NCBI RefSeq assembly: GCF_964204865.1
Contig: NC_135252.1
Span: 17,629,383-17,693,382 of the forward strand
Length of the DNA: 64,000 nt
From: Styela clava
Taxonomy: Eukaryota; Chordata; Ascidiacea; Stolidobranchia; Styelidae
Reading direction: 5' to 3'
Shown here: positions 1 to 64,000 of the stretch, one piece after another
Position numbering within the stretch: position 1 is the stretch's first letter
How the letters are laid out: the number at the start of each line of letters is the position of its first letter
Notes under the pieces: model-generated
What the model saw: the letters and a program-made list of their open reading frames with translations, nothing else
What the model was told of the DNA's origin: nothing
Databases searched by the model: none
Program-made: the position numbers and the translations under genes

Positions 1-1435
1 AAGATCAGGAAAAAATTTTCTGGTGGGTTCCTATCGTGAAAGAAATTGTTCAAGCAGTAAAGAGAGGTAAGGAAAACATTTGTTTTATTGATAAAAAAAA
101 ACAAATTTTAACTAAAATTGTTTGTTTAAATCAGGGATAAGTTCAAAACACTAAATTTTTATATTTTGTTCCATTTGGTTCCAAATTCTCAAAAGTTTGA
201 AAAACCGAGATGAAAATATTCAATTGAAGCTATATCAAATTATCTGTTAAAATTGCAGGTGACCAATCTGAAGATGCTTCAAAAACATTTGACAACAAAG
301 ATCAGGAAAAATTCGTTTGGTGGATTCCTTTAGTGGAAGAAATTGTTCAAGCAGTAAAGAGAGGTAAGGAAAACATTTGTTTTGTTGATAAAAAAACAAA
401 TTTTAACTAAAATTGTTTGTTTAAATCAGGGATAAGTTCAAAACACTAAATTTTTATATTTTGTTCCATTTGGTTCCAAATTTTCAAAAGTTTGAAAAAC
501 CGAGATGAAAATATTCAATTGAAGCTATATCAAATTATCTGTTATTATTGCAGGTGACCAATCTGAAGATGCTTCAAAAACATTTGACAACAAAGATCAG
601 GAAAAATTCGTTTGGTGGATTCCTTTAGTGGAAGAAATTGTTCAAGCAGTAAAGAGAGGTAAGGAAAACATTTGTTTTGTTGATAAAAAAACAAATTTCA
701 ACTAAAATTGTTTGTTTAAATCAGGGATAAGTTCAAAACACTAAATTTTTATATTTTGTTCCATTTGGTTCCAAATTTTCAAAAGTTTGAAAAACCGAGA
801 TGAAAATATTCAATTGAAGCTATATCAAATTATCTGTTATTATTGCAGGTGACCAATCTGAAGATGCTTCGAAAACATTTGACAACAAAGATCAGGAAAA
901 ATTCGTGTGGTGGATTCCTTTAGTAGAAGAAATTGTTCAAGCAGTAAAGAGAGGTAAAGAAAATATTTTCCCAAATGAAAGCAGAAGTTGAAACAAAACA
1001 ATATCATATTATTCATAAATTACATGAGTAACCTATCTGAACATTTTTTGCTTCAATGTGAAGCACATGAATGACAAATGACTTTTGAAGTTGATAAAAT
1101 ACTAAAATTAAATTGTTCATTTGAAAAGTTTGAAATTTCAAGTATATTTGTCTGGATGTAATTGTTACTGATTATACTTATCCTAAACTACAAATACGGT
1201 ATCCGAATTACTCAGTCTAAAGTAACTTGATTTTTGATACCGTGAAATTCAATTATAACAGTTGAAACTTAATCATAGTAAAGACAAACAAAGCGGTTGT
1301 TTCATTCTGTATTTGTCTCGTCTTTATTTCCTTTATATACTAAATATTTAATATTTTTTGTACAATCGTCAATATAGATGATATTAAACGCAGATGTATC
1401 ATTTGATTTCAATAGTTTTCTCATTTGCAGGTTAA
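1..1435 (+). CDS. P1: repeat-exon secreted peptide precursor, 5' end outside window
   Basis: This is the 3' part of a gene of the P family (see P3 at 18052-21327). Exons seen are 1-66 (partial), 259-363, 554-658 and 849-953, then a last exon at 1431 that adds only the bases completing Gly and a TAA stop (1433-1435). The complete exons are each 105 bp, phase 1 at both ends, and encode 35 residues: an acidic stretch starting DQSEDASKTF, then the Trp-rich segment WWIPLVEEIVQAVKR. Introns between units are about 190 bp and near-identical, so the array is a 295-bp tandem repeat. Each exon has a gcag acceptor and a gtaagg or gtaaag donor. The signal-peptide exon must lie left of the window. The sequence is nearly identical to 20155-21700, so P1 and P3 come from a recent duplication. 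The product is not a family I recognise. Confidence 0.75.
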
Positions 1436-1870
1436 GTCTTATCCAGCAAATTTGAAAATACAGATGACGATTCGATGATGACCCGTGTCTACTTCCGATT
1501 TTGATTTACATATTTTCTCGTGTGAAATTTAACCTAATTATTCAGAATAAATTACATCAAAGCATGGACGTTTGTAACATTTTGGAACATACAACATATA
1601 TATATATATATACAATAAACCGCTTACTATACGAACAAATCTATGAACGGTTTGTACAGGCTGAAGCAAATCGAATAACTTTATGATGTAACTGTATATG
1701 TTGCAACACTATATCGGTGATCGTTCTGCCAGTCATTAACGTATCTGGGTTTGCTTATTGTGCATTCGCAGCATCTGCTGCCTCAAAAATTTTCGCATCA
1801 ATTATTGTTTGAATTTTGAAATCAAGGTGCAGGGGACAGTAAAATAGTTTTGTAACGACGTAACTTACAT
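1436..1870 (+). other. 3' flank of P1
   Basis: Non-coding AT-rich sequence after the P1 stop, with a short (TA)n tract near 1598-1612 and several AATAAA-like sites (for example near 1547 and 1613) that could serve as polyadenylation signals. It is closely matched by 21328-21760 downstream of P3. Confidence 0.5.
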
Positions 1871-2057
1871 GGTTCCATTACATATGAACCCACGTACATT
1901 TGAACCCATGACAATTGCACCTGTATGCTATTGCACCTATGAAATTTTTTTTGTTTCTCGGATAGTTAAACCCATACTAACCCTAACCCATGGGTTTTAG
2001 CACCCGCATATAGATTGAACCCGTGGATATACGCATGGGTTCAAATGTACGGTCACC
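1871..2057. mobile_element. MITE with 9-bp TSD (copy 1)
   Basis: A 187-bp element bounded by ggttccatta and tacggtcacc, whose ends form imperfect inverted repeats built from the motif acatttgaaccc. It is flanked by a perfect 9-bp duplication, aacttacat (1862-1870 and 2058-2066). The duplicated block at about 21755 has the same flanks with a single aacttacat and no element, an empty site that fixes both ends. A 9-bp duplication fits Mutator-like elements. Related copies lie at 6709-6911 and 39125-39315. Confidence 0.85.
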
Positions 2058-2066
2058 AACTTACAT

Positions 2067-2990
2067 TAATGACTTGCTTAGTTACCAATATTATCTATTA
2101 GCCTAGCAAGCGACTCTATAAACGAGCGGCTGATCAAATATTAGGAATCTATCATCTGTATTTAAAAAAACGAGTATTTTTTTCTTTGGAATATCCTGCA
2201 CCATTCCCTAAACCTCGTGGAGCTGACATAGAAATAATAAATCGTTTTTGTTGCAATACTGGAAGTATATTTGCCAACAATGCATTTCGTACCGTTCCTC
2301 CGCCACGCAAACACACTGAAACTATTTCTTTTCGTTTGCTATATACATTTTGATCCGTATTAGCTTACTACTCATAGAAAACGATTTTTCAATTGCATTC
2401 GTATTAAAAATAGACAATTATGGACAATCGAATCCTGCTATGCACCAAGAAACATAAAATATCAACGAGAATATCGGTCAGAAACCGAAGACTTATCGAA
2501 GTCTTATCGAAAAAAAAGCAACTATCTCCTAATATCTACCTATCTATCTGTTGATATTGTTCTGTTCATATCATAATAACTCATCATAAGCTGAATTTGA
2601 CGACTTCGGCTGCACGGTTTCTATAATTGTGCGATATAAATATTATTTTACAGTCGATTGCAAAACTATCTCTATTGTGGCAGGCTGGAAGCTTTTACAA
2701 ATTTTAACCAGCAAGACGCCTCCAATAATTGATTGCGATAGTATAGATCTTGAAGATCTTTTATTTCAAAAAATGATGGAATTAATGTCAAGAAAATTAT
2801 TTTTTGTGTGATTATGCATTACGGAGAAACGGTTTAAATGCTCCCACCTAATATGTCAAGAATCAAATTTTTGATAAATCACAACAAATTTTATATTTAT
2901 ATAGTCGGTGTTTTTGTTTTAAAAAGATTTAAGACCACTTCTGAATAATTACAAACAAAACGACATTTCACAAAAATGCTCATACTATTG
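2067..2990. other. Intergenic between convergent P1 and LpA
   Basis: No gene seen. The stretch is an older duplicate of 21760-23450, except that the latter carries about 870 bp of extra sequence. Short reading frames here have no family resemblance or splice context. Confidence 0.5.
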
Positions 2991-4735
2991 TTAACCCAAC
3001 AAATAGTCTGACGGAACCAGATCTCCACATCCAAAGGTAGTTAATGTCGCAGGGTCGATTCCTTGCTCATTTGCAAACGACGTCAACTTAGAAATCTCCT
3101 CGCCAGATAACGATGGAGTCCGGGTGAAACATTGCAAAATTTTCTGACCTGCAAAGACAGTAATATAACTAGTGTAAACTGCATTCATTCATAATTTCCG
3201 TTCTCTAAATTACAGACGGAAATATTAATACCAGCGGTTTGTGGGTTACGGCAAAGTCAAACTAATTATCCTGACAGGGTACGCCCGTTCGGAGATCAAT
3301 CGAAAAAATTGTATCTAAAGTGATTGACTAAAACTGTTCACAAAATTTTTGCAAATGAGAAAGGGAATATAATCGTGGGACGAAAAAAAGTATTCGGCCT
3401 ATAAGAATAATATAATTAATAAGTATAAGATAATTGTAAGATATTTCTTTCCTGTATGTCCTTTGCGGCGCGTATTCTTGATATATTTAAAAGCGTAAAG
3501 TCTAATTAGACAGCTTCAGCTAAAATATTATCATATCATTCGCTAAATTTTCACGTTGATTCTGTTCATTTGGAGTTTCGAGTTTTATACATTGTATAGG
3601 CGGATATTGGATGTTATTGTGCAGTGGCTAAACTTCTTTCCGGACAAGAAGCTATCTGATATGCGATCGTACACATATTTATTGTAGTGAATAAATTTTA
3701 TTTCAATGTTTTACGATTTTCTTACCATCGCTTGCAGACGACAGCACACAGAGATAGGTCTCGTAGTTTGTATAGAAGCGATGTCGATGAGAATGGTACC
3801 ATTGTTTATCTGCGAACAAATAAAAGCTCGAATATGTTAAAGAAAATTAGACGTCTTCTAATAACAACGTTATGAAAACCAGAACCTTGGACTTGGGAGG
3901 ATTCAATATTGATGCCTGATCTTCTTTGTGATTGACCATCTAAAAATAATTTTTCAACAAAGTATTGATGAAATTTATGGTATTGTGGATTGAAAAATTC
4001 ATAATCTTTTTTGTTAATGGGGGCGCAATGGTTTGCAACACTTCGAAATAAAACGATAATTGAATGGGATATTTTGTTCTTGTGTGATGACATCATAACC
4101 ATCTCATTAAAATTGCGGCGAGACTCACCCGTTTGTGAATATATCCAATAATAACCCAAAGAGTCCCGCCTCACATCATTGATGATTGAAACATGAGCAT
4201 CTAATTTGTTCCTTTTAGAAATACGAACTATTAGCATTCAGTTACTTTTTACACTCTATTAAAGCACAATTTTTAGATAAATAAATCCTTCGCAAATAAG
4301 CTTACTTGGGATATTTGTATGAGTAAACATTCATATCGTTCTCTGTTGTATTGAAAGGTACCATGAGGTGACATCCCCACAAAACATTCCAGTCCCAGGT
4401 ATTTACACCAAGTGTGAGATACCATACTCCGCATAACTAAACGTAAGAGATTTTAGTACAAATAGCTTTGAGTGTCAGAATTTTCAAGCCATAGTGCGTT
4501 TAATTGTGTTGTTTTAATTGCCGAGGTAACATTCGAAATTAAGTCTGGGTTATTCTTACTTGTTATTGATGTTACAAAAACAAACGGAACTTGATTACAA
4601 TTGTAGTTAATACGACAACATAAAATAACAGCTTACACGTTTCAAGTCGATTTCTTTTCCTGAATATATTTTTCGACTCCGCGCGATTGTTAAAAGCACA
4701 AGAATCACGAAAACAGAACCAAATCTACACTTCAT
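2991..4735 (-). CDS. LpA: lipocalin-like secreted protein, six exons
   Basis: Exons on the minus strand are 4735-4637, 4436-4306, 4211-4129, 3939-3886, 3809-3726 and 3148-2991. All junctions have GT/AG and phases agree, giving 202 residues. Exon 1 encodes a signal peptide (MKCRFGSVFVILVLLTIARS) and RKIYSGKEIDLKR. Exon 2 has a Gly-x-Trp motif (LCGVWYLTLGV) and a WNVLWGCHL block with a Cys. The last exon has FTRTPSLSGEEISKL and ends FGCGDLVPSDYLLG. A Gly-x-Trp near the mature N-terminus, about 180 mature residues, a C-terminal R-x-P-x-L helix and a Cys late in the chain that could pair with the early Cys are the lipocalin layout (known of that family); the assignment is inference. Exon 4 is 24 bp (8 codons) shorter than in LpC. 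It converges on P1. Expected role: secreted carrier of a small hydrophobic ligand, unproven. Confidence 0.65.
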
Positions 4736-4885
4736 CGTTTTAACAGCCTCAAATCTTGAGTGAGGGATAGGCTTAAGGAACAATAAGCTATATTGTGTAT
4801 ATAATGTCTGCAATAGAAATATCAATAGAGGCTAAGTGCATAATTCGTGTCGCAATGCTGTTTCCTGTTTCCTGTGCATACTCTG
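4736..4885. other. 5' flank of LpA
   Basis: The sequence just upstream of the LpA start codon resembles the 5' flank of LpB (about 7340-7415, same orientation relative to the gene) and of LpC, so it probably holds the shared promoter. I see no clear TATA box. Confidence 0.35.
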
Positions 4886-5176
4886 GATTGGCTCGGTGGT
4901 GTGGCGCATCGTGCTAAGCGTGGAAATCGCTTGTCTCAGCATCTGAAAACTCTGCGTGGGTTCACAGGTTCGAATACCGGGAGAAATAATTTTGTGCGGG
5001 AGGATTGCCAGATTCCTGGCCGCCTCCGTTGGATGGTTCACGCAAACGCTGGTAGATTACAGTCCTCCACCATCAAGCCCATCCATGCACAGAAAACAAA
5101 ATAATTGGCTTACCGATCCCATTCCCGCGACATGTACTGGTAACCGGAGGATAGACTGTGATTGGCCATATGAATA
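4886..5176 (+). repeat. tRNA-derived SINE-like repeat (copy 1)
   Basis: The head looks like a tRNA gene: ggctcggtggtgtggcgc in the A-box position and ggttcgaatacc (4967-4978), a good RNA polymerase III B box. A tRNA-unrelated body follows. An inverted, degraded copy with the same head sequence lies at 6985-7255. Too diverged from a tRNA cloverleaf to be a functional tRNA gene. Confidence 0.65.
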
Positions 5177-5987
5177 AGTGATATTATTGTCTTCCCTCGT
5201 CCTCTAAATAACTATGTAAATCCTATTCAATGGATGAATACTCCTGCTGGTATCTTAGGTCTTCCTGCACTATGACAGCAGGAGCATGGCATTTATTCTT
5301 GATAATTCATTAAATTTTAGCTACTCTACACAGCATACACTTGCAATGCTGCCTGCCTCGAGAAATGGATAATGCTCTTGGATAATGAATTTCAGTATAA
5401 CTCGCATTGACTACCATCACTACGGCTTACAAGACTAAATTTGAATATTTCTCTACTAATTTTATGTTGAAAGGTTTGTAAACGCTTTATTAAAAACCCG
5501 ATTCGGATCTCTTGTGACGTGTTGATAAGTTTTTCCGTGCTTCAATATAGCTTCGAAAGTCATTCATGAGTTCGGATCAGAACATAGAATCTTCAATAAA
5601 CATGTAATTTATGTTTTAAATCACCCACTGACATCTGCGTCATCTTTACTAAACTTTGCTCTAGTTGATTGATGTGAATACCCACATGTCATGTCGGTCT
5701 CACAATATATATTCATGTAGATCATGTTTAAAGTTTGGTGTCAAAAGAATATTTTGGACAAATACGGTATTTGATTTTCGGACAAGAAACGACGTTCTAA
5801 TAATAGCTATTCAGTGATCCGTTTTGACCAATACCAGACGGTGTATTAGGTAATGGGCAGTGGTAATTAATGGTTATTAGGCATGACGTCACATGGTATC
5901 GTTTCGAATGCTTCATAATAATTTTCTGTTCGGCGCATCTGGGTTATTCGGGCTTATTCCTGAGGCATATATATTTCAAGTATTGTA
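5177..5987. other. Intergenic, no gene seen
   Basis: AT-rich sequence partly matched downstream of LpC's 5' flank (5236-5270 resembles 25345-25375), which marks the right edge of the duplicated P/L block. No coding support. Confidence 0.4.
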
Positions 5988-6690
5988 CCTACGTAACGTA
6001 CCTTCGAATCTCAAGAGTGACGGGGCACTGAACGAGCAAATTGCTGAACCCCTCGTCTTTGCAAGGTGGTTCACATAAAGGCTTGCCGTTTTTCGGCTTC
6101 CTCCACAGCCACAGCTTGAGAGTGCATGCACAACACGCTAGTTATTGATACCTGTTTTAATCGAGACCTAGAATCGCTTACGCAAGCTTTTTACATTTAT
6201 CGTTTTGTTTTAATCTATTAAATACAAAAGAATATAAAACAACAGCAAAATAAGTAAAGCATTTGTTTAAAAACATATCTTGTTACGCAAGCTTTTATAT
6301 TGTTGCAATATAATATACTTTATAACTAGTCTTCTAGGGAAATCAAATTTCAGCATCAATTATATATACTGAAAAATAAGAATGCAAAGGAACTTAACAT
6401 TCGCCACGCGATCTACTAGTTAAACAATGTTTTTGTCGCAATACCTGCAAACAGCCACCCTGCAGTGAGTTTTATCTATCCTTGTATCAAGTTTTTGCGA
6501 TATAGAGGCCATAACCAACTGAATACCTTACTAAAGAATCGATCACCGCCTTTGACAAACGACGCGCCGCCAGCATTCTTCGACTTCGAGATTACCTTAT
6601 TAAAAGTGAAAATCTCGCTTCACGGGAATCTAGCCGGTCACAACTCCAACACGTGATGGGGTGGTTCGACACGAGCATTGCGCTTCAGGT
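5988..6690 (+). repeat. Dispersed repeat of unknown class (copy 1)
   Basis: A long stretch including ggtggttcacataaaggctt and an AT-rich core is repeated in opposite orientation at about 27140-27612. Both copies share end-proximal sequence (acgtaccttcgaatctcaag here). No coding capacity seen. It could be a non-autonomous transposon; boundaries are approximate. Confidence 0.6.
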
Positions 6691-6708
6691 TTAGCAGGCG
6701 TGAATAGG

Positions 6709-6911
6709 GGTTCCATTACATTTGAACCCACGTACATTTGAACCCATGACAATTGCACCTGCATACTATTGCACCTATGGAAATTTTTTTGTTTTACGGA
6801 TATTTGAACCCATACTAACCCTAACCCACGGGTTTTAGCACCCGCATATAGATTGAACCCGCGGATATACACATGGGTTCAAATGTACATAGGTTCAAAT
6901 CTACGGTCACC
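6709..6911. mobile_element. MITE with 9-bp TSD (copy 2)
   Basis: Same family as 1871-2057: starts ggttccattacatttgaacc, ends tacggtcacc, and has a core containing ctaaccctaaccc. It is flanked by the perfect 9-bp duplication gtgaatagg (6700-6708 and 6912-6920). Confidence 0.85.
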
Positions 6912-6984
6912 GTGAATAGGATTTACAATTTGCATAATTATTTCGGGGGAGAGGAAAGCCGATAATACGACTTAATCATACGGC

Positions 6985-7255
6985 GAATCTATCGTCCGGT
7001 TACCATGTCGCCGGTATGGTGTCAGTAAGCCAGTTTTTTGTTTTCTGCGCATGGATGGGCTTGATGGTCGAGTAAAGCCGTAATTTTCTAGCGATTGCGT
7101 GAACCATCCTACAACGGCGGCCAAGAGTCTAGCAATCCTCTCGCACATAATTATCTTCCACGAGATGCGAACTAACGAAATTATTGAGGGTAATCAGGTA
7201 ATGTGTCAAGCGTATTTTCACGCTTAGCACAATACGCCACACCGCCGAGACAATC
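6985..7255 (-). repeat. tRNA-derived SINE-like repeat (copy 2, inverted)
   Basis: Read on the minus strand, the head ctcggcggtgtggcgtattg matches the SINE-like element at 4886-5176, and the body match runs down to about 6985. The B box is degraded here. Confidence 0.55.
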
Positions 7256-7415
7256 TACATACGCAGCAAAAAGAGTAAACAGCATTGAGACATGAATTAT
7301 GCAGTTCCCCTCTAATGATTTTCGACTTTACTATCGATTCTCGACAGCATATACACAATATAGCTTGTTGTTCCTTAAGTCTATTCCTCACTCAAGATTT
7401 GAGGCTGTTAAAACG

Positions 7416-8982
7416 ATGAAGTGTAGATTTGGTTCTGTTTTTGTGATTCTTGTGCTTTTAACAATCGCGCGGAGTCGAAAGATATATTCAGGAAAAAACA
7501 TCGACTTGAAACGTGTAAGCTGGTATTTTATGTCAACGATGAACTACAATTGTAGTCAAATTCCTTTTTTTATAACATCAATAACAAACAAGAATAACCC
7601 AGGCGTCACTTTTAGTTATGAAGAGTATGGTATCTCACACTTGGTGTAAATTACTGGGATTGGAATGTTTTATGGGGATGTCACCTTGTTGTACCTTTCA
7701 ATACAACAGAGTACGATATTAATGTGTACTCATACGAATTTCGTACAAAGTGAGCTGTTTTGCGAAGTAACTATTATTAGTGTTAATACAAAATGTAACT
7801 GAATGCTAACAGTTCGTAATTCTAGAAGGAACAAATTAGATGCTTATGTTTCAAACATCGATGATGTGAGGCGGGATTCTTTGGGTTATTATCGGATAAA
7901 TTCGAATAAATTATCGGATATCGGAGTTTTACAAGTTTAATGAGATTTCTACGAAACCAAAATATCCCATTTAATTATCGTTTTATTTCGGGATGTTGAA
8001 AACCATTGCGCTCTCATTAAAGAGAAAAATTACGATTTGTTCACGCCATCAATACCATCAATTTCAGCAGAACTTCAAAAAATCTTTTTCCTAGACGGTC
8101 AATGGGAGAACATCAAATTGTTCAGCAAACAAAGAGAGTCAGGCATCATTACTAAATCCTCTCAAGTCTAAGATTTTGATTTTAATAATATTGTTCTTGG
8201 AAGAAGTCTAGTTTTCTTTAACATATTCGAGCTTTTGTTTGTTCGCAGATGATCCATGGTTTATTTCTCATCGACATCGCTTTTATACAGACCTATCTCT
8301 GTGTGCTGTCGTCTACAAGCGATGGTAAGAAAATCATAAAACATGCACTAAATACATTTATTCGCTTGTTCTTCGCCTCCTTTATGTGTACGATAACACC
8401 ATGGCACTATAATCTTCAATATTCGCTTACAAAATATATTCAAAAACTGCAAATGGACAATTTAAATGCGAACTGTATTGTAAACAGTGACAGCAGAGCA
8501 GCACGACAAGAAAAGAAAATGTAGACACTCAAAAGTTCAAACTCAAAGACCTAGGATCATATTGGTTTACAACGTAACACCGATTGTCTTAATTGTTTTA
8601 TTCGTTATCTTATCCATATACACCGATAGTTTTTTTGTCCCGCGATTGTTTTAACATTTTTATTTACGAAAATCTTTGTTAGCAATTTCATTCAATCTCT
8701 TTAGATTCGGTTTTTCGTCGATTAGATCCCGATCGGTGGCACTCTGACAAGAACTCACTCTTGTACATAAACTGCTGGTATTTGTATTTCCGCTTGAAAT
8801 TCAAAGCACAAAAATTATAAATAAATATCGTTTATAACAATTCTCTTATTGTGTTTGCAGATCCGAAACTTCTGCTGCAATGTTTTACCCGGACGCCATC
8901 TTTATCTGGTGAAAAGTTTTCCGAGTTGACGTTGTTTGCAACCAATCAAGGAATCGACACAGCGACATCAACTACCTGCTGA
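7416..8982 (+). pseudogene. LpB: lipocalin-like pseudogene
   Basis: This is a decayed paralogue of LpA and LpC. Exon 1 (7416-7514) is intact and encodes the same signal peptide. Exon 2 (7616-7749) carries an in-frame TGA at 7619-7621 where LpA and LpC have TGC. Exon 3 (from 7829) has Trp to Arg and has lost its donor. Exon 4 (from 8095) retains the GQWENIKLF block but ends in a stop. Exon 5 (from 8249) lacks 8 bp relative to LpA, a frameshift. Exon 6 (8861-8982) keeps FTRTPSLSGE but stops (TGA 8980-8982) before the conserved FGCGD tail. Several independent breaks make it non-functional. It converges on the P2 copies, mirroring the P1/LpA pair in reverse. Confidence 0.85.
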
Positions 8983-9846
8983 TGTGATGGTGTTATCTTG
9001 ACGTGCCGTAATGATGATAAATTCTAGGTCCTTATCCTTATAACACAGAACTTCCGGATATATATGTATGAAAATAATTGTGATTTTATCTAAATTTTAT
9101 ATATTAGTTGAGATTACTCAAATAGTTTCTTCCTAATGCATAATCATACAAAAAATATTTTTTCAAATAAAATATGTTCGAGCTCTGTACTACCGCAGGT
9201 ATAGGGAGCTTTCTGATTTAAATCCCGACCGTCCCGACCTATTTTTTGATTGTTCCTATCTCATATAAGAAGACATCATATAAGACAGGAAAACAAACCA
9301 CTGATCCGCGGTTTTTAAAATGCTCTGTTAAGTCAAGATTTAAAACAGAAAAAATCATTCATAATGCATTCACACAATATTCAATTTACTATTTCGATAT
9401 ATTATTGCGAAGTTTCGAAAGAAACTTCGCAGTCATAAGAAGACCAAGGAACCGGGTCCAGAATGGCAGTGTTCCGACATCGAAAATAGTCCTGTTACAA
9501 GAGATGAAAAAAGAGGTCGGGGGAGCTCTTCATCGGACGCCTCCATAGTTCTCCCACCTAATAAATCTCTGATTATTTCCAAACCACGAGTTGTTAAAAA
9601 ACTATAAAAGTAATTATTTGATTTGCTTCAATTTCTTTTTCTATAATTGATTGGAAAATATGTATGATTCTCACTCTTTTGTGGCAGTATTGTGTTCTAG
9701 AAATGTATAGGACTCTTTATATTATCCTTTGCAATAATTTAATAACAACTACTAAGTACCTTCCCTCAGTAAATTATGTAATATTAATTTCCTCCAGACT
9801 GGTATTTTTTTTTCTCTCTCTATATGCCAACTCGTATCTATGGATC
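8983..9846. other. Spacer with a perfect hairpin
   Basis: No gene supported. The region contains a perfect inverted repeat at 9406-9431: arms tgcgaagtttc and gaaacttcgca around a gaaa loop. It could be a small structured RNA or a transposon remnant; there is no second copy in this window. Confidence 0.4.
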
Positions 9847-10279
9847 AACATGAAAGATGACAAGGCAGCAGCAAGTGCCAACAAAACATGAAACGGTGGA
9901 AAGAAGGACTGGTTGCTCATTAACAGCCTAACCTAAAACAATAACTTCGCTGTAAACATATAACAACTGAACTACCTTCATAACGATCTATAACCTGCCC
10001 TAGTTAATTATTTAATTGTCAACCATAGGCACTAAATCTGCCTATATTTAATAAATATAACAACCTATATTTGTAGTAATATACTAGAACGAATAGCTAA
10101 ATAAACGCCATATACACCAGAATACTGGCTCTCTTATATTTTTGGTGAAGGTTTCTTCGTTTATCTCTTATTTATAATTTATTCTTTTTATGTTTTTTTT
10201 TTAACTTCTTTGTCTTTCCGTAAACTGACTCTCTACTCTTTTTCTGTTATACCTCCTAAATTTCTTTTCTATTAGAGGA

Positions 10280-10367
10280 GACGGACATCACGTGACAGGG
10301 AGAGTTGATATGAGTGTGCACCAAGGTGTATTTCTCCCAACTCTCTTCTGTCACGGAAGTGTTCGTC
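10280..10367. other. Imperfect inverted repeat in P2 3' flank (copy 1)
   Basis: Arms 10280-10307 (gacggacatcacgtgacagg then gagagttg) and 10338-10367 (caactctcttctgtcacgga then agtgttcgtc) pair with a few mismatches around a 30-bp loop. One arm contains the palindrome cacgtg. The same structure recurs in the duplicate near 13358-13445. Confidence 0.5.
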
Positions 10368-11068
10368 GAATCTACCCTCTGTTTTCTCCTGGTGTTATTA
10401 TTTTGCCTTCTTATAGGTATTTACAGGTAACAACATCTACAAGCCTCCCCTGCAATACGTGAGTATAAAAACAAGGTGAGTATCGGTGGGTCGAGGCCTA
10501 CTTTTTAAAAAAAAAAAAAAAAAAAAAAGTACTCTTTTTTTTTTAAATACAGATAGTTGGTTCTTAATATTTGATCAGCTGCTCGTTTATAGAGTTGCTT
10601 GCTAGGCGGATAAATAATATTGGTAACTAAGCAAGCTATTAGTGTAATTTTTTCGGATCATAAAATTTGCAGTTTTTCACAATGAACCCACCAATATATG
10701 ATGCGAAAATGTAGCAGATGTTGCAAATGCACAATGAGCCAAACCAAAAACGTTTGAGGCTCGCAGATAGATCACTGACATAGTGTTGAAATATATACAG
10801 CAACATCATAAAGTTTTATCATTTACTTCAGTCTGTACAAAACAGTTCACAGAATTGTTCGTATAGTAAGCGGTTTATTTTATGTTTATGTCCTAATATC
10901 TTTCTTGGAATCCATCGACCAAAATTTTACAAACGTCCATGCTTTGATGTAATTTATTCTGAATAATTAGGTTAGATTTCACACGAAAAAATATGTAAAT
11001 CAAAATCGGAAGTAGACACGGGTCATCATTGAATCGTCATCTGTATTTTCAAATTTGCTCGATAAGAC

Positions 11069-12497
11069 TTAACCTGCCGAAGAAAAACTAATGAAGTCAA
11101 ATAATACTTATGCGCTGAATAATATTTTTTGAGAAGATTGTAACAAAGATACAAAATATTCCAATACAGAAATAAAGACAACAAGGCGAGTGAAGAATTG
11201 CAGAATAAAACATCCGCTTTGTTTGTCTTTACTATATTTACGGTATTTTTGAAATTTACTCAATATTAAAATCAAAAATATCAAATATTAAATTACTTTG
11301 AACTAGGTTATTTAGATTACGGTATTGATAATTTGGGATAAGTATAATCAGTAACAATTACATCCAGGCAAATATAATTAAAATTTCAAATCTTCCGATT
11401 GAACAATATCATTCTAGTATTTCATCAACTTTAAAAGTAATATATCAGTCATCAATAGATCAAAATAATTTTAATGTTAACATTTTACTAAAGTATGTAC
11501 TTTGTTTTCTGTGAAATATATTAGATTTAATTATGATGATGAATTGATCAGTTTAACTGCTCTTACAATTGTACCAGCAACGTTTTTTAACACAGTGTCG
11601 GTTCTGTCCTTATCATTTAATCCAATATTTTTTTTTCAGATAGGTTACTCATGTAACTTATGAATAATATACAATATAGGTAATGCTTTGATTCAACTTC
11701 TGCTTTCATTTATTAGACAACATATCCGCCTAACCTCTCTTTACTGCTCGAACAATTTCCTCCACTATAGGAATCCACCAGAATCTTTCCTGATCTTTGT
11801 TGTCAAATGTTTTTGACGCTTCATCAGATTGATCACCTGCAATAATTACAGAAAATTTTAAATTTTATATGGCTTCAATTCAATACTTTCATCTCGTATT
11901 TTCAAATTTCTGAAAATTTCGAATTATATAAAACAAAATATATCGGATTACACGGATATAACGGATTATTGTCTTTACCTCTCTCTACTGCGTTAACAAT
12001 TTTTACCACTAAAGGAATCCACCAAAATCTTTCATGATCTTTGTTATCAACGGTTTTCGAGGATTTCCCAGATTGGTTACCTGCAATAATTACAAAGAAT
12101 TTCAAATTTGATATAGCTTCAAATTTAAAATAGGATTATTTATTTTTCATTTTCGTTTTTTTTTTTTGATAAAATTTAAATCATATAAAATCAATACGTG
12201 AAAATTTGTGATGCATTTATCAACAACTGAATCGGATGGAGATTTAGATACAATAATGTGATTTACAGAGTTGTTGAGTTTTTTTCGACATTTGGGATTT
12301 TAAAAATATATCATATATCATTCTGGAATTGTTCGTCAGCATTTAAAAATTTTCGATAAAGATTTAGTGAAAATACAGGTTCAAATGTTATACCGACCAA
12401 ATTCCAGAAATAGTTACCAAATGTGTTGGCAAATGATTGAGAAATGCTCACGTAATAATTAGATAAATTGAACTTACGAGATTCAAGAGACTTTGCC
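11069..12497 (-). pseudogene. P2b: 5'-truncated duplicate of the P2 peptide precursor
   Basis: Exons 2 (12497-12478), 3 (12080-11979), 4 (11836-11735) and the stop exon (from 11073, TAA 11071-11069) are present and identical in layout to P2a. The signal-peptide exon is missing because the duplication boundary falls at its very end. It has no start codon, signal peptide or promoter of its own. It could still be joined to P2a by read-through splicing, since unit exons are phase compatible, but the P2a stop exon lies between them. Most likely it is not expressed alone. It could also be an assembly duplicate. Confidence 0.7.
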
Positions 12498-12924
12498 CTG
12501 TAAAATTAAATGTAGACTATATTATAGCTTTCCGTAACTTATCAATCCGGAAATTGTTAGAACATTTTATAATTGAGCTCGTTTGGAATCATTGAAAAAT
12601 ACATGCATCTTTTTTTATACGCAAAGTTATATTTGGGTTAAGATCAAACATGGATCAATATTAAACAGTGGAATTATTGACGATATTGATAAATAATTTC
12701 GAAATTGGATAAATACTCTCGTCTATCTTGGTATTTTATTCCTGAATGAAATCTTCAACTTTTTCATGTTGCCAGAAAAAAGTTCTCAACAAAAATTAAT
12801 TTAAAGTACATTGATAGAATTACGTTGTGTTGTTTAGTTCATATGAAAATTGAAATGTATCAGATTGAATGAATCAGAACAGAACGCGGCGATGAGGTAA
12901 AACTAACCTGGTTAATCCAGGTTA

Positions 12925-13578
12925 AACATGAAAGATGACAAGGCAGCAGCAAGTGCCAACAAAACATGAAACGGTGGAAAGAAGGACTGGTTGCTCATTA
13001 ACAGCCTAACCTAAAACAATAACTTCGCTGTAAACATATAACAACTGAACTACCTTCATAACGATCTATAACCTGCCCTAGTTAATTATTTAATTGTCAA
13101 CCATAGGCACTAAATCTGCCTATATTTAATAAATATAACAACCTATATTTGTAGTAATATACTAGAACGAATAGCTAAATAAACGCCATATACACCAGAA
13201 TACTGGCTCTCTTATATTTTTGGTGAAGGTTTCTTCGTTTATCTCTTATTTATAATTTATTCTTTTTATGTTTTTTTTTTAACTTCTTTGTCTTTCCGTA
13301 AACTGACTCTCTACTCTTTTTCTGTTATACCTCCTAAATTTCTTTTCTATTAGAGGAGACGGACATCACGTGACAGGGAGAGTTGATATGAGTGTGCACC
13401 AAGGTGTATTTCTCCCAACTCTCTTCTGTCACGGAAGTGTTCGTCGAATCTACCCTCTGTTTTCTCCTGGTGTTATTATTTTGCCTTCTTATAGGTATTT
13501 ACAGGTAACAACATCTACAAGCCTCCCCTGCAATACGTGAGTATAAAAACAAGGTGAGTATCGGTGGGTCGAGGCCTA

Positions 13579-13618
<40 letters not shown>

Positions 13619-16007
13619 CTCTTTTTTTTTTTAAATACAGATAGTTGGTTCTTAATATTTGATCAGCTGCTCGTTTATAGAGTTGCTTGCTAGGCGGATA
13701 AATAATATTGGTAACTAAGCAAGCTATTAGTGTAATTTTTTCGGATCATAAAATTTGCAGTTTTTCACAATGAACCCACCAATATATGATGCGAAAATGT
13801 AGCAGATGTTGCAAATGCACAATGAGCCAAACCAAAAACGTTTGAGGCTCGCAGATAGATCACTGACATAGTGTTGAAATATATACAGCAACATCATAAA
13901 GTTTTATCATTTACTTCAGTCTGTACAAAACAGTTCACAGAATTGTTCGTATAGTAAGCGGTTTATTTTATGTTTATGTCCTAATATCTTTCTTGGAATC
14001 CATCGACCAAAATTTTACAAACGTCCATGCTTTGATGTAATTTATTCTGAATAATTAGGTTAGATTTCACACGAGAAAATATGTAAATCAAAATCGGAAG
14101 TAGACACGGGTCATCATTGAATCGTCATCTGTATTTTCAAATTTGCTCGATAAGACTTAACCTGCCGAAGAAAAACTAATGAAGTCAAATAATACTTATG
14201 CGCTGAATAATATTTTTTGAGAAGATTGTAACAAAGATACAAAATATTCCAATACAGAAATAAAGACAACAAGGCGAGTGAAGAATTGCAGAATAAAACA
14301 TCCGCTTTGTTTGTCTTTACTATATTTACGGTATTTTTGAAATTTACTCAATATTAAAATCAAAAATATCAAATATTAAATTACTTTGAACTAGGTTATT
14401 TAGATTACGGTATTGATAATTTGGGATAAGTATAATCAGTAACAATTACATCCAGGCAAATATAATTAAAATTTCAAATCTTCCGATTGAACAATATCAT
14501 TCTAGTATTTCATCAACTTTAAAAGTAATATATCAGTCATCAATAGATCAAAATAATTTTAATGTTAACATTTTACTAAAGTATGTACTTTGTTTTCTGT
14601 GAAATATATTAGATTTAATTATGATGATGAATTGATCAGTTTAACTGCTCTTACAATTGTACCAGCAACGTTTTTTAACACAGTGTCGGTTCTGTCCTTA
14701 TCATTTAATCCAATATTTTTTTTTCAGATAGGTTACTCATGTAACTTATGAATAATATACAATATAGGTAATGCTTTGATTCAACTTCTGCTTTCATTTA
14801 TTAGACAACATATCCGCCTAACCTCTCTTTACTGCTCGAACAATTTCCTCCACTATAGGAATCCACCAGAATCTTTCCTGATCTTTGTTGTCAAATGTTT
14901 TTGACGCTTCATCAGATTGATCACCTGCAATAATTACAGAAAATTTTAAATTTTATATGGCTTCAATTCAATACTTTCATCTCGTATTTTCAAATTTCTG
15001 AAAATTTCGAATTATATAAAACAAAATATATCGGATTACACGGATATAACGGATTATTGTCTTTACCTCTCTCTACTGCGTTAACAATTTTTACCACTAA
15101 AGGAATCCACCAAAATCTTTCATGATCTTTGTTATCAACGGTTTTCGAGGATTTCCCAGATTGGTTACCTGCAATAATTACAAAGAATTTCAAATTTGAT
15201 ATAGCTTCAAATTTAAAATAGGATTATTTATTTTTCATTTTCGTTTTTTTTTTTTGATAAAATTTAAATCATATAAAATCAATACGTGAAAATTTGTGAT
15301 GCATTTATCAACAACTGAATCGAATGGAGATTTAGATACAATAATGTGATTTACAGAGTTGTTGAGTTTTTTTCGACATTTGGGATTTTAAAAATATATC
15401 ATATATCATTCTGGAATTGTTCGTCAGCATTTAAAAATTTTCGATAAAGATTTAGTGAAAATACAGGTTCAAATGTTATACCGACCAAATTCCAGAAATA
15501 GTTACCAAATGTGTTGGCAAATGATTGAGAAATGCTCACGTAATAATTAGATAAATTGAACTTACGAGATTCAAGAGACTTTGCCCTGTAAAATTAAATG
15601 TAGACTATATTATAGCTTTCCGTAACTTATCAATCCGGAAATTGTTAGAACATTTTATAATTGAGCTCGTTTGGAATCATTGAAAAATACATGCATCTTT
15701 TTTTATACGCAAAGTTATATTTGAGTTAAGATCAAACATGGATCAATATTAAACAGTGGAATTATTGACGATATTGATAAATAATTTCGAAATTGGATAA
15801 ATACTCTCGTCTATCTTGGTATTTTATTCCTGAATGAAATCTTCAACTTTTTCATGTTGCCAGAAAAAAGTTCTCAACAAAAATTAATTTAAAGTACATT
15901 GATAGAATTACGTTGTGTTGTTTAGTTCATATGAAAATTGAAATGTATCAGATTGAATGAATCAGAACAGAACGCGGCGATGAGGTAAAACTAACCTGGT
16001 TAATCCA
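12925..16007. repeat. 3.08-kb tandem duplication, copy 2
   Basis: See copy 1 (9847-12919). This copy is continuous with the intact signal-peptide exon and upstream region of P2a, so it is the likely source. Copy 2 has a longer poly(A) tract (starting near 13585) and a few single-base differences, such as cgagaaaa where copy 1 has cgaaaaaa. Confidence 0.9.
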
Positions 16008-16057
16008 AAACTGCAGATCATCATGGCCAAAACAAATACTGCAATTTTTCCAGACAT
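14157..16057 (-). CDS. P2a: two-unit secreted peptide precursor
   Basis: Exons are 16057-15996 (start codon, signal peptide MSGKIAVFVLAMMICSFGLT), 15585-15566 (20-bp micro-exon), 15168-15067 (unit 1), 14924-14823 (unit 2), and a last exon from 14161 with TAA at 14159-14157. Phases agree throughout, giving 96 residues. The units are 34 residues, one shorter than in P3 (RFWW for KFVWW or KIFWW). Unit 1 contains RFWWIPLVVKIVNAVER and unit 2 RFWWIPIVEEIVRAVKR, so only unit 2 ends in Lys-Arg. The layout suggests a secreted precursor cut into amphipathic peptides. It is divergent from P3, with starts 2.0 kb apart and a TATA box about 83 bp upstream of the ATG. I recognise no known family. Confidence 0.75.
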
Positions 16058-16139
16058 TTTTCCTTCTTGTTTTTTTCTGTTGGAAGTTGACTGAATTTGA
16101 AACAAAATTCGACTGTATAGAAAGTTTGAAGCAAGCGCA

Positions 16140-16146
16140 TTTTATA
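16140..16146 (-). promoter_or_regulatory. TATA box of P2a
   Basis: TATAAAA on the minus strand in the context gtgtataaaatgcgc, 83 bp upstream of the P2a ATG. The same context precedes P3 at the equivalent distance. Confidence 0.65.
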
Positions 16147-17962
16147 CACTTTACCTTTCCGTCTGTAAACAGATGTTTTATTGAAATATAACACGCAATA
16201 AAAAGCTTATGTTGTTCCATAAGGTGAATTTTTTGGAATAAATTACAGATGATATCCGGATAAATAAATATTAATTACTTTTCTAATTATTAAGAATCGG
16301 ATCCACCTGTATCAGTTTCGCAATATTCTATAGTATTTGATTTGTAATGTAGAGGCTGGTTAGAAGCTCAAATTGTTTTGGTCTCATATTTTCTTTTCGT
16401 TAGAAATTGTTCTCATTTTATGTTCTCATTGCTCTCGTGTGATTGTTGCCTTTCTTGTACATTTGAAAAAAAAACGTAAATCAAGGAATTAAATAGGAAA
16501 CTAGTTTTTTAATTAATGAAATATCAATTATAGTATCAATGAAATTTTAGTTTACTTCTTACTGCACTTATTACTGCATTGAATACAATTTACGGAAGGA
16601 TGCGACTGTTGAATCGAGGCGGAAATTATTATGCGTTGTCGTCTAATACTCAGAAATAATAACGAAAATGAAAGTTCCATATGGCGTTTCTAAAGTTCCA
16701 AGCAAACTGTTTTATAACGATTGAATGCACAATTTTTTTTTTGTTATATATATTCATATGCAAAAAATACAACTGATTTGTTATTGTTAAAGCCTTTCGG
16801 CATTTCATATTCATTGGAATCCATATTTTCAAATATGATTTTTTAAATAATCCACTAGTCTTCTTCTTTTTATTGACGAACATAAAATTTCGAATGTTGG
16901 CAGTAAAAAGGATCGCCATTCATGTTAAGGGGTGTAAATTGAAATCTTTGACATCGTTCCACTTTGTCTTAAAATGAACAATTAAATTCCGAGGCTAACT
17001 TGGCTAACCCAGACAGTCCCCGAACTCGTAATAGAACTAAAATTAGGAAAATCGTAATAAAATTATGGCCTAATCCTAACCTGGTACACACACTACGGGT
17101 GCCCCGTCCCTACTCAAAACATGAAACATTTTGATTAAAGAAAAATTGCAAACGATTAACACCGATACCGGTTACCATGTTACTTCCTAAAACGAAACTC
17201 GGTGTATAATTATTATCTTAAGCTGTTATTTGCTCGATTTCTCACTTTTACCTTCATTCATTCATCTGCAACTCAATCCAAAAAACGGGTGGTATAATCT
17301 AGGTTTATTTATTATATAATCAATGTATACATATATAATAAATGTATATAATACAAAATTGGTCATTGATTGAATGATTATAAAACCTTTTTCTTGGAAA
17401 TCTAGAAACGCCATATTGAATTTCCATTTTCGATTATTTCTCTGAATATAAACTAAACTAAACTAAACTAATATTAATTTCCGCCTTGATTCAAAAGTCG
17501 CATCCTTCTGTGAAATGTATCCAATTGTAGTAAGTGTAGTAAGAAATCAACTAAAATTTTATCGATACTATAATTAATATTTCATTGATCAAACAATTGA
17601 TTTCTGTTTTAATTTTTTGACTTGCGTTTTTGAAATATACAAGAATTGCAACAATTACACAAATCGTGAATATTCTTTAAAGTCAGCGTAAAGTAAGGAC
17701 AATTCCTAACGAAACGAAAACATTAGGCCAAAACAATTTAAGCTGCTAATCAGCCTCTACATTACAAATCAAATTCATTAGAATATTGCGAAACTGATAC
17801 AGCTGGATCCGAGTCTTAATAATTAGAAAAGTAATTAATATTTATTCATCCGGATATCATCTGTAATTTATTCCAAAAAATTCACCTTATGGAACAACAT
17901 AAGCTTTTTATTGCGTGTTATATTTCAATAAAACAGCTGTTTACAGGCGGAAAGGTAAAGTG

Positions 17963-17969
17963 TATAAAA
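17963..17969 (+). promoter_or_regulatory. TATA box of P3
   Basis: TATAAAA in the context gtgtataaaatgcgc, 83 bp upstream of the P3 ATG, mirrored at P2a (16140-16146). Confidence 0.65.
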
Positions 17970-18051
17970 TGCGCTTGCTTCAAACTTTCAATACAGTCGA
18001 ATTTTGTTTCAAATTCAGTCAACTTCCAACAGAGAAGAACAAGAAGGAAAA

Positions 18052-21000
18052 ATGTCTGGAAAAATTGCAGTACTCGTTCTGGCCATGATAATCTGCAATT
18101 TTGGATTAACCAGGTTAGTTTTACCTCATCGCCGCGTTCTGTTTTCATTCAATCTGATATATTTCAATTTTTATATGAACTAAACAATACAGGTTTATTC
18201 TAGCAATGTACTTTAAATTAGTTTTTGTTGAGAAACTTTTTTCTGGCAACATGAAAAAGTTGAAGATTTTATTCAGAAATAAAATGCTAAGATAAACGAG
18301 AGTATTTATCCACTATCGAAATTATTTTTAAATTTCGTTAATTCCATTGTTTATTATTGATTCATGTTTGATCCTAATTCAAATACAACTTTGCGTATAA
18401 AAAAAGATGCATGTCTTTCTCAATGATTCCAAACGAGCTCAATTATAAAATGTTCTAACAATTTCCAGATTGATAAGTTACGGAAAGCTATAATATAGTC
18501 TACATTTATTTTCACAGGGCAAAGTCTCTTGAGTCTCGTAAGTTCAATTTATCTTCTTTATTACGTGAGCATTTCTCAAACATTCGCCAACACATTTGGT
18601 AACTATTTCTGGAATTTGGTCGGTTTGCCATTTGAACCTGTATTTTCACTAAAACTTTTATTCGAATCGAAAAATTTAAAATGCTGACGAACAATTCCAG
18701 AATGATATATGATATATTTTTAAAATCCCAAATGACGAAAAAAACTCAGCAACCCTGTAAATCACATTATTGTATCTCAATCTCCATCCCATTCAGTTGT
18801 TAGTAAATGCATCACAAATTTTCACGTTTTATTTTATATAATTCAGATTTTATCGACAACAACAAAATAAACGAGAACGAAAAAAAATAAAATTGTTTGA
18901 ATTTGAAGCTATATCGGGTTTGAAATTCTTTGTAATTATTGCAGGTGACCAATCTGAAAAATCCTCGAAAACCTTGGACAACAAAGATCAGAAAAAAATT
19001 TTCTGGTGGATTCCTATCGTGAAAAAAATTGTTCATGCAATAGAGAGAGGCAAAGGAAATATTTTATTTTATAGGATAAAAACCGAATTTAAAAGCAATT
19101 TCATTCATTTACGATATTTTGTTTGTTCGGGGGACGAGTTGGAAAACACACTGAATTTTTATATTTTATCCCATTTGGTTCGGAATATTTCAAAAATATC
19201 TGAAATTACGAGATGAAAGTATTTCATTGAAGATATATAAAATTTAAAATTCTTTGTAATTATTGCAGGTGACCAATCTGAAGAAGTCTCAAAAAACTTT
19301 GATAACAATGATCAGGAAAAATTTTTCTGGTGGGTTCCTATCGTGAAAGAAATTGTTCAAGCAGTAAAGAGAGGTAAGGAAAACATTTGTTTTATTGATG
19401 AAAAACAAAATTTTAACTAAAATTGTTTGTTTAAATCAGGGATAAGTTCAGAACACTAAATTTTTATATTTTGTTCCATTTGGTTCCAAATTTTCAAAAG
19501 TTTGAAAAACGAGATGAAAATATTCAATTGAAGCTATATCAAATTATCTGTAATTATTGCAGGTGACCAATCTGAAGATGCTTCGGAAACATTTGACAAC
19601 AAAGATCAGGAAAAATTTGTGTGGTGGATTCCTTTAGTGGAAGAAATTGTTCAAGCAGTAAAGAGAGGTAAGGAAAACATTTGTTTTATTGATAAAAAAA
19701 CCAAATTTTAACTAAAATTGTTTGTTTAAATCAGGGATAAGTTCAAAACACTACATTTTTATATTTTGTTCCATTTGGTTCCAAATTTTCAAAAGTTTGA
19801 AAAAACGAGATGAAAATATTCAATTGAAGCTATATCAAATTATCTGTAATTATTGCAGGTGACCAATCTGAAGATGCTTCAAAAACATTTGACAACAAAG
19901 ATCAGGAAAAAATTTTCTGGTGGGTTCCTATCGTGAAAGAAATTGTTCAAGCAGTAAAGAGAGGTAAGGAAAACATTTGTTTTATTGATAAAAAAAACAA
20001 ATTTTAACTAAAATTGTTTGTTTAAATCAGGGATAAGTTCAAAACACTAAATTTTTATATTTTGTTCCATTTGGTTCCAAATTTTCAAAAGTTTGAAAAA
20101 ACGAGATGAAAATATTCAATTGAAGCTATATCAAATTATCTGTAATTATTGCAGGTGACCAATCTGAAGATGCTTCAAAAACATTTGACAACAAAGATCA
20201 GGAAAAAATTTTCTGGTGGGTTCCTATCGTGAAAGAAATTGTTCAAGCAGTAAAGAGAGGTGAGGAAAACATTTGTTTTATTGATAAAAAAAACAAATTT
20301 TAACTAAAATTGTTTGTTTAAATCAGGGATAAGTTCAAAACACTAAATTTTTATATTTTGTTCCATTTGGTTCCAAATTTTCAAAAGTTTGAAAAACCGA
20401 GATGAAAATATTCAATTGAAGCTATATCAAATTATCTGTTATTATTGCAGGTGACCAATCTGAAGATGCTTCAAAAACATTTGACAACAAAGATCAGGAA
20501 AAATTCGTTTGGTGGATTCCTTTAGTGGAAGAAATTGTTCAAGCAGTAAAGAGAGGTAAGGAAAACATTTGTTTTGTTGATAAAAAAACAAATTTCAACT
20601 AAAATTGTTTGTTTAAATCAGGGATAAGTTCAAAACACTAAATTTTTATATTTTGTTCCATTTGGTTCCAAATTTTCAAAAGTTTGAAAAACCGAGATGA
20701 AAATATTCAATTGAAGCTATATCAAATTATCTGTTATTATTGCAGGTGACCAATCTGAAGATGCTTCGAAAACATTTGACAACAAAGATCAGGAAAAATT
20801 CGTGTGGTGGATTCCTTTAGTAGAAGAAATTGTTCAAGCAGTAAAGAGAGGTAAAGAAAATATTTTCCCAAATGAAAGCAGAAGTTGAAACAAAACAATA
20901 TCATATTATTCATAAATTACATGAGTAACCTATCTGAACATTTTTTGATTCAATGTGAAGCACATGAATGACAAATGACTTTTGAAGTTGATAAAATACT

Positions 21001-21327
21001 AAAATTAAATTGTTCATTTGAAAAGTTTGAAATTTCAAGTATATTTGTCTGGATGTAATTGTTACTGATTATACTTATCCTAAACTACAAATACGGTATC
21101 CGAATTACTCAGTCTAAAGTAACTTGATTTTTGATACCGTGAAATTCAATTATAACAGTTGAAACTTAATCATAGTAAAGACAAACAAAGCGGTTGTTTC
21201 ATTCTGTATTTGTCTCGTCTTTATTTCCTTACTAAATATTTAATATTTTTTGTACAATCGTCAATATAGATGATATTAAACGCAGATGTATCATTTGAAT
21301 TCAATAGTTTTCTCATTTGCAGGTTAA
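18052..21327 (+). CDS. P3: seven-unit secreted peptide precursor
   Basis: Exons: 18052-18113 (signal peptide MSGKIAVLVLAMIICNFGLT), 18518-18537 (20-bp micro-exon, AKSLES), seven unit exons of 105 bp each (18945-19049, 19269-19373, 19563-19667, 19859-19963, 20155-20259, 20451-20555, 20746-20850), and 21323-21327 (stop TAA). Phases agree, giving 273 residues. Each 35-residue unit has an acidic, hydrophilic half (DQSEDASKTFDNKDQEK) and an amphipathic Trp-Trp-Pro half (WWIPLVEEIVQAVKR). Units 2-7 end in KR followed by Gly, a furin/prohormone-convertase type site; unit 1 ends in ER. Unit exons are symmetric, so any can be skipped or duplicated without a frameshift. Exon 3 uses a GC donor (gcaaag). 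Not a family I recognise. Candidates are a multi-copy host-defence or signalling peptide precursor, or a structural repeat protein. Confidence 0.8.
19269..20850 (+). repeat. 295-296-bp tandem exon-intron array in P3
   Basis: Unit exon starts are 19563, 19859, 20155, 20451 and 20746, a period of 295-296 bp; the first interval (19269 to 19563) is 294. Exon and intron are both nearly identical between units, showing recent unequal exchange or conversion. The final units match those of P1 (period 295). Confidence 0.9.
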
Positions 21328-22117
21328 GTCTTATCCAGCAAATTCGAAAATACAGATGACGATTCGATGATGTCCCGTGTCTACTTCCGATTTTGATTTA
21401 CATATTTTCTCGTGTGAAATTTAACCTAATTATTCAGAATAAATTACATCAAAGCATGGACGTTTGTAAAATTTTGGAACATACAACATATATATATATA
21501 TATATACAATAAACCGCTTACTATACGAACAAATCTGCGAACGGTTTGTACAGGCTGAAGCAAATCGTATAACTTTATGATGTAACTGTATATGTTGCAA
21601 CACTACATCAGTGATCGTTCTGCCAGTCATTAACGTATCTGGGTTTGCTTATTGTGCATTTGCAGCATCTGCTGCCTCAAAAATTTTCGCATCAATTATT
21701 GTTTGAATTTTGAAATCAAGGTGCAGGGGACAGTAAAATAGTTTTGTAACGACGTAACTTACATTAATGACTTGCTTAGTTACCAATATTATCTATTCGC
21801 CTAGCAAGAGACTCTATAAAGGAGCAGGTGATCGAATATTAGGAATCAACCATCTGTATTTGAAAAAACGAGTATTTTACTTTGGAATATCCTGCATCAT
21901 TCACTAAAACTCGTGAATCTGACATAGAAATATCGTTTTTGTTGCAACACTTGAAGTATATTTGCCAGCAGTGCATTTCGTACCGTTGTTTCGCCACGCA
22001 AACACAATGAAACTATTCTCATTGTTTGCTATATACATTTTGATCCGTATATTAGCTCATTACTGGTAGAAATCGATGTTTCAATTCCAGTCGTATTAAA
22101 AATAGACAATTGTAAAC
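21328..22117. other. 3' flank of P3
   Basis: Closely matches 1436-2400 downstream of P1 but lacks the MITE inserted there at 1871-2057. It has a (TA)n tract near 21488 and AATAAA-like sites. No gene seen. Confidence 0.5.
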
Positions 22118-22990
22118 AGTCTCAGTGCAGTTCACATATTTGCTTTTGGATTATTTAAACCTGTTTATCAAAGCACATTGGCGATGAATGTAATTTCTTG
22201 CTGCACTGAAGTCTGTCCGCACTGAAGATTTCACACAAGCGGAATTTTCAGTTTTATCAGTTTAAAACACCCGCGCCTAGAGAGGCATCAGGCAACCTCG
22301 TTGTCCGGCTTAACAATGTGCCTGTGATGTTTTTTATTTCTCCGATATTATACTTATCGCCCACCAGGTGCACATTCTGACGACTGTCAATTTCGCTTTG
22401 TATTATCACTTACACTTAGTGACGTACCTGCTTCTCATTCTCACTCGCACTCTAAGTCCTGGATTCCTACCCGTCCTGGTTATGAACTCCATTGCTCAGC
22501 ATTATCTCACTGCTTCTTTCGCGTTTCTTGTCCTTTTTAACGCGTCGACTTGCTTTTCCCACTGGATTATCTTGTCTTTTTTAATCTGGTTTTTGCTTTT
22601 CTTCCCCAGGTCTCAACTGTCTTTATCGGGAATCTTCTTGTGAGTATGCGCACCCGTTGCCTAATAACCTTGCAAGCTGTAGTCGCGCCATTTTTAACGA
22701 CGACAAATTGGAGTAGGATATTACCCAATGCATAAAAGATTATCATTAATACTGCACAAGAGAGTTTGTTGTTTGCCGCTGTGACCAGTTTTGTTGTGTT
22801 CGGTTATAAATATCTAAACAAAACGTAGCACATTGCGATACGTAGTTGGGATATCCAAATGAAGTTAAGTATAAGTTACACAATATTGCATTCCTATCGC
22901 ATAAATTTATTATAGATATAATTGCCTAAATGATACAAGGTCACATCACAAGATTACGACATCATTAATCGCCCATTATGTTATGTCTCG
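22118..22990. other. Extra ~870 bp relative to the P1/LpA block
   Basis: The matching region near 2410-2500 lacks this stretch. It is less AT-rich than its surroundings and carries a 91-codon open frame (22368-22643) that I do not recognise. It is probably an inserted element whose ends I cannot define. Confidence 0.4.
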
Positions 22991-23450
22991 AGAACAGAGG
23001 CAACTATATACCTATCTATCTGTTAATATTGTTCTGTTCATATCATCATAACTCATCATAAGCTGAATATGACGACTTCGTCATATTTTGTGCGAAATAA
23101 ATATGATTTTACAATCAATTGCAAAACTATCTTCATTGTGGCAAGCCGGAAGCTTTTACAAATTTGAACCAAGACGTCTCCAATAACTGATTGCTATATT
23201 GTATAGATCTTGAAGATCTTTTATTTCAAACAATGATGAAATCAATTTCAAGAAAAATATTTTTTGTGTGATTATGCATTAAGAAGAAACGGTTTGAAAG
23301 TTCCCACCTAATATGTCAAGAATCAAATTTTTGATAAATCACAACAAATTTTATACTTGTATAATCGGTGTTTTTGTTTCATAAAGATTTAAGACCACTT
23401 CTGAATAATTACAACTAAAACGACATTTCACAAAAATGCTAATACTATTG

Positions 23451-25133
23451 TTAACCCAACAAATAGTCTGACGGAACCAGATCTCCACATCCGAAGGTAG
23501 TTAACGTCGCTGCGTCGATTCCTTGTTCAGTTGCAAACGACGTCAACTTGGAAATCTCCTCGCCAGATAACGATGGAGTCCGGGTGAAACATTGCAAAAT
23601 TTTCTGACCTGCAAACACAGTAAGACAACTATTGTAAACGGCATTCATTCATAATTTCCGTTCTACGCCCGTCCGGAAACCAATCGAAGAAATTCTATCT
23701 GAGGTGATTGACTAAAACTGTTCACAAAAATATTTGCAAATGAGAAAGGGAATGCATCGCTGGGACGAAAAAAAGTATTCGGTCTATAAGAATAATATAA
23801 TTAATAAGTATAAGATAATTGTAAGATATTTCTTTCTTGTATGTCCTTGGCGGCGCGTATTTTCGAGATATTAAAAATCTAAATCTAATTGGACAGCTTC
23901 GGCTAAAATATTATCATGTTTCGCTAAATTTTCCCGTTGATTTTGTTCATTTGGAGTTTCGAGTTTTATACATTGTATAGGCGGATATTGGATGTTATTG
24001 TGCAGTGGCTAAACTTCTCTCCGGACAAGAAGCTACTGATATGCCATCGTACACATATTTATTGTAGTGAATAAATTTTAATTCAATGTTTTGCGATTTT
24101 CTTACCATCGCTTGCAGATGACAACACACAGAGATAGATCTCGTAGTCTGTAAAAAAGCGATGTGGATGAGAACGATACCATTGATAATCTGCGAACAAA
24201 TAAAAGCTCGAATATGTTAAAGAATATTAGACGTCTTCTTAGAACAACATTATAAAAACCAGAACCTTGGACTGGAGAGGATTTAGTAAAGATGTCTGAT
24301 CTTCTTCGTTCGTTGAACAATTTGATGTTCTCCCATTGACCATCTAAGAATTAATTTTTTTAAATAGTATTGATTAAATTTATGGTATTGTGGATTGAAA
24401 AATTCATAATCTTTCTCGTTAATGGGCGCCCAATGGTTTGCAACATTTCGAAATAAAAGGAAACGATAACTGAATGGGATATTTTGGCTCATAGCCATCT
24501 CATTAAAATTGCGAGACTCACTCATTTGTGAATTTATCCAATAATAACCCAAAGAATCCCGCCTCACATCATCGATGATTGAAACATGAGCATCTAATTT
24601 GTTCCTTTTAGAAAAAATAAGAACCGTTATTATTTGCTCGCATTTTACACACGAAAAAAGCACAATTCTTAGATAAATAGTTATTTCGCAAAACATCTCA
24701 CTTGGGATATTCGTATGAGTAAACATTCATATCGTTCTCTGTTGTGTTGAAAGGTACCATGAGGTGACATCCCCACAAAACATTCCAGTCCCAGTTATTC
24801 ACACCAAATGTGAGATACCATACTCCGCATAACTAAAAGTAAAAGATTTTAGTACAAATAGCTTTAAGTGTAAGAATTTCAAGCCACAGTGCGTTTAATT
24901 GTGTTGTTTTAATTGTCTAAGTAACATTCAAAACTAAGTCTGAGTTATTCTTCCGTGTTATTGATGTAATGAAAAAACAAACGGAAGTTGACTACCATTA
25001 TAGTTAATTCACCAATACAAAATAACAGCTTACACGTTTCAAGTCGATGTCTTTTCCTGAATATATCTTTCGACTCTGCGCGATTGTTAAAAGCACAAGG
25101 ATCCCAAAAACTGAACTAAATCTACACCTCATC
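23451..25133 (-). CDS. LpC: lipocalin-like secreted protein, six exons
   Basis: Minus-strand exons are 25133-25035, 24832-24702, 24604-24522, 24343-24266, 24189-24106 and 23608-23451; all sites and phases agree, giving 210 residues. It is a close paralogue of LpA: same signal peptide type, Gly-x-Trp block LCGVWYLTFGV, WNVLWGCHL, DDVRRDSLGYYWI in exon 3, GQWENIKLFNERRRSDIF in exon 4, HPHRFFTDYEIYLCVLSS in exon 5 and FTRTPSLSGEEISKL plus FGCGD in exon 6. Exon 4 keeps 8 codons missing from LpA and aligns with LpF exon 4, so LpC has the ancestral length. It converges on P3 with 2.1 kb between stop codons. Predicted to be secreted; lipocalin assignment as for LpA. Confidence 0.7.
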
Positions 25134-27139
25134 GTTTTGCCAGCGTCAAACTTCCAGTGAAGGATAATCTTGACGAACAATAAGCTATATTATGCATGCG
25201 CTGCATGGAATCAATAGAAAAATCAAGAATCAATAGAGGTTAAATTCATAATTCGTGTCCCAATGAGGTTTACGCTTTATACTGCATAATTCGTGTCCCA
25301 CTGCTGTTTACCTTTTACTGAGCATATTCATACTTATTTCAATGAATACATACTCTTGCTGGTATCTTAGGGCCTCCCGCAGTAATATATGTTTTAGGGG
25401 TGCAATAATGAAAATGGTATGGATTGCATTGCATGCTACGTGTATAGAAACTGTTTCATATAAATTAGATTGGAAAAAATGGATTGGTCAATACCTAACA
25501 CACATGGCGTTATCTATGCCCAAAAAGACGTTACTAAAATTAATCACTTGCTTAGTCGCCAATTCCATCGTACAATCCGCCAAGGAAGGGACTCTATAAG
25601 CAAGAAGCTAATCAAATATTAATAGCAAACCATCTGTATATCAGAAATACCGAGTATTTATCTTTTGGAATGTTCTGCATAATCCATAGTGAACCTCGTG
25701 AAGCTGACAAAGAAATATATATACCGTTTTACCATTTTTGTTGCAATACTAGAAGTATATTCGCCCGCAGTGCGAAATTCGCGTCCGCCTCCTATACCTG
25801 GCAAGCTTATTGAAACAGCATGGCTCCATAGAAAATTGATAGAAGTCATATTAACTTGGGAAATTTATCCTCGATACACACTCAAAGAGTTTGATAGAGA
25901 CCGATGGCAATGCTAATGCTCTCAATAGTGTTTAGTAGACACATGACGTTCATATTGCACGTGCAGATCTATGAGTAAGAGAACACAATTCCATAAAAAA
26001 TAAGTTTATAATTTTTTCCAGGGTAAGATAGGATTTCCATCATAAGAGAATTGAAAGTATGAAATGATCGAGTCCATCTGGCACTCTAGCTAGAGACAAG
26101 GGATATACAGAGCTGCTCGGGCATCAGTTATTTAAGGGCACTTATCTGGATACTTTAATCAAAATCATATTTCCAAATACCGAATAAGCAAAGCTTCTGA
26201 AAAAACATTTAACTATTACAAGTGAGCTGCATTCTGTTAATGTTACTAAAAATACCTAAGTCGGCTTTTCTCTTTACCTACTGAACCAATTGCTTTGAAA
26301 TTTTCAGTGGTTGAAGATTGTATTTCTTGCTAGAAGGATATCACATGCATTTCACAAAAAATTTTGTTGGCTCTATTTGTTTTTGTGTGTGATGATGTCA
26401 TCAATATTGTGCATCTTGTGGCGTTTACGTTTGCGTTAGTCATGAAGTTTGCGGTACGTTTTGGCTTCGTGTTCACATATTTGAGCATCGATCTCTTGTT
26501 TAGGTTTATCCCTAAAATTAAGTAACGGTTGCCTTTCACATTTCTCAATTACCTTGTAAATGCTCCAATAAATATTAAACTTGTATAATTTTTTCTGTCT
26601 CAATCTCTTCGGTAAAACAATACAAGTTAGCTTGCAGAATTATATGCATTTGATTACCATAGGATTATTCTGTCAATTTGCTCTCCATGTGTACACAGCA
26701 GCTAGCGCCACGAGAAATATGTAAAAGAAAAATTCATATACCGACGAATTAATCTAATAAAGAATATTAATTTCTGGCCTTGAGACCAATCCAATAACAT
26801 TGAATGGGTTTTGATCCATAAATCAAATGATGTCATTTCTAATTGGTGACAATCTGGTGTTTACCAAATCAGATTTGGTCATGTTTATATAATATGTGCA
26901 TAATGTATAATCTCGTTTCAGCGGTATGGCTGAATTTATCAATCCTGTCGGATCCTTTTTGATTGTTCAAAAAGATTTGTTTTGGAACAATTATTTAAAT
27001 CAAGTTTTTTACCTGCTTTGTTCAAAATAGATGTATTATTTGTATCTTTTATATTAATATAGGCTAAAACAAGACGTAAATACTTGCCTAATCGATTCTT
27101 ATTGTCAAAGTCGATATGCCCTTCGACACACCGCAAGTA
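25134..27139. other. Intergenic, no gene supported
   Basis: AT-rich sequence with scattered repeat fragments. A short stretch near 26255-26330 (gaccaattgct... ttttcagtggttg) resembles 42030-42080, evidence of an old dispersed repeat. I see no exon with convincing splice context. Confidence 0.4.
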
Positions 27140-27612
27140 TCGATGACTTGCCCGTAAACGCCTGCTTAAGCTTAAGCGCAATGTTCGTGTAAAACCACCC
27201 CACCACGTGTTAGAGGCATTCCTATTTTTCAGTATAATTGATGCTAAAATTTGATTTACCTAGAAGACTAGTTATGAAGTATATTAATTTGTTTAAAAAG
27301 ATATTATTTTAAAACAAATGCTTTACCTATTTCGCTGTTGTTTTTTATTCTCTTTTATTTAATAGGTTAAAGAGGTAAATATAAAAGCTTGCGTAAGCGA
27401 TTCTAAAACTCGATCGAAACATGTATTGAAGACTAACGTATTGCTCATGCCCTCTCAAGCTGTAGCACAATGCGTTCGCAAACGTATTTGGCGGTGAAGG
27501 AAAACGAAAACCGACAAGCCTCTATGTGAACCACCCTACAAAGACGAGGAGTCCAGTAATTTGCTTGCACAGTGCCCAGTTCCTCTTGAGATTCTAAAGT
27601 ACGTGGGTACTA
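27140..27612 (-). repeat. Dispersed repeat of unknown class (copy 2, inverted)
   Basis: Reverse-complement match to 5988-6690, including the blocks around tataaaagcttgcgtaagcg and cctctatgtgaaccacc. No coding capacity. Confidence 0.6.
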
Positions 27613-27615
27613 TAG

Positions 27616-27714
27616 TGGGCCCTTCAGAAGTATGTGCACCAAGATGGCGCACAACCTGAACATATTATGTGTACCAGGTGCGCTATCTTGGTGCACATAC
27701 TTCGGAAGCGCCCC
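27616..27714. repeat. Palindromic fold-back element
   Basis: About 99 bp whose halves are inverted copies: gaagtatgtgcaccaagatg and the mirrored atcttggtgcacatacttc. A second copy sits at 35616-35726 and a fragment near 17080. Probably a minimal MITE. Confidence 0.65.
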
Positions 27715-28247
27715 ATAATGTAGGTTGCCGCCGGTGGAAATAAATTCTCCATTAATGTATTATACTAACACACTGGTTTTACCAGATTTAGGTGTTGAAC
27801 GAGCCTGTGATTCACCTGTATTAGGATTGGGTTTAGCAGGCCCGTGAGCAATGTTTCGTGATTTTTCTTGCATTTTTCACTTTGCTGGTACAATCTGATA
27901 ACTTTGTTGTAGGTACTTTGTTGTAGGTGATGAAGCGACGCCACGAGAGTAAAAGTCAAAGCAAAATTTTTTTAACATTTTTTAAAAATCATTATTCCGG
28001 CAGTATGTACAGCTTTCAAAAGGCCCCATTTCGGATTTCCACAGCGATGCGAGGGGTATTTCAATAAAAAAAATACACTCTGAATCACTTTTTGCATTTT
28101 TTATTGAAATACTGACAATAGTATTGAAAATGTGCACAAAAGTGTTTTGAGAGTAGTAGGATGAGAACACGTGCAAAGGCTTGCCACGACAACAAACAAT
28201 CTAAATGCTCTACATTTGCGCTTTGAAGCAAACCTGTTGGTGTAGGC
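27715..28247. other. Intergenic, no gene supported
   Basis: No coding support; ends in the 8-bp target site (gtgtaggc, 28240-28247) of the next element. Confidence 0.4.
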
Positions 28248-29453
28248 CATAGGTTCTCAAAGTGCTCCGTACGGAGCCCCAGGGCTCCGCGAGAGAAACC
28301 CAGGGGCTCCGCGAGCTATTCGATTACTTTTCAAAATACTGACTTGGCTAATTTAAAACTGTTCCTAGAAGCAATAACAGCTTTGATAAAATTTGACAAC
28401 AATATAGCCTCGAAATACGGCAAAGTGGCGGCCTCAACAGGATTCTTAAGAGGGAGGAGGTTCAAATTTGGAATCGGAAATTTATGCGCAACATTCTTGG
28501 CGATTCAAAAAAAAACGGATAACGAGATTTCTGTTGCGTAAAATATTCAATTCATGACCGATGTGAGCGTGTCTTGTCGTAATAATTTAATTGTGCTCAT
28601 CGTTACTCACGTTCGATTCCAGATTACCATTAGGATTACTAAAATGAAAGAATACTATTCTAAAATAACATAAACTGCCAACTATAAATAAATTGGAGTC
28701 GTATTTTGCGATCTTGGGATTTGTTAAACTTGATTTGTTCTCCGTCGGTAGTTTTAGAGTGGAAAAATTTTATTCTGACGTGAGTCTGCTGAAACAAAAC
28801 GTATAGTGTTATCTTCCATTTTAAGTTTTAGTTCTAATATTTTAGAATGCGGCTTTTTAATCAAGAAATTTGAATTGCGGATTTACCTCTTTATTAACTA
28901 TTATTTTTAGCATTTCGTCGCCGATGATTATAATATGGTAACATGTTTTTCACATTGAACTTATAATTCCCCACGAGAACGAAAAAGCAATTATCGTCGT
29001 CATTGTGGAACAATACATGTATATGCCGAAGGAAATTTTCGATTTAGTGAGAATAAACACCGGCGTAAAGATGTTTGAGGTTTAAAAACACGCCATGCTG
29101 ACGAAAACAATCGGCGATTGTAACAAAATGCAATCGCGCACGTTATTAGCGACCTTTTAAGTCTTCCAAAAATGTCAAGAGGTGAAAAGATTCAACGCCT
29201 AATTTATTAATATGTTTGTCATGTGTCAAATTTACAGCTTTAGTATTATACAATTTATCTTTGAAATTTAGATTTATTTATGACTTGTATTAACCCTATT
29301 AAAAGGGTTTAGTATTTAAATTGAGTAAAGTACGTTTAACTTACTCAGGAATATTAATCGGAAAGTAACAATTTTAACATTTATTTTGGGGCTCCGTGAA
29401 TAATAGTCAACCTTTTCAAGGGCTCCGCAACGCCAAAAGTTTGAGAACCCCTG
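28248..29453. mobile_element. hAT-like non-autonomous transposon, 1.2 kb
   Basis: The ends are inverted: cataggttctcaaagtgctc on the left, and the complement of aaagtttgagaacccctg on the right. A perfect 8-bp TSD, gtgtaggc, occurs at 28240-28247 and 29454-29461. TIRs of the caggggttctcaaa type with 8-bp TSDs are typical of hAT elements. It contains a 65-codon open frame (28344-28541) but no recognisable transposase. Confidence 0.85.
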
Positions 29454-29653
29454 GTGTAGGCTACAGTCACACAATAAACACTTCGAATTACAAATGAAAT
29501 ATGACGAACAACAGCAGACAAAACAATTGCACCGGGGCATCATGAGATAATGTGTAATGTTTATAATTTCTCCACAACATTTTTTCTGGAAGCGTTCTTA
29601 TTCTATCATTCATTTATATTGGCATATACATATAATACACAAGGTCGGATGCG

Positions 29654-31568
29654 ATGTCTCTGCAAAATTCTGTGTTAGTATTTGTTGTGTTTCTATCGAG
29701 TGCATGGAGTCAAGAAATATATTCAGGAAACGAAATAGATATCGAACGCGTAAGTTACAAAATCAGATTTTAGTAAAAAGCAAAAACTACATTTACAAAG
29801 TTGCCCTCTTATTTGAACCTGAAAGAATATAAATCAAGGGTGTGCAGCATTCGATACAGGAAGGCCAGATACTGGGTGGCGTGCGTCGTTCGCTTCCCAA
29901 TAGCTAGCTGTTAGGGCATTGTAACGTCATAGACATAGATAATAAATTTGACTCAGGTATAGTCGTTACAACGCAATGGGATTGAAATTACTCGCAGGCA
30001 CCAGATTAAACTAAATTATAAACTCCTTTCGTGAGCCGCACTCCATTCAAAATTGGCGCTTTACGGGTGCCCTACAGTTTTTCTTCGTGAGCCGCATTTC
30101 GCCCGTGGGACGTAGGTTGCACGTCCCTGATCTAAATGACTATCATCGCTCATAAAATATTTCCATTTTCGTCGGCTTTTTTCGAATGTTACCTTTACCT
30201 CAAATCTATGGTCATTTTGTTGTAGACAATTTAGGGGAATAGTTTGGTATTAAATATGATACTTCTATATAGCATAAAATAGTTTGTAATGCTTTCGTAA
30301 TTATACAAAATAAATATATTTTGCTCTCAGTTACGTGGAGTTTGGTTTCTAACATTCGGTGTTGATTATTGGAACTGGAATGTTTTGTGGAAATGTCACA
30401 TCGTGGCACCTTTCAACATTACAGTGAATGAGATGAATATGTACACTTACAATATTCCTAAGTAAGTTTTACTTATTTTCAGGTCAAAAAAATATATATA
30501 TATATATTGCACGAACAAAAGATCAATGCTCAAATATATGGACACGAATTCTAAAGTGAAGTAGTACGGGTATGCAATTTTTCACGTTAGACTATCGGTA
30601 CTGCAGGACTTCGTCTGACCACCAGAAAGCAACCAACGCGAACCGTGGAACCGACACAGGGTGCTCAATTTTTAATTTTGTTGACGACATCGCACACAAA
30701 ACAAACGAATCCCATTGAGGACACAGAAATATTTGAAATCAATAAAAGTAATAGCCCTATAGCGACAAATGCAATCTTCAGGAACTGGTAATTACAAAGC
30801 AATTGGTCTATACTCTATAGTAATTAAAGAGAAGGGCGATTTTTTATAACAACAAGAACAACCATCTATAGGTTCATTTCGTGTCCAAAAATAATTAACA
30901 AACGAGTAGTAACAACCGTTTTAACTGATTTCTAACAGAGATAAATCGGAGGCTCCACATACCGTAATAACAGCCAGCAAGCGGGATTCTTTGGGCCAAT
31001 ATTGGATGCAAACGCACAGCGGTAAGCGTGCTTTTAATTTTATTCATTATACATGTCTGTTCTGAACTTCGTAGTTGATATAATACCAACCTGATGTCAT
31101 ACCAATAATCCAATCAGTTGACCGAAATACGAAACTTCTTTCAGAAGGTGAAAAATAAAATAGTTGTTTCCGAAGCAAAAAATCAAACAAGTAAATGTAC
31201 TCCTCCTTACTTACAGGACAGACCTGGTTTCACTCACATCCGCACCTTTGCTCAACCGATTACTCTACATTCTACAGTCACTGGATGCCATTGAGTGATG
31301 GTGAGTATTCTCTTCCCGAGTGAAAAAGAAAATTTAATTTTACAACCTTCTCAATGTCCGAGCTGCTTATCACAGTCGACCCCATAAATATTTTTTTTTT
31401 GCAGGACGGAATCTTTTTCAAATTTTAACCCGAACGCCAACTATAAATGGTGAGGACATTACCAAATTTACGGCCCTTGCAGCTAAGCAAGGAGTCGACC
31501 CTGCCACGTTAATAACATTTGGATGTGGCGATTTGATTCCATCTGACTATTTACTAGCTCAGATATGA
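29654..31568 (+). CDS. LpD: lipocalin-like gene with a frameshift in exon 4
   Basis: Exons are 29654-29749 (signal peptide MSLQNSVLVFVVFLSSAWS), 30331-30461 (LRGVWFLTFGVDYWNW, KCHIVAPFN), 30939-31021 (ASKRDSLGQYWM), 31217-31300 and 31405-31568 (LTRTPTINGEDITKF, FGCGDLIPSDYLLAQI). Phases are consistent. A candidate exon 4 at 31118-31190 has good splice sites but is 73 bp, one more than a multiple of three, so a TAA at 31156 falls in frame. Because exon 4 is symmetric, skipping it leaves an open 185-residue protein. Either this gene skips exon 4, it is newly inactivated, or the extra base is a sequencing error in the A/T run. Intron 1 carries an hAT-like insertion. Confidence 0.65.
29835..30129. 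mobile_element. hAT-like MITE in LpD intron 1
   Basis: Starts caagggtgtgcagc and ends with the mirrored ggttgcacgtccctg. Flanks atataaat and atctaaat match at 7 of 8 bases, an aged 8-bp TSD. A related short copy lies in Rheb intron 6 (52077-52249). Confidence 0.7.
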
Positions 31569-31634
31569 CTCAATCATCGATACCAATTAACTTTATAATG
31601 AGTACCGCTATTTTGAAAACCCTCCCATGCCTCC

Positions 31635-32301
31635 CATGTTCCCTCTAATTTTTTGTAGTATGTGTGCGCAGAAATTTTGGTGTGTGCGCACTTTTTTGGA
31701 AATGACTAATATTTGTGTAAAAACCAATGAAGAAATTTTGGCGTTCTAAGCGGGTAATGGCCGAATCGAATATTCGAATCGAATCGAATAGTAAATTATT
31801 CGAATCGGTTTAGAGCAAATTTTCGAATCGCCGCCATCTTGTTTTACTCTTTCCGCCAATGGTCGAGGTAAATTTCTCAATTTTTGTTTTCATTGAAGCC
31901 ATATTTTTTTAACACAATTCTGACTTATGACTCTTTTCTGTATTGAGGTATTGATGAAAACGTGTTTTTTTCATTGTCAGTGATGTATTCTATGTTTTCA
32001 GTAATTTTGGGGTCTGTAGGATCTAAAATAATAAGAAAGTTACCTACAATTTCATACCTTCCAAGTATTCGAGATTCGATTCGATTCGAAAAAATTATTC
32101 GATTCGATTCTGAAATCATCAGGTATTCGAAAATGCCCAGCCCTAGTAATGGGTGGGCCAACAACAAACTTTCTCAACCTGCCAACCGAGAACATTGTTA
32201 CATTACATCGGAATAGGTCTGAGCGCATTAAATCTATGCGTGTGCGCAGCCTCTGAAAGCTGTGTACGCGCGCACACGCGCACACTTTCGAGAGAACACT
32301 G
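31635..32301. mobile_element. hAT-like MITE with a second element nested in it
   Basis: Left end catgttccctctaa and right end ttcgagagaacactg are the TIRs of the family at 53332-53589, which is compact. Here about 390 bp rich in gaatcgaat and attcgattc inverted repeats, ending aatgcccagccctag, is inserted after gcgggtaatgg; the host sequence resumes with gtaatgggtgggcc, so taatgg is duplicated at the insertion. No clean outer TSD. Confidence 0.7.
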
Positions 32302-33103
32302 CCCCCTGTAATTAATTCAAATCATGCGGTTTGTATCAAACGCAAAACAAGTAGTGATTTACGTTGCAGCGAGGAACGGAAATTATCAATCCCCAACTAA
32401 ATGAGTTTGAAATTGAATCGTTAATATTCATCGAGTAAGCTATTTGGAGGAAGTGTGACGTAGGTTCATGAAATAATCCGTTGTTATAATACTCTATATA
32501 CACTTATTATATACTCAGGTAATTTTTGATGGTTCTGTCACTCATTATGGCTTTTATGCTTGCATACTCTGTATTACAGACAATAATACATTATGTTTTA
32601 CGTGGTTTACTTTTTATCTTACATGTTGTCTCACGGGGCTTTGAGAGTAGAAAAATAAGAGAAAGTAGCCTACAATTATACCTAAATGAAATATTGTAAA
32701 GAAGTGATATCTTGGCGGTAGTTTCTAAAACTATACGTTACATGTAACAGCGATCGAAATCGCAGTAACCTTTTGGGCAGAGTTCGCTTTTAAATGCTCT
32801 ACTAGTAGTTTTACTAGACCCTAACTGAAGTTTAATTAAATTTGCTATGTCCTTGCTGTAACTTTCCCTGGACGTATTCGGACTTAAGAGTAAAGATATA
32901 AGGTCAAGGAGAGCGCGGGAAGATGTCGATGAATTTCGCATAGTGAGGTTGTATGTTGGCAAAGTGATTGATATTATCTTGATCGCGACGAAAACAGACG
33001 TATTGCCTATGAAGAGCGCTTAGTGTCGGGGAAAGTTTCGCGCATAGCCTCGGCTGTTGACAGATCGTGCTCACAGTGATAGAAATAACATTTTACCGAC
33101 ATG
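32302..33103. other. Intergenic, no gene supported
   Basis: No coding support between two transposons. Confidence 0.35.
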
Positions 33104-33111
33104 GACTAGAA

Positions 33112-33832
33112 CATTGGTTCTCAAACTGGGGTCCGCGGTCGCTTGGGACTCCGCGAAGCGATTTTAGGGGGACAGCGAGACAACATCAACTTCGGCACAG
33201 GAGCACTTTGATTTGAAGTAAAATTTTGATGTCATGCTTTTACAGTGTTTCTCCAAATCACAACACGCTCTATCGAAGACATTATTACGTAACAAACGTT
33301 GGTGAACGTAGCAAATAGCGTTTATGGAAGGCATTAGCATCTGATTGCAAATTTTCTCGGGGTAATTTAAAAATTCCCCAGCCACACAAAAAATAAATGT
33401 AGATATAACGATTCATATGTGAAATTTGGTTTTGTTGTGATAAGTTCTGAAAGAAAAGAAAAACCACCAGTGACACAGTCCTATTCCGATATCGCTAAGA
33501 TGGCACTAAAATGCTCATTCTATTTGCAACAATTTACGAATGTGAGGCAGCTTTTTTCACGTTATTTACCAATAAAACAAAATGTTGACACAGAATGATG
33601 GAAGTGAGACACGATATGAGAGTTGCATTATCAAAAACAGAACCAAAAGTAGAACTAGTGGAAGCCAAGCAGTTGCACCCATCTCATTGAACTGTTTTAT
33701 GTCATTTTAATAAATGAATGCTTAATAGACCGAGTTGCTATTTACTTTCATTTTTTTAGTGGACAGCAAGTCATCAGAAAAATGGAAAGAGAATCGTTAT
33801 GCATGAATTTTCAAAAAGCTTGCGAACCACTG
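33112..33832. mobile_element. hAT-like non-autonomous transposon, 721 bp
   Basis: Left end cattggttctcaaactgggg, right end mirrored (cttgcgaaccactg). Perfect 8-bp TSD gactagaa at 33104-33111 and 33833-33840. No transposase frame. Confidence 0.85.
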
Positions 33833-35146
33833 GACTAGAAAGAAGGCGTGGTACGCCATATGAATAAACCATATGAAAATCCTATTCTTGCCTACGTCTC
33901 AATTTCCCAATGCCACCATTTCCAGTTTTTACCAATACTCCACGACATATTAAAATTAAATATATTTGCTGAATTGAAAATACTATGGCGCGTACTTTTG
34001 TGTGTATTAGGCCTACTATTGCGCAATATTGCGTAGTAAACGAAAGAAATACTATACAACGAAGAAGTTCTGAATATTGTTAAGAGCATGAATTGATAAA
34101 CACGAAAGAACACGTTATAAAGAGCCAAGGGGGACAATAATTATTTTATAAATTTTTAAAATTGAGTACTTTAAAATTAGAATTGACAAAGCATACTGCA
34201 ACCTCCTGATTTATTTGAACCCGTTATGCTGAAATCTTTTAAATTACCGAAGCCCGGTAACACAAAATCGCATCACGAACTGATAAGCAATGTTTATGGT
34301 TTCGTTTCGACAATATATTTCATGCACACGAACTCTCTTTCAATCATTCATTTTGATCGAGATATTCACGGGGTCGGGACAATGAAGTCGAGATATTCAG
34401 TATTTGTGATTATTGTGTTTTTATCATTTGCGTGGAGTCGAGAAATATATTCAGGAAATGATATTGATATGGAACGCGTAAGTATTTCAAATAGGTTATT
34501 AGTTTGTTTTTTACGGAATGTGCGAAAAAAAATTCTGTTGTCGTGCACTTCTTATAAGGAAGTATGCACAACTTATAAGGAAGGTGTTAAACCAGAGGCT
34601 TTTGGACCAGAAGACAACAATTTTGTCCACCTAGACTGGCGGGCCGGGCCATGTAAGTTTGACGTAAAAAGTTACAATATTTACAGTGTTGCAAAAGTGG
34701 AAAACAATAAGCCAGGCTAGTGCCAAAACGAAATTTGATCGCAATCTCAACAAATACCATGGGCTATTTTCAGCTAAAACATCAAAATTGGTTTTAGTTT
34801 GGTCGTAGCAGAATCAGCAGGGCCAGATTGAATTACCCAACGGGCCGTAGTTTGTCCATGTCCGTGTTAAACTATGAAAAAATCAGAAATACGAATACAC
34901 TTAATAAAAATACCAAAGGGTTATTGCTACGTCGCGTATGAACTTTTCAATTTTTGTTCACTCATCTCCATGATGTAAGCCAAAGTTTATCAATAAAATA
35001 AAACTAGCATTTTTAGTAAGCGGATCTAAATAAATAAGAATCTAGTTTTCATGCGGAAGTGCAGCCGTCTCATATTCTCTTTTTTCGCAAGAGCATATCA
35101 TTCTGGGTACCCGTCTTGGTCGATAACAATCATGCATTCGTTAGAT

Positions 35147-36000
35147 CAGGGGTCACCAAACTTTTCTGACCGCGGGGCAGGTATGTACTCAGTACTCAAA
35201 CTGTGTTGAAACGGGCCGGACAAATATATTGGTCAATGCAATACATTCAATTCCCAAAATTTGAAAAAATCCATTCAATTTATTTAACAATATCTACATC
35301 ACTGAAGTCTTGAATATTAAATTCTATATCGCAGAATATAGGTCAAGAACATCATGGCAAAACAAATATACAATATGTCTGCCAACTATCCTGAGGTTAG
35401 CTGTCATAACAATTGCTGTCATGAATATCCGCATGTAAGCAGTACAAAAGTTGTACTATTTTCGCAAAATGTACGTTGACGTTTAAAATAGCAGGATAAA
35501 CGTACACAACAACATTTTTGCCCAAAGCACGCGCCACGAATGTACAAGTGCATCCTTCGCAGAAACGTCTTATTTGATTTGTATTTAAATTTATGAATCA
35601 CGATAAAAAACGACGCTCCGGAGGTATCCGTACCAAGATGTCGCACAACCTGAACAATCCTAACCTGGTACACATACTATGTTCAGGTTGTGCGCCATCT
35701 TGGTACGAATACTTCGGAAGCACCCCACCCCAAAAACTAACGAATAGCATTCAAAATCGCGAAAACGAGATATTATTTGAAACCACAACTGAAAATTTAG
35801 AGCGGAGGCGAAACGATATATTGTTGAGTCACGTTTCGTATTTTGCTTATTGGCTAATGTTACGAAATGAACAAGAAAGTCGATGCTCGGGAAACATCCC
35901 TTAAAAATAAAATGAATAAATTTTTTCATGTTATTGCGGGCCAAATGAAAGGACGTCACGGACCGGATCCGACCCGCGGGCCGTAGTTTGGCGAACCCTG
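35147..36000. mobile_element. hAT-like transposon in LpE intron 1
   Basis: Left end caggggtcaccaaacttttc, right end the mirrored tagtttggcgaaccctg. Flanks cgttagat (35139-35146) and cattagat (36001-36008) match at 7 of 8 bases. A palindromic element is nested inside at 35616-35726. No transposase. Confidence 0.8.
35616..35726. repeat. Palindromic fold-back element, nested
   Basis: Two inverted halves (ccgtaccaagatgtcgcaca and the mirrored tgtgcgccatcttggtacg) with an internal cctggtacacatacta. Same family as 27616-27714. Confidence 0.65.
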
Positions 36001-36929
36001 CATTAGATGAACAAAATCCCGTCATCGTTTTTCTCATTTGTTGATTATTCAAGTCCTATGTTCTCGATGCTAACTCTATGAAAAAAGAAAATGTGAAAGC
36101 AGCACGTGGTTTCAGGGTGATAGAAAGACAAGCAAGACGATTTTCAATTCCTCGCATTTTCCATAATTTTTTATGTTATCGAAGATGAATAAAACAGTTC
36201 GCAGAAATGAGACTGGTATCAAAAGTCGATATTAAGATTAATTTCACCTCAAGAAATATACTTGAGATTAAATATCATCCGATCATGGTGTACGTTTTGC
36301 ATCTCATATATGTACATAATAGGTGTTTTCACGTCGATTGTGAATAAATATGTTTAGGAGGGTTACCTAGAAAAACTTGGCAGTAAGAGAAGGCCACGGA
36401 GAGCAATAACAAACGCGGATTGGAAGCGTTAAAGCTCTACGAAAACTGAAATATAAATTTCTTTACAGATACAAGGGGTTTGGTTCCTGACGTTAGGAGT
36501 AGATTACTGGTCCTGGAATGTTCTGTGGAAATGTCATATTATTGCTCCTTTCAACGTAACAGATAATAGAATGAATCTTGGCACCTATAATTTTTTCAAG
36601 TAAGTTCAATGCCTCGTTATGTTTTGCAAAAAACAATGTATATCTGAGAAGTAACTACTTTCTTTATTGTCTGACAGGAATAAATCGAAGGCCCCGCTTT
36701 CCGTCATTGACGACGTCAAACGCGATTCTCAGGGTCAGTTTTGGATGTAAGGGCCTAATGGTAAGAGCATTTTCAAAACCAGTCATTTACCTAATTTCAA
36801 TTCCATTAGTTCCGATATCTTTAATCCGATGTTTATACAGAAAAAATATGGGAAAACTTAGACACAAAGCTGTTTGGAAATAAGAGAAAACTTATATCGA
36901 ACATGGAACATCCTTCTCAAGGTAAGTAG

Positions 36930-37906
36930 GGGAAAGTGGGGAAGGTTGGGACACATTTTTTCTTTTTCATATTTTGAGTCCTTTATTCTGCACATTCATA
37001 TGACTTTGCGGGATTAATGTAGAGAGGAGTAAATGTAGTTTTTATTCGGCGACTACGAAATTCCCTTGCGACACACATTTTACCACCAAAATGCTTTGAA
37101 AAACGTTTGTCAAGTGTTCCACTGTACCCCACTTGTGGGGCACATTCGGACAGACCCTGGGGCACAATGGGTCATTCTGTTAAAATTCAACGAAGTATGC
37201 CTTTAAAAATAAGCAATCAATCAGCATAATCGTCTAAAGAACAGGGAGACCTCAAATTTGAAGATTTAAGATTTTTAAAATCAATGTTCAACCGAAATAT
37301 TTCAGATATTTCACCAAAAAATTCGCTTACAAATTAAATTATTTTCTAATCCGAATCTAAATCTGGAAATATTTTTGATTCTCGAATATATTTCATATTG
37401 GATCATGAGTCGAAAGATACCATAATGTTACATGAAAATATAACGCATCTCTAGGTCTCTAAGCACTTGTTGTATCAAACACTGTCGAATTGTGCCATGT
37501 AGGGCATGTCCCACTGAACCCCGGTCAATTGTTCCGTATAATCAACAAATATGTTCAGATCATCCCACGGCGAAATTCGGAAGGCACATCCACTCGACAA
37601 CGTTATAAATATTTCACAGTGGACTATAGCTAAAATATATCAGACGGTGGTTTGTCACGTTGAAAAGGCTAAGTTAGAAAAAAGAAAAAACTGGAACGGT
37701 GAAATTTTAGTTTCAACCCCCCAAAACTAATTTCACCTCATAGCTTGCGTCGCTTTACCCGTCCGCTGGCTGTTTGCGGGGACGTTGTAACTCACCGAAG
37801 GGCGGATTGAAACATCAACCCGCGGACCGGATTCCGAATATAGTATTAGTGTGAGAGCTGATTTTTCACTGTGCCCCATGTCCCAACGTGCCCCACCTTC
37901 CCCTAC
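36930..37906. mobile_element. MITE inserted at the LpE exon 4 splice donor
   Basis: The ends are inverted repeats: gggaaagtggggaaggttgg on the left, mirrored by ccccaccttccccta on the right. The sequence taagtag, part of the gtaagtag donor, occurs directly before the element (36923-36929) and directly after it (37907-37913). The element therefore duplicated the donor bases. Confidence 0.75.
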
Positions 37907-39124
37907 TAAGTAGGCTAGTCTCGTCACATTGAACGATCAATACATTTAAAAAGGAAAAAGTCAACGCTTTCTTACTTGTTATTCACAGAGGAACCCTGGT
38001 TCTTCACTTCTCCGCACTTTTATGCGACCGACTACTTTACTTTCATCAGTACACTGATGATAATGGACGATGGTAAGTAATTTGTTGCCTACACCGACAA
38101 TGCACTAAAGGGTTGTCTTCTCATATAGTTTATGTCAGGCATAGGTGTGTGTTCAGACAAGATTCTACTAGGGTAAGCCATTAACTTGAGTCTAAGATTA
38201 AAACCGTTGATTATAGTAGACTAATATATATGTAACTTGAATCAAAATGAATCTAAACTATGACGATAGAATGGTGATCAATCAACAAAGCTTAAGCTAA
38301 AGAATGAAAAAAATGCCGGCTATGCTAGATGTTCAGTATTGAATAACAATGGGTGAGTTTAAAACATAAGGTGTTTCGCCGAACACGGGACTTTCATTAA
38401 TCAGCAAAATCGTAGCGTTGATGTAACAATTAAATTTGAGCAGACGCATACAGATTTTCAAGTATAGTTTTTTTGTACCATGGAGGAATTCAAAATAAAT
38501 AAATTATCTTACCAAATGATGGATGGATAATGACATGTAAATCAGCAGTTACCAAGCGCAAAAAACTACAAAAGCAATGAATGAAATAAATTTTTCAGGA
38601 TGGAGGATATGGAGCCGGCTACCATAACGAATCGTAGTAATCTATTGCATGCTGCCCCATGCTTGGCAATATAATATTAAATATCCTTAAATTTCCTGGT
38701 CTACATCTATTTAGAAATCGCGCTGTGACAGGTCCCAAATACACATAATAAATTCCCCCATTTCTTGTATATATTATTAATATTAAATTACAAAACTACG
38801 GTAGTTGCACTCGATAATCTTTTTTTATAGATCGAAAGCTTTTCCAAATTTATACAAGGAATCCTACAATAAACGATGGAGATATTTCAGAGTTCACAAC
38901 ACTCGCAGTTGAACAAGGAGTTGATCCAACCACTTTAACGACATTCGGATGTGGCGATCTTATCCCGTCGGAATTCATGTCAGCCTTATAATGTTCTACA
39001 ATCGTCGACGTCACAAGACATTTTGTTTTCTATCCTCACATTCATGTATTTATTTGGTATATATATATATATATAGATTTATTGTTTCGTCAACCAGAAA
39101 ACAAGCAATGGTACAGAAATATAT

Positions 39125-39315
39125 GGTTCCATTACATTTGAACCCATGACAATTGCACCTGTATGCTATTGTACATATGAATTTTTTTTTGTTTTACGGA
39201 TAGTTGAACCCATACTAACCCTAACCCATGGGTTTTAGCACCCGCATATAGATTGAACCCGTGGATATATATACACATGGGTTCAAATGTACGTGGGTTC
39301 AAATGTACGGTCACC
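39125..39315. mobile_element. MITE with 8-9-bp TSD (copy 3)
   Basis: Same family as 1871-2057 and 6709-6911: begins ggttccattacatttgaacc and ends tacggtcacc. Flanked by aaatatat on both sides. Confidence 0.8.
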
Positions 39316-40077
39316 AAATATATACATAATACACATTCAAATCGTTGTAGTCTGGGGGAGCTATGCGGAGTTGTCGTGCAAAATTGGTGTACTAATGAAA
39401 TTACCAGATATTCGTATAGCTGATTCGGGATTCAGTAATGAATATCACATAGTTTGCAATAATGATAGATTCATCTTGATGACGACGACAACAGTCTTAT
39501 TGCTCTTGAAAAGCGCTTAGTATCAGAGAGGGTTAAGGTTTCTTATAGCCTACTTTTCGTTTTCCATTGTCGCCGTTTCCAGCATTTACCAATATTCCGC
39601 GACGTATCAAATATAAATAAGTCAAGAATCTTGCTGCACACTAACACAAATATATTTTTGTAAAGTTTCTGACCTTAGTCACCTAGGATAGGCGTATACT
39701 TTTGTTTACTTTATACTATTGTACAATATAGCTTATTAACTAGTGATCAGGTGCGACATACTGTATGACGATTGTTAAGAGGTATGCATGGATAGGCAAT
39801 GAAGAACACGTTGTACGTGACCACGCAAGTCAAAATTTATTTTATAAACTTTTCAACAGTGTTTCAAAATTCTAAATGACAGAGCATACTGCAACAGACT
39901 CAATTCACTTTAAACCATTAAGTCCGTTATGTTGAAATCTGAAATACCAAAGTCGACACAAAATTGTATCACGAGGTAATATGCAATGTCTATGGTTTTG
40001 TTTCTACAAGATCTTTCATGCACACGAATTCTTTTTCAATCATTCATTTTGATCGAGATACTCACAAGGTCGGGATA
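39316..40077 (+). promoter_or_regulatory. 5' flank of LpF, shared with LpE
   Basis: The ~190 bp before the LpF ATG is clearly related to the same interval before LpE (34190-34381), for example catgcacacgaattc and tcattttgatcgagata. Conservation upstream of the coding sequence suggests a promoter and leader carried along in the duplication. The rest of the stretch shows nothing. Confidence 0.5.
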
Positions 40078-42744
40078 ATGGAGTCAAGATATTCAGCGTT
40101 TGTGATTATTGTGTTTTTATCTTTTGCATGGAGTCGAGAAATATATTCAGGAAATGAAATTGATTTGGAACGAGTAAGTATTTTGATTTGAATGAAAAAT
40201 ATTTCTCAAACTCATTTTGGTTTCGACATTGGTTTTGCCGAATCTGGAAGAAGCATGGATTAAAGGAATTAGACAGTGCATGCAATAAATTTACTGGCGT
40301 CATTTATATTACTTCGAACTCAACATAAATCTTCGAATGTGTGCGTGAGCTTTAACATTTCATTCAATTATGTATGTCCATGATACAGCACAAAATTTTC
40401 CATTCAGAACAAAAGTATGACTATATCGCAATATTAGATAGAGAAATCAATGGTATTCAAAGTTTATATTAATATTATATTTATTTATTTATAAAAAAAA
40501 TATTCGTTAGGTTTAAAAATAATATCAGTCGGACGATATCCAATTATTTTAGAATATATTTCAGAGAGCTTCCTGAAAATTTTGAAACAAGAGTGGGTCG
40601 TGGACAGAATTGATAGACTAGGCTTTGAAATACGAATAAATATGAATTATATGTATATATGATATGTACTTTCAGTTACAAGGGGTTTGGTTCCTGACGT
40701 TTGGTGTAGATTACTGGACATGGAATGTGTTGTGGAAATGCCATATTATTGCTCCTCTCAACGTAACAGATAATAGAATGAATGTTGGCACGTACAATTT
40801 TCTCAAGTAAGTTTTATGTCTCAGAAAATAATGAAAACGTCGAAAATCTGAGAAATAACTGTTTCAGTTCTCATCTCCTCACTCAAAATATTGGTTTGCT
40901 TTGAATGCGGATGGTGTAAACTAATCCCAAAACACAGCCCAATCATGCCCACTTCAAGTAAACAATTTTAAATTGAAATCCACCGTGTCTGCGGTGTGTT
41001 TATGTTACCAAAGTTAGACACCCGAACGACACTCGTTCGTGTTTTTAATTTTTTTTTTCAAATATTTGTTTGCGAGTGTAATATGGTTAAACTGGCACAA
41101 GTGTTTCTACTTGTTTTAAACCTTATCAGAGGCTTTGCCAGTTTTCCCAATCTACTGTGTGTTCATTGTGTCGTTTTGCGGGTTTTTTTTTCGGGGAAAT
41201 CAAAATAAACGTATACTTATCTGACAGTGATAAATCGGAGACACCGCTTTCCGTCATGGTCGACATCACGCGCGACTCTCAGGGTCAGTTCTGGATGGAA
41301 GCGACTACAGGTGAGCTATGAAGCTAGTCAATTAGCCTACTTGATGTTAATCCTAATAGTAACAAATTGTTTGATCCAATGTTTACGCAGAAAGAATATG
41401 GGAAAAATTAGATGGAAAGCTGTTTGAGGAGAAAAAATCAATTTTTACAAACATGGATCATCCTTCTCGAGGTGAGTGCAGTTACTCCCATCGCCAGATC
41501 ACCACATGTAAACAGAAAACGTTAACTGATGTTTGTTTACTTGGTATTTACAGAATTACCCTGGTACTACTCTCATCCAAACTTTTATGCGACCGACTAC
41601 TTTACTTTCATCAGCAACCTGATGATAATGGAGGATGGTAAGTAGTTTTACGTGACTGGTGGAATGAACAGAGCGGGCTCTGTTACGCAGGCATAGGCCT
41701 ATGTCCAGACTGGCTATCCAATCGAACCCTCTGATCTTAGTATAATATATCTAGCTTGGATTAAAATCTTTCTGACCTACAACGGAAAATGTTATTCAAA
41801 CAACTAAGCATAAAAGACCATAAAAAGCTACCATCCGACGCGCGATGAGAAATCATCTCGAACAATGTGTTGCGTACTGTAACTTGTAAGGGGTGTTTGT
41901 CCTATGTCAGTAAGGACGAATATTATTGGACACGTAGTGGACATAACGATCGTTTCAATATTATGTTGTTCTTGTTGTTCTTGTTATTTGACACAGGATA
42001 ACACACCTAGTGGAAATATTAAAAAACTGCTTTTCTCTTCGAATACTGGACCAATTGCTATGAAATTTTCAGTGGTTGTAGATAAAATAAATATTGAACG
42101 TAGACAACAACAGTCTACTAAGTGAACTAAACAAGAAATGATTGCACGTAATACTACGCGCCTAAAGAACGTGGCAGAGAAAAAGGGAGGGTGAATATTT
42201 TGAATCAAACTGAAAGGACGGCGGAAATTCAGGAAATGTGCAAAAAACTTAAACCTCAATTGTGTTAAGGTATAGTGTACAATTTGGATCCGTATCCACG
42301 TGTGTCGCTTCACAAATGAATATACGATAAGTAATCTTTGCATGCTGTTCTAATTACCATATAATACTGAATATATAATCTTAAATCTGACAACACATTT
42401 TTTCGGTTTCGCGTGAATTTAGAAATCGCTCTGTTACGGATCCGAAATACAGGGTGCCACAAAAAAACCTCCCAAATGTTTTCCACCCTGTATATATGGA
42501 TTCCCCATCTCTTGTATACATTGAATTACTAAACAAACGGTTGTTGCAATCGATAATAAATATTATTTTTTTTTGTTTTAAAGGTCGGAAGCTTTTCAAA
42601 ATTTTTACCAGGAATCCGACAATAAATCCTGAAGATATTACAAAGTTCACAGCACTCGCAGTTGAACAAGGAGTTGATCCAACCACGTTGACGAAATTCG
42701 GATGTGGTGACCTGACCCCCTCGGAATATATGTTAGCTCAATAA
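40078..42744 (+). CDS. LpF: intact lipocalin-like secreted protein
   Basis: Exons are 40078-40173, 40676-40806, 41228-41310, 41391-41471, 41554-41637 and 42584-42744, all with GT/AG sites and matching phases, giving 211 residues. Signal peptide MESRYSAFVIIVFLSFAWS; then REIYSGNEIDLER; exon 2 LQGVWFLTFGVDYWTWNVLW with KCHIIAP and an N-glycosylation site (NVT); exon 3 DSQGQFWMEATTG; exon 4 RIWEKLDGKLFEEKKSIF; exon 5 YYSHPNFYATDYFTFI; exon 6 FTRNPTINPEDITKF and a C-terminal FGCGDLTPSEYMLAQ. Gly-x-Trp near the mature N-terminus, two Cys that could pair, and the R-x-P helix give the lipocalin layout. It is the best-preserved member of the + strand subfamily and the reference for judging LpD, LpE and LpG. 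Confidence 0.75.
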
Positions 42745-44500
42745 TATTCTAAAAACCTTGATGTCACAAGATTTTTGTTCTACATTCTCATATCCATGAT
42801 TAATTCAATATTTGGAGTTATGAGACAGAATTATCATTTAATAAAATGCATTGCTCAATATGTATTTCTGTAACGTTTCGTCCAAGATCAGACTTCTTCA
42901 GACAAGCATTTAGGTAACAATCAGTTGGGGTTACGTGAAACTAACTACCTTTCCTTGTCATATATGGGCAATAAATGTGTATAACGCAAGGATGCTGTAG
43001 CAGGGTAAAAAGGACTGACATTCAATAGCGTTCGTGTGGGGGTCAAGGCTACAATATTAAATATTTACCTTAAGATGAAATAGAAATCAAGTTTAAGCGT
43101 ATAACGGTAAATAATGTTTCAAATTAGTATAAATCGGTGGTTTATCCATCTCGTAAATTCATCTCTAGCGGTTCGAATGTTCCAAATTTGAAGTATATTT
43201 AGTTTTAGTTTCAGGAAAGCGATCCTAATAAAGGAAAATTTTACGATAACTCTACTCGTTGACTAATGATCCGCATATTCAATTCATATACAAATCCGAT
43301 TACCCGATGTTTCTACGGGGCTTTGTAGATATGTAAAGTGGGGCAAATTTTCGGCAAGTTTAAAAAATACTTTCTCGATTATTTTTCAAGAGCAAGACTC
43401 TATTGATGTAATGCAATAAATATATATATATCAAAATTTCAATTTAGGGAACATATAAAAAATTAGCAAAATCATTCCAGGTGTGTCTTGACTGACAAGC
43501 GGTCATACAATGACTTCTGCAGTATGCGAAAGTTATTGTCTAGCTTCAAGAGTAGTGTGATAAATTTTATTCGCAACGATATCAGGGGCATCAGAATTTC
43601 CGATTTTTTCTAATTCCAAGCGAGCGTCGAGTCGGACTAGAAGAGATCAGTCGATCTCGAGCTATTTTGACGATTTTAGTCGACCGCGGTCGAAAGCAGG
43701 TTGGCCACCCATGTTCTATCTAGGGCAGTGGTTTTTAAACTTTTTGAGCCCCACGCCCCTTTTTTCTTTGAAAAACTGCTTTTGTGATGGGCCGGTTGCT
43801 TCATATTAAGATGGCGCTGTAAGAGTCTCATAGCGTTATTGCTCAGACTGTTTATGCATAAAACGCATCGGAGTGCAACTTCGCCATTCACTGTCGTATG
43901 TATGAAACCATACTTAAGATAATCGTTATCATACATTCTCCGTTTTCCGCTCAGTTTGCAATACCTGGTAAAGTCAAACTAAGTTTTAAGTTAAACTAAA
44001 CACGCAACAAACGTCTGCTTTTTGTGTTTTAAAGTATTTTCTGCTTGAACCTTTACATAAGACACGTAAAATCTTTGTTTTGGTGTTTATTCTCCTTAAA
44101 TCAGGAATTTTACCTGACATATGTCTTGTGTCGCGAAGACGATGATAATTCCTTTTATTGTTCTCGCGCGGAACCATGACACCTGCGAGGAAAACGAGTT
44201 TTTATTATATATTCATCAGCGACGAGATGCTGAAGATAGAATAAAGAAGTGAATACGCAACCAAAAATTTCTTGATTGAAAAAGCGGCATTATAAAATAC
44301 TGAAAATAAAACGGAAAACGCCATGACTTTTGTTATGGGATGGACCGCGACAGATTAAAAACACTTTCTTAGACATTGCAAACCTTATAAATTCCTTGTG
44401 CCTGTGAAACACCTGTAGTGTTCTAAAACTATGGACTTGTGATAAATTTTACTCCTTGGAATTTTATCGCAAACTTGAGAATTTCTCTAACAGTGATATC
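42745..44500. other. Intergenic, no gene supported
   Basis: AT-rich. A sequence at 43726 (cagtggtttttaaacttttt followed by gagcccc) looks like one end of a hAT-like element, but I cannot place the other end or a TSD. Ends with atatc (44496-44500), the target site of the LTR element. Confidence 0.4.
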
Positions 44501-44808
44501 TGTAATGAATGAGAAATATAGTACCTTGATATAAGGCTTTATTCAACTTAAATTTAAAGCACTCTTAGAATGAATCTAAAATAATATAACAAGCAAATGT
44601 TATTAAACAAGAAAACAAATACGTATCGAATTGCTGATGCTAACAGTAAGCGGCTCAATAGTTAAATGAATAAAGTTGAAAGAATTAACACACTACATCT
44701 ACAGCACAGCAATGATTGGTGTCTGATTTAAAACGCCACAGCAATCATCGCTTGACTGCAGCTGTATAAACAAATAGATACATTGAGTTGCATTTCCAAG
44801 TTATCACA
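44501..44808 (-). repeat. 3' LTR
   Basis: 308 bp, TG...CA ends on the minus strand; near-identical to 48478-48787. Directly upstream on the minus strand the purine-rich aaggtggcggtgaatg could act as the polypurine tract. Confidence 0.9.
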
Positions 44809-44820
44809 TTCACCGCCACC

Positions 44821-47800
44821 TTAGAGATTTAGTCTGTCTACGGTTCGGCGTTCCCTGGTTGATCTCCTTAGAACTGGAGGCGATGGAGATCTAGAGACAA
44901 TATTATTTTCAACAATATTTTCTTGCGTTTGAGTTTTATTGTTTCCTTGATTGATAGATGGAGACATAGGTTGAATCGAGGACTCGTCTCTAACGTGCAA
45001 TGGTGTTTCATGGTTGATATTGTCTGTCCCTTGCCTATTCATCGAAATTTCGTAACCGACAGGGGCCAGATGTTTTGAGGCTACAGTTGTTTCTCTGCCA
45101 TCTGGAAATCGAACATGAGCATATTGTGGATTTGCTTCCAGAAGCTCGACTTCATCTACTAAAGGTTCGGTTTTCGACTTCCTGACATATCTTTTCAAAA
45201 GCACTGGTCCCGGCGTTGACATCCAGGATGGAATAGAACATCCAGACGTAGATCTTCTGGAGAATTTGAAAACTCGCTCATGAGGAGTCTCATTGGTGGC
45301 TGTACACAATAACGACCGTATGGAATGCAAAACATCAGGCAAAACTTCATGCCACAATTGAACAGGAAGACGTTTCGATTTCAGCGCCAACTTCACCCCA
45401 TTCCATATCGTGCCATTAAAACGTTCAACCTGTCCATTTCCTGCAGGATTATATGGTGTGGTGCGACTTGTTGCAATATCTTTGTCATTGAGAAAAGAGC
45501 GAAGTTCTCGACTCATGAAAGCAGAACCTCTGTCTGAATGTATAAAAGCAGGCATTCCAAATGTAGTGAATAGTTGCGTGAGACATTTAATGACACCTGC
45601 TGTGGAAACATCTGGACATGGGAATGCAAACGAAAATCTCGAAAATTCATCGACTACGCACAGAAAGTATCGATTATTATTGTTTGACGGTAGAGGTCCT
45701 TTAAAGTCTATATTGAGACGTTCAAATGCCTGTGTAGCTTTGATAAGGTGCCCGGTGTCAGGTTTATGAAATCGCGGCTTGCATTCACAACAAACAGGAC
45801 ATGTTGAAATAACTTTTCGAATGTCATCCATCGAATATGGCAAATTCCTGACTCGAATAAAGTGAGACATTCTCGTAATTCCTGGGTGACACAGAGCGTC
45901 ATGAAGTTTATACAAAAGATGATTTTCGGGATCTTGTACAGTTGCGCACGATATTCTTGAAAGTGCATCAGAGGGAATATTTTCTTGCCCAGGACGATAA
46001 CGAATGTCAAAACTATAGCAGCAGAGTTCTAGTCGCCATCGCATGATTTTATCATTTTTAATCTTTGTTCTGTGATTTCGATTGAACATAAATGATACGG
46101 ATCTCTGATCTGTTATAAGAGTGAAATGTTTACAAGTGAGATAGTGACGCCAATGACGAACAGCCTCAATGATGGCCTTTGCTTCCTTCTCTATTGAAGG
46201 GTGTTTGAGTTCTGGACCTTGTAGCATGCGAGAGAAAAAAGCCACTGGTCTCCCACCTTGGTTTAGGGTTGCAGCCAATGCTACATCAGAGGCATCTGTT
46301 TCTACTTCAAAAGGTAAAGTTTCATCCACAGCTATAACGACAGCAGATTCTACGAGTCGCTTCAATTCGTGAAACGCATGAATTGCCTGGTCGTCGAGAG
46401 GGAAAGTTTTCGCAGATGCTAGTGGTCTGATAGTATCAGAAAACTTTGGTATCCACTTTGAGTAGTACGAGAAAAACCCAAGACAACGCTTTAAAGTGGA
46501 AACTGAGGTAGGAATCGGCAAACGCCGCAAAGGTTCTAGTCTCCCAGGATCCGGACGTATTTGGCCTTCCTCAATCTCGTAACCTAGAATCTGAAGTTTT
46601 CTGGTCGAAAATATGCTTTTGTTTTCGTTCAATTTTAGATTTCGTCGTTTAGCGGCTTCTAGAAACTTCTGCAAGTTGATATCATGGTCTTGTTGAGTAT
46701 GCCCACAAATGGTAATGTTATCGAGATACGCGAAAACACCGGTCAGGTTTTCTTCTTTTACCAGGTTCATCATTGCCCTCTGGAAGCAGGCCACACCATT
46801 TGTGACTCCAAACGGTAAACGAGTGAACTGGAACAGAGCACCCGCAGCTTCGAAAGCAGTATATTTCTGGTCTTCCTTTTCAAGTGGAACCTGATGGTAT
46901 GCACTTTTTAAATCCACTGTGCTATACACACGATAATGAGCAATTTCGTTGATTATATCGCTCATATTAGGTAAAGGAAACGCGTCTAACTGAGTAAATT
47001 TATTGATGGTCTGTGAATAATCGATTACAAACCTTCGTTTCCCATTTTCACCCTTTACAACGACAACTTGAGCTCTCCACGGAGATCTGCTAGGCGTTAC
47101 AATTCCTTCCTGTAACAAACGGTTGACCTCCATTTCAATAAACTTTCTGTCATCTTTGGAATACCAACGAGACTTTGTAGCAATAGGATGGCAGTCAGCA
47201 GTCAGATTTTTGAATGGTTCTGGTGGCAAACTTTTGAAAGTTGAAAAGCCACATACAGACATTGGAGGTCGATCGCCGCCGTAATTATAAGTTACACTTT
47301 GATGTTGTCCTTGAAAGTCTATTCCAAGTAAAATGTCACAACATAGATCATCCATTACTCTCAATATGAATTTTCGATAGTGTCGGCCCTGATATTCAAT
47401 ATCAGCTGCTGTGCAACCTTTTATAGGCATGGAACACGCCAGAGAAGCCATTGCCACCTTGTCCTTAACTGTGTCCCTTTTGATTGGGAGGTTACACCTT
47501 TCTATGAGACGAGGGTGTATGAAACTCTGACTACTGCAACTATCAAAAAGTGCGCGTACTTTGTGTCTCTCAATATGAATCACAGACGACGACCCTCTCA
47601 ATGATTTCGGGGTATTGTCAAAAGCCATTCCTAATATATACGAGTTAGAACATGCAGTGACTTTGTCAGGATTTTGTGGGTTGAAAACGGTTCCTCTGCA
47701 GACTTTTATGAAATGTCCTTTTTTATGACATTTGAAACAAAACACATTTCGGGCTGGACATTTTGAACGAGGATGTTTCTTTCCGCCACAGAAAAAGCAC

Positions 47801-48432
47801 GCGGAATTTGCAGTAGCAGATATTTTCTCGATATCACACGATGTCTCATCGTTTTGAGTTTCACTGTTTTGAGCAGCCGCAGACACAGTAGAAGGATCGG
47901 ATACTCGATAAGCTTCAGCATTCTCAATTGCTACTTCTAAGCTTCTGGCTTGATCGTATGTCGTATTAAGATCAAGGTGTTTGTTTTCCAACAAACGCTG
48001 TCGTATCCATGTGGAGTTTAACCCCCGGATAAAAGCGTCTCGGACATAAGCATCTCGGTTTTGAACAGCAGATACAGCTTTGAAATTACAATGTTTGCTT
48101 AACGATTTCAATGCTTGCATGTATTCGTCTACATTTTCAGATGCTTGTTGGTTCCTGGTTGCCAGAACATGCCGAGAATAAACTTCATTGAGAGGTTTGA
48201 CAAACATTGTTTTCAGAATCTCAATCGCAGTTTCGTACGATTCTGCCTCCTCAATGTTTTGGAATATACGAGGAGATATGAAATTCACCAGTACACCAAG
48301 TTTATCAAGGCCTTCAGACGGCAAGGCGTTTAGAAAATTATCGAAAGTCTTCTTCCAGTGCAGCCACTCACAGGATGCTTCACTAGAGTTAGGATCTACC
48401 TCCAGTCTCTCTGGTCTCAGAACCTTGTCCAT
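44821..48432 (-). CDS. Gag-Pol polyprotein of the LTR retrotransposon
   Basis: A single uninterrupted 1203-codon frame. Gag region about 1-205; two CCHC zinc knuckles (212-225 and 232-245, C-x2-C-x4-H-x4-C). Retropepsin-like protease around 290-375, with active-site triplet Asp-Ser-Cys (297-299) instead of Asp-Ser/Thr-Gly and a later LLGIDF. Reverse transcriptase about 430-640, with VDLKSAYHQV (D507) and YLDN (569-572) in place of the usual YxDD. RNase H about 705-820 (D713, D775). Integrase zinc finger (H844, H849, C878, C881) and a DDE core with D909, D966 and E1003. Protease-RT-RNase H-integrase order defines Ty3/Gypsy. The C-terminus after residue about 1110 is low-complexity, with no chromodomain recognised. 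Fused Gag-Pol without a frameshift occurs in several Ty3/Gypsy lineages. Confidence 0.95.
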   Translation of the reverse strand: MDKVLRPERLEVDPNSSEASCEWLHWKKTFDNFLNALPSEGLDKLGVLVNFISPRIFQNIEEAESYETAIEILKTMFVKPLNEVYSRHVLATRNQQASENVDEYMQALKSLSKHCNFKAVSAVQNRDAYVRDAFIRGLNSTWIRQRLLENKHLDLNTTYDQARSLEVAIENAEAYRVSDPSTVSAAAQNSETQNDETSCDIEKISATANSACFFCGGKKHPRSKCPARNVFCFKCHKKGHFIKVCRGTVFNPQNPDKVTACSNSYILGMAFDNTPKSLRGSSSVIHIERHKVRALFDSCSSQSFIHPRLIERCNLPIKRDTVKDKVAMASLACSMPIKGCTAADIEYQGRHYRKFILRVMDDLCCDILLGIDFQGQHQSVTYNYGGDRPPMSVCGFSTFKSLPPEPFKNLTADCHPIATKSRWYSKDDRKFIEMEVNRLLQEGIVTPSRSPWRAQVVVVKGENGKRRFVIDYSQTINKFTQLDAFPLPNMSDIINEIAHYRVYSTVDLKSAYHQVPLEKEDQKYTAFEAAGALFQFTRLPFGVTNGVACFQRAMMNLVKEENLTGVFAYLDNITICGHTQQDHDINLQKFLEAAKRRNLKLNENKSIFSTRKLQILGYEIEEGQIRPDPGRLEPLRRLPIPTSVSTLKRCLGFFSYYSKWIPKFSDTIRPLASAKTFPLDDQAIHAFHELKRLVESAVVIAVDETLPFEVETDASDVALAATLNQGGRPVAFFSRMLQGPELKHPSIEKEAKAIIEAVRHWRHYLTCKHFTLITDQRSVSFMFNRNHRTKIKNDKIMRWRLELCCYSFDIRYRPGQENIPSDALSRISCATVQDPENHLLYKLHDALCHPGITRMSHFIRVRNLPYSMDDIRKVISTCPVCCECKPRFHKPDTGHLIKATQAFERLNIDFKGPLPSNNNNRYFLCVVDEFSRFSFAFPCPDVSTAGVIKCLTQLFTTFGMPAFIHSDRGSAFMSRELRSFLNDKDIATSRTTPYNPAGNGQVERFNGTIWNGVKLALKSKRLPVQLWHEVLPDVLHSIRSLLCTATNETPHERVFKFSRRSTSGCSIPSWMSTPGPVLLKRYVRKSKTEPLVDEVELLEANPQYAHVRFPDGRETTVASKHLAPVGYEISMNRQGTDNINHETPLHVRDESSIQPMSPSINQGNNKTQTQENIVENNIVSRSPSPPVLRRSTRERRTVDRLNL

Positions 48433-48460
48433 GCTTGTACCAGAATACTCTTGTGAAATG

Positions 48461-48477
48461 ATTTAAGTTGAATAAAT
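48461..48477 (-). promoter_or_regulatory. Candidate self-complementary primer binding site
   Basis: On the minus strand the bases immediately inside the 5' LTR read atttattcaacttaaat. No tRNA 3' end (TGG-type) match is evident. Sixteen bases are perfectly complementary to part of the LTR itself (48515-48530), about 38 nt upstream in the transcript. This is the arrangement of self-primed elements such as Tf1. Confidence 0.5.
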
Positions 48478-48787
48478 TGTAATGAATGGGAAATATAGTA
48501 CCTTGATATAAGGCTTTATTCAACTTAAATTTAAAGCACTCTTAGAATGAATCTAAAATAATATAACACAAGCAAATGTTATTAAACAAGAAAACAAATA
48601 CGTATCGAATTGCTGATGCTAACAGTAAGCGGCTCAATAGTTAAATGAATAAAGTTGAAAGAATTAACACACTTCATCTACAGCACAGCAATGATTGGTG
48701 TCTGATTTAAAACGCCACAGCAATCATCGCTTGACTGCAGCTGTATAAACAAATAGATACATTGAGTTGCATTTCCAAGTTATCACA
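48478..48787 (-). repeat. 5' LTR
   Basis: 310 bp, near-identical to 44501-44808. Contains an aataaag candidate polyadenylation signal on the minus strand about 50 bp from its 3' end. Confidence 0.9.
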
Positions 48788-48792
48788 ATATC

Positions 48793-49440
48793 CTAGGATT
48801 AATCGAGCGGCTCATATTAATTCAAATTGCAAGAATATGAATCAAAACAAAATGTAATAGGGCAGTTTACAACACCTTTTTATGTCTGCGAATTGCCGTG
48901 GTATTTTGGAGTAGTGGTGCTTTCATTTTATCGACGCAATCGCATATTTAGTTCATCACAATTAAATAAATAGAGTAACTATTTCAAATATGAATATCGA
49001 TCATGGATTGAATATTTTATTCAACCGTTACAAAAACCATTATATCCGTTAAAAAGTCGGCTCTTACCGAGTGGAGTAATCTCAACGACTGACTCAGGAG
49101 CTGTTCCGCGGGGATTCCGGAGAGATGAATATGTATTTTTGATTTACTAATAAACTTTACATGTATATTCTTATCAAAACTAAATATAATCGGGCAGTTG
49201 ATTATTACTGGTTGATTGATTATTATTATTATCATCACATTATTATGTCCGCGGATTGGCGTAGTATTTTAGATCGGCAAAGAGCTTATTTTGTCGTGAG
49301 TCGCCACAACCGCGAGTTACCTTGGACACAAATGAATTGAAATGGATATTTTGAATTCTTGTAGTTGTCATAAATTGAATATTACGAGACAGAAAAAATT
49401 ATTATACCGTGAAAAAGCCGACATTTTCAACGAACGGGGA
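48793..49440. other. Intergenic, no gene supported
   Basis: AT-rich with a short (att)n run near 49214. No coding support. Confidence 0.35.
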
Positions 49441-50547
49441 GATCGTTTAAGGAGTCGTTGCATGGAAATTTCTGATCCCAATTTCTGATATATCTATCTT
49501 GAATTAAAATCAGTCTGAACTTCCACGGAAAAATGCTATTCCGGTAACTCAGCTTAAAGCTACCATAGAAAGTCACTTGGGCTACCCGCGACGAGAAATC
49601 ATATTTAACGATGCTATGTGGTGCATAATAAAACATAAGGTGTTTCCCTAGCATCGATTTTCATGTTCATTTCATCGTCTTTTATCAGACTGTTAATTTG
49701 GTAGCAATAATCAAACATATATAAGTCCCCAAAAAATGCGTTATACCAAATAAAAAAATAGCTACCACTACATTTGAGCATGTTTCACTATTTTTAAATC
49801 AAATGAAAAAGATGACAGGAAAGTTGCCAGAACTTAACTAGCGTTAAGTTATAGTATGCAATTTAAGTTTTTTCGACCCGCCCTGTAAATACTGAATTAC
49901 TAAACTTTTGCTAAATAAGATAAAAATTCTTTTTGTTTCACAAATCAAAAATTACTCCAAATTTTTGCCAAGATTCCGACGATAAATGCTGAAGATATTC
50001 CAGAGTTCACAACACTCCCAGTTGGAGGCGCAGTTCTTACCACTTCATGGCAGCTCCTGCCACGAACGAACCGCGGCAGCTCTTGCCATGGTTTTATAGC
50101 GCTATTCAGTATTAACGGTATATTCACTAATTAATGTACCATATATCAATTCAACATGCGGAATTATATCTACTCAAACCCTAACTCCATCAAAACTGTA
50201 TCTATAAGAAAAAAGTTCCAACTTGCCCAATATTTGTCACCATAAGGGACAGCCCTGTCTTTACGGCCCACCTGCCGTAGTTACGGCAGCAAAATTTAAC
50301 CTGCCATTGGTTTTCAATTTGCTGCCGCGGTAACGTCAGCTCGTCATTGGTTTGTGACAGCCAAAAAGTCAGTCGCCATAGGCTTGAATGGTATGGTATG
50401 GAAATACCGCCATGGTTTTGCGGCAGCTCCAGACGCCACAAAATACTTGAAACTGCACTTGCCCAGTTGAGCAACAAGTTGATCCAACCACTTTTAAAGA
50501 CAATTGGAAGTGGCGATCCGATCCCGTCGAAATACATGTTTACTTAA
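49440..50547 (+). pseudogene. LpG: remnant of a lipocalin-like gene
   Basis: From about 49490 to 49680 the sequence resembles the last intron of LpF (41750-41900). From 49944 it resembles exon 6, with the PTINAEDI-like block readable as cgacgataaatgctgaagat. A 437-bp transposon (50025-50461) then interrupts the exon; the rest, ending near the stop equivalent at 50547, follows it. The conserved FGCGD motif is altered to read Gly-Ser-Gly-Asp. Exons 1-5 are absent. Confidence 0.75.
50025..50461. mobile_element. hAT-like MITE inside LpG exon 6
   Basis: 437 bp, starting gaggcgcagttcttaccac and ending with a mirrored cttgaaactgcacttg. Perfect 8-bp TSD cccagttg (50017-50024 and 50462-50469). Relatively GC-rich with repeated gcggcagctc blocks. 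Confidence 0.8.
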
Positions 50548-51532
50548 TAACTTAAGTTCGCCAATGTCAAAAGATTTTGTTTCCCGTCTTCGTATTCATG
50601 TTTTATAGTTGGAATTATGATGCAAAATCATTACGATTTAATGAAAATTGCTTAATATAGCTTGCTATCTTCGTATAGCTGATTTACGTTCAATAATAAA
50701 CATCAGTTTGATTACCGCAGCTATTGAAACTAACCACTCCCTAATGAACATTGGAGATAAAATTAAAACTTTATGCCAATATATTTGAAATCGAGTGGAC
50801 AATAAAAGCAGGCGTTACCACTGAAAAACTAGCACATGCAGTGAATAGCACAATAAAGAAATGGAAATAGAATAATAAGACTGACATCAAGTTTCAAATT
50901 TCAAGAACTGGAATGCCAAACATACTTACTATGAAACATCTTTATAGTTAGGTACAGTACAAAATCGGATTAGGTGCACGTGATAACAAAAATTTGAAAA
51001 AAACGATCAAAGAAAATTGCAATGAAAATTTCAAACATGGCCAAAAAGTCTACAAGAACAATGAATATGAATATAAGTATTACATTTAATAATAAACATA
51101 ACGCCACCGCCGTTCAAAATGAAACATATCTAATTTCTACACATTGTTCTTATATTACACAATATACTCTTAGGAATACTTACAAACATACAATTAGACA
51201 AGATTATCGAAAGTTTTCTCGTACCATGATACAGACAATATCCCATTGGTCACAAGTAAATAAGGTTAGGTCTAGAAAACCTGTTTAAGCATTCAAGGTA
51301 CTTTATATCAATAGAAAAAAAATTGTATTTAAAATAAAAACAATACAATCATATTTAAAATAGATGGAATAAATAGTCATGGTTCAACAACCATCACTCC
51401 AGAATATTATTTTTACATATGTTTAATCATGCATGGAATTGAATTAGCTCCCTCCACAAAAATATGATTCCAAGCGGAGCGATATTCACCCTCTGTCAGA
51501 TAACGACCCAGTTTATTCCTATCGCGTTTGGT
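50548..51532. other. Intergenic between LpG and Rheb 3' end
   Basis: AT-rich; holds the Rheb 3' UTR on the minus strand. An 88-codon frame at 51022-51288 is low-complexity (Asn/Thr rich) and unsupported. Confidence 0.4.
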
Positions 51533-54500
51533 TCATGATATTGAACAATTTTTCTTCTCTTCAGGTATATTCCCTTCTTGTCTTTCCATTTCCAATATTA
51601 TTTCTTTAAATATCTGTTGCACATCCTGTTGAAAATGACACACATTGCAAGAAATTTGAGATTTGCAAAATATTCAAGAAACCTAATAAACTACAGTATA
51701 GGTCAGTCATTCCCAATCTTTGTCGTCATATTCCTTCCTCTGCCTATTTTAAAACACTTCATTATTCCATCGCTATGAATAAAACTTCTTTATTTATTCA
51801 ATATTTAATGCATAGGCGCATGCATTTTTGATTTATCTACAACTTTCACTGTACATCAGTAATTTTAAATGTCTTAAACCATGTATAACAAAATATTTTG
51901 AAATATCATTACTTTGTAAACTGAAATGAAATATTAGTGCTTCTTTTGTGCAATCCATTCAAAATATTGATAAATGATTTTATCTGTACTACAAAAAATA
52001 TCAATCTATAAATTTTTCGCGGATAAAATAAAAAAAATGCAAATAATTGAAAAATGAAACAGCCTATTTAGTAAATCAAGGTATAGGGTTTGCGACGCGA
52101 AGGGATTGGAATTGCTCGCATGTGCCAGATTATCGAAACTACAAAACTCGTTTCGCAGGCACACCATCCAAAATACTTCCCAGTGTGAGCCGCACATTTT
52201 TTCCTCGTGGGCCGCATTTGACCCATGGGCCGCAGTTTGCACACCCCTGATCTAAACAATTGTTACACATACCATATTGTGCTTAGCTGAGCATTCGAGG
52301 AAATGAGCGCCCCATGATTGAGACAATTTCTTCCCGGCATCCGTTGATATAACTCTATCATTGTGTAAATCTGTTTTGTTTCCGACAAGTAAAATTGGAA
52401 CTCTGAGAACAATAAAATGAGGAAATTTTCAGTTTTGAGAAACTCCCAAATTGCATAGATATTGGGTTCATTACTATTTAAATGAAATAAATGTACAAAT
52501 TGTACACAATACAAGAATTGATGTTGATGGTCATCCACAAACAATAATAACGAAAAAACAATCTCCTTGTAAAATCTAAAGAAAAATAGACGTTTTGAAA
52601 TATGCTTTTTCTATTATGCCATGTTAACCTATAAAAAATAATAACAAAACACTCACTGAACAGTGCCGACCATATCGAGTAGTTTCTCATGAATCACTTT
52701 GACAACTTCGAAGCTTCATGTGGAGAACATGTCAAATATTTTTAAAGGTTACGTAGTGCCTTAAATTACATTCAAAAGGTAAGGCTTATGATGACAACAG
52801 GTGTACTTACTATACTGGTGTACTATAATAATAGAATTTTCATATTGATAAAATAAAATTCCATTTTAAGTAGCAAACTTTACTCAATTTAGACAGCTAA
52901 GTCAACACAATAATTGGTATTTCAAAAAATTTGTAATAGTTCTTACAGTCCATACTTTGATAATGGATTGAAAACTAATGTACTAGTATTAACACTGTAC
53001 AAAGAACATATTTCAATACTTGGCTATTTCGATAACTAACATTCACCTTTTATTTGAATTAACAGAATACACTAAAACATATCCATGGATATCAAGAGTA
53101 TAAGCTTCTGGAAACAATGAGTATTCATCCTGGAAAAAAACGAAAAAATTATTTTAAACAAAAAAACATTACCGAATGAAAAAAATATTTGAGTATCTCA
53201 ATATATGTAGGGTGCTACTATTAGTTGAGCAGAATGACTTTGAGCAAAACAATTTGTGATCAGGGCAGTTCAGTTACAAACCTTCCCTAATAAAACAAAA
53301 TCGCAGATATGTAATTCATGTGTTACACTTTCAATGTTCCCTCTAATTTCTGTAGTATGTGTGCGCAGAAATTTTGATGTGTGCGCACTTTTTTGGAAAA
53401 AAACCAATGAAGAGATTTTGGCATTCTAACCGGGTAATGGGTGGGCCAACAACAAACTTTCTCAACCTGCCAACCGAGAAAATTGTTACATTACATCGAA
53501 ATACGTCTGTGCGCAGTAAATCTATGCGTGTGCGCAGCCTCTGAAAGCTGTGTGCGCGTGCACACGCGCACACCTTAGAGGGAACACTGTACACTTTTAA
53601 ACTATCCTGTAAATCTAGCAATCTAAATAATATAAACTGACAAACATACGTGTCCAGCAGTATCAACAATTTGCAACTGATATTCTTGTCCATTTACTTT
53701 CAGTGATCTGGTAAATGCTGCAAATACATGAATTAACAAAATAATTTAATATTTTATACACAAACCAGATAGAAAAGGCTTTATTCTGAAAATATTAAAA
53801 CAGGCTTAATTCTATCTAGAAATGGAAACATTAACTACAGCATACAAGAATTAGTGTTGTTTAAAAATGTACTCAATGTAAATATTTCATAATATCATGA
53901 TTTTGCTCCTATTTTGATAATTCAAATTCATAAATTATAGTTGATCACAAAGTCAAATGGGCTACTTAATTATGAAATTATTTGAATATAAAAATCCAGA
54001 AGTTTGGTATACAGCATTGAATAGCATAGTTGCATGGTGCTCATCTATATTTAAAGTAATGTATCTGCGTATTATTGATGGTTGGAACAAAGAAATCTAA
54101 CCAGTCAATAAATAAAAATGATAAACTTTAGTTCAGAACTTACTATTTTCTATTGTTGGATCATAAGAATCAACAAATTGATTTTCAACAAACTGAATGG
54201 TTATGGACGACTTCCCTGTAACACAAATTGAAAAAACTACAATGAGTTTATTGTACAGAATATACAGATGTTTGCAGAAAACTTTGGAACTCATGTTATT
54301 TTGAGAAAAATTTATGACAAGAATGAAGAAATGATTATTTTGAAAAGCTTTCCCTATGTTTATTAATTTTAAAGTTTAGTGATTGTGAAATTTACACTAA
54401 ATTCACTTATCTGTATATTGAAAAAGTAGAGAGAGGCGTACCGGTACCGGTACGGATGAAGGGCAATTGCCAAACTGAAAATTGGAATAATAAAAAGAGC

Positions 54501-54597
54501 CTTAACTGCAGAACTGTCTAACGCAAACCCAACTCACAGCCTTACCCACTGATCGGTATCCCATTATAGCAATTTTTCGCGACTTGGGAGGTGCCAT
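51533..54597 (-). CDS. rheb: Rheb small GTPase, complete, seven exons
   Basis: Minus-strand exons are 54597-54546, 54215-54144, 53717-53650, 53129-53047, 52713-52657, 52402-52273 and 51625-51533. All splice sites and phases fit, and the product is 184 residues, the same length as human Rheb. Motifs: P-loop GYRSVGKSS with Rheb's characteristic Arg15; effector loop [33 protein letters not shown] (base recognition); ECSAK (G5). The C-terminus is the CaaX box CSIS, predicted farnesylation. Rheb bound to GTP activates mTORC1 at the lysosome and is switched off by the TSC2 GAP. Position 64, Gln in other Rheb proteins I know (DTAGQ), is His here (CAC, 53652-53650, next to the exon 3 donor). Introns 3 and 6 carry hAT-like MITEs. 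Confidence 0.95.
52077..52249. mobile_element. hAT-like MITE fragment in Rheb intron 6
   Basis: Left end caaggtatagggtttgc, right end the mirrored ccgcagtttgcacacccctg. Flanks tagtaaat and atctaaac match only partly. Related to 29835-30129. Confidence 0.55.
53332..53589. mobile_element. hAT-like MITE in Rheb intron 3
   Basis: 258 bp with TIRs caatgttccctctaa and ttagagggaacactg. Perfect 8-bp TSD tacacttt (53324-53331 and 53590-53597). GC-rich inverted gtgtgcgcag blocks near the ends. Same family as the composite at 31635-32301. Confidence 0.85.
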
Positions 54598-56239
54598 ATT
54601 GCTTTTTTTCTGTAGTCCAATAGTCTATATACTCCCGATCTTTCCTCCAAAATAGAAAAATGCGTAAAAGTTCCCAAGTAGATGTCAAGACAAGAAGCCA
54701 AAACAAATCCTCACTCCTCAGATCTTATCGGTGGTGGACTGAGTATATACACAAATATCATGGCATACGGTAACCGGCGAATAAACTACTGAACATTGTT
54801 AGGTTGGTCATAGCACACGCTACCGGTACCAGTACCCATTCCACTGATTTATAAAATATTTTTGAAGAATATAATGGCGCAGACTACGACATTTCGTGCG
54901 CCATCGTGCCTCACCCTCCGCTGCGCGTCTTCAATCATGTCTAATTGCACCCCGATAATTCACTAGGCATTTTACAAAGAAGCCGTGATTCGCACAATAT
55001 CTCGCGGTATACCGGTACTTTCCTGTGATGGCACCAACTTCAAGGCCACTGACCATTGCACTCGGTCAGGCTGAAGCCCAGGGCCTCAACACTCACTCAG
55101 TTTTGGAAAGACGCGTATCTTAATTATTAGTCTCTAAGAATGAATAGTCTATTGGCAGAAACCATGATGCGCGGGCGCTACTCGTTGCGTACTTAAGCGT
55201 CATATTTCACATTTACTTTGCATATCTCCGATTTACACGAGTTATGTTCGACGATACTCACGAATTAGAAAACAAAAAAATATTTAGGTGATCACTTCAC
55301 AACAACAAAACCGGCCCAATAAAACAACTTCACCTTTCCCATTTTAAATTCCCCCCAGTTGTATTTATGTCTGATTGAATTGTATGGCACAAACTGTCAA
55401 AGAGTTACATCTACACCCTCGTCAGAAAGTCATTTAAATTCCTGATAGTTCATAGGATTCCATTCTACACTTTAGTCAACACAGCATCACTCAAATATAT
55501 TATAATCAATTATTGCATATATAATGATTACAGCAGCCAATGATAATAATTTCACCATTCACGAGGATTAGTTGCCATTAAACGGTCATTTGCTACAATG
55601 CATAGATCGAACAGTGGATAATAAAAAAGAATTAGAGAATTGAAAAATATGATAGATATGATATTAATATACAGACAAAAATATTCATCGAAAATTTGAT
55701 TTTTAAAACCGTATAAATTCAGCCAATATAACTTTGGGAATAATTAGAACATAATATTAAAGTATTTAATACTGTAGCAATTTGCTTAATTTTATAAAAA
55801 AATATCTTGCCAACTTGGGGGGCACTGATGGTATACAGTATTCATCAAATATTACTGATTACACTCTGTAACTGACATCACTTGAGTAAAATAAAACAAA
55901 GAAAATTTGACATCTAACCCCATCATGCTAAATCCCTTCCAGGTACTTTATAATTGAAAGTGTATAAATATCATTGGGGTTCAAGGATAAATGAAAAAAC
56001 ATCAGCAGAATAATGGACCAGGAATATATGAATAAGACAATTTCAGAGCAAAAATGCCATTGACCAACTCAAAACAATTAAATTGTATGATTAATATATG
56101 TAACAAAGAAAATTGGTACAATCTGGTCACGGTTACTGTAAAAAAGTACAACAGAAAGAGAATTAAAGCACCTATATCATAGTATAAACAGCATAGAGTT
56201 TTGTTACTAAAAAATTTTTGAAATAATTAAACTTGAAAA
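54598..56239. other. Intergenic between Rheb and the acyltransferase
   Basis: About 1.6 kb that should hold the Rheb promoter and leader (nearest its ATG) and the 3' UTR of the upstream acyltransferase. No further gene seen. Short taccggtacc palindromes recur near 54445, 54825 and 55010. Confidence 0.4.
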
Positions 56240-59200
56240 TTACAGACGTGAATAATTGTTCACCATCAAATCGAAGACATCTTGTAAAGCTTTTCCAATC
56301 TGCAGTGCCATATCCTTTGCATCTGTTTTTGGTCCAGTTCTCATCGTCGTGACAACAAAGGTCATATAATTGTTGTTTATTTTATAGAATGTTCCATATC
56401 CATCATCTCGCATTGGAACAACCCCTCCGGCAGCCTACATAAAATGTAATAGAAAGCTTAAAGCATACTTACTACCATTTGAGAGTAGAGCAGTCATTAG
56501 AAATCAAAATGTAGATCAAACTTTGCAAAAAATGTGAGAAGTTTGAAATTACATTCAACATTTGAATAGGGTTATCATGGAAGGGGCCTTTGAAAATTGT
56601 TGGGCAGCAAACCATGTCATTCTACCACTTGTGAGCCATTGAAATGAATGGTTACTGTGTTTCAATATCATTACTCAATACTTTGGCATATTTGCTTGAG
56701 TTGGACTATAGGGTTTGTCAAATACAGGGCGACACAAAGAAACAGATCTTGGATTATAGAAGAGCACAACTTTTGTGCAAAACGTCCTAGATCAGGGTTT
56801 CCCAAACTGGGGTCCGCAGTTTCATTCATAAAATTGCTCCGATAATCGATAAATTGTGCAGTGAAAGGCAATTTCATCCATCACAATAATGTCGTTTGTG
56901 TTCTAAATGAAACATTATCCTTCCTCATTGGTTAGGAACAGGAATCATTAGGGCATAGGACGGTTGTGCGTCAAAAATAAGATTCACAAACAGGGGTCTG
57001 CGGCTCAAAAAGTTTGGGAAACCCTGTCGTAGATTACTGAAACTTTTGGGTACAATCATACACAGAGTTCGCTTGTCAAATAAATTTTCTCCGTTTTTGT
57101 AGAAGTTATTAATAAATTTAAGTGTTCTGTTTTTTTGGATCTGTCGTAGAAAAAATTGTGTGCTGATACTCACATTGGTGTATCCTGTAAAACTTGTTGA
57201 AAGAACAAAGTTTCCATTTCCTCCAGATTTTTCAAATGAAGCATCCGAAAATATTTTAGGTAGCTTTTCACCATTTTCCTGCAAAATTGAAATGAACTAA
57301 CATGATTTTCAGGCAGTGCAGCCCAGGGTTTCCATTCAGATCCGAGAATCTATGTTAATATATATATTGACTGAATATCATCAAACACCAATTATGGCTA
57401 CCAATATTGGTAAACTTGCTGCATTTCAAGAGAATAAGAGACACTTAAACCATTTCCCAGGGGCTTCCTCTCACCAACGAAATGTTTTGTTAGGGTTCCA
57501 CACTGTTGAAAAGGTTGAAAACCACTGCATTACACTATATTCATCTGAAAAAAAAACTAATCAAAGTTATTCATATAAAAAGCATCTTACATTTGCTATC
57601 GCAGCGATACCAAGCATATGTCGATCACATCCTCTTCCTGCTTTGCATTCCTCCATCAACCAAACATATTTATCACAGGCCTTCATGAACAATTCTTCCT
57701 TGTTTGGAAGATCTGACCGAAAACAATACGCATTGTCAATTACATTTTAACTTTGTATGTTTGCAAAGATGCTCAGCATTTATATTAAGCAATTTATAGC
57801 AAACGTTTGATTAGAAAACTTATGTCAGGCCGGCTAATATACATAGTGACATACATATATGTATATTCATTTTATGAGCCATCACTCACCAACTCTGAAG
57901 AAATTGATGAGGCAGGAATGCTCCACACATGATCATTCCATGTATAGAAATTATATTATTTTTAGCTTATACCGATATCAGTAAAATAACTGATATTATC
58001 GATACGTCTTTATTATTAAAGAGCGAAAAGTTCAAACCAGAAATCATTGCTTCACAAAATTCAACAACTTCATGGGTACAAGTACGTAAGGTCTCTGTTC
58101 TTCCACGATAAAAGCTGGAAAATAAAGTGTAGTTTATTGATATTTTTGTTGTGGAATTTAGAATCAGTATTGGACTTGAGATAGGGAATGATTTTCTCAT
58201 TTATTCCTAGACAGAAGAAAGCCAATGAGGAGGCTTAAGGTGTATTACAGCCTCTCGTTCAGCTGCCAATTCGTGTCGTTTATGGGATTAGATGGGAAGT
58301 TATTTGTTTCAGATGTATCGACATGGTGGAGGAAGCCGTAACCGATCACCCAACAGTGGTGAGATGTCCGGCAATCTTCTTCACCCTGGATGAATTGAAA
58401 AGTGTCCAAGCACCTGCTCAGCACTCAATATAAATTAGTATCCTTACATTCGAGTTGTTGAAGTCTCATAAGTCGGAGCAGGACGGCCATGTTTTCTCAT
58501 AAAAGCAAGTTGAATGCAAATCTGTGCAAATGCACATGAATGAATCTGGAAAAAGTAATCAACATTTTTTTAGTTTTTTAGGATAACAATTTTCAGAGGG
58601 AAGCTGATAAGACGCGTTATGATATGGCCGTCCGTCTGGTTACCAGTTCATGACTGGTATCAAAAATTTGACCAGTTATTTGTTTCAGATGAATTTGATG
58701 GTGGAGATAGTCGTAACCGACCAGCGGTTACCATTAACCACCCTACAATGAGAAATTTCTTCGCAAATTATTATCTACCCTCATGATGCAAACCCATGCA
58801 AGGTTATAAGAGATGTGATGGCAAGCGTATTACTATCGCTTAGCCACTCCTCCTAATAATCCGTTTTGTAGGATAGTAGCATTACCCCATGCAGGTTTGC
58901 TCTTAAGTGTAGGCTATTCAAATTATTATGTAACAGGCTGACAAACAGACGAACATATTTGCGATATATAACACAATCAATTTCAAGATAAAAGTTCTGA
59001 AAACTATGAACGCTTTGTGGTAGCAGATTTACCAATGTGAATGCATGATATTACGTAACTATCAGCCAAATTTGAGTTAGCAAGGTTTTCTCAAAATAAG
59101 GCAAGAAATGGTTGTAAACCAAATTCAATAATTCACCTGTAAATAGGAATTAGTGTTACAATGGAATACACATGCAAGTACCGTACTTACATGTTTCAGT

Positions 59201-62200
59201 TTTTTCAATGCTTTTTTTCCGAATTGATGAAAGTTGAAAAAGTAACAATCAAAATTTGAATTGAGGTTCTCAGCTGTTGTTGTAGCCTCTGCTATCCAGC
59301 TTTTAATTTTTTCATCCAAAACAAATGTAAGTTCAACAGGAGAATCAACTGGCGTTTGATCTGGAAAGCAATAAATAATCCTAAATCAGCGGTTTCCAGC
59401 TTTATTATGATAGAGCGGAACCTCAACCAAACGGAATGGAAACCCTGTGAAATAGTTTGTCTTTTATTGTCTTAATCTTGAGTTATAAATATATATAAAA
59501 GCAAACATGGTACTGACAAAGCAAAAGAATCTTCTAAGTGTAGCAAGTTAAATAATAGTGGCAAACCTGATAGATACTCGACTATATCTGATCAGTGGCA
59601 CAACCAGCTGGGGGGTTACGGGGGGTCGTGTCCTCCCCGTTTGAATTTCGTTTTTTTTTTATTATTGTTCTATGTTAAAACAACGTCGTTCCACGGTCAT
59701 AACAATCCGGTGTAAACTACTTTTTTTCCAGTGCTTTATCACCTCGACGTAATTTAACACCGCCCGACTTCAATCATACCTTTTTGCTGATAGTTACGTA
59801 ATAATCGCTAACCCCGCGTATATGTTTGTATTCGAAAATGAGATATGTTATCTCAAAAAAGTAGAAATCGCGCGCTGTCGATGCGAATTGAAAGCGACAA
59901 TAGCATAATGCTATCTCTCTCTCTCTTGTGCTTTATCATCTTGACGCAATGTAACGCCACCCGTCTTCATGTTATAATAATGCAGTAGAAACTCTGAAAA
60001 TCTGGATACGAAAATTATTTTCGGAAAAATATTGCTTCGAATAACCTAAGATTTTCTACATATGAAAGGCCGAAAACCGAAAACGCCGTAAACATCCTAC
60101 CGCCCCGCCCCCGTCCACGTTCTGATTTAAAAACATTCCACAATTATTTCATTTTTTATCGCAATCGAAAGCAGCCATGTGTGGCACGGCAATAACTAAC
60201 AGTCGTCGTGAAAGGTTTTCAATAAACTCTGACTTGAAATGCTTATAAGACGTCGAGGACGTTTTTGGTTGAAAATTTTTTACATTTGTTATCGTATATT
60301 TCAATTTAGTCAAATTTTTTAATTTCTTGCAATCTATAAAATAGCTTCTATATATTATTTGGTTTCTATCGGAGATTTTATCGTTATCCCGAGTCCTGAC
60401 GTCGTTGATAACAATATCGTTCATTTTAAGTTGGAGGTATTGGTTTATAATCAAAAAATTAAAACACATAACATGAAAAATTTAAATCAACGCTGACTCA
60501 AAAAGTAAAACACGTTTTTCCATCTTCATCCTCCATTATTGGCGGACGGAAATTTGGGAATCGGGTTTAACTAATTCGATTATGATGACGATGGTAAACA
60601 AAAGTACACAAACATACCATACCGTTCTTAGTTTTTAGTCGTTATTTCTCTGTCCTTTCTTCTTTCTATGTGCATATTAAGACCAAAAAACGTGTTTTAT
60701 TATTGAATTCTGCGCTGATTTGAATATTTCATGTCGGCTGTTATGTATTTTTGTTTGTAAATGAATACCGCTAACTTTAACTGAACTGATGTTGTTATCA
60801 ATGCCGGATGCCGACGAAATCCGCGATAGATATTAAATACTATTTAAGAGCTATTTTATACGCGCTAAATTAGAAGAAATGAAAAAATTTCCTGTTATGT
60901 TCGGTCACTATCGAAACTGAGGATGAAAACAACTAATTAAGACACAATTTGCCGAGGACGCCTAAACCATCTCGACTAAGTTAAAATACTCGATAAGAAA
61001 ATATTTTCAATCAAAAACGTCCTCGAAGTCTTATAAGTTCTTCAAGTCGGCGTTTATCGAAATTCTTTCATTTCAGCTGTAATATATTGCCGAACCACAC
61101 ATGGACGACGACGCCTAGGATATGTGCGCCATATTTGGGATTATTATAAACACGAAAAACAGTATTTGAAGTTTGCGATATTTGAATTTAAATTCGATTT
61201 GGACATCCCTGCATTAAATTAGTCAGTTTTTAGTTGTGTTTCCAAAAATTAGTTGCAAATCAATTATTTCAATTGTCATTATGTCTTCCGGTGAGCTTCA
61301 GTTTAGTTTAGAATTTTTCCGGGGTTAGGGTCGGGAAAAGGTCAATTCGCAAGAAGTGCATTTTGTTTTTAGTCTTGACGAATTCATCCAACGAGCAAGG
61401 CGCGGCACGAGGGAAACACTGGAATTTATTCAAGCCGTGTTTTACTATCCACGAGGCGCAAAGCGAGGAAAACGTTGAAAATAATTAACACCTTTTCGTT
61501 AGCAATTCGCTGGAATGTAATGAACAGCGTTTTGCTACCCACGAAGTGCAAGACATAGCGAAGCGCCGTTAATGAACGAGTGCAAGGTAAGGGAAAGGCT
61601 GGGATTTAATCGATGGCGTTTCCCTTTTAACCATGAGCAATTTATCGTGGCCAGCGGGGCGACACCTAGGCGACCCCTAGTGGCGTTGCGACTTACGTCG
61701 TGGTTGCACTGTGTAAATTCCGGTCGGACCCCCCTGTTGAAAACGGCCTGGTTGCGCCACTGTATCTGATGTATGTTTTTTAATATAAACTTCCAGATTT
61801 AATTATAAAATTGCAAAACCCCTGGACTGTACTGGTTGAATCCTAGGGTGTCGCGAAATCACGGTTAAAAATTGTCCATAAAAGCATTTGTGAAACTTAA
61901 TGAAGTAAAAGGGTCTGAATAAGCAAATAACTATGTCAAATACAAATCATGAAATATCATCAAACCTACCAGCATCCCACAATTCCATCAATTTCTGTTT
62001 CTTCATATCTTGTAGTATTGCTTCAGTATAAGCCATCATCGTCACAAAAACCATTCCATCTAATGGCGTATGATCGGTATGAATTACAAATTTACTATTC
62101 TTAGTGCAGATGTAATTAAACTTATCCATCCATCTGTTTCCATGAGACAGTGTAGCGCCACATCTAAGCAAATCTGTTTCATTCTGAAAATAAGTTACAT

Positions 62201-63771
62201 ATAGTAGAATTTAAATATTTATCCTGAAGGAGAGGAAAGCCACAATACCACATAATACTCTTGTTATTTGTCACATTAATAAAGCTTATTATCTTGGATG
62301 TCAACAAAATTGGAGAAGAAGTTTCATTGATATTTCCATAAACCTATATCAGTATTTTTAAAATATTCAGAACAGTTGGTTTCTGCTATGTGTCAAAATA
62401 ATGTAACATAAAACATGACATGCATCAATTATTACCTAAATCGAGAATTTACCAGGGGCCTATAGATTTGAATGCACTTATACATACCTGTGGAGATTGA
62501 TCAGATAATGAGAAACATGACAATGCAGTGTCAATGTCATGAATATTCCTCTTGTTTTGAGGTGAGAGTTCAATCAAATGTGATCGTGCATCAGCCCAAG
62601 TATCTCTATCTAATTCAGTCAGTGTAGAAACACCTTCACCACTTTTAGTGTTATTCACGATTTGAGAAATAACTTTATAAAATTGACTGGGGGTGTATAT
62701 TTGCCCTGTTTAAAGAATTTAAAACCTGTAACCAATTCTATTTAACATGAGAGCTATTATCACACTACCCAAGCATATGATTTCTAGTAATACAAGTTCC
62801 TATAAATCGCAATCCCCTGAAAACAAAATACCAGAGCTGCAAAAGACATCAAACACACTGCGCTCAGAAAAGCAAACATTAAGTGCTTGATTGCTGTCAC
62901 ATCAGCAAACAAAATGTTAATATTTACAAGCCAGTACCTATACTAATCTTGACAGCATGTTTCAACTAACTTAAAAAAAATTATTTTTACAAATTGCAAA
63001 AAAAAATAATAAAGCTTGGTTCACAAATTAAAAAATAAATCTTGCAAAAAAAATTTGAGAATGAATGTGATATACAAATTTTACAATCTTTAATCGGACA
63101 TAAATTCGGCAACTGTGTAAGCTTGTAATTCAATTAAATGTTCTCAGAACATAATATGAATCTACTCCATATGTGCTAACATTAACCAATCTATGTTGGT
63201 CTGCCTACCTGTTTTTGAGACGCTCTCTATCTTGTATATTCTTTTGCGATAGAAAATAATAATATGTGTCGGACAGTCTCCCTCATAAATTGTTTTGAAA
63301 CAATTGAACAATTCATCCGTTTCTTTATATGGTATTCGACAAGTATTGAATAAGAACCTGTTGTAAATACATCATACAAAATTACAAATAGATTTATGAG
63401 AAATCAGGAATTGTAATCTTTGTTATTAGAGGCAGTAGTAATTTTTAAAGTGTGAATAAAAGTTGCTAACACCTCTACAATTTTGCTTTTTGAAATTTTT
63501 AATTTAGCGATGTGGAAGAATCCCCACTATTTACTAGGTCATTGAAGATTAAAAAAATAGAATAGGATTTATTTCTGAAACTCTCATCCCAATGTTCAGC
63601 GCTTGTGCTCATCCCTTCACCCATAGTGTAATAAATTACTAAGAAGACAAACCTGAACTGATACATTGTAAAACTATTTCCTCTGCTATCTTTCTGCTGT
63701 TTCAACTTTTCTTCGCGTAGAAGAGACCAATATTTCATTACAAAATGTAATTGCCATGCTGCACTCTTGAT
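56240..63771 (-). CDS. crot: Carnitine O-octanoyltransferase-like, last ten exons
   Basis: Minus-strand exons: 63771-63653, 63357-63209, 62705-62488, 62183-61970, 59360-59191, 58545-58448, 58114-58038, 57712-57591, 57278-57174, 56434-56240. Phases are consistent; 488 residues, so roughly the first 110-120 residues of a ~610-residue enzyme lie outside the window. The family moves medium- or long-chain acyl groups between CoA and carnitine. Motifs: KYWSLLREEKL and MYQFRFLFNTCRIP; LDRDTWADARSHL; catalytic His in HTDHTPLDGMV (exon at 61970-62183); FYRGRTETLRTCT; GCDRHMLGI; the substrate motif NFVLSTS; GGVVPMRDDGYGTFY. The C-terminus is -SRL, a type-1 peroxisomal targeting signal, which with GRTET and VPM-x-x-x-GYG favours the peroxisomal octanoyltransferase over mitochondrial CPTs. 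The donors of exons 63653 and 58038 (gtttgt, gtttga) are weak but required by frame. Confidence 0.92.
56793..57026. mobile_element. hAT-like MITE in acyltransferase intron
   Basis: 234 bp; left end cagggtttcccaaactgggg, right end the mirrored aaagtttgggaaaccctg. Flanks tcctagat and tcgtagat match at 7 of 8. Located in the last intron. Confidence 0.8.
58200..58440. repeat. Dispersed repeat in intron (copy 1)
   Basis: Shares the block agttatttgtttcagatg, then tggtggag and cgtaaccga, with 58600-58860. It lies in the 332-bp intron between exons 58448 and 58114. Confidence 0.5.
58600..58860 (-). repeat. tRNA-derived SINE-like repeat (copy 2)
   Basis: Read on the minus strand, the head attaggaggagtggctaagc resembles a tRNA 5' half, and gggtttgcatc a weak B box. 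The body is shared with 58200-58440. Confidence 0.5.
59593..61762. mobile_element. hAT-like 2.17-kb element in acyltransferase intron
   Basis: Left end cagtggcacaaccagctg, right end the mirrored cctggttgcgccactg. Perfect 8-bp TSD tatctgat (59585-59592 and 61763-61770). It has no transposase, so is non-autonomous. Inside, about 60160-60300 and 60990-61130 are inverted copies of each other, probably a second element nested in the first. It enlarges one intron to 2.6 kb. Confidence 0.85.
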
Positions 63772-64000
63772 CTGAACATTTCAACGATTGACGAGGTAGA
63801 ATTGAAAATACTATCAGCAAATATTAATGAAAGCATAATACACATGTAACAAGAACTCACACAATTATTACTGAGTGAAGCTATGGATGACCAAATAAAA
63901 TGTCAACAGCAGTTTGTGTTAATACATTAAGGAAAACAGTCATTAGGTTATGAATTCCACGTAACTGAAGAAATCCCACTGCAATTACAAAGCATGAAAT
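63772..64000. other. Upstream intron of the acyltransferase
   Basis: The next upstream exon is expected on the minus strand, but I cannot identify it with confidence in these 229 bases. Confidence 0.4.

Follow-up and report, generated by a model that had tools for sequence, protein, structure and literature searches.

Clavanins and clavaspirin are antimicrobial peptides from the haemocytes of Styela clava, and processing at dibasic sites is standard in secretory precursors. The clavanins are described as haemocyte peptides of 23 residues (PMC9966394, PMC10608444) that are C-amidated (PMC10608444), and clavanins A and D are reported from the endostyle (PMC9953650). Styelins and botryllin, which are compared here by description only, are likewise haemocyte peptides from secreted ascidian antimicrobial precursors, with a single mature peptide per precursor as described in PMC9966394. 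Amplification through tandem peptides and spacers is a feature of the apidaecin and hymenoptaecin precursors of bees and ants, where one apidaecin peptide is encoded per exon according to PMC3415428. The precursors described below also combine a signal peptide with tandem peptide units, but the animals and the peptides are unrelated and the likeness is one of analogy only.

The locus studied here, gene B, lies within a 64-kb stretch of DNA, referred to as the window; C1, C2, C3, C10, C13 and C17 denote contigs of the assembly. Gene B consists of a signal-peptide exon, a 20-bp micro-exon, seven unit exons of 105 bp each in phase 1-1, and a terminal exon that closes the frame with Gly-stop (Table 1). 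This chain matches base for base the one put forward in the original prediction, and a 296-bp exon-plus-intron repeat was detected by two tools. All acceptors are AG and all donors are GT, save for a GC donor at unit 1. The conceptual product comprises 273 aa, and its signal peptide, like those of the other multi-unit precursors, was judged by eye. The sequence supports the expected secreted precursor of several units, each unit encoded by an exon of its own and divided into an acidic and an amphipathic half. A TATAAA motif is present 71-89 bp upstream of the ATG in genes B and C, in one clavanin gene and in one gene of the second cluster described below. The GC donor at unit 1 is common to genes B and F (unit 1 of gene F lies in locus L010) and is possibly a weak site that favours skipping of this unit. 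Because the unit exons are in phase 1-1, any number of them can be skipped in frame, so that the number of units may vary between transcripts. In the region 21323-21396, at the terminal exon, use of an acceptor lying 6 nt farther on would give an in-frame tail of 22 residues, VLSSKFENTDDDSMMSRVYFRF, in place of the stop. Across six genes this tail has four variable sites, of which three are third codon positions, a suggestive pattern. The second cluster contains a TDDDS stretch related to the tail.

Seven paralogues, gene B among them, form a cluster of 45 kb, with units at C3:17605991-17650231, partly beyond the window. Six of the paralogues possess a signal exon and together contain 28 units. 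The short genes E, G and C (3, 2 and 2 units) lie on the minus strand and the long genes F, A and B (6, 8 and 7 units) on the plus strand, arranged as head-to-head pairs E/F, G/A and C/B with ATG-to-ATG distances of 1979, 1988 and 1995 bp. All three pairs appear to stem from tandem duplication of one pair. Gene D, the seventh paralogue, has its breakpoint inside the signal exon, of which the final 12 bases are left, and its micro-exon and two units are identical to those of gene C. Related sequences form a second cluster on C2 (12.02-12.05 Mb), where three signal exons for a similar signal peptide were found along with 20-bp micro-exons and unit exons in tandem; several of these unit exons are damaged, some with stops. 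One partial unit, stop-free across the matched part, is found on C17. A further divergent pair with an ATG-to-ATG distance of 1779 bp lies at C3:10638086 and C3:10640306 (L032, L045), and its units resemble those of LOC120342297 (FPLQWIVPIVKAIKGL).

Table 1. Features of the window and related loci; positions refer to the window unless a contig is named.
Feature	Position	Strand	Remarks
Gene B, TATA box	17963..17968	+	read from sequence
Gene B, signal-peptide exon	18052..18113	+	62 bp, ends phase 2, encodes MSGKIAVLVLAMIICNFGLT(R)
Gene B, micro-exon	18518..18537	+	20 bp, encodes AKSLES, enters in phase 2 and leaves in phase 1
Gene B, unit 1	18945..19049	+	GC donor, net positive, ends ER
Gene B, unit 2	19269..19373	+	
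Gene B, unit 3	19563..19667	+	L type
Gene B, unit 4	19859..19963	+	I type
Gene B, unit 5	20155..20259	+	I type
Gene B, unit 6	20451..20555	+	L type
Gene B, unit 7	20746..20850	+	L type by sequence
Gene B, terminal exon	21323..21443	+	Gly-stop, TAA 21325-21327; 3′ UTR to AATAAA 21438-21443
Gene C, signal exon	15996..16057	-	divergent partner of gene B, 1995 bp ATG-to-ATG
Gene C, micro-exon	15566..15585	-	20 bp
Gene C, unit 1	15067..15168	-	34 residues
Gene C, unit 2	14823..14924	-	34 residues; P0121 matches
Gene C, terminal exon	14060..14161	-	predicted
Gene D	11073..12919	-	tandem duplicate of gene C, offset 3078-3088 bp; micro-exon 12497-12478, units 12080-11979 and 11836-11735, terminal exon from 11073
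Gene A, 3′ part	1..1435	+	units 1-66 (cut by window start), 259-363, 554-658, 849-953
Gene A, terminal exon	from 1431	+	stop 1433-1435
Second secreted family	3932-4735	-	
Second secreted family	7416-8102	+	
Second secreted family	24391-25132	-	
Second secreted family	29669-31008	+	
Second secreted family	34382-36747	+	
Second secreted family	40078-41297	+	
Ty3/gypsy element	44584-48787	-	1203-codon open frame, 225-bp terminal repeats 99% alike
Choline/carnitine acyltransferase gene exons	59128-63780	-	
Tandem-repeat frames behind clavanin-type cassette	C1:22047393, C3:16861313, C10:21157591, C13:3398031		L040, L043, L046, L047

The seven-unit product of 273 aa was unmatched, with none of 51 candidates at E ≤ 1 in the protein search, whereas a profile of four short precursors retrieved four proteins among 118 candidates, all of them Styela clava entries named "uncharacterized protein" (LOC120342882 isoform X4, LOC120336745 isoforms X2 and X4, and LOC120342297 isoform X5). 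P0121, i.e. LOC120342882 isoform X4 of RefSeq, has 96 aa and is 98% identical to the two-unit gene C (window 16057-14161), and it has the exon layout predicted for this gene, down to the final Gly. P0122 and P0124, two isoforms of one locus, are one unit apart, as expected from skipping of symmetric exons; both are database models, not reads. A search of the PDB with a 133-residue piece gave weak matches only (best E 0.11). Against Pfam, a piece of gene B with four units gave matches that were rejected as repeat artefacts; the best, to DUF6264 (E 1.2e-4), reaches 22.8 bits against a cut-off of 31, with no single stretch passing. Neither these loci, nor multi-unit clavanin-type precursors, nor the locus names of the Styela clava proteins were found mentioned in open-licence PMC papers.

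Although the original prediction recognised no family, the layout of gene B is that of the clavanin genes in the same genome. The Clavanin profile PF05452, which a clavanin precursor sequence matches at E 1e-52, matches the genome twice (E 2.0e-32 and 5.3e-32). In both genes a signal exon of 47 bp, which ends in phase 2, is followed by the 20-bp micro-exon TGCAAAATCTCTGGAGGAAA, encoding AKSLEE, and by a last exon that starts in phase 1. With these two genes as the standard, the family likewise shows a phase-2 signal exon, an AKSLE micro-exon leading from phase 2 to phase 1, and a following phase-1 coding exon. The micro-exon of gene B is identical in length and phases to those of both clavanin genes and shares 13 of its 20 bases with clavanin; no AG-20nt-GT window attains 13 identities in seven further loci of 9.9 kb (363 windows, at most 12 identities). 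The DNA itself shows the chain of exons, the clustering of the paralogues and a 5′ cassette in common with the clavanin genes of this genome.

A micro-exon pattern including the splice sites, built from genes B, X3 and clavanin and allowing at most two mismatches, matches 19 times in 376.6 Mb, and its reversed control not once. Seven matches belong to the cluster on C3 (gene D among them), three to the cluster on C2, two to the clavanin genes and three to other related loci on C3, while four lie ahead of tandem-repeat frames. A family-type signal peptide is found close to 17 of the 19 matches, the exceptions being gene D, with its cut signal exon, and C2:12046448, near which none of the queries used detected a signal exon. 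For signal exon X2 of the second cluster, no match to the micro-exon pattern was found nearby.

Outside the 5′ cassette the likeness to clavanins in sequence is slight. Comparison of the family profile, one row of which is partly artificial, with that of clavanin gives E 5e-4 and a probability of 31.5%. P0123 scores 15.0 bits against PF05452 (E 0.03), under the Pfam gathering score of 21 bits, and PF05452 is unlisted for P0121, P0122 and P0124 as well as for the four-unit, 168-residue piece of gene B. BLASTP with clavanin gave no useful match. Homology of the 5′ UTR to that of clavanin was considered and discarded as too weak by a shuffle test, in which 53, 20 and 357 of 1000 shuffles were equally good for B, C and X1, respectively. 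Clavanin genes encode a single His/Phe-rich peptide of 23 residues in the last exon, whereas the members of the family have 2-8 unit exons, whose Trp-rich halves are 16-17 residues long and contain 0-1 His. Because the family stays below the Pfam cut-off and contains no His-rich 23-mer, it is classed here as clavanin-related by gene architecture and not as a clavanin.

In a ten-unit alignment of both clusters the first half of the unit (DQSEDASKTFDNKDQEK) is acidic, with Q3, S4, D12 and D15 invariant; the leading G of first units in this alignment is an artefact of unspliced reading, and splicing to the micro-exon gives R. The second half forms an amphipathic, Trp-rich stretch, and for ten C-terminal halves of the family 1 to 7% of shuffles have an equally high helical moment. 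Together with the last two residues the C-terminal halves carry a charge of 0 to +2; the neutrality of the L-type helices sets them apart from classic cationic peptides and tells against the reading favoured below. In genes B, F, C, E and G the first unit closes with ER and has a net charge of +1 to +3; gene A is without this type of unit. At the border between the halves position 18 is K or R in all 28 units of the six signal-exon genes and position 17 is E in 26. Gly-Asp follows the helix at all 22 internal unit junctions, and Gly-stop closes each of the six precursors. The order is that of clavanins, in which a basic residue, K, closes the acidic stretch and the amphipathic peptide is followed directly by Gly-Asp; cleavage ahead of the helix and at Gly-Asp is therefore preferred here.

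Gene B is therefore best regarded as a clavanin-related secreted precursor gene in which an exon for an acidic propiece and an amphipathic peptide was amplified in tandem, with clavanin-like processing of the product; we consider this reading probable. After removal of the signal peptide, the units would be cut as in the clavanin precursor, i.e. after the basic residue that closes the acidic stretch (...D-Q-E-K | I-F-W-W...) and again at the Gly-Asp that opens the next unit, with the Gly perhaps converted into a C-terminal amide. Several Trp-rich amphipathic peptides of 16-17 residues in two main subtypes, presumably membrane-active, would thus be released, and the acidic spacers of 17 residues would hold them neutral until then. 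The net-acidic character of the units, which had seemed puzzling for an antimicrobial peptide, would cease to be a difficulty with the acidic half acting as a propiece, which is its role in clavanins. The analogy with the clavanins makes host defence, in haemocytes or the pharynx, the most likely function.

Two other fates of the precursor have to be weighed at the unit borders. The original prediction envisaged cleavage at Lys-Arg into about seven peptides of 33 residues ending in AV, acidic-amphipathic in character. On this reading the precursor would be a prohormone-type polyprotein cut by proprotein convertases, and the peptides would serve as signals or in defence. Dibasic processing is indeed usual in secretory precursors, the predicted Lys-Arg before Gly in units 2-7 of gene B was recovered in the splice-chain reading (unit 1 ends in ER), and throughout the cluster on C3 the last residue of the unit is R (28/28), preceded by K in 20 units. 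The remaining units of the cluster end in ER (6/28) or QR (2/28), however, and among eight hand-picked units of the second cluster and RefSeq, damaged units excluded, none ends in KR, while all eight have K or R at position 18. Since KR is not universal, it is not a feature of the family, whereas the basic residue before the helix is; cleavage into 33-mers is accordingly doubtful, and the prohormone reading as a whole appears unlikely. The missing terminal KR in these eight units would suit an uncleaved secreted repeat protein, such as a structural, tunic or mucus component, with the units as segments of one chain, and so would the four other loci at which a clavanin-like front end precedes, by predicted splicing, long tandem-repeat frames. 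The conserved E-K/R at the border between the acidic and hydrophobic halves speaks against such a protein, and amphipathic hydrophobic halves are, in our judgement, odd for a soluble repeat protein that remains uncut; this possibility is given little weight. The two modes of cleavage lead to distinct and measurable masses: the calculated values are 2109.26 Da for IFWWVPIVKEIVQAVKR and 2110.21 Da for FVWWIPLVEEIVQAVKR as amides of 16-17 residues, and 3848.93 and 3849.87 Da for the 33-mers from cuts at Lys-Arg.

It is highly improbable that the locus is a decaying array of duplicated exons of low function maintained by recombination. The loss of an intact signal exon in gene D, the stops in some units of the second cluster and the partial copy on C17 would fit such decay, but in the six signal-exon genes all 28 units have open frames with splice sites on both flanks, pN/pS between units is 0.44-0.62, and RefSeq models are available. 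Between short and long genes pN/pS is about 0.37 for the acidic half and 1.1 for the helix half, the pairs not being independent. In the long genes the consensus I and L units differ at eight nucleotides within a helix tract of 25 bp, changing five residues. Over 40 pairs of I and L units the helix halves are 14.3% different, compared to 1.4% for the acidic halves and 2.2% for the following intron. In units of type u2 the difference lies mostly in the acidic half (14.8% vs 5.7%), which implies that diversity is not limited to the helix. From these comparisons, the introns seem to be homogenised and the exon types held apart, whether by selection or through micro-conversion from a short gene. 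Positive selection is not claimed to explain the divergence of the exons by itself, since synonymous differences are elevated as well and u2 differs in the other half.

Under the clavanin-type reading of gene B, the clavanin family would be bigger and more diverse than described, so far with one peptide per precursor; it would also provide a chordate example of exon-by-exon peptide amplification, as in the bee apidaecins, and the diagnostic micro-exon would offer a simple genomic handle for further members. More tentatively, a single secretory cassette of a signal exon and a 20-bp AKSLE micro-exon might serve at least three kinds of product, namely single-peptide clavanins, exon-amplified Trp-helix polyproteins and long tandem-repeat proteins containing Tyr or Trp. 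In the Trp-helix kind, symmetric unit exons under the control of GC and GT donors would then act as a splice-tunable peptide amplifier, in which recombination homogenises the introns and selection keeps the two helix subtypes apart. The loci of the tandem-repeat kind have a clavanin-like signal peptide and a 20-bp micro-exon encoding ANSLEE in L047 and AKSLEE in the other three. The frames to which these are putatively spliced contain repeats such as DQQDNGKGYYPPTY, YDQQDAGKGWH and NHDSAKTWGNYDQQ, and the DQQDNGK repeats are similar to the C-terminal propiece of clavanin. In contrast to the family of gene B, the repeats lie within a single open frame, as hydrophilic units of about 11-15 residues with no hydrophobic helix.

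Genes of a second secreted multi-exon family, whose signal resembles MKCRFGSVFVILVLLTIARSRKIYSG, are interspersed with those of the cluster, and more copies lie to the left of the window. The frames tested gave no Pfam match over the cut-off, with a weak APOBEC4-like hint at E 0.0095. Elsewhere in the genome, GH6 (PF01341) has a single match over the cut-off (E 1.5e-6), which adjoins exons read as cellulose synthase; fusion of cellulose synthase with GH6 is a mark of tunicates. An insect origin of the DNA was rejected on this evidence, and the Styela clava proteins retrieved above and the two clavanin genes point to Styela clava or a very near relative as the source; COX1 gave no match in the assembly. 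The ascidian cellulose synthase gene is described as a known case of horizontal transfer (PMC6339383). The joined exons match 190 proteins at E ≤ 1e-10, and PF01341 is present in eight among the 120 listed, the one named protein of these being from Oikopleura dioica.
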